Origin: Undaria pinnatifida | Lineage: Eukaryota; Sar; Phaeophyceae; Laminariales; Alariaceae | DNA: 64,000 bases | Assembly (NCBI GenBank): GCA_012845835.1 | Contig: JABAKD010000020.1 | Coordinates: 1,131,936-1,195,935 of the forward strand | Reading direction: 5' to 3' | In this document: piece by piece, positions 1-64,000 of the stretch | Numbering within the stretch: the first letter of the stretch is position 1 | Layout: the number at the start of each line of letters is the position of its first letter | The notes under the pieces: model-generated | The model's input: the letters and a program-made list of their open reading frames with translations, nothing else | What the model was told of the DNA's origin: nothing | Databases searched by the model: none | Made by a program: the position numbers and the translations under genes

Positions 1-294
1 CTGAGCTAAGCGTTGGTCCACTATCACTTGACCATAGGGGATGCTTTTTGTTTCGTTCCTGTTTCCGTTTCCGTTTCCATTTTTTGTTACTTCTTTTACT
101 TCGTACCAGTATGTTGTGGTGGTTCTGCACGCTAAAAGGACCTCTGATGCCCGCCTACTACAAGAGGGCAAAAGGGCCGTATAAGACGCACAAGTTGAGT
201 ATAACTTACGCATTATTTGCGCATTTTTTACGCATATACTACGTCCAGATTTTGGCCTTCGGCGGACCTCCGGCAGCCCTCCGGGGGCGGGGCC

Positions 295-320
295 GCACCA
301 CGGCCTCCGGCCCGTGGTGC
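295..320. repeat. GC hairpin, copy 1 (variant arms)
   Basis: Nine-base arms GCACCACGG (295-303) and CCGTGGTGC (312-320) pair perfectly around an 8-base loop. The following bases (GCGAAGCGGAAGCC) match the tail after the other hairpins of this window, although the arm sequence differs completely. This puts it in the same family by structure and tail rather than by arm sequence. Function unknown. Confidence 0.6.
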
Positions 321-384
321 GCGAAGCGGAAGCCTAAGTATAACCCTGGCGTACTACATTGTTGAATAACAAAAAAGGCACTCC

Positions 385-885
385 CAGCTCAGCTCAGCCC
401 AGCTTTAGCTCAGCAGCGCAGCGCAGCGCCGTGCCTGCCGATGCTGTGCGGTGCTTTGCCTTGCCCTGCGGTGCGGCGCTGTACCGTGCTGCGCTGTGCC
501 TTCTTTCGAACACACAACAGTACCAGGTATCATGCGAAGTACCAGCTACCAGGTACCGTATGTACGTGTGATCAAACTCGTCTTATTGCTTTCTTTTTGA
601 TTGCTTCATTTGATTGACCGCTCGGTTCTCGAATCTTGTTTTTTTTTCTGCGCATATTACACCCGCATACTGCCGATCAGACGGTGAGATCGGCAACAAG
701 CACACAACACAGCACAGCACAGGGAAACCAGCTCTGCACAAGTAGCTCTTGGCATTATTAAATCGGCAGTTGCACCAATTTATGCGTCTCTTCTTTCTGC
801 CTCCTTCACATTTTAGTTGTGTTCTTCCTTGCGCGAGCGTAGCGGGCGGTGGTCAACCGCCCGCGGAGCGGAGCCCTTGCATCAT
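385..885 (+). repeat. Left-edge repeat unit, copy 1
   Basis: First of three diverged copies in 385-3212. Shared landmarks in order are a CAGCTCAGCTCAG / AGCAGCGCAGCGCAG tract, two TACCAGGTA motifs (521, 547), a TACGTGTG stretch, a T-rich tract, CTGCCGATCAGA, an ACACAGCACAGCACAGG run, CTCTTGGCATTAT, a TCTTCTTTCTGCC block, and the GC hairpin followed by GGAGCGGAGCCCTTG. No open frame runs across it. The copies diverge by substitutions and small indels, so it is an old duplication or a multicopy element; no ends typical of a known transposon class were recognised. Confidence 0.6.
842..864. repeat. GC hairpin, copy 2
   Basis: Nine-base arms GCGGGCGGT (842-850) and ACCGCCCGC (856-864) enclose a 5-base loop. 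It is flanked by GCGCGAGCGTA on the left and GGAGCGGAGCCCTTG on the right, the signature of the family. Confidence 0.7.
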
Positions 886-1100
886 GTTGCTGTTGTTGTT
901 CTCACATAAACTCGCATAATCAAGTCTGTGGTCACAGGACAGGCTCCATTCACTCTGGAGCTGAGGAATACCCCAGGGAAAAGAATAAAGCAAACCGAAG
1001 CAAAAGTGGTACACGCATGTATCACAGCTGACGCAATTCATGCCTCCACCAGGAACATATAAAAAGTGAAATCGGGAGTCAGTCTACGATGTGCCAGGTC
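885..1100 (+). repeat. Dispersed repeat A, copy 1
   Basis: Contains TCAAGTCTGTGGTCACAGG, GACAGGCTCCA, CACTCTGGAG, AATACCCCAGGGAAAA and a distal block ending ATCGGGAGTCAGTCTACGAT. The same order recurs at 63585-63740 (plus), 28915-29052 (minus) and 25345-25490 (minus, distal half). It is non-coding and of unknown class; no clear target duplication was seen. Confidence 0.65.
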
Positions 1101-2039
1101 CATACTGGTGCATACGTCTCACTAATCGCGCCTGGAAAAACCGATCATACCGCTTGCCACCCAGAAAAGACTACCACGTACATATTACATGTAGTACCTA
1201 TCACTACGCATACGCACGTCAGACGCAAGTCAACTGGCAGTAAGAAACAAAGAAACTAAAAGAAGAGAAAAGAAAGGAAATAAAAGAAGAGAAAAGAAAG
1301 CGAACAAGGAAAGGAAAGGAAAGAAAAGACAAGATACCAGGTACTACAGCAGTACCACACAGCAATCTATCTATGCTGTACATATATGCATAAATACATG
1401 AACATACTTACAGATATCTTCCTGCTGAAAGTGCTCGGTTGGTACACCCCTAGCATTTCCGGGGGTCCCACTTCGACACCGCCTCCGTGCATAATTTGCG
1501 GAACGGTCCAGCTCTTCTTTGATGTCTTGCTCCGCCATACTATTTTCGTTTCTGCTCGTTTTGCCAGTTGTTTCTTGACTTTTCAGCAGCTTCCTGCAAA
1601 TCTGTTTTTTCTGCGAACACGATTTTGAACTTTTTCGCGATTTTTGATCCATTTTGTGTAGTAAGTTGAACTTTCTACCATTTTCCGCTAATTTACCGCC
1701 TGTGCATTACTTGTGGAACGGTCCAACTTTAGCTTTTCTTTGTTTTCCACCATCTGTTTGGTACTGTAAGTATAACCATATATCAGCTGAGATCTCGGCT
1801 TGGCTCATCATCTCTGCTCAGCGTGCCCTGCAGCTCAGCTCAGGTGCGCACCGCAGCGCTAGCTCAGCAGAGCGCAGCCTCTTGCTGTGCCGTGTTCAGC
1901 CATGCTGCGTGCTTTGCTGTACTTATACTAGTTCGTGCATGCCAGTAACATACGAAGTATCATACCACGGTATTACGTACCGGTACTATTAATGCCACAC
2001 CAGGTTTGTACATATTACTTTGTTGGATTACAATGCACC
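1101..2039. other. Non-genic stretch between repeat units
   Basis: No exon recognised. A purine tract of GAAAAG/GGAAAG words fills about 1240-1335, followed by a TACCAGGTA motif at 1335. A degenerate piece of the left-edge unit (CAGCTCAGCTCAG, then AGCTCAGCAGAGCGCAG) sits at about 1795-1990. Confidence 0.5.
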
Positions 2040-2480
2040 CCAGCTCAGGTCAGCCCGGCGATATATAGCTCAGCAGCGCAGCGCAGTGCGGTGCCGTGCC
2101 TTGCCCTTCGTTTTGCGGTGATGTGTCTTGCGGCGCTGTGCGCTCTGTTGAACAATACAGCAGTACCAGGTACGATACAGGTACCGGGTACCATTATGTA
2201 CGTGTTGTGTGCTCTTTGCTTTCTTCAGTTGCGATTGTCCTCTCTCGGTCCCCATGTTTCCCCATCCCCGCAACACCACACGTACTGCCGTTCAGAACGT
2301 AACATCAACAAGCGCACAGCACAGCACAGGGCAATTAGCTCTGCACAAGCACCTCAACTATCAATTCGCACCAAATAATCACGGGCCTCGTCTTCCTGCC
2401 CCCCTTTATTACATGTTTCAGTTGCATTCTTCCTTGCGCGCGCGTAGCGGGCGGCGTCAGCCGCCCACGGAGCGGACCCC
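2040..2480 (+). repeat. Left-edge repeat unit, copy 2
   Basis: Same landmark order as copy 1: CAGCTCAGGTCAG, AGCAGCGCAGCGCAG, TACCAGGTA at 2164, CTGCCGTTCAGAACG, the ACAGCACAGCACAGGG run, CGTCTTCCTGCC, and the hairpin near 2449 with GGAGCGGACCCCTG after it. Confidence 0.6.
2449..2466. repeat. GC hairpin, copy 3
   Basis: Arms GGGCGGC (2449-2455) and GCCGCCC (2460-2466) enclose a GTCA loop. The flanks CGCGCGTAGC and ACGGAGCGGACCC match the family. Confidence 0.7.
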
Positions 2481-2783
2481 TGCGCTTTCTTTATAACACA
2501 CAGCAGCACCACCAGGTATTAGGCAAAGTATCAGGTACCAGGCACAGGTGTGTGTGTGTGTTCTTCACATTAAACCGTTCTTCTACTCGTCGACATCCAG
2601 CACACCCAGTGTCCGTACTGATTCTTCACCCTAGAAAGATCAGCTCTGTGGTCACAAGCCACGACACAGAGATAATGCATCGTAATGCATTCGACAACGC
2701 AATGTCATGCCCTAGTACTGGGTACGACAGGCACAACATACATACGTCAGCAACAGAAATACATTGGAAGAGAGAAATACGAA

Positions 2784-2860
2784 ATAAACAAAAACAAAAA
2801 CAAAAACAAAAACAAAAAAAACAAGAAACAAAATAAGAAAACAAATAAAAACAAAGATAA
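2784..2860 (+). repeat. A-rich microsatellite (AAAAAC)n
   Basis: Repeated ACAAAAACAAAAAC words grade into AAATAAAAACAAAG. Simple-sequence slippage tract, non-coding. Confidence 0.9.
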
Positions 2861-2864
2861 AAAT

Positions 2865-3212
2865 AAAACAGGTACGAGAGTACGTATATGTGTAGACTAC
2901 TCGTCTTTTTGCTTTCGTTCTTGATTTTGTCCTCCATCTCGGTCCTCTTGTCCTCTCAACGATTTTTCTTCGCATATTTCACCAGTACTACTGCCGATCA
3001 GAACGTGACGTCGCCAACATACAGCACATAGCACAGACAGGGCAACCAGCTCCGCACAAGTCGCTCTTGGCATTATCAAATCGCTAGTTGCACTACATCA
3101 TGGGCCTCTTCTTTATGGCCCCTTCACACTTAGACTACAGTAGTATATAGTTTAAATCTTCCACCTTGCGCGAGCGTAGCGGGCGGCGTTAGCCGCCCGC
3201 GGAGCGGAGTCC
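2865..3212 (+). repeat. Left-edge repeat unit, copy 3 (5' short)
   Basis: Begins at the TACGTATATGTG landmark and lacks the CAGCTCAG-rich head. It continues with CTGCCGATCAGAACG, the AGCACAGACAGGG run, CTCTTGGCATTAT, ATGGCCCCTTCACAC and the hairpin, ending GGAGCGGAGTCCTTG. A further fragment of the same unit (from CTCTTGGCATTTT through the hairpin) lies at 36066-36190. Confidence 0.6.
3179..3200. repeat. GC hairpin, copy 4
   Basis: Arms GCGGGCGGC and GCCGCCCGC enclose a 4-base loop (GTTA). The flanks GCGCGAGCGTA and GGAGCGGAGTCCTTG match the family. Confidence 0.75.
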
Positions 3213-6207
3213 TTGTTCATACATACGTTATGTTTGCATGAAGTCAGCAACATGCATACCGCTGCTGTACGTTGGCGTAATGAGCGCCCACTGCCTCAAG
3301 CTTACAACAACTTCACTAAACATCCCCGCGATCAACCTGCAACTACAACAACAGTGGTAGTACCTTCACTTACTTGTAGTCGTGCTGTTTCAGGAACAAA
3401 GGTTCGGAGCCTTCGCCCTCGGCTGCCTGCCGGGCGCCGCTTGCGGTTCTGTCGCCACGGCCGATCGGCGCTTGAAGTCTACGCACGTATCCCTGTGAGG
3501 TTCCTTGAGCCCTTGGTGGGGCACTTCCTAGCCTGGCCGTCTGTCCGTTTCGGTTGAGCATTGTGCATTGCAGTCGCACGTGCAGCAGCTGCAGGCACTC
3601 GTAGCAACTCAGCCGGCACGGGTCGCAACGCATCAACTCTCTTGCAACTTGCAACCAGGGGGTTTCCATTATTCTGCATGGCGTTATTTACGTGAGCCGG
3701 CGGGGAAGATGAAAGATCCACCAACGCGCACATGAAACGCACGGTAAAATATCCCGACACGGGAGCACGGGAGTGACGGGGTACTACAACTTACAGTGTC
3801 CGGTACCAGCGGTGTATGTGGTGCAGAGCTGTACGAGCCACTCCTTGTCCGTTTGTGCTACGAAGTATAATACCATGTGGGTACGAAGGTTTCGCACGTG
3901 GAGCATTTGACCTCTAACTAAAAACCAACCACGAGAAGACATTTCGCCTTTGATCGCGTGTGCTCCGACTAGCTCCAACGCACAAAACACTCGAGCGGTT
4001 TCATATCAGCACGTTGCAACGACCGCTTTCCCCTCCATCCTCGACACGACTGCATGGCTATTCGTACTCACACTTGAGGGGAGAGCTCACCATCGTCCCT
4101 CCTGGTGCCCTTCTATAGGATCATAACTTGCAACTGGCAACGCATCTACCAGGATCTTCTATCTGAGGCGGCTGTAGACTATCGGGCCGTGAGCTCCAGC
4201 TGCTTCATAGTCCAGGAGCGAAACCGACAACAGGGCGTCATTGTTAAATACGAGTACGTAGTACCAAGCGAATTGCTGCACGATGAAACAAACCAACTTA
4301 GCACCTACCTGCGACATCGGTCGGCTTTGGTGTCCATGATTTAGACGGCGACGTGGACTATGGGGGGGCGATTGGGAGAGAGGTCCGCTGCGATGAGCGC
4401 TGACCGCCGAATTGAAAACAAACATCATGTGTAGTCTATGTTCGAGCGTCTCTCAGTGTTTTAACCGATACGATGCCATGAGATATTAGGCTGGGTTACA
4501 CACAATGAAACGTGAGGGGCACCCGCGCGGAAGCATGATGGTTCGCGAGCGGTCGAGGTCGTCACGATAACGACGACAACGTCCGAAAACAATGACAACG
4601 GCCATCCATGCTGCATGCAGTCAATGCTGCTCGCGACGATGCGGCTTCGAGAAAACACTGTGCGGCAATACAATGATGTCTCTAAATGGGGAGTAGTTGC
4701 CGCTGGAAACAACAGTAGCGGTGGGGAGTTACAAACTAGTAAGAGAGAAAACAAACACCAGCGTCAATGTGCCTACGAAATGGCTCGGCATCAGAAGGGA
4801 GTAGACCGAGAGTGAACGTACTGAGGGGAAACTATCGGAGATCGGAGTGCTACAGTCATTTGTATAGCGACCGCCCGAGATTCGAGATAAGCATTCGAGA
4901 TAAGCACACATGTAGAATACCTGATATACCACGATACTTGGATACCTGATATATCACGATATACGTACTCACAGGCTGTTGGTTGAGACACAAATTGCCC
5001 GAGGAATCTGACGGAACTACGGGACGACATCCGTCAAAGCCCCATAACGAAAAAAAAAAAAAAAAAATCACCAAGTCGGCCGCTTGGATGATATTTGCAA
5101 TCGTCGAACCGGTTTGACCAAGCCGAAACAACGAGGAGGGGAGGCGAAAAAAATTACAAAATGTCAACCGGTCGCGCTGGGCATTTATTCGACAAAATAA
5201 TCAGCAAAAGCCCAGGGGCGGCAGGGCAGTCACCGTCCAATGTATATATATATATATGTGTCGCTGCAAGAACGCCATTCCACCCCGTAGGAAATCCCGA
5301 CGTAAACATAAACCATCGGGGAGAGTGTTCGCCAACTTGATTGGCCGATTCGAAAACGGCATGTGTCCAAAAGCAGCAAGTCGCAGACTGTCCGACCTCA
5401 ACCACTCCTATTATCAATCTTCCCCTTCGGGCCATCCTTACGAAACACATCAAGCATCTCCTCATTCTGTTCAACACTCTTGAGAGCGATAGCAAGTTGA
5501 CCATAACCTGCGAGTTTTTGTGCCCTCGCCCAATGCTAGAAGCTCTTCCGAGGTTCAACGCACCCGTTAGCCGTGCATGTACTACATTTGTGCCGTCAGG
5601 CCGGGCACAATAAAAAAACAAGCGAGTCTCGAGGCTACGCTTTGCTAGAGATTTTGTCAACAAGACACATGCCAAAACCTCGAAACAAGCAACGGAACTA
5701 TAACGTAAATAAGCGCGCAAACCTTTAGTAACGAGCGGCGAGTGCTTGGCAGAAGCGTGACAACCTTAGTATTGTTTGTCAAATGCTCGGTAAACCTAGT
5801 TTACACGTAAAACACAGATAGTGAAAGTATTTTTTACCAAGAGATTTGACGTGGTCGACCACGGGCTTAGCTGCCTCGCATCCCGCCCTCCCGAACAGAG
5901 TGAATAGTACAACCCATCGCCAACCCGAGCCCTGGCTGTCACCACTGCGCTATCAGCGACAACAACCCTAAAGTATCAACACCATCAACCAAGCTAAAGT
6001 AGCAGGTACTAAAACAATCAAAGTATACCTAAAACGCCAGGAGGAAAACGACATTCCAGCATGGTAGGACGGTACGCCTACGGAGTAGTCGTCTCTCGTG
6101 GTCGGGCGGGGAAGCCAAGGCTCAGCCACAAGTATCTGCTCTGGGGGCGTCGTTTTCGCTACTACATGAGCACTGGCGTCGTACTGTAGCGCCACTTTCG
6201 AGCTAGA
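3213..6207. other. Non-genic stretch downstream of RAD16
   Basis: This is 3 kb beyond the RAD16 stop codon, presumably holding its 3' UTR. A poly-A run at 5049-5067 and a short TATATATATA tract near 5242 are the only simple features. Open frames here (the longest at 5154-5720, minus) begin with non-ATG codons and show no recognisable motif, so no gene is called. Confidence 0.5.
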
Positions 6208-9200
6208 CTAGTGCGCGAACAAGAAGCGAAGGTCGTCCACAGTGAGCTTTCCTGTCGACGCAGCATCCCCCCCCACCGTGCTGTCGAATACCAGCTGCTT
6301 CTTTTCCTGTGGTCGGAAAGAGAGAGAGCGACGGCGCACGCCCCCGGGTTTTAGAGGGATATCTCCGGAACACCACTGAAAACCATTTCGAAGGAATCTC
6401 CCGAAAAGTGTTACCAACGTTGGGAAGGAAAGAGTGTCAGCGAGTCGAAAAGTATTAGTTGGGTGCAATCCGCACGTGACTTCTGCGGCAACGAAATCCT
6501 CGCCGAGCATGGAGTGAAGAGTTGACACAGCTACCACACCATACGAAAACAGGAACGTGATGCTCTCCCTCCAGGCCAACGAGAGCCCTAAAATCCAGTC
6601 GACAGCGTGCTCAAGTCAACTGATTCAGCTACTAATATTTTTTCTTCCGTAAATACCGACCACCAACCCTACCATTGATAGAACAACGACAGCGACAATT
6701 CTGGAGCTGCTAGAATATTACCATCAACGCCACCTTCGCTACCAATATGTATCACCCCCCCCAAACGTGCACCGAGAGACTCGTGTTTTGCGACCAACAG
6801 CGGAGGCAATAACTTTTGTCCCAACCAGACACTTGCCTGCAGCTTAATGATGCGCTCTTCGACGGTGTCTTCGATGATGAATCGCGTCGCGTAGATAGGC
6901 TTGAACTGCCCGAGACGGTGCGTGCGATCGATGGCCTGCATTTCGGCGGCGGGATTCCACCACCTGTGCGTTACGGCAGAAAAAGTGACAATAAAAAAAT
7001 ACAATGACAAGAGATCATATATATCACATTATACCTGAGTACGAAGGTAGTATAATCAGCTATAGATGATTAAATAAATTTGCATATTCGACGGAGACAT
7101 CAAGAAAAGTACGTGTCACCAACACAAGCAGAAGGGATCACTACTAAACAAGGTATCAGCAGGACTTTCTTTGCTCCTGCCTCCACTTGGGGTGAGGTAA
7201 GTCGGACACTCAGCTCAGAGCGTAGCTAGCGTTCCGTCGGACAACCATTGTACCAAAAAACGACGCAATAGTAGATTAGAAGCGAGGGCACCACCACAAC
7301 TCCCGGACACCAACGACAACAACCACAAAGCAGAAAATCCCCCATACATACCAGGTATTTGCACAAAGCACAAAAGCACACGCAAACGTTAGCACAAACG
7401 ATAAAAGCAATCAGGAATATTCGTGTCCCCACTCCTCTTGCTCACGGGTCCATGAGGAAGATGTGGTTGGCAACGGTAAGGTTGAGAGCCACGCCTCCGG
7501 CCTTGAGACTGATTAGGAGGACCTTCACCCCCGCATCGTTCTGGAATGCTTGAAGTACCTGGTACAAAACGCATTGCAGGGGGCGAAGGTCGAACGTCAA
7601 CGGTCAGCACCGCTCAGGAACACCAGTGTCGATATTCTTCCCATGGGTGTTGACGTAGTACTGCAGACGATCGCCGGGATTGAAAAGATAAACGAGGCAC
7701 GAACCATATCAAATCGATCCCCAAAATCGAGCAAGGGGCTAGAAACAAAGCAAGACTGAACAAGACCGGAAAATAACTGTGACCGCTCGTGAAGAGTGCG
7801 TGCAAAACGGCACAAGGGGCACTCTGAAAACGCGCCCGCAATGATTGCACGCACCAACACACGCGCTTGACAATCACGGTAATTACCGTGCGCACGGCAC
7901 GAAACGCAGGCCCCACGTGAAGCCGGAAGTGGAGGCCCCATTGTTTCCGTACACGGGTACTGGTTAAGAAAAAAGGTACCGACAAGCATGTGCATGTGCC
8001 CAGTGACTCCGAAAAGTAGCGCCTCTCAACTGTGCCGGCGGTGTAGTCGATTTCGGCCACAATCAATGCCACCTAGGCGACATGAATTGCTCGAGATTGA
8101 ATGAGTCCAGAGACACCTCGCCACATGACACAGGCTGGGTTCGACAACACCACAGTCGACAGGAACTACGGCGTAACGAACAGCGCCATCGAGAGCGCGC
8201 CATTGGTCGCTTCATGTGCGGCCGTTGGTGTGAATCGTTTTGCCTGCCAAAGCTATGCGATCGTCCAAAATGTGGGCTGGCGTTTTCAGCGCCTCTTGTC
8301 CTCTGTGGGACTCAGAGATAGCCTCCAAAAGGTGAGATTTTGGGTATCATCAACCGTCCACACTATGTAACGTAAGAACGCAGTACAAGCAAAACAATGC
8401 TGCGCCTGTGTCACGCACCTCCTTGTACTGGTTGGTAAGAGTGGCACGCCCGAGAAGACGTCAGTCGGCCAGAATGGCACAGCAGTCGCATCAAAGCTTC
8501 TTACCTCTTCACGCTTGTCGACAGACAGGTGGCCCGACAGCTTGCGGCAGCCCACTTGTCCCTTGTGCATGCGGTACTCGATCAGATCCAGCATGTTGAC
8601 GAACTGGCACAATAAAAGCAGAGAAAATTGAATCGAGCACGGAAACCCCCGGGAAGACTCTTACCCGTCAAAAAATGTTATCATGGAAAATGCAAATAAT
8701 GAGCAAACACACACTTGGTAAGGCGCGAGCAGGGGTTACACGCACGGTTGTTTCGAGGTAGCGCAGCAAATATACCCAGCTAAGATCCTACGGGCGATAC
8801 AAAATGGCCATATTAAACCATTGAGTCAGATACATATGTGTAGACGTCCGCCTAAAACAACCCATGCTGGCTTTTTCCTGCCTTCATACCCCTCCCTCGA
8901 ACGCACACCCCATCTAACGCCACAAACGTTGTTGCCCGGCCCCGACGATCGCACTGCCAAGCACAGCGCATCTAATATATGCCGCCGTTTCCCCAAAATC
9001 TTAAGTGGTGCCGTCTACCACAGCAGCAACGGCAACCACATGCGGCAGGGTGCGAGCGAATGGGCTATATGGGGCAATGTAGGATGCGTGCTCGAACAAA
9101 TAGAGCGGTGTGGTGCAGCAGTGGTTACTTGTGTGCATAGGTCAACTCGTGCAGGCGGTCCTCAGACAGCGGCCGAACCTGCGAGAACACGATGGCCTTG

Positions 9201-12200
9201 GCGGCGGGATCCCGCTCCTGCATGAGGTGAACCTCCTCCATCAGCGCCTCCATTTTCGTAGACTATTTAATAGAGTCGAACCAAAGACCCAAAAACACGT
9301 GCAAAGCATCAAGCAAGGACGTCCGAGTTGCGCAGTTAAGGTGGAATTACGGGAGTGGATCCTCACATGCAGAAAAGAGAACTGAATACAAAACCTAGCT
9401 GAAGTAGTACCAGGTACAAGGTAGTCCTTTGTCTCGACGGGTATTGTATTGTATTATATTGTATTGTATTGTATTGTATTGTATTGTATTGATAGGGTAG
9501 AGCTCAACCCGCCAGGAAATCTCGAAAATACGTAATTTCTTGCGATTGCGAACATGGAGCACATTTCGGTTATACCGAGAAAACAAAGGTTACGACAGCA
9601 CCCTTCGCTTATCGCAAACGTGACTAAGCGAAAAAGCAAGATCGTTCTGATCGTTCTGGGTCTCGGAATTCCGGATTCAGCGTACGGCAGATTGTTTCTC
9701 ACGTGCTTTAGTGCCCCAGTCAAAATACAAAAAATTTCATCATCCCACAACAGCCATATTGCGCTCAAAAAAGCGATGGCCGAAGCCACATTTACCATCC
9801 AGACTTCCTCCAATGTTTCACGAAACCTCCGACGCCCTCCCATCCCCGCGTCACCTCCCTGAAGCAAATACATTCAGTGAAACGCCAACTGACCGACTGA
9901 AACTTGCTCAGGTCGATGCGATTGACCACGCTGTGCTTAGTCACGCTGTTCTTGAAGGTGCTGCTGGCATGCTTCTTGTTCTTCACCGTCTTCTTCACGC
10001 TCGCTGCCAACGTCGCCACCATGTTCGCCATCCTCCCCTTCGCTCCATCATTACTGCCGCCGCCACCAGCACCACGGTCTCGTCTTGCCCCGCCACGGCC
10101 GCGGCTGCCATTGCGCCCACCGCCACCAGTCCCTCTGCGCCCGCGTCCATGCCCGCGCCCGCCCCCGACCTCGTCAGACTCTGCCTCGTCTTGGCCGTTG
10201 CAGCCGGGACTTCCTCCGGAAAGGTCGACGGTGAGAGGCTCAGAACACGTGGGGCATTCGACGTCGCCGGGAGCTGTGTCGATGAGTTCTTGCACGCTGT
10301 TGATAAATTGGAATGGAGAGGGCGGGCGGGGAGAGACGACGGCAAATAAAATGTTTACAGCACCAGTACGACGTAAAAAGACAAAAGCGAAACGGGCGAA
10401 GCTCAACGCTCACAACCAGACCGAGTAACACAACTAAAGAGCGGTCGGAAACTGAGCCAGTCAACCCACCAAGTGCGGCAGAAAAAATGCCCGCAAGAAG
10501 ACGATACCGGACGCTCCGCTGGCTCCGAGCAGATCCCGCACGCGTCCATGTCTTCCTCGTCCGAGTCGCCCTCGTCCCCCGTAACGGGCTTAACAGCGCT
10601 ACCAATCGCGCCGCTCTTCCCAGTCGCGGCCTCGACCCCGTCGGACAAGGAATCCGATGAAGTATCCCCCAAGGCACCCGCAGCACCTCCTTCCTTGTTA
10701 TGAGGGGAGTCACCATCGCCGCAGCCGCCGCCACCACCGCTGCTGTCCGTCCTCGAAGCGCGGGTTGCTCGGCTGCCGGGCTTGCCATTCGTCCCGCCTA
10801 CCACGGCGGTTGGCATCGGGGCAGAGAAGCGAGGCGGGGGAGACCCCTGCGAAGGCGTTGTTGCCGGTTGCGCAGAGGATGTGGCGGGCGTCTGGCTCGC
10901 TGGGGAGTTCATGGCCGGCGTCATACCCTCCCGCTTGGTGGCACTGTAGATTACGAGGTACGGGTGGTCAACTGCCTGTCGAAGGCGGATGAGGATCTGG
11001 GGGGGGGGCAGATATCCGGGGGTTGGGGTGAGGGGATAAGCTGGTGGGAGCCGCAACGAGGGCGCCATTGATTGTGCACGTCTTTGATCCCCGTTGGGGG
11101 TTGGATAGTCGCAGCACGACGACCACACCGGTCAAAACTCATCACGTTTCAGCGCGAGCTCCTGGACAGAGCGGGTGTTGTAATGCGAGTACAGAGCATG
11201 TACTCTTTACTCCAGGCGAGCCAAACATTTTTTCCTCCTCCGCGGGTGCTGTGTTGACCTGTTCTCCCGGGCTACGATCGCGAAGCAGTCACCACCCGGC
11301 AGGGTTGTTGCCCTTCCGACATTTCCCAGTAACATCACGTGTGAAAGAAGAACCCCCGAAATACGCCCGACGATGCCCTGGTGCGTTCCACGTCTACGTC
11401 GATTTCACAGTACCTACTGATGTGGACCAGTCGGTAATCGTCCTACAGCTCGATTCACGATAAAATGGCAACCGGCAGGGAAACCGATGCCACGACTCAC
11501 GTCAAAGATGTGCGCGTAGTTGTTGAGGATCGTGCCCGACCCCACGTAGGTGTCGAACTGGGCCTGCGATTGCGTGTAGAGCGCTTGGTAGAAGTCCTGC
11601 GTGACGAGCGATGCAACCGGAGCATCATGACACGACAGACGCGAGTGACAATGGTTCAAATAGCGCAGGTTCACAGCAGAAAGTGTCAGTCGCAACAAGC
11701 TGCAAGCGCATGGTTCAATTCTAGCGGTCTTCACTGTCAACAGCGCCGACGACAACACCACCTGTTGGGCGCCCATGCCATATGGCAATAAACCACAATA
11801 CTGATAGAACCGTTGCAATAACACACCAATGTGCACCCAAAAACAGTACGTTTAGCAGTACTTGTGACAAGAGACCGACGGTGCAGCGATGGCATTGCGC
11901 GCAAGGTTTATACAAAACGTAATTTACGACGGTAAACACACCTCTTCCCTCTCATCCAGGCGGTGCTGGCGCACCCTCACGATGCGCGGGGGGAGGCAGA
12001 TGTCGTTCGATCTGTTGCTCTTGGTGCGCCGCAGCAGAATCTGATCCAAGACCTCTCGCTTGAGCTTCAAGAACGCCTTCTTGCCCTCTCCAACGTAACC
12101 CGTGCGGCTGTTCACGGATTCGGGAAGACATGCGGCCAAAAAAGCGAACAACGCAAATGACCGCAGTTACCACGGGTTCAGGATCGTCCTCGAGGCTCAT

Positions 12201-15200
12201 GGTCAAAAGACTGGTAACAGCGGTGGCTACTACTTGGCGGCGTGCATTGGCGGACTGGCCCTCTAAAACACTAGGGCAGGAAAATATAACGGTGTCTCTG
12301 TCCACCTCTCTCAAAAAAAATAAAACTACGGCTATCTCAGCACCGGGACGCACGTACAAGAGTCAGCATCCTAAAAATACTTTGTATTGAGATTGGGACA
12401 TGTCGGGTACGTAGCCAGACACGTCGCTCACACCCCCACCCTGTTGACCCTAAGAACGGTCTAATGGAAAGACAACGCACAGTGTAGTTGTTAGTACTGT
12501 TGACCCGAGCGTAAACAGGGGGTCGTCGGTCTGTACAATTCGAGAGGAAACCTTACAACATGCACGACCGATGCATCGCTAGAACCAGAAACTCAAGTTG
12601 AATTGTTTTCTCTAGTTTAGTTGAACTTGCAGCTGAACGTGTTAGTGCCTTCCGAGTAGAACACACACGGCCGACGAAAAAACATGCTTCGCGAAGTCGA
12701 CCACCGACCCGTTTCGTCGAAGTCAAAGTTGAACGCACCAGGCGCGTAACACAAATAAAAAATACCGAAGGTGAAATAAAAACAAAAACAAAACAAAAGG
12801 AGCAACGCAACAAATGCGTCTTCCCCGCCTGGGGGTGTCTGTGAAACCGTCCCGTCCTTTGCCCGCTTACGATATGGGGTTGAGGATGTGCCGATTGAAG
12901 TTCGCGTAGTGCATGATCGGGGTGTGTCCACACTCTTCGCACGCTCGCCATTCTGGTCCGAAGCGGTAGTTAAGACTCTTGCAGTTGCACCCCTTGCTCC
13001 GGCACTGGTAGAAGGCATGCGGGTCAAGCCTCAGGAACCGCACGAGCGAGTAAAGCTCGCCCACCTTGCGCAGTAAAGAAGGGTTGGCCGGGAGGTGGCA
13101 GGGAGGGGCCGCGGACGCGAGACAGCGAGGGGAAGGTGGGCAGGGGAAGTCGCGGGGGGGTAGAGACACGTTGTTACCTTCGTCCTGTTAGGTGTTTCTA
13201 GGTTCAACTTCTGACGAGATATGGCGCCGCGACGACGGGACGGAAAATCAGCTCAGAACCGTGTCCTGAAGCAAACGACAGCGTGCATTGGAAGAAAGAG
13301 CACACACCCTACAAGCCATTACGCGAGAGGCCACCACTTTTCTTGAGGGTGTTCGCTTGGCGAAGGGCTACGGCACTTTCCGGTGTTCTTGGACCACTTG
13401 TCTTGAACACCAAGCGACCTCTCTCCCAGCCAACCCACGCCGTCGTATCACTCATAAACGGTAAGCTAATCTTCCGCCTGGTGTGAGCTTATTATCGGCT
13501 GAACGGGAAGCATGCGGCGCGCCAGCGTTCGCCCGATAAAAGCACCGCGAACCTAAAAATTTCCTTGGTTTTTGGCTCTTGCAAGTACAAGCCGCGGTCG
13601 CCCAAACCATAACCAGGCATGGCAGTCCTAGCATGAACGTCATTGCCATCACAACTCACCCTGTTTTGCAGGGGTGTCCCCGTGAGACACCACTTGTACA
13701 GCGACGTCAGAGCGAAGACGGCCTTGGCGGTGGAGGTGGACCGGTCCTTGATAAAATGGGCCTCGTCTAGAATAATGCGCTGCCATGAAATCTGCATTTC
13801 CCGCAAGACGTCGGGGCAAGGGCGCACGCAGCGGAAGCGGGTCGAGCTGAACTACTGAGGGGAGTAGCGCGGTTCGCGCTGGGTACGGAGATATCACTGC
13901 CTACAACACCCCTCCAATGAGGAACACCGAAAGATCAATCGAACGAGGACCTTCGAGGAAGGCCCGTTCACAAGCAGCCACAAACGCCAAGCAGAGTGGA
14001 AAGCCTTTCGTCCGACCGAACCGTAAACCCGCCTCAGACACGTACGTGTGCGTACGTGAATCTCCATGCTCCGGAGCAACCAACGCCACATCCGTCGTCA
14101 CTTTCACCAAAAAAACGGAGGATGCATGGTCATTACCTGGTGCTACAAGGGGTGTACCCGTGTCAACACCTAACAAAGCGTCGCTCGCTGCAACGTCGAC
14201 ATCAAGCAGCACAACCGCTGCAACGTTACCGCGAAGGAGCACAGCCGGCGAAAGCAAAAAGGGCGTCTGGGCCTACGAACCTCTTGCAGTACCCCTGGCT
14301 CCGCGTTATCGCGCTTCTCCATAACTTCCTTGAGCACTTTTGCGAACGCGGCTTCCTTGTACGATCGCCCCTCAGACTCGTCGCCGCTGCTGGAAGAACC
14401 GGAGCCATCGCTGCCGCTGGCCCAGTCGCTTGCGGAGTCGTCGGCGGCTCTTTTCGTCTGCGGCATTGCGGAGGTAACGGGACGTTAACTGGGGGTCATC
14501 GAAAGGAACGATGCTTGCTATTAATAACGAGTTAGCAAAAACGCCCGTCAACAGCGATAAATTCAGCAGCTGGAGTAAATCCGCGAACAGGGGGCTGTGT
14601 GGAGTAGGCGAAGGCGAGCGCATTTCCCTCGAAGCTGATATTGTGTAGAGATTTTGCCACCGAAACGATTCAGTGATATCCTAAACAGTGGACAAACGTG
14701 AAAAACGTCGTAACGCTATGTCCGATACGTGGCACCCCTTCACAAGCTTTGGCAGGTAGCGCAGCTCAAGCCAAAAACAGGAATATAAACCGTAGGAAGG
14801 GTAGTTTCGGGGCCCCACCTTGGCCCCCTTGCCCTTCGCAGCCCTCTTCTTCTTCCCCTTCTGCTTGTTCCGGTTGCTGATGTCTGTCGTTCCTTCGAAG
14901 TCGCTGTCACGGTCCTCACCACCTTTGCGCTTCCGCTTTCCCTTTCCGTTTCCCTTCGCCCTTCCGCCGCCTCTTCCCTTGCCGTCGCGCGTGCTCTTCG
15001 AAATGTCTGTCGTACCACCGTCCTCGTGGTCGTCGTTCTCGGACTCCTCTCTGCGGCTAGTCTTGCCCTTTCCTCTCGAGCGACCCTTCCCACCTTGTGC
15101 CGGTTTCCTCTTCTTACTCGCCGAGGATCTTGGGGTTTGCGCGTCCTCGGAAGAGTCTTCCTCGTCCGAGCTGTCCACCGCCTTGTCCTTGCGCTTGCCT

Positions 15201-18200
15201 TTGGCAGCCGATGACGCGCGCCCAGGTCGCGTGGACGACTTGACGCGCACGCGAACCTTCGTTGTTGCGTCATCGCTCAATCCATCGCTCTCAACGTCGT
15301 TGTTGTCGCTGTTCTTGCCTCCTGCGCCTTTACTGCCAAAGCCTTTCCGCTTCGTGCCCTCGGTGCCGCTTCTACCGCCACCCTTACCCTTATTCTTGAC
15401 CTTGATGTTGATTTTGGTGGTGCCGTTGTCGCTGTCGCTTAGGTTGGCTTTCTTCCTCTTTTTCCCTTGGTTTTTCCGCCTCCCTGCACGTGAGGGCCAA
15501 CCACGTCACAACATACCATGAATTCAAAGGCAAAAACACAGCGGAACGCGAAGGCTGAAGCAGCAAGCGGAACCCATAAGTGGCGACAGAAGTGATGCGA
15601 TGAACGATAAAACAGTAGCGCTTGGGGGGAATAGGGCTGGGAGACTTTTGTGTACTTGTGTGTGCTTGGGTTTCGGGAAAACAATCTCTGTCACGGGAAT
15701 GTGTGTTCATGCCTGCAGCACGTGTCCACATAATCAGCGGTAAAACGACCCATGACAGTTAAATAACATAACCTCTCAAAGACGGAAACGGTGGATTCGG
15801 CTTTCGGTACGCCCTTAGGCTTTCCCATGGCTGCCGCCACTGGTTGTCGTTATCACAGATAGTGCGGCATCAGCACCAACAACGCAATAAACGCAACAGC
15901 ACAACGATGGCAACTCTGTGGCGCACAGCCCCAGCCAACTCCATCGTTCGCCACACCAAACGCGTTCCCTTGTAACGTTTCGGCAAGCCACCTATACCAT
16001 ACTCGCTGCATACGACACAGTCCGGACCGAGTCTATCAACATCACTGCAACACCACATCACAGAACGGCGTCGAAGGACGGGCCTAATTGTAGCTCGGAA
16101 AGAAAACGGTTGCATGGGATCACTCACAGGATGAGCCCCCTTTCCTCTGCGTCTTCGCTTGCGCCTCCGTCCTCTGAGCACCCTCGCCGCAGAAGTACTT
16201 GCGATGAGTAAACATCTTGTCCGGGTACAGTCTACAATGTGAGGGCACCACATGCGCAACAAAACGAACATTCAATGAAGAAGAAAAATCCTGGATACGT
16301 TCAGTTTGAGATACGCCAAGCAAGAGAAACAACGTAACATGCACCGCCGGTCCCAAACCTGAACCACCCAGAGCTGGACGGCAGGCCATTATAGTATCTC
16401 TTTTGGTACCCACGTTGTATTGACCCAAAGAAGCGGAAAGCGCGGTCCTCTATCATTCACCAATTATTGTGAAAAAGGTATACCACCATCCACACATTAT
16501 AGATTAGGAACAACACCCGAGAGTATAAGCAAGTGTGGTTCATCCTTCCCCAAGCGTGTCGTGAATCTCCCTACGCCACGGTTCGGACCCGAGCAGTCCG
16601 AGAAGCGAGAAGCTTGGCCGTATGCTGCAAGCTTGACTATTTCGGCTTCTTTTTCCCCTCAAGTCCAAATGGGGATACTATACATTCTGCAAGCATGCTA
16701 GCTTCCCCCTCCCAACAGCTGCCTCTCGTGATCACCACGAAAACAGCCCGTCTACACAGTAGTCGAAGGTACGGCAACGGCGAGAGAGCGCCGTTCGGGT
16801 GAACTCCTGTACCGACGCGTTCGGGGACAAAGTACTAGGAAGAAGTGTGACACAACATTTTCAGCGCCAAAAGGGTGAAGCGCTCACGTTCTTCCACAGT
16901 CCGGACAAGCGACCTTGTTGCCAGCGTAAGCCTTTCGGTGCTCGTTTTCCACGATGGCGTACGTCGTCAGCACCACGTCCGCCTTGACCAGGTCCTGGAT
17001 AGCGCCGCGCGGCGGTCACGCGGAGGGCGCGGACTGACACCTTAAACCACATCCGGGCCGCCCAGCGACCAGCGGTCTTACCGTAGACTACCGTATGCGA
17101 TTAACCAACGCAATTTGGGTAAGAGATCGCCGATTTCGGGGCAACGAGTCTCAGCAATGGGCAACCCGCAATTGGACGCCCCCAGCGAACGTAAACAACG
17201 CTGGGGTCACGAACGCCGGAGCGTAGAACGGTGCTCGTGACAGCCACATCCGAAGAAAGCACCAAGAAAGAATAACGAAAAAAAAACAAGATAAAATCCG
17301 TTCTGAAAGCGTCGTTCACCTCCGCAAGCGCCGCCCTCTTCGCCCCATGGTGAATGACGACCTTCAGGGTGCCCGGCTTCACGAACCGGACGAGTTCGCT
17401 TTGCCACTGCTTTAGGGCAATGGTGGGGCACACGACGAGCGTGCCTCCCCGAGACCCTGCCGAAGCTCCCCCTCGCCCCATCTCCTCCTCTGACTGCGCC
17501 CACCGCTTCTGCATGGTTTTGTCCTTCGCGTTGGGGAGGTTCGCCACTAGCGTGCAAATCGCCTATTTTTAGAAACATTTCGTGAGTTACGAGATGGGGG
17601 AAACTAAATCGACTGTGCGCTGCAATGTGCTGGAGGGTTTGAGGACTTACGGGACTTAAATGGACCTGGTGGACCGCAGCCGCTTTCAGAGCAAAAGAGC
17701 AATACTGAGCGTCGCTTTGGGTGGATCGGTTCTGCCGATCATCGCGCGCGTGTTATATATGATCGTCTGCGCATGTGGCCTAAACACCTTCAAATGGTAA
17801 TGTTATTCATGAAAACAATGGGTCTGTGCCATTGTGAGATAGAACATTGCCAGTCGCGACGCATGTAGTGGTCGCACAGCTTAAGCCAGGGCTGACGACA
17901 TGGCGACGCGGTCAGAAAGAGGTATCGAGGAGGACGGCAAAAGGAGGGTCTAGGAAGCGCGATGACTACCCTCTTCTTGCGACGACAAAGCATCGGATTA
18001 AAAAAAACATGATGCTCACATATACACATTTCATTTTCAAAGACGCCGAGACATGCGATCAAAACATACAGTAGCACGACTACCGTTCAATCATGCCGTG
18101 ATATTCTACCGCGACAAGAGCCGCGGTTTATCACCTGGAGAGTTTTTCCCATGCCCATTTCGTCCGCCAAAATTCCCCCCTGTGTTGATCACCAGGAACC

Positions 18201-21200
18201 AGCCGTACGCGGCAAGAGGAGGAACGGGGGAAAGACGCATGTACGGGAGGTCAAGGCTCAGCTAGAGCATTGCCGTACGCGGCAAGAGGAGGGACGGGGA
18301 AAGACGCATCAACGGGAGGTGAAGGTCCAGCTAGAGCATTGCCGCAGCCACGCCATCTACGTATACACCACCTCCCAACGCACGAGCGACAGCGCCAACC
18401 AAAAAGGCGCTTTTCGCCACGCCCAAGGATCTGGAACGAGAACGCTATATCTAGCCGCCGTACCATGCCACACAATACGTTCACGCCACCAACGTCGGAA
18501 AATAAACCAAGGCACATGTCTCGCCGCGCAGCAGTACCACTAGCCCGACGCTGGCTATTGAGTTGCAACAGTGGCGTCGGGTAAAAGCGCCACATACACA
18601 CCTTGTAGGGAAGCTTTTCTTGGTTCAGCATCCACGCCAGCCTGGCTCACACAGGCGGGAAAATCAGCGTGGTGCGGAAGGGCAGGACGAAACGGAACAA
18701 CGCAGGGTCTCGACAGTTACAAGTGCGTCGAATCGGTGCGAGATGATACGCTGAAGACGCAGCAGCTACCCTTACGATTAAACCGTTTGCTGAATGATCC
18801 CAGCAATGACACCTGTGCGCCACTCCCCGCCTCCCTAGGCACGATGAGCTAAGCTCACGAATACCGCTGTGTCCACACGCACGTTACAAACGAACACACT
18901 TGGCTCGCCTCCCTCTCCACAACTTTCTCGCCATCGGAGAACCCGCCAGCGGGAACCTGCCGACCGGCCAAAAGCGTTTTTCGATATTCCACGAACAAAC
19001 AAGCTGATCACTTTCCTTTTGCGGGGTGGCGACGTGGTTGGACGCACACACCCGCAAAATGACATCCCTCTCTTTCCCACACCCCAACATATTTGTATTG
19101 CAAGATTTCGACAACTAAACAGGAGAGCGCGCCGCCTCACCCTTCTGCCTGGTAGGGAAGGAGGGTAGCCATGACCTTATCGGGACATGAGGCTTTCTCC
19201 GTCCATCCCTTGCGCACCAAATCGTCGGGTGTGATGGGCTCGTACATGTCGTCCACCTCACCCTGGCTCTTGAGCACTTGTTGCTCAAGGAGGGGCTGTG
19301 GCACGCATGCGGGGGTTTGCGCAAAACGAGAGAGTGTTGTTTGTCGCCAAGGGAAATCGAGACCGGGTGGGCTGCTTCGGGCGCTGTCAGGCAGGGCTAC
19401 GCTGTTGGTGTGTAGTTGTAATTTGATAGAAAAACCGACGCTGTATACACTGAAAACAAAAAATGAGATGCCCCCCCCCCGTTTTCCTTGGTTGGAATCC
19501 ACGAGAGATACGGACAATGAACAGTGAAACGCCCCCCATCGGTCGGGTTTGCAAGAGAGATGGCTGATCAAAAGAGAGCGAAACCCTGTTATATTACAGG
19601 CAGTAGGCGTGTCCAGTGTCACGAGGGGAGAACGGAACGCCACGCCACACAATACATTGGAACGAAAAAAACAGGGCAGAGGGCACGAGAGTGCTTCACC
19701 AAGTTACTATTGTATATTCAACCATTTGGAGGGTGCTGTGGTGGCATTGTCTGGCCCATACCTTTCATTTAAGTTATCCAACATCGTCTAGTTCACAAAA
19801 GCTGCCTCAGCAAACCCCGAATACGAACAACCACCCTCCGTAGCAGTAATAGTAATAGTATTGGTAGTAGGGCTTGACGGCGGTGCACCGCACATGCTCG
19901 CCTGAATAGCGTCGTCCAGGTCTTCGAAGCCTTCGACCTCTTCGGCCGTTTTGACTTGAAATATGGTGCACTGCATGTGGTGCCACTGTGTGGACGGGCC
20001 CCAGCTGCCCTCCGTCACCACTCCGACCTTGAGCGCGTCCTTGCTAATCTTTTCGTCGCATCTGTCGTACGGGTTAGGTTACATATTTTATCAAGATTCT
20101 TAAAAAAAGGAATCAATAGACAACGTGGATCGGAGGCGATGGCAGGTACGGGCACCATTCATCGCGCTTAGCCCCTGAAAAAAGATACCCCCGCTGTTGG
20201 AGATTACGCGCTTTGACCTAGTTTACCATATTCTTTGCAGTAGAGAAAATGTTTAACATGTCGATATGGCATGTAGAACTCGGTATTGGTAGTCTTGGAG
20301 GATGAGTCAGTGCTCCTCTATGCTACAGGCAGTCTCCTTGGTGACGCGCGTCGTGCGATGAGACGTGTTGCATGTGCTTTGGGGTTTGCAGTCATGCGAT
20401 CCACCGGGCGGAGAGATGGGGTGCAGTGTGACGGTATGAACCCGATTCGTTTTCATAGTAAATGTTCAGTAACGCGTTGCCCGATGCAAGCAGGAAGCAG
20501 ACGAGTAACGGACCCTGTAACAGCCTCCCATCTCGAAATTCGTCACCCGTATACCAGGTATACAACAGGAGCTTACTACCACACAGCAACACGGTTGCTC
20601 TCAACGCCTCCTAAGCAGCACGTATAAGAGTCGCCCATTTCTGCATGCAGCACTTTCCCCGACATCTTCTCCTCCCTCGTAAAGCCCTCTCCCCCCGTGC
20701 CGCCCCCTCTACGCACAAAACGCAGCAAACTCGTTCAATGCTCACCCAATCACCCAACCACCCACCTCCGACACAACGCCCGTCCACTCTTGGCGATCTC
20801 GCACACATATCTCATCGCAGGCCCTTTCCCGACCTTCACCGACGCAGCCGCCCCCGTCCCCGCCCCGCCTGCCCCAGCAGTGGAAGACGCCCCACCCTCA
20901 TAGTTTCCCGCGCTCGCCCCTGCCGCGGCAGCCGCGGCCTCATTTGCCTTCGCGACAGAACTCGCCGCGGTAGAGTCGGTCTTAGAACCTTTCTTAGGAC
21001 CGTTCTTCGAGCTGATCCCGGTGTAATTCCCCGAGAGTGTACCATTGGGCGCGCTGCGGGCGGTTGCTTGCGGCTTCTTTCCGGCGGAGGGTTTTCCGCC
21101 GGTTGAAGAGGAGCGTTTCGTTTTTTTTTTGGCCATTTCGAAGTCACTGTCGTCGTCGTCAGTCTCATCGCCTTCTGACTCGGCTTCCTCGTCTGCTGAT

Positions 21201-24200
21201 GAGCCGTCCTAAACGCGTCAGATGTAAGCAGCAAAAACAAGGACGTGGGATGGTGTGGCGTGGTGTGGTGTGGTGCCTTCAGAAGGAATAGGGTGCGAGG
21301 AGATAGAGAGACTGTGCGTGAGTCAAGGCAGGTATCGGCCGTGAGGTGGCGCGTTCGACACGGGAGTATTCGGCGGACGGGAGTCAACCCACGGCGTTTT
21401 TCGTGCTCATGTATTCCACCAAGGAGAAAAAATGATTTCGGCAGCCGGCATTCTTCGCTAGACTCTCACAATGGCGGCGCATTACTGTATTCCCTCGAGG
21501 TTGTCGGAGCGAGGCTGCGAATGCCTTCAAGGATCTCCGGGCGCAACGCCTGCCCTGAAGCAAGGCCTACGTTCGTTATTAGTGCTTTATGGAATTATTT
21601 GTGGCTGAGCTCATTCTGGTCCGACGGTGATGCCTTGCAACCGGCACTACAGCGCGAACGTAACCACCGCGGTGCGGTTCAAGCTGTGATGGGTTTGGGA
21701 TATTGTACTGCGTACTACCGGTATACGCTGGTCACCACGCCGAAAGGGTTGTGACGGACGTAGTCAGTAAACCACACGGGACGGGTGTACCTGCAAATAT
21801 CGAGCTCTATGGTTGGCGATTCTAGAGAGTTGCCACTTCAACAAGTAAAACGGAAGCAAGCACGATATACTCGGCACGGCAGACTCTCGTCGTTAACGCG
21901 GGTACGTCGCGGAACGCATCCAAACAGGAAAATCGAGAAGGAGTCCAGTCCCAACAGAAGGAGAGACCAACAGAAACCGATTGTCCATGACGCATTAAAT
22001 GGATTTCAATCCTAACCCTGATATAAAGGAGACGCTCTGAGTCGGACAATAATGCACTTCAGCTGCTTCCGAATAAAAGCTCTAAAGGAATCCACTGGAA
22101 CATGGCACACGCGCCTTTACGCGAAAAACACTCAGTACCACTCGCGCGACGTAATTTATGCTGCAAGCATTTGCAGTAACTCGCAGAAAAGAAGCTTACG
22201 TTATCGCTGCCCACCTGATAGTCGCTGTCGTCGCTGTTATCTGTAGCGTTGAGGGAACAGTCCGTCCAGGAGGCCCGCGGGAAGCACGAACAATATCGTG
22301 GTACATACAAAGAGCAATGGACATGGATTTAGACGAGTTAATAGGTGGAACAGCCTCGACTACTGCGGGGGTGCCAAAGTTTGATACCCTGATGAACGAG
22401 ACGACGCTTTGAAAAGTGTACCTGGCATGATTTAGGCAAAGCTGAGTGTCGAACAGGTGGTTTGCGCTGCAGCTTTAGAGATATTCGTACAATCGATAGG
22501 ATTGCTGCGTAGACGGACGGCAACAAAAACAACAGCAACACGAGGTCCTGCAAAATGGCAAACGAAACGAGTGTACATCGCTAACATTCGAGTGGAAGTC
22601 GTACCCCCCTCCGTCTAGCTCGGCTGCTGTCGTACGCAGCATAGTTACCATTTTTCAGCTATCATAATTTACCGAGCGCGTGGAGAGGGGACTCGTACAG
22701 GTAGAGTGCCTACAGGAGCCACAGATGCAAAATGCTAAAAACTGAAAGCACCAGGCACCGCCCTACAGTATACGACCAGGATTGACGAGCATAGGTATGG
22801 AATGACTGCACTGGTTTTGATTAAACAGCGTATAGTAGTGCTGTTGGTGCTCTCGCTGTACTGGCACATTGCGAGAATTCCGTTTCCATTGCTACGAAAA
22901 CAACTCCACCCGCGTACGCAGAGCACCTTCGATGGGCATGGTTCCCCACACGGCTGTAGCCTGAGCAGGAACGATAATAGCAGGAACGATAATACCCTTC
23001 GGGCTTGAGAGGGAAAACGGACGAAGAAAACCGACGAACACAGCATCGGCCACAGCAAGTCACGCCGGCTACCGGGTGCAAGATATGACAGGATTTGTGT
23101 CCGAGCCAGGGCGCAAGGAATTGTGCGGCGCTACTACCCGTACTGCTGCGCGCTCATACTGGACCAGATAGTTGGCAATACCGCACTTGTTTCGCTCGTG
23201 TCGCACACTGTACCCGGGGCCCCAAAATACCGCGCGCTCGATGCAAAGCGATGCCATTAATTTGTCGTAAGCGAAAAACGTCTTGGTAAAGCATCAATAT
23301 ACCCGCCCCCCCAAAGAAAAACATACCGCGCGCTCGATGCAGAGCGATGCCTCGAATTTGTCGCCGGCGAAAAATGTATCATTGGTAAAGCATGTACCGG
23401 TACGTGGTGCTGCAGCACGTTGTTAGTAAAACACGTACGAGAGGGGGGCTGGAAAATCATCCTGGAACCCCGCGGCGTGACCTTTGTTCGCTTTGAACGA
23501 CCTCATGTGACAGACAACGAACCTTTTGTGAGATGAGCACCAACATGATAACATGATGGGCGATCGATGCTCTGTGCCGCCTCGCTCATCGTCTCAAGAT
23601 TTACACACGAACCCTTTTGGGATTTAGAGGGAAAAAATGTCGAAAACCCCCGCGATAATACAGCGTCCGCCACACATAGTGATCCGCAATTCGGTGCGAG
23701 TCGACGAGGGAAGAGAGGGCTGGATTATTATCGCGACAACAACGGAGGCGCGTACCGTTAGTGGGTAAGGGGTGTGTGCTTAGTGAACCCGGATCTAAGC
23801 TACGTCTAGGAAGGAGGAGAAAGGAAAGTGCGAAGACAACACGTAGAAGAGATGAGCAAAAAAAAAGAAAGCGCCGCGTTACGAAGTATCGCAGGAGATG
23901 TATGTGTCCGCGCTGCAATGCAGGGGGTACGACAGGCGTGCAGCGCTATTAATACCACTCTTTTCGGCCGCTCGTTCTTCCTAGCCGCTTGGTTAAATCG
24001 CGCTCGTCGATTTTGGGCCGGTATACATGTGTCTCGCACCTCTTCCTGGATCGTCAGCAAGATCATCGTCCTCTCCTTCGTCCTCTTCCATGTCCTCCTC
24101 CTCCACCAACTTGAACCGAGTCAAACCAGGACAAATCACGAAAGGGACGAGAACCTTATCAAGATATGCATGGTAAACGCACAGCAGCGTCACGAAGTCA

Positions 24201-24681
24201 ACCTCTACCCCGGCTGTGCGATCTGTGACCACCGAGGTCAGCGAGGTCTGATACCAATACGAATTATACCAGCAGACAACCAATCATCCTTGACACGAAA
24301 TGCAAGTCATGTATCATAGGATCATCAGGGAGGATATCAGCAGAAGACAACCTGATATGTATGATGGACAAGTACGCCATCGTGCTGCCCATGTGTACAT
24401 TTCCGTGTAATCTGTCGCTCGTAATGAAGTTCCGATACCAAGCAGCCCGGCTGCTTCATGTGGGGCCGATGCCACGAACTACTCAAGCAGCAGTGTGCGG
24501 TGTGCGGTGTAGCGATGCAGCGACAAATGAGACCCACTCTCACCTTAGCCTTCCCTTTCCTCTTCTTGGCAGCGGCCTTTCCAGCGCCCTTGCCGTTTCC
24601 CGGCAGAGGCGAGGCCTTACCACTCCCGCTCTTCGCCTGTCCATTGCGCGCGGCAGGCCTGCTTCGAGTCGCCCTTGCCAT
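6208..24681 (-). CDS. RAD16: RAD16-type SNF2 helicase / RING E3 with PARP zinc finger
   Basis: Homologue of the nuclear ATPase/ubiquitin ligase that with Rad7 scans chromatin in global-genome excision repair. 25 exons, all phases consistent, 1,496 aa: 24681-24544, 24109-24040, 22240-22200, 21208-20766, 20061-19902, 19295-19141, 18641-18602, 18179-18135, 17562-17320, 16994-16888, 16231-16128, 15839-15773, 15479-14819, 14457-14281, 13791-13660, 13064-12871, 12107-11942, 11596-11501, 10996-10470, 10296-9894, 9262-9179, 8603-8505, 7558-7446, 6963-6837, 6306-6208. Domains: basic and acidic N-terminus, PARP finger (C229 to C262), Walker A K361, C2HC finger 475-495, DEAH 826-829, RING 1166-1206, helicase lobe 2 about 1350-1464, family C-terminal tail. 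The start lies in GCCATGG context after a CAG-rich leader. The exon 5/6 junction is ambiguous (GC donor at 19902, or GT three bases past codon GCG with a later acceptor). The exon 13 acceptor needs the second of two close AGs. Family identity is near certain; exact ends of exons 2, 5, 6 and 13 are less so. Confidence 0.95.
6837..9262 (-). other. Helicase lobe 2 of RAD16 (exons 21-24)
   Basis: Exon 21: [15 protein letters not shown] and AIVFSQ. Exon 22: [12 protein letters not shown] and [12 protein letters not shown] (motif IV region). Exon 23: [16 protein letters not shown] (motif V). Exon 24: [19 protein letters not shown] (motif VI with the arginine finger). Exon 24 ends with a GC donor (CAG then GCAAGT); joining it to exon 25 gives [18 protein letters not shown], the invariant family tail, so the GC-AG intron is well supported. 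Confidence 0.93.
9439..9492 (+). repeat. Microsatellite (GTATT)n
   Basis: Pentanucleotide TTGTA array of about ten units in RAD16 intron 20; 25 bp upstream of it (9408) is a TACCAGGTA motif. Confidence 0.9.
10245..10540 (-). other. C3HC4 RING finger of RAD16 (exons 19-20)
   Basis: Ligands read CGIC (1166, 1169), C-G-H-F-F-C (1181, 1183, 1186), then C1189 formed across the intron and CPTC (1203, 1206). In yeast this RING makes Rad16 an E3 ligase in the Elc1-Cul3 complex. It is preceded by about 110 residues of Pro/Thr/Ser and Gly-rich sequence and followed by a [16 protein letters not shown] Arg-Gly stretch not present in yeast Rad16, then [12 protein letters not shown], which rejoins the family alignment. 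Confidence 0.93.
13660..13791 (-). other. DEAH-box exon of RAD16 (exon 15)
   Basis: Encodes [17 protein letters not shown] (motif II, Asp826-Glu827-Ala828-His829), then STAKAVFAL and [11 protein letters not shown] (motif III). This matches the RAD16 subfamily form rather than other SNF2 groups. The next exon (13064-12871) carries [15 protein letters not shown] and a Cys-rich [10 protein letters not shown] / CEECGH pair with spacing typical of the family. Confidence 0.95.
14819..15479 (-). other. Lys/Arg/Ser-rich insertion exon of RAD16 (exon 13)
   Basis: A single 661-nt exon of about 220 residues made of KGK, KRK, GGR and acidic Ser-Asp patches ([17 protein letters not shown] repeated twice), with no predicted fold. 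With exon 14 (a Ser-Gly-Asp stretch, then a helix ending [13 protein letters not shown]) it forms roughly 280 residues between the C2HC finger and the DEAH box. It is likely a disordered, nuclear-localising and phosphorylatable linker (inference from composition). Only one frame is open throughout. Confidence 0.8.
16128..17562 (-). other. RAD16 lobe 1 and C2HC finger (exons 9-11)
   Basis: Exon 9 reads [15 protein letters not shown], then [19 protein letters not shown] (motif Ia region) and [11 protein letters not shown]. Exon 10 gives [16 protein letters not shown] (motif Ib) and CPDCGR. Exon 11 gives [20 protein letters not shown]. Cys475, Cys478, His490 and Cys495 form the C2HC finger known from plant RAD16 homologues, followed by the usual basic stretch. 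Plant-like retention of this finger separates the protein from yeast Rad16, which lacks it. Confidence 0.9.
18135..18179 (-). other. Walker A mini-exon of RAD16 (exon 8)
   Basis: A 45-nt exon in phase 0 on both sides encodes [15 protein letters not shown], the whole SNF2 motif I with catalytic Lys361. The acceptor is CAACACAG and the donor GTGATA. The preceding exon 18641-18602 ([12 protein letters not shown]) is only 40 nt, so two very small exons carry the ATP-binding entry. Skipping exon 8 would keep frame but remove ATP binding. Confidence 0.92.
18202..18342 (+). repeat. 70-bp tandem duplication in RAD16 intron 7
   Basis: Two units of 70 bp begin GCCGTACGCGGCAAGAGGA and end GCTAGAGCATT, differing at a handful of positions. 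Entirely intronic, between exons 7 and 8. Confidence 0.85.
19902..20832 (-). other. PARP-type zinc finger (RAD16 exons 4-5)
   Basis: The residues [15 protein letters not shown] close exon 4 and exon 5 opens [15 protein letters not shown], followed by [14 protein letters not shown]. Together they give Cys229-X2-Cys232-X26-His259-X2-Cys262 with the AKSGRA, EKI and W-H-x-x-C signatures of the PARP/DNA-ligase-III nick-sensing finger. The intron splits the CxxC knuckle in phase 2. In the PARP and ligase III families this module binds DNA breaks; here it would give the helicase a damage-binding arm (inference). Upstream, exon 4 is acidic then low-complexity Ala/Ser/Gly. Confidence 0.88.
23227..23397 (+). 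repeat. 96-bp tandem duplication in RAD16 intron 2
   Basis: Two units begin ATACCGCGCGCTCGATGCA and contain AAGCGAAAAACGT / GGCGAAAAATGT and TTGGTAAAGCAT. Unit spacing is 96 bp and the second copy is shorter. Non-coding. Confidence 0.8.
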
Positions 24682-25153
24682 GGCCGCTCCAGCTGCTGCT
24701 GCTGCTGGCGCTGCTGTGCTGCGTGCTGTTGCTGTGCCTCGTTTGAATCTCTCTCTATTTTCAAGTGAGCCTAGTCACAGGACTGTCAAGTTTCGATCAA
24801 CTCAAAGTTCTCGATCCAATCAATCTTGGGTGATGATGAAGGCACCTATGCCCAAGCACGTGTCTAAAGCTCCACGCAAAGACGATCACCGACAGAGGTG
24901 TGTTGGATTGGGAGCGACAGCGAGCCGTGTTTTTTATCCTAGCGACGTGCGGCTAGCGGCCAGGCATCGATTAGCTGTGATTCGCTGTAATGATAGGGTG
25001 CGAGGTTTGAGCGAAGGTGACAAAACGCGGGTCAATACGAAAATGTTCGCCCTCCGCGCCAAATTTGCTGCTCGTACTTACTCGTACGTGGCTACTTTTC
25101 GCGCACACTTGTCGCATTTCTCGCGCCAAAAACAAAGAAACCGAGTGAAACTA

Positions 25154-25246
25154 TTACCGGTAATTTTTGTACTGAAATATGAAGTTACCTTGAGTTACCG
25201 GTAAATTTTGTACTGAAATATGAAGTTACCTTGAGTTACCGGTAAT
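25154..25246. promoter_or_regulatory. Triple TTACCGGTAA palindrome upstream of RAD16
   Basis: The perfect 10-bp palindrome TTACCGGTAA occurs at 25154, 25196 and 25237, spaced 42 and 41 bp apart within near-identical repeats (GTACTGAAATATGAAGTTACC). It lies about 470-560 bp upstream of the RAD16 start codon. A dimeric factor site is plausible, but the array may simply be a tandem duplication; no TATA box or initiator was recognised. Confidence 0.35.
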
Positions 25247-25344
25247 TTTTCTCGTCGTATACCGTAACTGCCGTGCTCTCTGTCTATGGGGCGATGTGTT
25301 GCAGTACCTGGTATAAAAAAAACGGAGTACCAAACGGTGATAGA

Positions 25345-25490
25345 TACACATCGTAGGCTGACTCCCGATTTCGTTTTTATATGTTTCTTCTGGTGAAGGC
25401 ATGAAATGCGTCGGCTGTGGTACATGCGTGGACCACCTTTGGTTTGTTTGTGTTTTTTCCTTGGGGTATTCCTCAGCTTCAGACATAAAT
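25345..25490 (-). repeat. Dispersed repeat A, copy 2 (distal half)
   Basis: Reverse complement of the distal half of the 885-1100 copy, including AATACCCCAAGGAAAA, the TGGTCCACGCATGTACC block and ATCGGGAGTCAGCCTACGAT. It ends where a TACA microsatellite begins. Confidence 0.65.
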
Positions 25491-25493
25491 ACA

Positions 25494-25575
25494 TAAATAC
25501 ATATATACATACATATATACATACATATATACATACATGCATGCATGCATACATACATACATACATACATACAAA
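25494..25575 (+). repeat. Microsatellite (TACA)n
   Basis: About twenty TACA/TATA tetranucleotide units with a short ATGCATGCATGC core, followed by a TACCAGGTA motif at 25583. Confidence 0.92.
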
Positions 25576-25680
25576 TTATAATACCAGGTAAATCGTCACA
25601 TATATTTAAATTTTAGTAATCAGCTGATATCATCTTGTTATCCTTCTAGGCGTACATGCCGTAGCTCCAACTCATCTCCG

Positions 25681-25720
25681 CCCCCCCCGCCCCCCCCCCC
25701 CCCCCCCCTCCCCCCCCCTT
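25681..25720 (+). repeat. Poly-C tract
   Basis: About 38 of 40 bases are C, interrupted by single G and T. One of about ten long C or G runs in 25.6-28.9 kb. Confidence 0.9.
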
Positions 25721-25954
25721 TGTTCCTCGCCCAGGTCGTTCAAACGCCCCACTTACAATCGAAATCGGCCAGAGTATTAGAAACTTCTACGCAGTTGATA
25801 TCACGTCATTATCTTTCTAGCCATCCATGACGTAGCTTTTATTCATCCCCCCTCCCCCCCTCCAACGCCCCCTCCTTCCCCACACCCCGCACGATCGCCT
25901 AGACCCAGCACCGCACGTATAGCAAGCCCCTACATATATATATATGATTAATAC

Positions 25955-26050
25955 GCGCGACCGGAGTACCACACACTATGTTGCCAAGATGAGTTTCGAC
26001 CAAATCCTTCATCTCATAGTAGCTGGAGTGTATTTTAATATTATATGTGA
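25955..26050 (+). repeat. Repeat B, short 3'-end copy
   Basis: Begins ACGCGCGACCGGAGTACCAC and runs through GATGAGTTTCGACCAAAT to GGAGTGTATTTTAAT, the common distal end of repeat B, without the upstream part seen at 26340-26805. Confidence 0.65.
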
Positions 26051-26339
26051 CCTAAACCTCTTGAAAACCCTCCTCCCCCCCCCCCCCCCCCGCTTTTTTT
26101 TTCCTCGCTCTCTCTTGCTCAAACGCCCCACCTAATATCGAAATCTGCCAGAGTAATAAACACTTCCACGCGCGCTGGATATCACCTAATTATCTTTTTA
26201 GAGCCGTCCATGCCGCTGCTGCAATTCCCCCCCCCCCCCGCCCCCATCAACGCCCCCTCCTTCCCCACCACCCGCACTATCGCCTAGACCTAGCACCACG
26301 CGTATAGAAAACCCCTACGTCTATGCGACCTAAAGCCTC

Positions 26340-26805
26340 CCCCCCCCCCCTCCCCCCAATCCCCCCCTCTCCCCCACAAGAAGGATTTATAGTTTCCACG
26401 CACAAATTGAGCTGCCCCACCTGTCCCTTCTCCCCTTCCCCCCATCCCGCCCCCCTTTGGTCAAAATCAGGCCCCCATGTCCTTAAGAACTCCGCCCTTC
26501 CCTCACCGGTTATACGACTTACAGGATTCACTTGATGAAATGATGCATTTCCTTCCACAGCTGTCAGATTTTGTCCCCCTCAGAAACGGGTTTTATAGTT
26601 TCCGCGCACAGACTGACTAACACCACCCTGTTGACCCTGGCAGCTACACTGTAGTTCCAACGGGAGTCGCCGACTTATATCCTTAATGAGGACACACAAC
26701 CCGTAATACGCGCGATCGGAGTATCACGCACAGCTTGCAAAGGTGAGTTTCGACAAAATATTCGATCTCACAGCTAGAAGAGTGTATTTTAATTTTTATA
26801 ACATA
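26340..26805 (+). repeat. Repeat B, long copy
   Basis: Contains two related units (GTTTCCACGCACAAATTGAG, then after a C-rich stretch ACGACTTACAGGATT and GTTTCCGCGCACAGACTGAC), followed by CACCCTGTTGACCCTGG, CTACACTGTAGTTCCAA, CCTTAATGAGGACACACAA, CGCGCGATCGGAGTATCAC and the distal end AGAGTGTATTTTAATTTTT. No open frame spans it. Class unresolved. Confidence 0.65.
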
Positions 26806-26857
26806 GTCATATCATAATAATCTGTCATAATCTATAGTACAAAAAATAAAAAAAATG

Positions 26858-27750
26858 CACTCCAGCTGAGATCGAAGATTTCGTCGAAACTCATCTTTGC
26901 ACAGCCGTGTGTGTGATACTTCGATCGCGTACTTGCATTAACACACTGGTGTGTGTGTCCTCATTAAGGATAATACCCTTTTTTTTTCGCACACTTCCCT
27001 CTTCCAGCTTCTGGACAAGCCGTGGTCACAGGTGTTGTCCCTTTCTCCCCACCGGTTCTTGCCTTCAATTCTTTTATCGCGCATAGGGTTCAGCAATCCC
27101 ACTGCTCGTCGATTTTTCATCGAGTGTTGCTAACTCACGCTCTCGCGCTTTCCGCAAGTCAATTTGTGCGCAAGAAAAAGTCCCCACGAACTTATACGAG
27201 TATGCACTCGGGGGGATGCGAACTCACGGAACTGACCTATACCAGGCTCGAGGATAATCTGATACGCCACCGGGGCGACCGTATTTTTATAACCCTGTAT
27301 AGGTCGGCGACTCCCCTTTTGGAACTACAGTGTAGCTCGTACCAAGATCAACAGGGTGATGTAAATCAATCTGTGCGCGGAAGCTATAAAACTCGTTTTT
27401 GAGGAGGACAAAATCTGACAGCTGTGGACGGAAAAATGCATCAGTTTATCAAGTATATCCTGTAAGTCGTATAACCGGTGAGGGGAGGGCGGAGATTTTA
27501 AGGGCCTGGGGCCGGGGTTTGAACAAGAGGGTGCGGGGGGGGGGGGGGGGCGGGGGCGGGGGCAACTCAATCTGTGCGCGGAAACTATAAAAATCCTTCA
27601 AGGGGACAAATCTAACGGTTTTGGAAGAAATGCACCAGTTTATCATGTAATATATCCTGTAAATCGTACAATCAGTGAGGACAGGGCGGAGTGTTCGAAG
27701 CGGGGGGGGGGGGGAAGAAGGGAGGATTTCTAACAGCTTTAGGTCGAAAT
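26858..27750 (-). repeat. Repeat B, inverted long copy split by a SINE
   Basis: Read on the minus strand this is the same element as 26340-26805, facing it across a spacer of about 55 bp. It is interrupted at 26975-27291 by a SINE: the repeat B sequence CCTCATTAAGGATA stops at the SINE tail and resumes with TATAGGTCGGCGACTCCCC, contiguous in the intact copy at 31590-31640. Two internal units and a G-run (27535-27550) follow. Confidence 0.65.
26975..27291 (-). mobile_element. tRNA-derived SINE, copy 1 (inside repeat B)
   Basis: On the minus strand it starts GGTCGCCCCGGTGGCGTATC (tRNA-like 5' end with a box A like TGGCGTATCAGA) and has GTGAGTTCGCATCCCC as the T-arm/box B. It continues with an unrelated body and ends in an A-run (AAAAAAAAA). 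About 315 bp, without coding capacity. Flanking AGGGTTAT and AGGGTATTAT look like an imperfect target duplication. It matches copy 2 at 28061-28375 over its whole length. Confidence 0.75.
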
Positions 27751-27759
27751 AATGTATAC

Positions 27760-28040
27760 CAGGTATCTGTTAGGAGCTTGCTGTACGCGTGGCGCTAGGT
27801 CTATCGGCGATGGTGCGGTTGGTGGGGAGGGAGGGAGCGTTGGGGGGGGGGGGGGGAGTATTAACTAGAGCTACGACATGGATGGCTAAAAAGGTAATGA
27901 GGTGATATCACCTGTCTGGTGGTAGGGTCTAATACTCCGGCAGATTTTGATTTTAGGTGGGGCGGCGGGAGATAACAAAACAAGGGGGGGGGGGGCGAAA
28001 GGGGGGGTCGGGCGGGGGGGGGGGGGGGAATTAAAACCCC
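27760..28040 (-). repeat. Repeat C, minus-strand copy
   Basis: Reverse complement of the 26130-26330 type: GGCGCTAGGTCTATCGGCGA, GGGAGGGAGGGAGCGTT, a long G-run, AGCTACGACATGGATGGCT, GGTGATATCACCT and CGGCAGATTTTGATTTTAGG, then further G-runs (28014-28028). Confidence 0.55.
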
Positions 28041-28060
28041 TTTAGGTCGCATGAATGTAT

Positions 28061-28375
28061 ACCGGTCGCCCCGATGGCGTATCAGGTTATCGTCGGGCCT
28101 GGTATAGGTCAGTTTCGTGAGTTCGAGCCCCGCCGAGTGCATACTCGTATAAATTCGTTGGGTCTTTTTCTTGTGCACAAATTGACTTGCGGAAAGCGCG
28201 AGAGCGTGAGTTAGCAACACTCGATGAAATATCGACGAGCAGTGGGATTGCTGAACCCTATACGCGATGAAAACTGAAGGCAAGAACCGGGGGGAAGAAG
28301 GGACGACACCGGTGTCCACGGCTTGTCCAGAAGCTGGAAAGTAGAAGTGTGAGAGAAGAAGAAAAAAAAAAATAC
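28061..28375 (+). mobile_element. tRNA-derived SINE, copy 2
   Basis: 5' head CGGTCGCCCCGATGGCGTAT with box A (TGGCGTATCAGG) and box B (GAGTTCGAGCCCC) about 50 bp apart gives an internal RNA polymerase III promoter of tRNA type. The body includes CAACACTCGATGAAATATC and GGCTTGTCCAGAAGCTGG; the tail is AGAAGAAGAAAAAAAAAA. It is oriented opposite to copy 1 and 0.8 kb away. Non-autonomous, needing a partner LINE that is not seen in this window. Confidence 0.78.
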
Positions 28376-28624
28376 TGGCAGGGACTTTCACTATACGTGC
28401 TCGAGGTCTATGTTTGACCATCCACGTTTAAGAGTTGAGTGATGAAATTTGATATTTTTTATTTTGATTTCGGTATTAAAAATTGGGTTGATGGAGGACT
28501 TGGAGTAAATTAACATACTCCAAGTCCTGGGAACCAACCTGGTTTCGCCGCATCTCCTCAGATGCGCTGCGGTTTCACAAACCACAAATAATATCCCAAT
28601 CAGGCTTTGATACAATCACAAACC

Positions 28625-28830
28625 AACAGTCTAGGCGATGGTGCGGGTGGTGGGGAAGGAGGGGGCGGGGGGGGCGGGGTGGGGGGTGGGGGGCGGAAAT
28701 AAATGAATTGGAGCTACGGCATGGCTGGTTGGATAGGTAATGAGAAATTTTATCACCTGCCTGGTAGTGTTTATTATTCTATCTAGCAGATATGATTTCA
28801 GGTGGGGCGGCGGGGGACGTGGGGCGAGGG
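28625..28830 (-). repeat. Repeat C, second minus-strand copy
   Basis: Same landmarks as 27760-28040: CTAGGCGATGGTGCGGGTGG, G-rich core, GGAGCTACGGCATGGCTGG, TATCACCTGCCTGGTAG and AGCAGATATGATTTCAGG, ending in a 21-base G-run (28828-28848). Confidence 0.55.
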
Positions 28831-28914
28831 GGGGGGGGGGGGGGGGGGTTGCGTGTGTGTCAGGGAGAGGGGAAGGACAACGGCCTTTTTGGAATCTCCC
28901 GTATATTCCAGCAA

Positions 28915-29052
28915 CCAGGCCTGGCTATTTATATGAATGACCTTTGGTTTGTGCTTTTTCTGGGGTATTCCCCAGCTCCAGAGTGACTGGAGCCTGTCCT
29001 GTGACCACGGACTTGATTATGCGAGTTAATGTGTGAACAACAACACCATGAT
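28915..29052 (-). repeat. Dispersed repeat A, copy 3
   Basis: Minus-strand copy containing AACTCGCATAATCAAGTCCG, TGGTCACAGGACAGGCTCC, CACTCTGGAGCTGGGGAATA and CCCCAGAAAAAGC, collinear with 890-985 and 63600-63710. Confidence 0.7.
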
Positions 29053-29436
29053 GAATACAAGACAGCCATTTAGAACAATCATGTAGAACTAACTGTGGTA
29101 TGCAATGTGTTATATCATAGCTTCGTGGTGTGTTATTTTAGATGGATCGCAAGATAGAACATTCCAATCGACAGGAGGTGCAACCATGTGGTATTACTAT
29201 GATTTCTTACCGTGTCGATGTGGGGCTCTGAGGTCGACAATTATAAGACAGAAATAAATATTGCAAATACAGCAAGCGAGGTGATGCGGTCATGCAATGT
29301 CACCACCATTGAACACGAGGGGGAGAAGTGCAAATCTTCAGTGTATTTTCCATGTCGCCGAAGATGTTGTGGTCCTGCAGATGCCACGTTCACGTCTGAT
29401 GCTCGTGTTATTAATGGTGGTATACAAGGGGCTACG

Positions 29437-29459
29437 CCGGCGGCCTGGACGGCCGCCGG
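29437..29459. repeat. GC hairpin, copy 5
   Basis: Arms CCGGCGGCC (29437-29445) and GGCCGCCGG (29451-29459) enclose loop TGGAC. The left flank GGGGCTACG and right flank TCGCAGCGCAGG resemble the family flanks read in reverse. The arms differ from copies 2-4 but pair perfectly. Confidence 0.55.
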
Positions 29460-29692
29460 TCGCAGCGCAGGATAGTAAATATTAAGAGGGTAAGAAGTAA
29501 TGCCAAGAGTTAGACGAAGTTTGTTAATTCATATATGGGAGATACTAGAAAGGGAAAATGCCGACAATTTTTTCCCGATTCTCGTGTGCGGCGGAACAAT
29601 GCGAGAAGGCAGCCTGGAAATTATGGGAGAGCATGGCGGTTCACCCCAGCTGGGTGACGCTCTGCGTTGCTACGCAGAAAGGCGCGGCCACA

Positions 29693-30090
29693 GCTGCTGC
29701 TGTGCATATACCTGCTGTGCATATACCATTTGTAGCTTCGTGATGCTGCTGTGCATATACCATTTGTAGCTTCGTCATGCTGCAGGCTCATCATAGCTTC
29801 AGCTACTGCTGTACATCATGTACATGTACGTGCTGCTGATCTAGACGTGCTGCTGTAGACTAACGGGGGTTCAAAAATATTGAGAGTTCGCAGTTCTCCA
29901 CGACGCCTAGCTGCTGCTGTGCATATACCATTTGTAGCTTCGTGATTCTGCTGTGCATATACCATTTGTAGCTTCGTGATGCTCCTGTGCATATACCATT
30001 TGTAGCTTCGTGATGCTGCAGGCTCATCATAGCTTCAGCTACTGCTGTACATCATGTACATGTATACGTGCTGCTGTAGACTTCGCAGTT
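29693..30090 (+). repeat. Minisatellite with higher-order duplication
   Basis: A roughly 34-bp unit (CTGCTGTGCATATACCATTT, then GTAGCTTCGTGATG) is repeated about six times. A larger segment (GCTGCAGGCTCATCATAGCT to CATGTACATGTA) is duplicated at about 29780 and 30015, so unit and block were amplified separately. Non-coding. Confidence 0.85.
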
Positions 30091-30180
30091 CTCCACTACG
30101 CCTGGGTGGCATGTGTTCTCGGGGATTACGAACTTTTCTTCCCCAGATCCTAGCACAAACCTCGCTTAGTGGCCTTTACA

Positions 30181-30719
30181 ATGGCGACGCCGGCCAGGTA
30201 ATCGACCCCCTCCCGTGTGTCGGAGGTCAGAGAACACGTACCGAAGAAATAACGCGAAGACATTAGCCCTGTGTGCAGACTGCGCACCAAACGTCTCACA
30301 GGGCACGATTTTTCGGAGATCTCGTCGTAGATCTCGACGTCGAGGCCTCGCGCGCGCGCTACGGCGCCGAGCGGGCGGATCAGCTGAGCCGGTGGTTGCA
30401 GGCGAGGCGGGGGCACGCCTCAGCGAAGAAACCGCGCGGAAAGGCGGTCAGAGGCGGGAGATATCCGCAGACGTAAGGATGTGCATATGTGATAAGCGAA
30501 CTAAGATATATAGATTTATAAGGTATATTTGTTTGTTTGGTCATACATACATGGAGAACGTACAACGTCGGCTCGAGTCGGGCGATGGCGATAGCGCCGC
30601 GGGGTTCGCAAACATCTTGGATTCGCGGAGCTCACGTATTCATCGCGCGTCGGAAGACAGCAGCAGCGGTGTGGAACACCAAAGAAATATCCAACGTGTG
30701 TGTGTCTGCTCGTGCGTGA
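30181..30719 (+). CDS. Hypothetical small protein, three exons (tentative)
   Basis: ATG at 30181; exons 30181-30197, 30302-30472 and 30557-30719 join in phase (GT donors GTAATC and GTAAGG) to 116 codons plus TGA. The middle exon, ARFFGDLVVDLDVEASRARY then GAERADQLSRWLQARRG, has coding-like base use and an amphipathic look. The first junction (TCACAG acceptor) is good. The last acceptor, CATGGAG, lacks a pyrimidine tract and is the weak point. A second good acceptor (CTTCCCCAG at 30146) suggests the gene may start further upstream instead. No family recognised. Confidence 0.3.
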
Positions 30720-31071
30720 TAAATACGAAAAGTTTCTATCTATACAGCAGCAGCAGTAAGTAGTATAGCATAAGTAGTATAGCAAGCGGTATTGTTATAT
30801 TGTTGTTGTCGGCGTCCGATCAGCCGGGACAACGCAAAAGCTTTCACACATATATATGTCATACATACATATTCTAGTACATCATACATACATCGGACAG
30901 ATCAGATGCCAGGCCATGATTGATCTGTATGTTTTGTCTTTCAGGACAGATATATCCCTGACCTGTACCACATATACATATAGAGTAGAGTTATACGACG
31001 AGCTGCGTGGTCCACATTATTATGTTGTAGCCGAATGGGAGCAGAGTATTATCTGCATGATGATGACCTTG

Positions 31072-31415
31072 TGTTATCATATAAGGCTTCGTTTGGGTAC
31101 GCTATTGGTTAACCTTTTGCAAGTAAGTGGTCTCAAAACGGACTAAAACCCCAAATAAATCCTACATCCACCATCATCATAATAAACTTTTCAAGACTTT
31201 CCCCATCCATGTCGAACTTCATAAATACTTTCCCCGGTATCCCCAAGAAATGAAACGGCTTGGATATATTGACAGGTCCGCCCGTATATCCGGCCGACCT
31301 GCTATCCCGCCGTTTCAGGGGGGGAGAGTGTTATAAGGATTAGTTTGGGTAAGCTATTGGTTAACCTTTTGCAAGTGGTCAAACGGACTGATACCCCACT
31401 AGAACCTTATTAACA
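31072..31415 (+). mobile_element. TRIM-type LTR miniature, older copy
   Basis: Fossil of the same family as the element at 35105-35476: LTR-like terminal repeats (left from 31072, right 31329-31415) beginning TGTTAT and containing GCTATTGGTTAACC, with the shared interior GAAATGAAACGGCTTGGATA and GACAGGTCCGCCCGTATAT and a purine tract before the right repeat. It is more diverged and incomplete compared with the other copy. No coding sequence. Confidence 0.7.
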
Positions 31416-31502
31416 TCCACATGTTTCTTGGGTTGGATATTTTATACCTGGTACATAAAATTGTTTCAAATCTATAGCCTATTATTAGACTAGTCTAAAA
31501 AA

Positions 31503-31860
31503 AAATTTACACTCCAGCTGTGAGATCGAAGATTCGTCGAAACTCATCTTTGCAAGCTGTGTGTATTACTTCGATCGCGCGTATTACGGGTTGTGTGTCC
31601 TCATTAAGGATATAGGTCGGCGACTCCCCTTGGAACTACAGTGTAGCTTGTACCATGATCAACAGGGTGATGTTAATCAACCTGTGCGCGGAAACAACTG
31701 TAAAACTCGTTTTGAGGGGGACAAAATCTGACAGCTGTGGAAGGAAACGCATCAGTTTATCAAGTATATCCTGTAAGTCGTATAACCCGGTGAGGGGAGG
31801 GCGGGGATTTTAAGGGCGTGGGGGCCGGGGTTCGAACAAGAGGGAGCGGGGGGCGGGCAA
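31503..31860 (-). repeat. Repeat B, minus-strand copy
   Basis: Uninterrupted distal part of repeat B: CACTCCAGCTGTGAGATCGA, TCCTCATTAAGGATATAGG, GGCGACTCCCCTTGGAACTA, CAACAGGGTGATGTTAATC, CCTGTGCGCGGAAAC and TATAACCCGGTGAGGGGAGG. It serves as the empty-site reference for the SINE insertion at 26975-27291. Confidence 0.7.
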
Positions 31861-33178
31861 CTCAATCTCATTGAACTTTAGGTGGCATGTGGCGTGTATC
31901 AGCTCTTAGCTGGTGTACGCTCGTAGGCTCGCTTTCGGATGACCCGATGAAGACAGCCTATATATATGATGTGAGGCAAACGAAGGCCACGGTTAGGTGA
32001 GCCTGTAAGAGCAGAGAGCTCGAGCAGAGAAGATGTTGTTCGGTGACCCCAGGCCGATATGTTGATTGATGATTTAGTTGCTCAGCAGATGAGAGCTGAT
32101 GGTGAGCAAAGAGGAGTGATCGAGGTGGGCCTGGCCATTTTACCTGATCGAGACGGCACAATGCGTATGCTACGGACAGATGTACTCTACGGGTAGATGT
32201 CTGATCTACCTACAGCAACGTTTCCTGAGGCTTGCTCGTAGTCTACCGTACCTATGGCAATGTTCCCTGAGGTTTGGTTCTGGGAGCTTAGCTACGTCAA
32301 CGTCCCGACCGTTAACCTAAAATCAAATTCCATGAATATTCAATGTTGCTGTACGTACTAGACCAGGTACGTTATTCCGCCGCATTTATTTGATACCACC
32401 GCATTGCTCGTACGTAATACATGTACCAACTTTTGGATATGATTAACCAGCAAACGGCTGTGCATCATGTATCCAAGATATTGCTGCGATGAGACTTAGT
32501 CTTGTGCTTGCTACGTACTGCATCGATAAACGACAACTAACAGACTTATTATAACTGTCTGTTGTACGAACAACTCGCAATGTATACTAGATGGCTTTTA
32601 AGTGTTATCAAGTAACGACTTGATGGTCACTGACAAGTAGCATCTCTACTAAATCTGTGCGCGGAAACAATAAATATGTGTATGATACACATGAGTTTCG
32701 ACAAAATATTCGATCTCACAGCTAGCTGGAGTGTATTTTAATTTTCATAATAATCTATATACGTGAGCTGTAAGTTCGATCAATAGACTAGTCTATATAT
32801 TAGGCGCTACTGCTGCTTTATGGAAGGATATTCGTTTTATATCGAAAAGGCATCTACGCTACATTGTCGGAGGGCAATAATAATAGTCTATATACAACTA
32901 TATACCTAGACCTCGCCCCCTTCGGACGTCTCGCTCGGCATATCCTCCCCCCTCTCAGCCCTTCTCAGCCCGTAATTGCCGAAAAGAAAATTAGTTGCTG
33001 GGGAAAAGAACCGTCCCGAAGTTCCTTGCCTTCCTTGCTTTCCCTAGTCTCATTCTTACTTACTTTTTAGCTCTCATTCTCTGATCTTTACTGCTTGCTC
33101 TCTGATATTTTTATTTTGCTTTTTCAGCAACTTCTTTTTTGTACTTTTATTTGAAGTTGGCCAATTGCTGGCTGTTGA
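31861..33178. other. Non-genic stretch upstream of the Cys-rich gene
   Basis: No exon recognised in 31861-32680. A short repeat B 3' end lies at 32685-32750 (GAGTTTCGACAAAATATTCG to GGAGTGTATTTTAAT). From 32900 the sequence becomes C/T-rich with a strong acceptor-like tract (TTTTGCTTTTTCAG, ending 33126), so the 5' part of the next gene probably lies here. Confidence 0.45.
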
Positions 33179-35623
33179 GAGGGAATTGCCGTTGACGGCT
33201 GCAAACAATTTGAATTTGAAATTTGCCGGATCGGCAATAACAATTTGAAGTTGAAATTTGCGAAGCGGACCAAGGCTAGTGCGGGAGGAGGCTCCGCCAA
33301 CAGTGGGGGTGGTGGAGGTTCAGGATCAGGCGTGTGGAAGCTGGTCGGGCAAGAACGGGACTCAGCTTCTTCTGGCAATCCTGATTGGCCGTGCCCGAGC
33401 AAGGGTTGTGACGGCTTCCTCATCGCACGAAATAGGAGAAACAGGAGTTCCCAGTACGCTGTCTGCGACACCTGCTGCAGGAGTGACGAGCCTTCCACAT
33501 GCCAAGCTTTTCATAACCTTAACAAGAAGCACTGGGGAAGCGGCGACAACCCTCGTGTGTGTGACTGGTGTGACGCGGACACCTGTGATTCACCTTCGAT
33601 CGGCGTCCCTAACGAAGGAGCTGAGAGCTTGTCGAAACGTGAGTTACATTTCTGTTGTTGTGCTGTGATTTCTTTTTCATGCGTACAAACACACTTTAAA
33701 TTTTGCATGTACGAGTATGATACGTGTACGGGGCAGTCCCGTCATCGCGGTGTAAGCGGGAATTGTACAAGTACTCAGGTCTACGAGTAGACCTTTGCAG
33801 TGACGCTGTGTGGTGCGATTTCTTTTTCATACGTACAGCCAAACACACTTACTTCATGTATGTACGACTACGAGTACGGGGCAGTCCCGTCATCGGGGTA
33901 AGCGGGGGTTGAACAAGTGGTTCATGCAGTGACGCTTTGTGCTGTGATATAAACACACGTTTTGGATGTACGACTACGACTACGTGGTATCTATACATGT
34001 AAGACGCAATGAAAACGGGCAAGTCTCATCACGGGGGTCAGCCAGGGTTGTAAAAATGTAAAAATGGTCCATGCAGTAATAAATAACACAGCAGCATGAT
34101 ACCTCAGCACCAGTCGCAGTACACACTGGAGGTTGATATATAGCAGTAAACAGAAGCTGAAGTTAACCTGGGTGATGCTGGAGAGCAGTCCCGTGATTGG
34201 GGTTAGCGAGTTGTTCATGTAGTGACGCGGTGTACTACTACTGTTACTCATTTTTCATACAACCACATGAACTCTTTGTATTAACGAGTACAAGTAGGGT
34301 GCGCAACCTCTTCAGGAATCGCAGTACAGGTCGGTCGTAATAGTGTTGATAGCAGCAGTAATAGAGTAGTACCGAACAATATATACAGCAGGTACTGTCT
34401 CTTACCCTTCGTTGTCGGTATTCCGCCGGTAGGCCTTATATAGCAATATACCGGGGCTTACGCTTACCAGTTGCGACTGTGAATCCCGTTCGTTCCTGTC
34501 CCAGTGGTGGTTTCATAGGTGTTAGCAACGTTGTGGTACCAGGCAGGGCTTTGCCCATAAACGACCGCTTTCATTACAACAGCAGTGTTAAATTGTACGA
34601 CTTCCTTTCCAACTTTGGAAATCGACGACAGCTACGTGGCCTTACTATTTTGAACATTCACTGAACGCAAGGTATTCCCATCCGTTGTTGTCGTTTGCAG
34701 AATCCCTGCGAAGCAGCCGCCGAGGGCCGCCAAGTCGGCGAGGACATAAACACGAAGTGCACCGGCGACATCAAGGTCGGTGACCTCCTGAAGAAGGCAG
34801 GCGACCACTTGCTCGATATACATCCCGCATTCCATTCCCACGGTTCCACGAGGGCGTTCGACATCGAGGTACGTTCTACTCTTATCTTGCGTCCTGTGTG
34901 TCACGAGTCGAGACATCCATGTCTCTTGCTCAAGACTAGGGGATGGCGTGCGGATATAGTCTATGAAGTGCGGCTCTTTTTCCAAGTACCAAGAGCAAGT
35001 ACAACAATACCACAACAATTACTAACAGCGTAAGGAACTCCAATAATTTGGATGGTTACGACGTCTGCTGGAGAGAAGTACGAATACTTTTTTACACATA
35101 CTTATGTTATAAGGCTTAGTTTGGGTAAGCTATTGGTTAACCTGTGCAAGTGGTCAAACGGACTAAAAGTACCCCACTAATACCTTAACAAATGGCGTCG
35201 TCGACAGACCATGGGTTTTTGGGTCGTGGGTTCGATCCCCACATCCACCATAATAAACTTTTTCAGATTTTCCCATGGCGAACTTGAAAAATACTCTCCC
35301 CGGCTTACCCAGGAAATGAAACGGCTTGGATAAATGACAGGTCCGCCCGTATATACGGCCGACCTTCTATCCCGCCGTTTAAGGGGGGGAGAGTGTTATA
35401 AGGCTTAGTTTGGGTAAGCTATTGGTTAACCTGTGCAAGTGGTCAAACGGACTAATACCCCACTAATTCCTTGACACTTATCGACGTTCTCCCGCCCTGC
35501 TTCAACGTTTGTGGACAGATCCACAAGACCATCGACAAAAAACAAGAGTGCAAGGTGCTGGGTACCTCCGCTGAGGAGGAAGAGTCCAAGCAAGCCTGCA
35601 TGCTCCTTCGGAAGCAATGTTGA
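33179..35623 (+). CDS. Cys-rich hypothetical protein, 3 exons (5' end unresolved)
   Basis: Exons about 33179-33638, 34717-34868 and 35519-35623 join in phase and end in TGA. Exon A encodes KASAGGGSANSGGGGG, then a Cys cluster: WPCPSKGCDGFL, YAVCDTCCRSD, PRVCDWCDADTC, spacing that suggests a zinc ribbon or paired knuckles. Exon B has AEGRQVGEDINTKCTGD, KKAGDHLLDIHPAFHSHG. Exon C gives IHKTIDKKQECKV, then EEEESKQACMLLRKQC at the stop. There is no in-frame ATG in exon A, so at least one upstream exon is missing. Donors are GTGAGT and GTACGT; exon B could instead begin at 34701, but that breaks phase with exon A. A TRIM element sits in the last intron. No family recognised. Confidence 0.6.
35105..35476 (+). 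mobile_element. TRIM-type LTR miniature, well-preserved copy
   Basis: A 372-bp element with terminal repeats at 35105-35190 and 35394-35476, each starting TGTTATAAGG and ending CA. Two bases after the left repeat is a primer-binding-site-like TGGCGTCGTCGAC. A purine tract (AAGGGGGGGAGAG) abuts the right repeat, and a 4-bp CTTA duplication flanks the element. The interior (about 200 bp) codes for nothing and includes a tRNA-T-arm-like GTGGGTTCGATCCCCAC. The terminal repeats are nearly identical, so the insertion looks young compared with 31072-31415. It lies in the last intron of the Cys-rich gene, about 40 bp from the proposed last exon. Confidence 0.85.
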
Positions 35624-36151
35624 CAGCACGTTCTTTATAGAACGTTAAGTTGTGGTTTATTATACCAGCATCGTTTTTTGAGAACTATGCCTAAATGCGT
35701 GCTCTTCGTCTTTCAGGAATACAAATGTACTTCACATGTTTGCGGTGTGTGCGTTCAAGTTCCTGCTTCCAGCATGTTTTTTTTGGCACTGCGCTCCTTT
35801 ACATCTTAAGTTGTAGTTTTCCTGTCTCTATCCTTGACAAGCGCGTGCCTGGTGTTTATGCACTGCGATAATTTATTGTTGATGATCGACTTAGAGAGAG
35901 AGCTATTGAAGTGTACAGGACCTACATAGGCGCTACCTGAGAGGTGGAAGGATATGCCAAGGAAGTCCTCCGACTTGCCCATCATGGATTGGGCGAATGG
36001 ATTATAATAACAAACTCATAATCATAATCGTCTCTATCCTGTACCGTTGTACTATATATGGACCTCTTGGCATTTTCAAGTCGCCAGTTGCGCCATTTGT
36101 GCTTATTTTCCGCCTTTCTACTGAATGTCTATTCCTCCTTCCGCAAGCGTA

Positions 36152-36174
36152 GCGGGCGGCGCCCAGCCGCCCGC
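36152..36174. repeat. GC hairpin, copy 6
   Basis: Arms GCGGGCGGC (36152-36160) and GCCGCCCGC (36166-36174) enclose loop GCCCA. The flanks CGCAAGCGTA and GAGCGAAGCCCTTGTAG match the family. It belongs to a longer fragment of the left-edge repeat unit. Confidence 0.72.
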
Positions 36175-36365
36175 GAGCGAAGCCCTTGTAGTCTATATAT
36201 TTATGCATGTATGTACAGATCCCGCACAGCATAGCACAACGACAGATAGATACATGTAGGATCTACTGTTGTAGTGGATGAAATGCAACTATCATCTCGT
36301 GATATCATGTCCGAAATCAAACCACCACCAACCAGTAGTAGTAGTTTGTGAAACTTTCACACCTT

Positions 36366-36636
36366 GGACAGATATATGAGTCGTTCTACGATAGCCCCCC
36401 CAACTTTTCTTTAACGAAATCGCCGGTTTCAAAACCAGCTCCCGGTCGTATCTCCTGAAATACGGCGTCACTCGACACCCCGACGTCATCGATCGGTAGA
36501 CCTTTGCACCCAAGAAAATATATGGATACTTTGACTTCAATAGTATCCTTCCTTACATCGAGCAGCCACGAAGCGTCCGTTAAAGGAAATCGCTGGTTTT
36601 GGGGGGGGCTATCGTAGAATCAGTCATATCCATCTT
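36366..36636. mobile_element. MITE-like inverted-repeat element
   Basis: The ends are inverted copies: CTACGATAGCCCCCCCAA on the left (from about 36375) and, on the other strand, CTACGATAGCCCCCCCCC (from about 36622). The similarity extends outward to GATATGA and inward through AACGAAATCGC / AGCGATTTCCTTTAACGG in shuffled order. About 270 bp, no transposase. The target duplication is unclear because the flanks are also inverted. Confidence 0.5.
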
Positions 36637-37319
36637 ACCACATTACACTATATTGATCGTATAGACTAATATCGTATAGATAAATTATATAGATCATCTA
36701 CTACGTCAAAGACTGCAATATAGTTAGTTGCCGTTATGAAATAATAACGGTGTGCAGGATCTGTATAACAACATGTTGAGTACACAGATAGATCCAAACT
36801 CGGAAGCATGCGCTACGTCATGCAGATCGTACGGCAAGCCGAGGTTGAACATGGGTGCTTTAGAAAATGTGAAAAAAAATCCTCGAGACCCGATAGGGAC
36901 TCCCACCAAAAAACTGAATTCCACATACCTAGCACCACTCGTGTAGTTAGTTCCTGATTCATCCCACGGTAGGGGTAGCAGTTGTATGATTGGGCCAAAA
37001 AGTCCCTGGGTGGTGAGCTCCTTATGCGAGGAGCTGCCGGTTAATGAAGCAATTTCACGAGTACATATTTGTTTAGAAATAAGGGGCATAGGAGCTTGGT
37101 CGGGTTGTGCGAACGAATGCCTTGGATTTTTTTTCTCTGAGTGAGATATTGAGCTCCTTATATTAAGAGCTCAGGGACTGATCGATCATGCTGCAACCCC
37201 TACCATGGGACGGCTCTCCTACCAGGTATACATTCATGCGGCCTAAAGCGGTTCGAATCCCCCCCCGCCCCCCGTTCGAACATTCCGTCCTTCCCCACCC
37301 TCCCCACCTTCGAAAGCTC

Positions 37320-37800
37320 GGGGATATAATAAACTGATGCCTTCCTTCCACAAACGTCAGATTTGTCCCCTCAAGGGTTTATGGTTTCCGCGCACAGGTT
37401 GACTTCCACCCCCCGGCCCCCCCCCGCCCCCCCCCTCATTTTCAAACCCCCTGCCCCCCCGCCACCGGCCTCCAAGCTTCGTCCTCTCCTCACCGGTTAT
37501 ACGACTTACAGGATAAACTTGATAAACTAGTCTAATGCATTTCCTTCCACACACAGCTGCCAGACTTTGTCCCCCTCAAAAACGGGTTTTATAGTTTCCG
37601 CGCACAAACTGACTAGAGCATCACCCTGTTGACCCTGGTACAAGCTACACTGTAGTTCCAAGATGAGTCGCCGACCTATATCCTCAATGAGGACACACCC
37701 AGTAACACGCGCGATCGGAGTATCACACACAGCTTGCAAAATACGAGTTTCGACGAAATCTTCGATCTCACAGCTGGAGTGTGTTTTTAGTTTCATACTT
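37320..37800 (+). repeat. Repeat B, long copy
   Basis: Two internal units (AAACTGATGCCTTCCTTCCA, then ACGACTTACAGGATAAACT) are separated by a C-rich stretch. The distal part follows: CACCCTGTTGACCCTGG, CTACACTGTAGTTCCAAG, CGCGCGATCGGAGTATCAC, GTTTCGACGAAATCTTCG, CACAGCTGGAGTGTGTTTT. The best match to the 44390-44865 copy. Confidence 0.7.
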
Positions 37801-38666
37801 AGTAATATTTATATACATGAAACGAAAGACGACTTTTTCTATAATACTTAACAGTAACATTCTGCTGTCGATTTTGTTTGCGCGGAAACCCTTCCTTTGT
37901 TCAAAATCGTCCGGCCTGCAAGTTTGCATCGGGATAACCACGAACTTCCGTAACACCCTTACTCTCCAGAAACCTGGTACAGCAATATAGTTACTGCTGT
38001 GCAAATAGGTAAATAGCGGTATTCTATGACGCGCGCTACGGAGGAGGAGGTGTGCACACTATTTTTTTTTTTTTTTCCCGCTTTTTTTCCCTACTACTTC
38101 CAACTACTTCAAAGTGAAGTATCTCACACAAAAGCTCATCTATCTGGATTTTTTTTCTTCCCCTACGAACGTTCAATCCCATGTCCTAGGTCTACAACAA
38201 CGATCATACTGTAGCTCAACATCATGACGACTGTTGCCAAAAAAAGGATGAAATCCCGACGATTTGGGGTTATAGGGCCCCTTTGACAGAAAACATTCCC
38301 GCCAAAAAGTCTTACCTCCTCTGCATCAGAGCACGCGTCCTATCATATGAAAACAATCACCAGGTACTATCTTATCTTCAGCCATGCCGGACGAGTGATT
38401 TGATGGGACAGACAGACAGGCAGACAGGCAGACAGACAGGCAAGACACACACAAGACGACTAACACGTACAGACGGGATAATCAAGAAACACATCGAATT
38501 TTTTCTTTTTAATTCAGATATTCCTGTTGACACTGGGGAATAGCATGAGTAGTAGCTCCAGCACAAGACATCAATATGTATGCATGTGAAAAGATATGTG
38601 CACGACGTAGAAAAGAGACTGTTTTTAGCGACCCTCAACACCCCCTCCGTCCACTCCTTCCTGTAG

Positions 38667-38777
38667 GACTACGACCTCATTTTCCTCCCCCTCGCGAATG
38701 CCACCAACTCCACAAGGAAGAAACTCGGAGTCAGCGACCCCACGCCCCAAACCGTCCTCCCGGCACAACTTAATTAA
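38667..38777 (+). pseudogene. Orphan last-exon-like fragment
   Basis: After a good acceptor (CACTCCTTCCTGTAG) an open stretch encodes DYDLIFLPLANATNSTRKK, then LGVSDPTPQTVLPAQLN and TAA. Codon third positions are mostly G/C, as in the real exons. No upstream exon in the matching phase was found within several kb, so it may be the end of a gene broken by the surrounding repeats, or the end of a gene with a long intron. Family not recognised. Confidence 0.4.
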
Positions 38778-39257
38778 TCGTAATTCTATGCGATCCGTTC
38801 GCCGAATTTACAGCACCAGTTATCCAGTCATCCAGCGACTCGATGCAACGTGACGGACGACTGTCGCCGCGAATCCACGTTTAATATATGTATATGCACT
38901 ATGAAAACGCACGCCGCCGCCCCCTCGAATAAACTGCTGTACAATCAGGACAACGTCGCACCTACTACAGCCTACAGCACGTACCGGTAAAAAATAATCA
39001 AAGTAACTCTTAAGTAGCCATATCCGAGCCATAGCTACAATAACAAACTACCATGCACATGCAATCAAAGTCGAAACAGTCAAGAGCAGTCAAGGTAGAG
39101 GTGGTAATATACGGAGTAATAGCTCGAAAATAGATCGTACGAGTAGACTCATCCAGTCCCATTTGAATCGTTTCCTCGCGCAACGAGCGGCGAAACATGG
39201 ACCGCCTCCGACAACCTCTACAAACTCCCCCCCCGCTGGGGTCAAGGGCTCAAACAA

Positions 39258-39379
39258 CAAAATAAATACGAAAGAAAATACACAACAGTAAATAACACGC
39301 CGCGTGCCGCGCGAGCCCCAAAATAAATACGAAAGAAAATACACAACAGTAAATAACACGCCGCGTGCCGCGCGAGCCC
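39258..39379 (+). repeat. Exact 61-bp tandem duplication
   Basis: Two 61-bp units (39258-39318 and 39319-39379), beginning CAAAATAAATACGAAAG and ending CCGCGCGAGCCC, are identical base for base, indicating a very recent event or an assembly artefact. Confidence 0.95.
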
Positions 39380-39588
39380 CCGCACCTCCCCGCCCCTCCT
39401 TCCCCCTCCCGTTTCACACATCAAAGAAAATTCTTGAACTTACAAGAAAATTCTCTCTTCGGTGCTTCCTTTGATTGCGGCCGCTCCTCGCCTTCCCTTC
39501 ACTTTGCACCACCCACACAGGCCAATATTACGGTACGTTCATGTACTGCTGTTATATAACGAGGCATCGACTTTCATCAACAAACGCG

Positions 39589-39612
39589 CCCCCCCCCCCC
39601 CCCCCCCCCCCC
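39589..39612 (+). repeat. Poly-C run of 24
   Basis: Uninterrupted C homopolymer 3' of metH. Runs this long are error-prone in assembly. Confidence 0.95.
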
Positions 39613-40059
39613 GCTTCCCTCCCTCCCTTAACTACCCCCGCATTCTCCCCTCTTTTTTGTTCCTTTTTATCTCGTATATACGTGCACGGCCCCGTAATTG
39701 CTCGTTTTGACGGAACCTGGTCACCGCGGGAATCCCCACCGCGGGAAGCCCCAGTCAACCGAAGCGTTCCAGAAGGAAACTTCGGGCATATCCCTTTCTC
39801 CCTCCATCATTTACGGTATTATCTTCGTTAAATTTCAAGTCTGAAGCAACAACACGCGCGATTGTCCCCCTGTCGGCATCGCATCGCGCTGGACAAACAA
39901 GCACCGTGTGCATGCGCCGTGGCAATAACCGGTCTAGTTCGATACCTTCCCCGCTCGCCTCCTCCTTCTGCGAAACAGGTAAGCGCGGACAGCGACTGCT
40001 GCCTTCTCGTGCGAGCGCGCGAGAAAAAAGCCATACAGGGAACAAACAAAAACCGAACC

Positions 40060-40140
40060 CAAAGCCAAAGCCAAATAAAAACAACCCCAAAACCAAACCC
40101 GAACCCAAACCCAAAATCGAAACCAAACCCGGAATCAATA
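40060..40140 (+). repeat. Degenerate CCCAAA array
   Basis: Words AACCCAAAGCCAAAGCC and AAACCCGAACCCAAACCC repeat imperfectly. It resembles a degenerate telomere-like or simple C/A repeat; the unit is not a standard telomere repeat. Confidence 0.7.
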
Positions 40141-41198
40141 ACCAAGGGGCGATATCTGCGGTGCCGCCTCTACGAGAGGCTCTGAAAAGAGGCATATATT
40201 AAGCCACCCGCCTCGACAACACCTAGGTCGAAAGCCCCGTGACTAATGTACTGCTTTGATGCAGCAGTAGCGCAATGTCGAACACACACAAAAACATGAA
40301 ACACATCCCGACCACCCAATACGCTGTCTGTCACCGACCTCCTGGCCACCCAGCCCGGATAAACGCCGACACACCCGCAGTCAGCTTCCGCCGAAGAAGC
40401 TGTTAAAGTCACCATCGAGCTACGATATCAGCTAAGATGAGGAATGAACAGATAAGAGAGCTTCTGTGTCAAGCACACGGAAAGCCTAAACCCCGGACCT
40501 CCGGTGGGGACGAAAAAAAAGCGCCCCCTTTGCCCAAAACCGCGCGAAACGTCCTGCCTGATGTGCTACTATTTATGCTACCGCGGCTGCTACTGCCACG
40601 GCTGCTGCAGCCGCTCCTTCTGCCGCGGCTAACGGCACTACTACACGTCGTTCATTAGAGATAGAAACTGTTTCGCTCAGGGGTGTGCCTATTTCAACAA
40701 GATCCGACCAGCCTGTGCGGGAAATGTACACGCCCGCATACGCCGAACACCGTCGTGGGCACATAGAAACACGAACGCGACGCGACGCAGGACATCCGGG
40801 CACAAGCAAGGAAACCGTTGGGAGCCAGGCCGGAGGACAGAGGTACCACATGCACGTTGAACACCACCCCGTGCACCGTACCGTGCAAGCCGACAGCCCG
40901 CAACAACACGCGCGGGTGTGCGTTGATAGACCTCCCACCAAGCCAAACAAAAGTGCTCCAACATCGAGCCAATGCGGGATGTTGCTGTCAGCGCCACATA
41001 CAAAACAAGCAAAGCGCGTGTCCACCGCTAACTCCCGTAGCAGAGAGAAGAATATAACAACGACACGCGCCGAGCGGCGTTGCGCCTCTCTCTGAAATAA
41101 AATGCCAAAAAGGTGGGCGCACCGTGCGCGTGTGCAGCTGTGTCGAGCGTTCCACTAGATGGCTATTGCACCGACAACGGGTCCCCGGAGCCGCCGCG

Positions 41199-44100
41199 TC
41201 AGTCCCGATCGTAGTTAAGAATGGGGGACAGCCACTTCTCGCATGCCTCTAGCTCCATTCCTTTGCGCTCAGCGTAGGACGAAACCTGCATTGTTGGTCG
41301 ATCGGACAGACCGGTGAATTAGGTTCGCGAGCGAGATGGCGTTAGAGTCGGCCTCCCGTGCCTCACCTCCTCAACTGCACGCTACCTGGTACAACGTTAG
41401 TATCGTCCCAAAAGGCAACGTAGACTGTTGAGCGTCCAACGGTACTACCGGCCCCCTGCAACGCATTCTCTACAACGGTACTGTTATGTTAACGACAGTA
41501 AGTTTCAATGGAAACGCTGTTTCTGTTTCTGGCTGTCTCTCTCTCTTCTCTGATTCCGTCTGCATCTCCCACTCTCGCTGTCTGTCCGCTTTTCCCTCCC
41601 TGTGTGCCTCTTCTCTCTCGCTGTCTGTCTGCCTTTCCCTCCCTGTGCGCCTCTTCTCTGTCGCTCTCCCTCTCCTGTTTGTGATGAGATAGTCATGAGA
41701 TACTCGCCCTCTCGACCCCCCTATGTTTTTTCGTCCTTTTCTTCCCCCCTCTCTCCCCTCTCCTCTTTTGATCGCGGCTCTTTTCCGTCGGCCTCACCTG
41801 GTCCTTTCCGATGGTTCCCACGGCAAAGTACTCCGAGTCGGGGTGCGCGAACACTAAAGCGGAGACGGACGACGCCGGCATCATCGACAACGACTCGCTC
41901 AGCTCAATGCCAGTCAGCTCTGCCGCCTGCACAGGGAATCCGATCGGCGAAGCAAAGGCGGCGACACGCGGAGTGTAGGCGGCTGGAAGGGTCAGAGAGT
42001 TACGCAAGGTCGCGAAAAAAGACAGCTGCCGACAGACAAGCGACACGAGCCAGCGCACACTGACAACGAACAAAAGACAACTGAAAACAGGCATCTCCTG
42101 GTGTGATGGGGCTGACCTTGATCCACAGCAGTAGATCGACTGTAGCAACCTACTGGCGCATGAACGTTACGGCGGTCACTTGAGGAGCTCTACAAGTAGA
42201 TCTGCTCTACATCTCACCAAAAAACATATTTCGACTAAACTGACAAGTGCAAACCGACGAACAAACCCGTCGCCTACAACAGGTATGCAAAACAATAATT
42301 TCGCAAAAACAGACTTGACATTACGAGGATTTTGAGTTAACAAAACCCCTAGCCTAGGTATGCAAAACAATCATTTTGCAAGAAACAGATTAGACATTCA
42401 AGACGATTTTGAGTTAACAAAACCAGTAGCCTAGCTATGCAGAACAATCATTTTGCACAAGCAGATTAGACATTTTGACGTTTGTAAGCCAAGAAGTCCC
42501 GCCATTCAGAAATCATTTTGGCCACAAAGCACCGCCTCTATCGTAGCACTTGTCATTTTTGACATCTCTCTTTCACGGCAGATATATCCCTGGTGTTTAC
42601 ACGATCTGCATGGTCTAGATGATGTTGTCGGATGGGAGTCGTATGGCCTGCATGGGCTATTAATAGCACATGTCATCTTTCCTGCGTTGAATCTGCACCA
42701 CGCAGACGGTGCGCAACGTGTATCATATCGACAGATACAGGATCTATACGACGTACGATATACATGATCTATACGATCTATGTGATCTATATGTTCTGTA
42801 TGATCTACATGATCTTCAACATGTGTTTTTTTCAGCCAACTCCGAGCAACGCTCTAACTCACGTTGAGCAGGTCCCACATGGTGCGCTTCTCCGTGTGAT
42901 CGGGCTGCGACGGGTACCCGGGCGCGGGACGGATGCCCTGGTACTTGAGCTTGAACAGGTCTTCCCCTTCCACCTGTTGCACACAAAAAAAACAAACGAA
43001 ACAGTCAAAGATAACACAAAACACCTTTCACTACGTCAATATACACTTCAAAGCACTAAAAAAATACCACAGCTGTGAGAATGAGGATTTCGTCACAACG
43101 TATTTTGGCAAGCTGCGTGGGATAGGGTTTCGATCTTCGATGGCGTTCACGACTGGAGGCAGTTATCATGGCCGTATCCCCAACACATAAACATAACGCC
43201 AAAATAAAGATCAACCCTCCAGTCACTGCGGAAACTATTGTACTCTAATTCCCAGTAGTTTGAGCCCGAAACGTGGTTGCGCTGCTAAGAAAAAGGTTTT
43301 AACGGGCATGCATTTAACCACCCCTTTTAACACCCACAGAGAGAGTAACCCCAAAAAGAGAACGTTTGGCCTGAACCAACCGCCTACGAATACATACTGG
43401 GAGAGCACACTAGTACGAGTAGGACCGTGTTGCCGCGCCTGCGTAGCAATCTACGACGCCTTGGGTAGGTACTAATAGTACCATAAACCGGGCATGAAAG
43501 GTAATACCACCGTCCAACCAACCAGCGGCCGATGCCGTTCGACATTCGTCATTTTTCCCCTCCAACTTTAATCAAGTCCCAAAAGGGCTAACCCCGTTAC
43601 ACAGCAGAGGGTACCCCAGGGAAGCACGTCGATCGGACCTCAGACGCCCCACTCCTGGAATGGCCCAAATCGAAATCAGACGGGAGCGTTGGGGACTGAC
43701 CTTTGAACCGATAAAGATACATTCTTCCAAGATTGCATTGCTTGCTTGCTTTATAGTATACCCCACCTGTCTGGGCTCTCTAAAAGACAAGTGTGAATCG
43801 AAAACAGACAAAGGGCGCTCCCCTGAGTACCCAGACAAAAAGACAGGGTCAGACAGGATACATTTAATAGTACAGTTTAAAAAGAGGGTGAACCAAAACA
43901 CTAACGACGATAATACCTGGGAGCAATGACGGAGTTACGCGGATTTGCGGATTTAGTGTCGTCAGTAGTAAAGTTAACGGAGAACGCTAGCTAAGAGAGG
44001 TACCGTGCGCCCGCACCATACCACTCTTGACCCCTTTAGAGTCCCAAAACCGCTTCCTATACAAATTTCAAGTAATTTTGTAGAAAAAAAAAAAAAAGGG

Positions 44101-47100
44101 TTTCCAGTTGCAAAGGCGTCAATTCGGGGTTCCCACTGTAGTTGAAACCGCTCATTTTTTTACTGTCGTAGATGGAAAGCTACTTCGGAAGTGAGAGCAG
44201 AGCAGGCCCTTTTTGTCACAAGAAAAACGGATAGTTCAATAGGTGCTGTGTTTGGGGCATGACATGGTGACATCATGACGTATTTATCGCCGGCGATCCG
44301 AAAGTAAAATAACTCCTCAGTTACTTGACTATGCCTCATCATATAGCTGATGCTATATATATTAATAATATACTTCGGAGTATTCGTACGACTTACAGGA
44401 TATATTGCATGACAAACTGGTGCATTCCTTCCAAAACCGTCAGATTTATCCCCTTGAACGATTCATAGTTTCCACGCACAGATTGAGTTGCCCTGCCCAT
44501 TCCCCCCCCCCTCCCTCTTGTTCAAACTCATGCCCCCACGTCCTTAAAATCCCCGCCCTGCCCTCACCGATTATACGACTTACAGGATACGTGATAAACT
44601 GATGCACTTCCTTCCGCGGTTGTCAGATTTTGTCTCCCTCAAAAACCGGTTTTATAGTTTCCGCGCACAGACTGCCTAACATCACCCTGTTGACCCTGAT
44701 AGCTACACTGTAGTTCAAAGGGGAGTCGTCGACCTATATCCTTGATGAGGACACACAACCCGTAATACGCGCGATCGGAGTATCACACAGCTTGCAAAGC
44801 TGAGTTTCGACAAAATCTTCGATCCCACAGCTGGAGTGTATTTTTATCTTCATAATATATATTCATAATAAGCATGACACTCGTTCATTTTTGCAGGAAG
44901 GGGGACAGCTGAATTGGTGCAGTGTGTGGAGGCATGACATAGGGTGCAGGAAAGCACACGCCACGCTTGCCTTTTCGTCGGCAGCGTAGCCCCAAATGTC
45001 CCGGCGCATGTCTGCGTGTAGTCTCTCTGCGAACGCTTCGACAAAGCGGTCCGTCAACGCCTGGCCAATCAAACAGAATCAAACGATACGGGCGTTACGC
45101 AGGACGACAGACATGTCCAGAAAAAGCACGGCTACAGCACGGTACGCTTTTCGAAGGTTGCTTGAGTCTGGCACGTCAACAATGGCCTGGTATCAAGACC
45201 CTTCGAAACACTTTCCGATAATACAGTACAAAACGTACTATGATACTGTGTAATTAGCACACAGCCTAATACTGTAGAACAGTAGAAATCTATTTGCAGC
45301 ATGTAACCTATCGCTGTGGCACAGTAGAAGCCTCCTATAAACATAACACGTAGCTTACTGCTGCAGCAAACACCCAACCTCGCGTCACAAATTTGGACAC
45401 AAATCACAAATTTGGACACAAAACAAAAAACAGGCAAAACAATAAAGCGGACAAAATAAAACAACTGGAACGTCAAAGCGCAGACATCCCATACACTACC
45501 GTCAATTCAGTCAGCGAAGATAAATTTCCTGGCGGTAGCACTACACATGAACATATTCCCGCATGAGCAAGCCACGGCAGCCCTGTTGTGTTCTAAAACC
45601 GGGTTACGATTGACACACGAGATAGAATTGACACATGAGACCGACATGGAAATACTAAAAGGGCAAAAAACAAGCGCACAAAAAAAAACACAGCCACCCA
45701 AGCGCTGCAGGTTCGTCCCCGAAAGAGAGCACGCCACTTGAGCATGAAAAACGAACGCCATCCTACGCAGTAGTAACGCCAAACAATCAAGCCGGAAGCT
45801 TTCGAACCTGGACCATAATCTTGGAGTAGTCGTCGTTGAGGTCCTCGAACTCCTTCGCCAGCTTATCACACCCCATGCACGCTACGGCGAACATGCCCAT
45901 GTAGTCCGCCACGCCGCTGTCCTGTTAACGGAGGGGGGGGGGGGGGAAGGAGCCGACAAACCATCGTTGTAGATGGACAAAGACGCTTAGTCCCACAACC
46001 ACAACACTATGGCAGAAGCAAGGGTAGCTGGGAGTCTTGACAAACATACCACAAAGAAAACTGCAAGAATACATCACCAAACGCTGTTATACATCACCAA
46101 ACGTTTCAGCGTCAGGCCAACAAGGGTGAAAAAAAAAAAAAATGACTTCGTACTTCGAACTATTGTTTTAGGACCTTTCCGCATCCCACAGAGACAGCGT
46201 ACTGCTGTGTCACTAGTACAAAAGCGCACGAAGCATACGTTCAAAGCAGGTACAGGCGCTACTGAAGTACAACCCATTCGGTCAAGGCCGCGACTTGGAT
46301 GGACCTCGCACCTATTAGTAGGTGCCAGGTATATGATATTTACCGTTACAAATACGGTAGTTTGCGTCTTCGTGTCTGACAGGCGAGTTTTCGGCTTGAC
46401 CAGTGCTGTTCATTAACAAAATACACAAGTCAGCGTGTCGCTTGCCTTCAGCATCCAACCACCCAATCAGTTAGCCGCCAATTTCAATCAGCTTATAGCC
46501 CCATCTTTTAAGATGCGATCATAGTATACCAGTTTAGATTATAATACCAACACAAAGTTTCCCTTCGGGATATGGTTCGCTTGAAATTCCGGGGGTGTCG
46601 CAAGACGAAAAGGGGTGGGGGGGGGGTGGAAGCCAAACAAAAAAAAAAGCCACCCGGCACAGGTCGCCTGTTGTTTTGCGGGTTTCGGTCCATTCCTTCC
46701 AAAAACTGCGCATTTCCAACTGTTTCACCTTGGGCGCGATAAAGTCCGCTTGGCTAAGGTACGGGTCGTCGGACTCCTTTTCCGCCTGCTGCCGAAGCAT
46801 GCAGAATTTAGCAAGAACCTCTTCCCTGCGAGGAGCAGACGGACGAAGAGGGCGCGACAAAAAACGAAACAGGGCCGTCCGTGAACGCGTAAACACCTAG
46901 CAAGAAAAAAACGGCGAGTTTGTCCAAGCGATGCCACGATAATCTTCACAAAAATACGCAGCCGTGAGATCGAGGACTTCGTCGAAACTGATATTTGCAA
47001 GCTGCTTGTTTGATACCGCACACAAAGGTATGTACAGCTTCCTGTACGCGATACTAACAAAAAGGCCAACGAACCTTTCAGAAAGGGGCTCGGTGATAAT

Positions 47101-50100
47101 CGCACAAAAAGTGCACGTGTAATATAAACGAGGGTACAGACATCCCTGGAGAAACGTAAACGAAACGCGTCCGCAGTTATCAAACACAAGCGAAACACAT
47201 CAAGACACATGGAGCATAAACTTGGCGTGGCATCTACTGTATGTATCAAATATAAACGAAGAACGGTATCCGTTATTTAGTGCTGCTTTGTATTTTGGGC
47301 ACGAGAGCGATTTCTGTTACTTGCCTGCTATCATCCGTGTAGACCTCCACGTCCTCTCCGCCGACTGTCGCGGCCGGGAAGATGCCGACAATGCCGGTTA
47401 GGCTCAATGTTTTCTCCTTTACGATCTGGCAGTTTGTGAAACGGAAAACAAAGGCAGCACACGTTCATTTCATAAAAATTGCAAAGACACCTCAGCTGTG
47501 ATCTAAGGACGTCATTGAATCTATCCTGTTTGGCTAAATGATAAATGAAACGGCCGCCAAAGGTGGTATCTGTTTCATCAAACGGAAAAAACAGGAGTAC
47601 CCGGCAGGTAATGCCGGGTTGATAATCCATACTACCGGTGTGTATTACATGCACAAATTGATGCATTTCCTTCCACAGCTGTCAGATTTTGTCCCCCTCA
47701 GAAACGGTTTTTTTTATAGTTTCCGCGCACAGACTGCCTACCATCACCCTGTTGACCCTGATAGACTACACTGTAGTTGCAAGGGGAGTCGCCGATCTAT
47801 ATCCTTGATGAGGACACACAACTCGTGATGCGCGCGATCGGAGTATCACACACAGCTTGCAAAGATGAGTTTCGACGAAATCTTCGATCTCACAGCTGGA
47901 GTGTATTTTAATTTTTATAATAATACGCTGACGTAGCGGTAGTAGCAGTGCCGTTTATTATCAGTCTCTTTGGTTTGATTGTGTCAAAGTGTAACATTCG
48001 ACCACCACCTGCATACGGGCGCCATCTACCCTCCCCAGACCGCACGACCGTGCTACGCCCCCCTCCATAGCAGCCATCGCGATCTCGGGGGAAAAAAGAG
48101 AGGTCGCCCCCGACCTCGGCGATACGGGGGCATCGAAATATCGACTTTCCTGCAGGGAATGGGTTTTATTGTCCCCGGGGTGCGGGGTTTCCAAAAAATC
48201 AGGAGGCAAGATATTTTTGCACGGGTTTTTCATTTTTCATTTTTCTCCTCATTTTTGGGTTTTTATTATAAGGAAGATGTGTTTTTTTTGGGGGGGATGG
48301 CGTCGAATGCTCCCCGGTTATAGCACAATACCTGGTACCGCGTATGTCCTAAGTGATTTTCGCCGTGCATAATATCCGTACGTCGTGCGGCAGGTACATT
48401 GTACCTGGTACGTATATTATACGTAAAAGCTATTGATGAATCCGCACAGCATTACTACATTGTTCTTGGGCAAGACATATTGTCCTCTCCTCCCGGGGAT
48501 GGGGCAATTGTGTTCCCGGGAATACGTAGATGCGCTGATCATGCCCCTCCGAATGTGTACAGCGGTAGTACCGTGAGTGCTTTTACACACTACATATGAT
48601 ATGTACTGTCTTTTGCCTGCTATGCGTACACGGCGGCGTCACCCGTTCTTCCGTCTGGAATCGCGAGAGGGCTGGTGTGCGGGGGAGGCAACGCAATTCT
48701 GTTTCTGTGTCCACGGCGTCTCTGTTGGTTTGTTTGGTCTGTACCAGTCCCGTTGGCGTAGCGGCGGTCATAACGCTACAAGGTAACACGCAATGAAGGA
48801 AAAAACATTAGAACTAACCTGCCAGAGTTAATACTTGTCAACCAAGAGGGTGGACCATCCATAAGCATAGAAACGGCTGTCAGAGTTAGTACTTGTCAAC
48901 CAAGAGGATGGACCATCCATTGCTATAGAAACGGTCAAGAGAGGGGGATTTGTTTCTTGAAAGGGCCAAAAGGGGCCGTTTGTTTAAGCCGCCAAAAAGT
49001 CAATGGCGAGATATCTTGTACGAAACCGTAAAAAAACAGTTCTATTTCTTTAGAAACGGTCAAAACGGAGCGGTTCCGAACCGTCGCGACGCTAAACACT
49101 CCCACCCAGACCACGTACACATATCAAAAACCTTCTACACAAACACCCTGGCCATTACTTCCTTACTTGTGGATTCACCTTCGGTGATCGGCCAGCCGCC
49201 CAACAGTATATTTCGTACCTACGGTAAGGAAGTACCACGAAAGCTTTGACGACCACAGAGTTCTAGTAAGTCGATCGCGAGAGCACAACTCTCTTGTGCC
49301 CGTGTCCTTCACTTCATTTTATGAGGATAAACGCGGGTCTACGGACCAGCACCATCAGTAGCAACGACAGCACGAACACTACCAACAGTATCGAGAATCA
49401 ACATCACCGACATTACCAGCGATGCCAGAGCAGTCAACTAACATGCACAAGCAGGCTACCATACCCACCCGCCACTACAGCCACCGGTCGCGCATATCGC
49501 TGCTGCTCCGTCCCGGCCCCTGTAAGAGATGCAATGGTCTATGGTATGACAGACTACGGCCATGCATCGCAATGACTACCCCTGGCCTCCCTCGCCTATT
49601 GACCGGTCGACCCACCTTCTTCAGCATGGCCTGCGCATCGACGAAAAGCTTCTTCGCCTCCTCCCCGACAGCTTCGTCCAAAAATATCTTGGGGTAGCCT
49701 CTGTTGGGATACCTGCCTCGCAGCTCCCACGTCTACCACAGCCACACCATCGCCAGGCCACAAGCCAGGGACGGAGGCGGGGACGTGGCATAGCGACGTC
49801 ATGGACAGGGGGGAAGGGGGGGGGGGGGGGGGGGGGGCAGCGTTGGACAACCAAAAGAAGACAAAAGCAACATGGAAATCGCGTCAAGCAAAATAAGTAC
49901 TAACAGAAACCGTAATATCAAAGCAATAACAAAGAACGGGGAAAAAAAAGTAACAAGAGTAACAGAATAACAAGTGTGACAATTCTGTGACAAACAAAAC
50001 AGAGAAAAAAAAAAAAACGAGCAAAAGAACCAAAAACCAAAGGTAAGGGCGCTGGTCGGTGATACTTGCTGCGTTACTTGCCGGGTGTCTTATTGCCCCC

Positions 50101-53100
50101 CCTATAATTTCAACTGTCCCCCTCATCTTTTCTACTTGCGACACCCCCGGTATTTCACGCCATCCGCATCCCGGAGGGGAACCTTGTATACCTTTTACAT
50201 ATTGCCAATTGCCAGACGAATCTTACCTGGAAGAAAGGATTCCAGTCGATGTAGTCAAGGACGTCATCAAGGGCGTAGTTGCCGGTGACCACGGTGATGC
50301 CCTGCTTTGACGGGGGGGGCGCTGGCGGACGCTTGACGAAGTCGATCTTCTTCCCCTTGCTTTGGGCCTTCGCGAACGTCAGGTAGTGTCGCTCCTCCTG
50401 CCCGGCGTAGTGCTCCTCGCGCAGCTCCTCGTACTCCTCCATCAGTTCCTAAGGTTGGTTGGTTGGTTGGTTGGTTGGTTGGTGAATAAGTTGAATTTTC
50501 GTTGATTGAATTATTGAATGATTGATCGATTGGTTGATGAATTGCGTCCTAGAGACACCTTGGTAGTTGACATTTACGGGAGCTTTGGCCGTGGCGCCTA
50601 AAGTCGACCACCCGATCCGAACCCTAGGCCCACCCTTACGCTATTGGGTGACCTGTGTTTGGATGCTGTGGCTTGTCAAGACTCTAGGTTGACTCGACAG
50701 GCTTGGATGCCGTGGTTAGAACGACTCTAGGATGGTTCGGTGGGATCGGGATGCTGTGGCTTGGCTTCGCAGGCGGAGAATGTGGAGGATGTGATTGGGT
50801 GGCTTCGAAGGCGGATGATGTGATTGGGCGGCTTCCCGAGTCTTACGGTACCCGGTGATTGGTTGGCATCGATATCACGCTGCAAAAAGCCACAGCGTCG
50901 CACAACGTCGCGCAGCATCCCATAACGTGGCACAGCATCTCCGCGGCCCCGGTCCATCTCCCGTCGACCCCCTACCTATCCACGACGGTTTACACCAACG
51001 ACTCGGTCGGCACGCCGCAAAGGCAACCCACCTCGACGTATTCCTCCTTCCTGTCGCTCAGGAGAGCTCCCACCACAGTCACCGACCTCGACGCGTCCAG
51101 TACGTGAATCACCGGCGTCTGCGTTTGGAGCAAGTACGTTCAGTTAGGCCGGCAGGCACGCAAAGCGCCGGTCAAGTCACGCATACGATTGGAGAGGGGT
51201 TGGAAGAGGCCAGCGTGAGACAAGGGGTTGGCGCCAGGTCACCGATTTTCAAGGGTTCAATTCAGTAGGTGAATCACCGGCGGCTAGATTTTCATTGTTA
51301 CAGAGTAAGTGCGTTGAAGTAGGCCGTCAGGCAGGCGTTAAGGCAGGGCGACAAAAATGGACGCGTCAGGCAGTCACAAGGCAAGAGCACGATCACCACG
51401 CTGGCCAACCAAAAACAAAGGCAGCAGCAACAAAGCCAATCATGCAGCTGCAGAATACCGGAACAGGTCATCACAAGCACGAACAGAATCCGTCACACCA
51501 AAACAGGCCAATCATGCAGCTACAGCATACAGCATAGTAACCAACCAATCAAGCACGTATCATAGCACTGCGCGACAGCAGGATGTATAGCGCACCAGTA
51601 CAGTAGCACATATCATACCAAAGCAAACAGCAGCATATCATAGCATAGCACTACAGCAGCATATCATAGCACAGCACTACAGCAGCACATACAATATGAT
51701 AGAACAGCACTACAACAGCAGCACATATGAATATCGTAGTGTAACACTACAGCAAAACATATCCAAGCACAGCACTACAGTAGGACATACCAGAGCACAG
51801 CACTGCAGCAAAACGTACCATAGCACGGCACCACACCAGCATGCACAGTAGCAAACCACTACCGCGGCACATATGAGCACACCCCGGAACACGCGCGATC
51901 GAAGAAATTACACGCAGCTGCAAGCACGAGTTTCGACGCAAAAAAATCGATCTCACAACTGAAACGTATTTTTCATTTTCCCAAATATCACAGCACAGGA
52001 CGAACGGAGACGCTAACCTCGGGAGACGCGTACTGCGGGCTGATCTTCACCGCGGTGTGCATCTTGGAGGTCGTTGCCCCTCCAATGAGCAGCGGTAGCT
52101 TGCACCCCGCCTTAGACATTTCCTGCAAAAATGGTGAAAACATGACGGCGATAAGTAAAAAGGCGTGGCAATTTGACGTTTCACATTGGCGATTCGTTTG
52201 ACGTTTGGCTTGGCGTTGTTCTACTCCTATGACGTCGCTTGAGGTAACATTTGATTTGACAAGCTCTGTTGCTATTGATACGTACGCCCAGGCGTTTCGC
52301 TTGGTGTTACACTCTGTTGAATGACCAGCCGTTTTGTTATTGACATTAACAGGCGTTTTGCTTTGCGCTATAACACTACGTATACGACTGATTTGACCAG
52401 ACCAGACGTAACACCACGTACATGACTGATTTGACAAAGACCAGGCGCAACACTACGTATACGGTTGATTCGACCAGACCAGACGTTTCGTATTGATAGG
52501 GCCAGGAGGTTTGTTTATTCTGCAGCTGATATGGAAATGTGTTTTGCTCGGTGTTTCGCCATTGATAAGGACATACGCCCCTGTAACCCCGTTACGACTG
52601 CACCCACGTTTCTGGGCTACACTATTCAATAGCACTATTCAATAGTTGGCTCATAGATGGCTCATAGTAAAAATAAATATTATCAATGCGTATTTGCTGG
52701 ATGCTGCTTGCTGTTGTCGAACTGCTGGTGCTGCCGCTGCTGCCGTTGTTAAAACTACACATACATAAGACTTGTGCAGCGGCTGCTGCTGCTGCTGCTA
52801 CTGCTCTTACGAACGAGTTCTAACATTATGTAACGGCAACTTCATCAACTAGACCTAATACTCCCGGCATGCGTTTCGTTTCCGTTTTCCTTTTACGAGT
52901 ACGCACACTTTTATCTTCTTCATGTTTTTTTTGTGCGGATCTGATGGCCGGAGTTTTAACTCCGGCATGCCTCGATCTCTATTTTTCTTCTTATATATAC
53001 TTCGAAGTACATATTTTGCTTGGTGTGTGTCTACACAACTCAAGTAGTTCCAGGGTTCATGTCTACCTACTGCAAATAGCGGACTGCTGTATTTTTTCAA

Positions 53101-55785
53101 GTTTCCTGGATGCTGGTTGCTTCTGCTATGTATGCTGTACTCCTACGGCTTGCCGTTTGCGGTTGTACTGCCGCTGCTGCTGCTTGCTGTTTTTGTTGTA
53201 GTTATACGTACGAGCAGCGTGGCTGCTGTTTTATATACTTCTGCTGCTGCCGCAGCCATATGGCAAGTAGTGCAGGTGCTGCTGCTGTATGAACAGCTAC
53301 GAAAAACGGAACTGTGTGTTCCTTCATGTTTAAGGTTCTTCACGACACTCAAAACTTCGGCACCCCTGAGCAATACGTAATGTTCCTCGCATTTACGGCC
53401 TCTGTTTTGCCTTCTCGCATGACATCCTCGACCGTTACGGGCATACGCGGAGCCGCAGGCGGGCGTCAGTCCGCCGCGGCGAAACCCCTTTCGTATATGT
53501 ATATGTATGCGCCATGGAATGTCCAAATATGATATTTAGAACTTCATATTCGTATTAAACTCTCGGCATTACTATAAAATTGAATAATGTCGAATCGAAC
53601 AGCTACAACTTTTTGCCTTTTTCCTCGTCCAAGTGCTGCCCTGACCTGCCCGAAGCGTGGGCGCCGGCGAATGGGCGAATGCCGGCGCCCATGCGGAGCC
53701 CTTGTATGTTTATATATACATGGAGACGCTGGACACGAACGCACTCGTCGTTTTTTTTCTTCTATCGTTATACATGGGCCCCAAAAGGGGACGCTGATTG
53801 AGCTACAGCATGACAAACCGTATATCCCACTGTTCTATTCACATGGTGCCTGAGGGCAAGCAGCAGAATTCTCAACTCCGAACAACGGGGAAAGTCACGG
53901 AGCACTACTATTCCTATTACGTAAATCGATCGTTTTGTGGGCCTCCTACCGCTTGGCACCCGGAATCCACGCCGACCTGATCGAACCCAAAACACCGGTA
54001 TTATTACCTTAGCGACGAAAACCATCTCGTCCAGGGACGGGGTGATGAGCCCCGACAGTCCCACGACGTCGACCTTCAGCTCGATCGCCTTGGCAAGGAT
54101 GTGGTCGCATGGCTGCATCACTCCCAGGTCGTACACCTGGGCGAGCGGCGGAGGCGGCGGACGCGGAAAAGGGATGACAAGCCAGGGCGCAAGAAAATAG
54201 AACAAGTTGGTTTGAGCTGTTGTTAATGCATGTCCCGCGCGATGACGTTTCTCCGTGGTTTTTGTTTGGTACCGTTTTCGTTTTTCGTTCCAAATTTTCG
54301 CCTCTATTTTAGTCTTTGCTTTCGTTTTCATACTAATTTTCACTTACCAGGTATATATTTGTTGTCATATTCATTTCCGCTTTCATTTTCATCTCCATAA
54401 ACACAGAATTTAAGCCTAACAGAAAACGCCATACAGACGCCACAGACACAGCAAAAACACAGAAGACAAAGACACAGTAAACACACGAGCCAATACACAG
54501 CAAACACAGCAGACACAGCAGGCAGGCACAGCAAACACAAGAAGACAAAACAAACACAAGGTCACGTCATACCTTGTAGTTGTTGCACCCCAGCACGACC
54601 GCCACAATGTTCTTCCCGATGTCGTGAACGTCGCCCTTCACCGTGGCAATCAGAATCTTACCCGCGTACTGCGAGTCATCGTTCTCGTCCACGCTGTCGG
54701 GGTCGATGCCGTCCGCGATCATCTTTGCCAGTTTCTCGGCCTCCATGAAGGGGAGCAGGTGCGCCACGGCTTTCTTCATCACGCGGGCCGATTTGATCAC
54801 CTATGCGTCGGGTCGGTAACGAGAAGGTGAAGAAAGAAGGTTGTATATTACGAAACACAATAGGAGATGGAGAAGAGGAGGAGGAGGAAATCCCATGCAT
54901 ATCTTACAAATCATACGACTCATATACCGTATGCAGTGTTAAACACGAGCAACTGGGGATTTGTAGCTCAGGCGTCACAGTACGGGACCTGCAGATGTGA
55001 GCCAAAAGAGGTGGGAAGCAACGGGGCCAACTGAGTTGCTTTTTGCATATACCGCCCGCGAGACCATGAACCAACTAATGTGGGGGGGGGGGGGGGGGGG
55101 GGGGGGATATCAACGAGAACGAGAGGACAGAGAGGAAGAAAATCAAGCACAACACGAGGAGAATTGGCAATACGAAAAAACGAAAATCAAGAGAAGAACA
55201 AGAAGCATCACAACAACAACAACAACAACAACAACACCAACAACAACAACAACAAAAAGAGAGGAGAACGAATACCAACAAAACCGACATAAGCAAAGAA
55301 GAAACAACAAAACCTTAATCCATTTCCAACTCCCAAACATATCCTACTCTATACCAAGTCCAAGTGCTTCGTCCCCATGTCGGGAGTGGGGCACCAAACA
55401 TGCTCAAGGGGTTGAAAACCAGAACACAAACATCAACAACATCGCCAAACTTCAACATCAACACCAACAAACAACTCCAACAACACCAACAGTATGTCCG
55501 CGGATGTGCTACCGCTTGTGTACGTGCTAACCCATGTGCTTCCAGATTAGGTGTTTTCACAGGTGCTCACCAACAACACCAACGCCAAGACCTACAGTAT
55601 GCTCGCAGGCGTACTTGCACAAGGGCTTGCAGACGAGTTATACCAGGTGTATCATACGGGTGCTCACCAACATCAATCACCCAACAACAGCACCACCACC
55701 ACCCACAACAGTAACACCACGAGCACCACCACGAGCACCACCAACCAGAACCACAACAACAGCAACTGCAACAACACCAACAACC

Positions 55786-55820
<35 letters not shown>

Positions 55821-58800
55821 AACAACAACAACAACCACAACAACAACCCCATCCTTGCAGACGTACTTGCAGATGTGCTTGTAGATGAGGTAAAAAACAT
55901 ATACGCGTGCTTGACCAAAATTTAACATTTTACCTGAGGAAGGAACATTTTTCCTGCGCCGAATAAGTCACCGACGACGTTCATGCCGGACATCAGAGGC
56001 CCCTCGATTACGTCCAAAGGTCGCTTGCCCTCCTCCTCCAGTAGCAGTCTGCACTCTTCTACGTCCTGTGCACGCAACAAAAAAAAACACAAACAGCACG
56101 TGTCAGTAGCAAGCAGCAAAAGCAGCAGCAGCAATCGCAGCAGCAATCGCACAAGCACCAGCGAAACAAGCAGTACCATCAAAAGCAGCAGTGGCGGCTA
56201 TATCATACCAGGTATATATATAAGAAATAGCACAGCAATAACAGCCACAGCAGGCATAGTAGCAATACTAGCAACAGCAGCAATATCAGTAATTCCAGAA
56301 CAATAGCAGGGAGAGCAGGATTATCAGCAACACCAGCACTACCAGCACTACCAGCAACAACAAACTCAGGAAGGGCAGGGACATCAGCAACATCAGCAAT
56401 ACCAGCATAACCAGAAGCAGCAGCGTTGAAGCGTTATTACGATACAAAGAGGGGGGGGGTAAGGGAATAAATAAACAGATGGGGCGCATAAAATAGCAGA
56501 TTACGCGCGATCGGAGTATCACACACAGCTTGCAAAGATGAGTTTCGACGAAATCTTCGATATCACAGCTGTAAGGCATTTTAATTTTTTACAGTAAAAT
56601 AGCGAGGAGGGATAATGGTATGATACGTTTCTCGTGTTCAGTATACCATGATTATTATTCTCACCTCGACCACCCATTGGTCGATGCCTTTGATCAGGGA
56701 ATGGGTCAGGCGCGCCTGAACGCCCTGCGTCCGCCACCCTGTCGTTTCCACGACCGCTTTGCCCTTGTTTCTCAGGGCTTTCTCCTTCTCGACCTACATC
56801 ACAGGACATGGCAGGGCAAGGCAGGGGAGGACAGGACGACTATAAATTAGAGATGGGCCCTCTTCGCATCACCCAACAACCGCACACACGTTTCGGGGAC
56901 GAAATTACTTGGACTCAGAGTAGGTCAATGTGTCGGTTACACATGTTACGGTTCGAGTAGCAGCACGCCTGCCTCCACATCAGTAGCAAACCCGTGGCCC
57001 CCAAAATCTATGCTTTCATTTTACCTCAGCGGCGTCCAGCAAAGCTTCCGTGGCCCCCTCGTGCCTGTTTTGCACAGCGTCCTCGACGATTTTGAGGAGG
57101 TTGGGCTCGATGTCGTCGTAAATTTGCAGCATGCCGGCGTTCACGATGCCCATGTCCATGCCCGCTTGAACGGCGTGGTACAGGAACACCGAGTGCATTG
57201 ACTACAACGGGAAAAAGGGGAGGGGAGGGGAGAGGACGAGAAGGGACGAGAGGGGAGGGGAGGTGAAGAGGACGAACGCAAAAAATGTAAAATTATGGCT
57301 ATGGTGGGATGCGGCCGGGTTGAGGCACATCGAGAGCATTGACTGCAAGGGGGAAGGGAAGGGGAAGAGGAAGAGGAAGAGGAAGAGGAAAAATAAAGAA
57401 AAAAAAAACTGTGGCTACCTACCTTAACGCATGACGGAGGTTATAGCAAATCATACACCGGACAAGATATAAACGCGCATCCAAAGGTCAGCGTACGTAA
57501 AATACGTGCCAGGTATCAGATACTAATTCAGAGGTTAGCGTACGTACAACACGTGCCAGGTATCAGATACATACTGCTGTATCCACTGCCCAGGCCAAGA
57601 TGGGACAAGAACATACGAGATAAACGCCGAATCGGCATTCAAGCTCCTAACGACGAACCAGGCAGACCAGACAGAGTTACCAGGGTGCCACGTGTAACTT
57701 ACCTACCAGGTACATCAGATTCCACAAGACAACGAGAAACGACGAGCACAATGAACGTGATATCAATATTCGACACCCAAAAGGAGGAGGGGGTGGGGGG
57801 GGAACAGACAATACCAAACCACAACGATAAACGATCTCCAAAAGAAACAACAACAGACAAGATAAAACCGCCGCCAAAATACGAACACTGCCATCAACGC
57901 CGCCGCCGTGGTCTGATTTCTATTACAGCCACATGTCATACCTCACGGATGACGTTGACCCCTCGGAATCCGAACGACAGGTTGGACACGCCGCCGGAGA
58001 TCTTGCAGTACGGGCAGACCTTCCGATCCAATCATCACCACCCCGACCACCAACGTCAAGTTCACCATCGCCACCATCACGATATCATCATCACACACCC
58101 ATCAAGAGCAGCGTGGCCACCATCAAATCACCATCGCCCCGACACCAAAGCATCACCGTCGTCGTCGAGAAAGGTTATGGTCGCCAACATCGCCGTCACC
58201 ATCGCCATGACGAAAACGTCCCCATCACCATTTCCCCCCCGAAAATCGCCGTGACGGCAAGGCGGGGAACCACGAGGCGAACGACGCGCAACGAAGAGGC
58301 ACCCGCGACACGAACAAGGGAGGTGAGAGCGATAGTAGGGGTAAGGCTGGGAGAAAAGCTTGGGGAGTGCATGCGCACCGCGACATGTCTCGAGCTCTAG
58401 AAAAAAAATGGGGAAAAAAAGGGTTCTCAGTCACAACGACACAGGTCCATACGTCCATACCTACCAGGTACAATTCAACTCAATTCGCAAGCGCTAGCGT
58501 GATGTGAAACACTCGTGCAACAACAATTTATGGCTGTAAGCCAAGAGGGCAATCTTCCCAGCATCGATATCTCCCCCCGCAGCAACAGTATCAGCACTAC
58601 CATAAGTAACACTATACCACAACGGCCACCACCACTAACAGCAGCAGCACTACCATCACTACCACCACCATCACCACCACAGTAGCAGCAGCAGCAGAAA
58701 CACCGAAAGGATGGCAGACTGTTTGAGCGACAAGTGACACTCTTCTCTCCCGTGCCGCTGACCTCTTTGATCCGTTGCGTGGCCTGGATGAAGTCGACGG

Positions 58801-60422
58801 CGTAGTTGTTGTGTTCGTCGATTCCCGTGGCGATGGTGAGGATGTTCGGATCGAAGATGATATCCTCAGGCGGGAAGCCCACCTTTTTTTAAAAGAAACA
58901 ACGACAAACAACAAGCAACAAGCCAACAACAAGCGAACAACAAACGAACAAAAACATACAACGAACAACAAAAACAACAAAACAGCAAAACAACGAACAA
59001 ACAAACAACAAACGCCGCGGCAGTTTTAGTAACAAAACAGACTACCAACAGCACCAAAACGTAACCAGTACACCCCCACGAGGAAGGCAGAACAAGCGCG
59101 ACATACGCATCACAGCTTGCAAAGCTGAGCACTTCGTTAAAGCGAATGGCGATTGCACAGGGGGGGGGGGGGATTCTACCCGGTAAAGTAGTTGACGATT
59201 ACAGAGCATCGACCACATGAAGAGGACAAGAAGACAGGGCTATTGTGGTAGGAAACTATCAGAGCTTTTCACGGCCCATGACGCGGCCCCCGGATCGAGT
59301 CAGGAGGCTTAACCCATTTTCAACGCCTAGAATATTTTCCTAGTCTAACTCCAAGTGTTTTTCCCCATGTCGGGAGTGCGGTGCTAAACAGGTAAACAAA
59401 ACTCGCGGGTGGAGTCGGGTCGGATCAGGAGCTTTTCAAATATCACGGGTATACCGACAAGTGATCCGACCCATGAAAACTCCTGGAAATTACACCACGA
59501 TTGACGCAACGTCAGGAGCTGTCTGGTATACGGCATGCGCGCAGAATGCTGGTATTCGTACTGCTGCGCGCTTTTACTCGCTATTTGTTGCGGTTATAGT
59601 ACTATTATTATTATCAATCGTGTTTCGGTCAAACTCACAGCCGCGAGACCGTTTCCTCTTCGCGACGAAGCGACGATAGGTCCCACTTACTAACCGCCAC
59701 GACGCGGTTGCGGACACACAAGCCCTCCTCCCCTTCCTCCTCTGAAAAACAGGCAGCTGAATTTCCTCCTTCCCCTCCTTCTCGATAAAAAGACAGCCAT
59801 GTTCCCCCCCCGCCCACCTCCTCCTCCCCCTCCCCCAAAAAACAGACAACACAGCACAAATTATCTTAGCGCGGAACGGACAAGACAACCACCAGCCTCC
59901 GATAGCGGAAAAACAACCCCTTCGCCTCCCGTCCTCCTCAAGCAAGTTAACAGACACCACACGCCCTCGTCCAGTGTCCTCTTCCTGCTCGGATAACAGA
60001 CAACCTCCTCCTCTTTCTCCTCCTCCTCCTCCCCATTCTTCCGTTCCGACCCATTCTTCCGTTCCGAGAAACAGACAAAACGCTCCCCTTGCCCCGGGTA
60101 CCGCTGCAGTCTTTGGAGTGAAGCACGCGTGATACATAAAACGTGATACATAAAACAGCCCAAGCGAAAACCTTAAACATACCAATACACGCGAAAAAAC
60201 ACACCACCATAGTGTACGTTCCGGCACAACCTGCCCTCTCCGCTAAACAGGTCGACACGGAACACTCACCTCATCGACGAGGATGTCGTACGAGCGTTTG
60301 CAGATGCGGACCTTGTTCTCGCAATCAGCCGCCTGGCCCTGCTCGTCGAAGGCCATGACCACTACGGCGGCGCCGTGGGCCTTGACGATGCGGGCGTGGC
60401 GACGGAACTCATCCTCCCCCAC
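41199..60422 (-). CDS. metH: Cobalamin-dependent methionine synthase (C-terminal 801 aa)
   Basis: Transfers the methyl group of 5-methyltetrahydrofolate to homocysteine via methylcobalamin, giving methionine and tetrahydrofolate. 19 exons, all in phase: 60422-60270, 58882-58763, 58019-57942, 57201-57025, 56793-56665, 56065-55934, 54800-54573, 54136-54008, 52122-52018, 51118-51032, 50448-50227, 49732-49616, 47425-47325, 46825-46729, 45921-45808, 45060-44971, 42973-42863, 41926-41798, 41285-41199. The first visible exon starts in the folate domain ([19 protein letters not shown]), so about 430-460 residues lie right of the window. Order: folate, B12 cap and Rossmann, reactivation domain, ending [13 protein letters not shown]. 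The sequence is closer to animal-type MetH ([19 protein letters not shown]) than to E. coli. Exons ending at 47325 and 44971 use GC donors. All key motifs are intact, so it is functional as far as seen. Confidence 0.96.
42270..42480 (+). repeat. 76-bp tandem repeat, about 2.7 units (metH intron)
   Basis: Units share TATGCAAAACAATCATTTT, AGATTAGACATT and ATTTTGAGTTAACAAAACC, starting near 42284, 42359 and 42436. Imperfect, intronic. Confidence 0.85.
43062..43150 (-). repeat. Repeat B, short 3'-end copy
   Basis: Diverged minus-strand copy of the distal part (CACAGCTGTGAGAATGAGG, TTTCGTCACAACGTATTT, GGCAAGCTGCGTG). Confidence 0.5.
44390..44865 (+). repeat. Repeat B, long copy (metH intron)
   Basis: Complete two-unit arrangement: ACGACTTACAGGATATATTG, GTTTCCACGCACAGATTGAG, C-run, a second ACGACTTACAGGATACG, GTTTCCGCGCACAGACTGCC, CACCCTGTTGACCCTG, CCTTGATGAGGACACACAA, CGCGCGATCGGAGTATCAC and CACAGCTGGAGTGTATTTTT. 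A useful reference copy. Confidence 0.72.
46945..47015 (-). repeat. Repeat B, short 3'-end copy
   Basis: Minus-strand distal end only: GCAGCCGTGAGATCGAGGA, TTCGTCGAAACTGATATTTG, CAAGCTGCTTG. Confidence 0.6.
47640..47925 (+). repeat. Repeat B, medium copy (metH intron)
   Basis: One internal unit (AAATTGATGCATTTCCTTCC, GTTTCCGCGCACAGACTGCC) followed by the full distal part to CACAGCTGGAGTGTATTTTA. Its 5' end is shorter than the 44390 copy. Confidence 0.7.
48822..48935 (+). repeat. 58-bp tandem duplication (metH intron)
   Basis: Two units (CAGAGTTAATACTTGTCAAC and CAGAGTTAGTACTTGTCAAC) each continue CAAGAGG-TGGACCATCCAT and end ATAGAAACGG. Confidence 0.85.
49816..49837 (+). repeat. Poly-G run of 22
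   Basis: Uninterrupted G homopolymer in the intron 84 bp from metH exon 49732-49616; on the transcribed strand it is poly-C. Confidence 0.95.
50455..50482 (+). repeat. (GGTT)n microsatellite
   Basis: Seven GGTT units directly upstream of the acceptor of metH exon 50448-50227; on the sense strand this reads AACC repeats, forming an unusual A/C-rich acceptor region. Confidence 0.9.
51590..51830 (+). repeat. Imperfect CAGCA/CATAGCA array (metH intron)
   Basis: Words such as ACAGCAGCACATA, TCATAGCACAGCACTAC and AGCAAAACATA recur with a period near 38 bp. Intronic simple-sequence region, followed at 51885-51975 by a diverged repeat B end (CGCGCGATCGAAG, GAGTTTCGACGCAAAAAA, GATCTCACAACTG). Confidence 0.7.
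53445..53485. repeat. GC hairpin, copy 7 (degenerate)
   Basis: Arms GGCGG and CCGCC enclose GCGTCAGT, within GCGGAGCCGCA on the left and GCGGCGAAACCCCTTTCGTA on the right. The tail recalls the family signature; the weakest member. Confidence 0.4.
53659..53690. repeat. GC hairpin, copy 8
   Basis: Ten-base arms GGGCGCCGGC (53659-53668) and GCCGGCGCCC (53681-53690) enclose a 12-base loop. The left flank CCGAAGCGT and right flank ATGCGGAGCCCTTGTAT carry the family signature, while the arm sequence differs from copies 2-6. Intronic in metH. Confidence 0.65.
55082..55106 (+). repeat. Poly-G run of 25
   Basis: Longest G homopolymer in the window, in a metH intron about 280 bp upstream (sense direction) of exon 54800-54573. 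Confidence 0.95.
55206..55258 (+). repeat. (ACA)n microsatellite
   Basis: About seventeen ACA/CAA triplets with one ACC interruption. A second array of the same kind fills 55775-55842. The open frames across them are composition artefacts. Confidence 0.92.
56495..56590 (+). repeat. Repeat B, short 3'-end copy
   Basis: Starts at ACGCGCGATCGGAGTATCAC and runs through CACAGCTTGCAAAGATGAG and GTTTCGACGAAATCTTCG to CAGCTGTAAGGCATTTTAAT. Very close to the consensus although all upstream parts are absent. Confidence 0.7.
57493..57570 (+). repeat. 46-bp duplication with paired CCAGGTATCAGATA
   Basis: Two units (GTCAGCGTACGTAAAATACG and GTTAGCGTACGTACAACACG) are each followed by TGCCAGGTATCAGATAC. 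Both contain the CCAGGTA core of the dispersed 9-mer. Confidence 0.8.
58895..59010 (+). repeat. A/C-rich (AACAA)n tract
   Basis: Degenerate AACAAACAACAA sequence beside metH exon 58882-58763, so the sense strand is TTGTT-rich and probably supplies the distant pyrimidine tract for that acceptor. Confidence 0.75.
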
Positions 60423-61720
60423 CTAACAGGCAGCAACGGCCGGAGGAGGCACAGGGGGAGGGGGGGGGGGAAGAACGGGGGGACGGAGGAACCGGGGGAG
60501 GGAGTAAGGAGAAGGAGAAAGGGGAGGTGGGGGGGGGGGGAGGCGTAGAAGCAAACGAGAAGGGGAGAGAACGAGGACGACGATGAACGATGAAACAAGA
60601 GGAGAAGGGGGAGGGAGGGGGCGCGCGCTCATGTGTTGCTTCTCCTGAGTAATATGGCCATTGACCGTCCCTACTCCTAATAGAGACACCTCCAACCTTT
60701 GGGCGCTCAGTACGTCTCTTCCATATAATAAGTAAAGAACTGTGTTTGCGTATCTTATCCCCGTCCTCTTTGGCTGTCTGTGGAAAGAGGGGGGGTAGAG
60801 GAAGACAACAAATCGGCACCGGGGTAAGTAGCAGGAACGTACGCTTCTTTCAAAAAAGCAAAAACGTTAGAGCGCCGGGGATGTGCCAGATCGGTCGAAC
60901 GGCGTGGGGGAACGACATGCGCGACGCTCAAGGAGCCCGTTTCGGAGCCAGCGCCAGAGGAGTCTGCAGTACCAACTTTTACCCTCGTCAACCTTTGGTC
61001 AAAAACTCCGAAAGCTTCTCAGATCGCTTCCTGTGAACTCGTCGCTTCTTCTGCTGATTGGCCGCGTCTACGAATTTGCTCAAAGCTTGGTACTAAACCC
61101 TTCCAAACTTCACCCCATGTTTGGGGACAAATTACTTGGAATTAGAGTTGGATACCTTCTGCAGCGGAAAAATATTACATAAAACACAAGAGCTGTCGTA
61201 CAACGCAGTGGAAAGAGGTTACACGAAACACACACAATATTATACCAGGTACGGCGCAGTGGGGAAAGCTTACCAGGTACACAAGAAGAAAAAAAAATCT
61301 TGAATAACGCGGTGGGAAAACGTTACATAATGACATAGACAACAAACACACTCTCGTAAAGCGCAGTGGGGAAAGTGTTACATAACAAACACACTCTTAA
61401 GAGGTCGAAATACGTGCAAAAAAACAGTTTTTTTACGACAACGTCGGGGGAGACGCCCCTGGGTCAGCCACAACTGACCACCACCGCGGTTCAACCCCAT
61501 GAAATATCAACACCACAACTACAATTATTACCAACCACAACGCGGTGAGGCGGTGAGGACAGCTTGCCACTTGCCACATATTAGACAAATGGTTGGCATA
61601 CATATGCACACTCTTCCTTGTTTTTTTGCTCATCCCTTCTCGTCTTATCTTCGCACGTTTTATTTCTCCTTCTTCCTCCTTAGTGGTAACTCAGATTCGG
61701 CGCACCTATAAGGCCATTTC

Positions 61721-62438
61721 TTACGCAGTCGGATTTGTCAGTCGAAAACGGCCTTTTGCTACTGAAGGCCCAAATCGGAATTTCTTACGCAGTCGAAAAA
61801 GGGCTTTTTCGACTGAGAATTCCGACTGGCGGATCCAGTCGAAAAACTCGACTTTTTCGACTGGAGTCGAAAAACTCAGTCGAAAAAGTTTTACACGTGT
61901 TTTTTTAACCGATCGCATCGCTCATCCCACCACCAAACACACACCCATACCACGTACCACACTGCAGTATCATGTAAGGCGCTGACGCTGGCTTGGCTAT
62001 CCAAGCTGTTGCTTCTCGCAGCAAGTCAGCGTGGCGCATTCCTAGTTTTGCTCGCCAGCGTGTATCACACGACGGCAGCAGCGCGCGGACTCGATCCCAT
62101 GCTGCCAACAACGGCTGCGGCTGCTGTAGCTTTGACGGCTCTCGGCTGAGTGCAACTCCACGAACGTAGCTTTGGCGGCTTTCGGCCAAGCCCAAAGCCA
62201 CCAGTTCGCTGGGACGAGGGTTCGCCGAGCCGTTGCTTGCGGAGAAAGCGCGAAGCACAGAGCTGCCAACCGATTTCGACTGCTGTACAGCAGTACTCCC
62301 TCACACCAACCGCCTCTAGGAAGAGCACGAAAACTATAAAATCGACTCGACTGACGATAAGAAGGACCAGAAGAATCCGGTCGAAAAAAAGTCCAGTCGA
62401 AAAGGGCCGCTTTCGACTGGCGGAATCCGACTGCATAA
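61721..62438. mobile_element. MITE-like element with AGTCG-rich inverted ends
   Basis: The left end TTACGCAGTCGGATTTGTC and the right end, read on the other strand, TTATGCAGTCGGATTCCGC continue into CAGTCGAAAACGGCC and CAGTCGAAAGCGGCC, giving inverted repeats of about 45 bp around 0.7 kb. The left arm holds extra nested CAGTCGAAAAA / TTTTTCGACTG hairpins (61780-61890). No transposase frame. It lies in the metH intron. Confidence 0.6.
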
Positions 62439-63584
62439 TAAATGGTCTAAGCAGGCTCTTCTCCCCCCTTCCCCTCTACGGTATTCGCCTTCATTGTCAT
62501 CGCGACGACGCTTCAGTCCTTCCTTTCCTCGTCGACTCGAATCGAAACACTTCCAAACCTACTGCTGCTGCTGCTGTATGTAACCGTCGCCCAAACCCAA
62601 ACAAAACCCTAGTCACTTAACGTCGTACGGATAACTCCCTTCGTCTCCTACACAAATCAATAGATAGTAGTGCGCCTCCACCGTCAAACGTTTTTTGGAA
62701 TAGGCGGTAAGCTCTACTGGTGGGCTACCGGCGGCTGCCGCCGAAACGATCGTTCACTTTGGTCGCTATGATAGGCATCACGTTACGACGTTGTTTTGTT
62801 GTTTTCCCCTCTGTAGCCAACAGTCTGGTGTGTTGGCTTGCATCATACCAGGTATGTACTTTGCCCGCGTGCTCATTGCGGTTGGCATTGCATGGCTAAA
62901 ACATACGCCCGTTAACCAAACGCTTCGGGCGAAAAAAGCGGGTCGTCACCAGTCGTCACCGCAGTGTATCCTAACGCTAGCGGGGAAACAAAAATAGGTC
63001 GTCATGATTAGCTGCGGAGAAACAATACGTTCCCCACGAAACGTTGCGGCCAAACAAAACGAGTCGTCTCCAACCAACGCTTGCAGCGACCCAAAAAAAG
63101 CCCCGGCCCCCCCGGGGTTGCCGGCGACAAAAACAAACAAAAACGGTCATAGATTCATACTGGTGTTTTCATCGCCGGCGATCGGCGATGGGCTCAAAAC
63201 TCTCCAGAGTGTAGGTTAGTTTTGTTATACTTCCAAGCATACCAGGTATACGTCCATGTTCATGTTTTCCTTCCTTTTCTGGAAAAAAAAAGGGAACGGG
63301 CTGTCAATGTTGTCCCTCGTAGTCGAAGCTCACACATCTTGCGAGGTCAGCCTCTAAACTGCAAACAGCTGCTGTACCGCAAGCATTATCTACCGGCATA
63401 TCTCCATTATGCGTATGCTTCGTATATGTGGTGGTATGGTAACAGATACGGCGGGGCCAAAAGAACGCGGAGCAAAGTGATACGATGCGAGAACCAGACG
63501 GAGCCGCAGCAGTGGCAGCAGTTGCAGCGGCAGCAGCAGCAGCTTGCTGACAACACGACGCGCGAGAGCTCCGTGATCCAAATC

Positions 63585-63740
63585 TTCTATGATACTGTTG
63601 TTGTTGTTGTTGTTGTTGCTCTCGCATTAACTCGAATATCAAGTCTGTGGTCACAGGACAGGCTCCAGTCACTCTGGGAGTGGAATAATACCCCAGGAAA
63701 AAAACACGAGCAAACCCGGAAGTACATATCATACCCTGGT
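63585..63740 (+). repeat. Dispersed repeat A, copy 4
   Basis: A GTTGTTGTTGTT tract, then ACTCGAATATCAAGTCTGTG, GTCACAGGACAGGCTCCAG, CACTCTGGGAGTGGAATAA and CCCCAGGAAAAAAACACG, collinear with 885-1000. It ends at a doubled CCCTGGTACCTGGTAC. Confidence 0.7.
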
Positions 63741-64000
63741 ACCTGGTACAACAGCAGCAGTATTATACGTATGATATATCATACACGTACAAACGTAATC
63801 CGACTCGAAACCCAAGCAGATTGTCCCCCCAAAAAGTGTGAAAGTTGAGGCCCTTGAGATCGCCAACCCCCTAACCTACTTCCAAGTAATTTGGCGGGGA
63901 GTGATAATGACACACATGTGGGTGTCATTTTTTTGACACACAGGGGACAAAAGAGCTCCATCCCCGGGTTTCCACCCTCTGGTTTATGCTTATCGGACAC

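Follow-up and report, generated by a model that had tools for sequence, protein, structure and literature searches.

The 64,000-nucleotide stretch of Undaria pinnatifida DNA analysed here (the window) contains a predicted minus-strand gene that probably represents a genuine fusion. In it, a PARP-type zinc finger (zf-PARP) lies just upstream of the motor of a SNF2 translocase of the RAD16 type, in which a RING E3 is embedded, and the finger would serve as a weak helper contact to DNA. PARP1 and DNA ligase III detect DNA breaks with fingers of this kind. The gene model (24681 to 6208) was built by hand from the raw sequence and comprises 24 exons encoding 1475 amino acids, starting with an acidic/basic N-terminus and a single PARP-type finger, which are followed by SNF2 lobe 1, the RING and helicase lobe 2. 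Exon boundaries were picked by eye, guided by known RAD16 motifs, and the assembled model was checked by script: the 24 joined exons form a single open frame of 1475 codons whose only stop is terminal. As this choice was made by eye, an open frame and fitting phases count as supporting evidence and not as independent proof.

The finger is divided between two exons. Exon 4 (20766 to 21208, minus strand) encodes an acidic and alanine-rich stretch and the first part of the finger through C229 (Pfam match from residue 220, about position 20800), whereas exon 5 (19902 to 20061, minus strand) encodes the second part, from C232 to H259-x2-C262, plus a tail. They are separated by intron 4 (20062 to 20765, minus strand; gtgggt...acag), a phase-2 intron inside the finger, and the last arginine codon of exon 4 is finished by exon 5. 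In the spliced model the ligands are C229-x2-C232-x26-H259-x2-C262, accompanied by AKSGRA, EKI and W257. The sequence-only reading had described a CxxC-X26-HxxC finger with AKSGRA, EKI and W-H-x-x-C signatures; the spacer of 26 was correct, but the last signature is actually W-x-H-x-x-C, given that the second histidine of WHHMQC is the ligand in the alignment with PARP1. Its identification of a PARP-type finger was confirmed by a profile search with PF00645, the 281-residue N-terminal piece scoring 54.0 bits (E 2.9e-14) and the whole 1475-residue model 51.5 bits (E 1.7e-13) against a Pfam curated cut-off of 39.3 bits. Exon 5 by itself, as found in a six-frame genome search, scored 35.1 bits (E 1e-5), which is under this cut-off. 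Only one zf-PARP finger was identified by Pfam in the model. The spacer between the second and third ligands, which we take to be the base-stacking loop, is 26 residues long. This is the lower end of the family range of 26-37 given in the available part of one study (PMC3094755), and the base-stacking loop would thus be short in the RAD16-class finger. When the finger was compared with the PDB, 15 distinct sequences were matched at E<=10, all of them named PARP or ligase III, and the best were PARP1 (1.3e-12, both fingers), ligase III (1.3e-6) and a poly(ADP-ribose) polymerase (1v9x, 4.4e-6), the last being an Arabidopsis protein according to the same partial source (PMC3094755).

Whether the finger exons belong to the RAD16-class gene was addressed by coding and splice-site scores. 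A codon score was trained on exons 6-24 and compared, for each exon, with 5000 intron windows of equal length. In their true frames exons 4 and 5 scored 0.426 and 0.474 bits per codon, above intron-window maxima of -0.122 and 0.091, respectively, and in both exons the true frame outscored the other two frames. A chance motif is ruled out by the Pfam score together with this coding score. Splice sites were scored leave-one-out against 2709 GT/GC sites and 1000 AG sites; donors 4 and 5 fell within the top 0.4% and 1.0%, and acceptors 4 and 5 within the top 16.6% and 3.0%. The acceptors of intron 1 (80.8%) and of intron 3 (67.5%), the latter being where exon 4 begins, ranked poorly, which leaves the model less secure over exons 1-3 and the first part of exon 4. 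Middling acceptors were also found in the helicase body, in introns 13 (54.3%), 15 (41.9%) and 19 (45.9%).

The soft spot of the fusion model would be the junction between finger and helicase, which is formed by a GC-AG intron (intron 5; 19296 to 19901, minus strand; phase 0, CAG/gcgagc ... ccacag) and leads into exon 6 (19141 to 19295, minus strand), encoding a linker and the start of the SNF2 lobe (LLPYQAEG). GC donors are a minor class. In the model 21 of the 23 introns are GT-AG and the other two, introns 5 and 23, are GC-AG, with donors at 19900-19901 and 6835-6836 on the minus strand. If intron 5 were retained, the reading frame would continue for 37 codons before a stop. It is therefore conceivable, if quite improbable, that the locus makes two products, with exons 1-5 and the retained intron giving a short zf-PARP protein and RAD16 beginning separately downstream. 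The GC donor of exon 5, the 37 codons of open read-through and an internal ATG within exon 6 would fit this arrangement, but donor 5 and acceptor 5 rank high among their respective sites (top 1.0% and 3.0%), GC-AG is reused at exon 23, the reading frame is preserved across the exon 5/exon 6 junction, and no ATG precedes DDM in the open frame that surrounds exon 6 (19137-19703). On the basis of the frame and splice evidence, it is also unlikely that exons 4-5 form a separate upstream gene. The earlier proposal of a finger spliced in phase into the N-terminus of a RAD16 homologue is thus upheld at the level of gene prediction by the open frame, the splice scores and the coding scores, and the combination of zf-PARP with a RAD16-class body probably reflects a true fusion, as a predicted gene.

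The remainder of the protein has the domains of a SNF2/RING helicase. Pfam recognised SNF2-rel_dom (191 bits), Helicase_C (75 bits) and a C3HC4 RING (29.5 bits) in RAD16 order, with the RING between the lobes. On the minus strand, Walker A (DEMGMGKT, residues 355-362) lies in exon 8 at 18141 to 18164 and motif II (DEAH, residues 805-808) in exon 14 at 13756 to 13767. The RING (residues 1145-1185; PF00097, E 6.6e-07, cut-off 21) is encoded by exons 18-19 at 10245 to 10540, minus strand, with one intron inside (10469-10297), while the helicase C lobe (Pfam, residues 1305-1419; PF00271, E 8.8e-21) occupies exons 20-23 at 6837 to 9262, minus strand, up to the GC-AG donor CAG/gcaagt. Among the 14 Pfam families matched at E<=0.1 in the 1475-residue model there was no HIRAN. 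A shortened core compared with the PDB had Rad5 as its best match (6.8e-33). Furthermore, two cysteine-rich inserts, CPxC...H...C and CxC...CxxCGH, occur at residues 475-495 and 866-886 and may be typical of RAD16. The probable assignment of the body to the RAD16 class is based on the domain order, the absent HIRAN and these two inserts. Exons 12-13 (14281-15483, minus strand) encode a stretch of about 280 residues (516-796) rich in lysine, serine, glycine and acidic residues, which falls within SNF2 lobe 1, after the CPDC...H...C insert and before DEAH.

Several other features were observed in the window. Pieces of a cobalamin-dependent methionine synthase, apparently a neighbouring gene, are found at 46534-58888 on the minus strand, with pterin-binding and activation-domain matches and a B12-binding match of 28.2 bits, below the cut-off of 32.1. 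An open frame at 33179-33790 on the plus strand carries the cysteine-rich pattern PSKGCDGFLIARNRRNRSSQYAVCDTCC and had no Pfam match at E<=0.1 when a piece with an inexact start was used as the query. Long simple repeats of catacatac units and poly-C lie upstream of the RAD16-class gene at 25500-25760.

The likely behaviour of the finger on DNA was considered by aligning it with PARP1 finger 2, for which mutational data are given in the available part of PMC3094755; the ten finger-2 letters used in the alignment match the residue names in that text. Changes at K119, S120, R122, K134, R138 and W157 lower DNA binding, K134I being milder (PMC3094755). These six residues align to K223, S224, R226, K238, K242 and W257, with five of the six identical and lysine in place of arginine at R138. 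A second group, K131, G135, K141 and K142, is common to finger 2 and ligase III and different in the weaker PARP1 finger 1; single changes in this affinity group had intermediate effects, and the double change K141I/K142I abolished binding under the conditions of the test (PMC3094755, in part). Only one of these four is kept in the Undaria finger, where they align to K235, D239, V245 and V246. This mismatch bears on the probable strength of binding and not on zf-PARP membership, as PARP1 finger 1 also differs there. The contact surface thus looks largely kept, yet most of the affinity determinants look like those of finger 1. Taken together, the residues of the finger point to weak binding like that of PARP1 finger 1, not to an autonomous nick sensor.

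A working model for the fusion can be built on what is described for RAD16. In yeast, translocase activity is described for a complex that contains Rad7 and Rad16, and Rad16 acts as a RING E3 (PMC3116912, available part). The Undaria protein would translocate along DNA and ubiquitinate proteins during global-genome excision repair as a RAD16, and the finger may add a contact with base stacks exposed where DNA is nicked, gapped or sharply bent, as in intermediates of incision or excision. Judging from its contact residues, the finger might favour interrupted or kinked DNA and, as a weak helper contact, could position or retain the motor there. It is also possible, though unlikely, that, in line with the sequence-only reading, the finger alone recruits the helicase/E3 to strand breaks as an autonomous nick sensor and so replaces a damage-binding partner such as Rad7/Rad4. 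The retention of all ligands and five of six key contact residues would allow this, and from the case of ligase III it has been argued that one finger suffices for single-strand-break recognition (PMC3094755, in part). However, D239, V245 and V246 stand in place of G135, K141 and K142 of finger 2, the double change K141I/K142I was enough to abolish binding under the test conditions of the same study, and RAD7 interacts with Arabidopsis RAD16 (PMC10454142, available part). A weak helper contact appears likelier than a free-standing break sensor, since most of the affinity-setting residues resemble PARP1 finger 1 and not finger 2. At the other extreme, the finger could be a relic, either degenerate or binding protein, that has no function on DNA, as the divergence of three of four affinity residues and the presence of a single finger in the model might indicate; this seems very improbable, since every zinc ligand and five of the six contact residues are kept and both finger exons are coding-like in codon usage. 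The helper contact therefore remains the preferred reading of the finger.

The distribution of PARP-type fingers in the rest of the genome was examined in a six-frame search of 511,146,479 bases in 68 contigs. One zf-PARP candidate was found, namely exon 5 of the RAD16-class gene. A profile search of the same genome identified a PARP-like locus on contig C21 (11604503-11627313, plus-strand frames scanned), with a PARP catalytic exon at 11627161, a match to the PARP regulatory domain some 9 kb upstream of it that contains one TAA as read, and two WGR-like exons recognised by eye at 11604503 and 11616348. The 14 control genomes gave no match to zf-PARP, PARP catalytic or PARP regulatory profiles, and hence provide no positive control for these searches. 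In the plus-strand open frames of at least 35 residues in 56 kb around the PARP-like locus, neither of two finger half-motifs was matched, and a loose C..C-H..C pattern had two matches in the same frames, one being poly-cysteine and the other having neither the AKS nor the W signature. A small profile that included the window finger gave 14 weak matches in the 56 kb (best E 0.12, opposite strand), and in the window it recovered both finger parts at E 6.2e-24 and 3.5e-5, a partly circular result. These data suggest that the PARP at this locus may lack fingers, in a type of search that intron-split fingers can escape. A more speculative and rather doubtful scenario is that a break sensor has shifted from ADP-ribose signalling to excision repair, such that the genome's PARP is fingerless and the sole copy of the finger sits in RAD16, where it would guide the translocase/E3 to interrupted DNA.

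Relatives of the N-terminal region were also sought in other sequence collections. The N-terminal 515 residues matched 29 stretches of prokaryotic genome contigs by pattern, none of them a relative by tblastn; a 301-residue query had no pattern match in viral contigs; and the 51-residue finger matched 47 viral stretches by pattern with no relative among them, all three results saying little about algae. A 10-residue pattern was absent from viral contigs and occurred once in prokaryotic genome contigs. This single match (L001), on a Prochlorococcus contig, is a 524-residue SNF2-like open frame that appears SMARCAL1-like by eye and has no finger, and it was rejected as a relative.

In open-access literature, neither the phrase "PARP-type zinc finger" together with RAD16 nor PF00645 together with PF00176 was found, and zf-PARP did not occur in the 25 listed of 48 papers that contain two of zf-PARP, SNF2 and RAD16. 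The words 'zinc' and 'PARP' are absent from the main text on yeast and Beauveria Rad16 (PMC11205155), and 'PARP' is absent from the text on Tetrahymena Rad16 (PMC9786623). The available parts of three papers make no mention of a PARP-type finger for the RAD16 proteins of yeast, S. pombe, Arabidopsis, Beauveria or Tetrahymena (PMC10454142, PMC11205155, PMC9786623). To this extent the sequence-only reading was right that yeast and plant RAD16 proteins lack the finger, several described RAD16 proteins being without it in these sources. Finger and motor are thus each of a known type, but no description of the two combined was found in the open-access papers searched. The fusion may nevertheless be common in related species or visible already in annotated algal or oomycete proteomes.

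A few repair enzymes are known to carry PARP-type fingers. If the fusion is true, equipping the motor/E3 of global-genome excision repair with such a finger would link strand interruption directly to chromatin ubiquitination or remodelling, and one protein with the finger present or absent would offer a simple test system. If conserved among algae, it would inform how UV-exposed organisms wire damage sensing.

Among the closest known systems are yeast and Arabidopsis RAD16, SNF2 translocases with a RING that act in global-genome excision repair. SNF2/ATPase, RING and helicase-C domains are described for yeast RAD16 and likewise for S. pombe RAD16 and AtRAD16, whereas AtRAD16b is without the RING, and Arabidopsis RAD16 physically binds RAD7 (PMC10454142, available part). 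Similarly, yeast and Beauveria Rad16 are alike in domain architecture, with RING and helicase domains (PMC11205155, in part), and a RING is reported for Tetrahymena Rad16 (PMC9786623, in part). The Undaria model shares SNF2 lobe 1, the inter-lobe RING and the helicase C lobe with yeast and Arabidopsis RAD16 (PMC10454142, in part), but differs in its extra N-terminal PARP-type finger and in the approximately 280 residues (516-796) in lobe 1 before DEAH. RAD5/HLTF proteins also combine SNF2 with a RING, from which the Undaria model is set apart by the lack of HIRAN among its 14 Pfam families at E<=0.1. With fingers 1 and 2 of PARP1 (PF00645), the Undaria finger has in common the CCHC ligands, the AKS-x-R motif and a tryptophan near the histidine ligand. 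However, PARP1 carries two fingers on an ADP-ribosyltransferase and the model one finger on a helicase/E3, and the spacer is 26 residues in Undaria compared with 28 in PARP1 finger 1 and 30 in finger 2 (alignment rows). The principle of a PARP-type finger fused to a repair enzyme is already known: DNA ligase III, with one finger, and plant ZDP, with three, also carry PARP-type fingers on a DNA-repair enzyme, according to the available part of PMC3094755. In these proteins the partner of the finger is a ligase or a phosphatase, whereas in the predicted Undaria protein it is a SNF2/RING protein.
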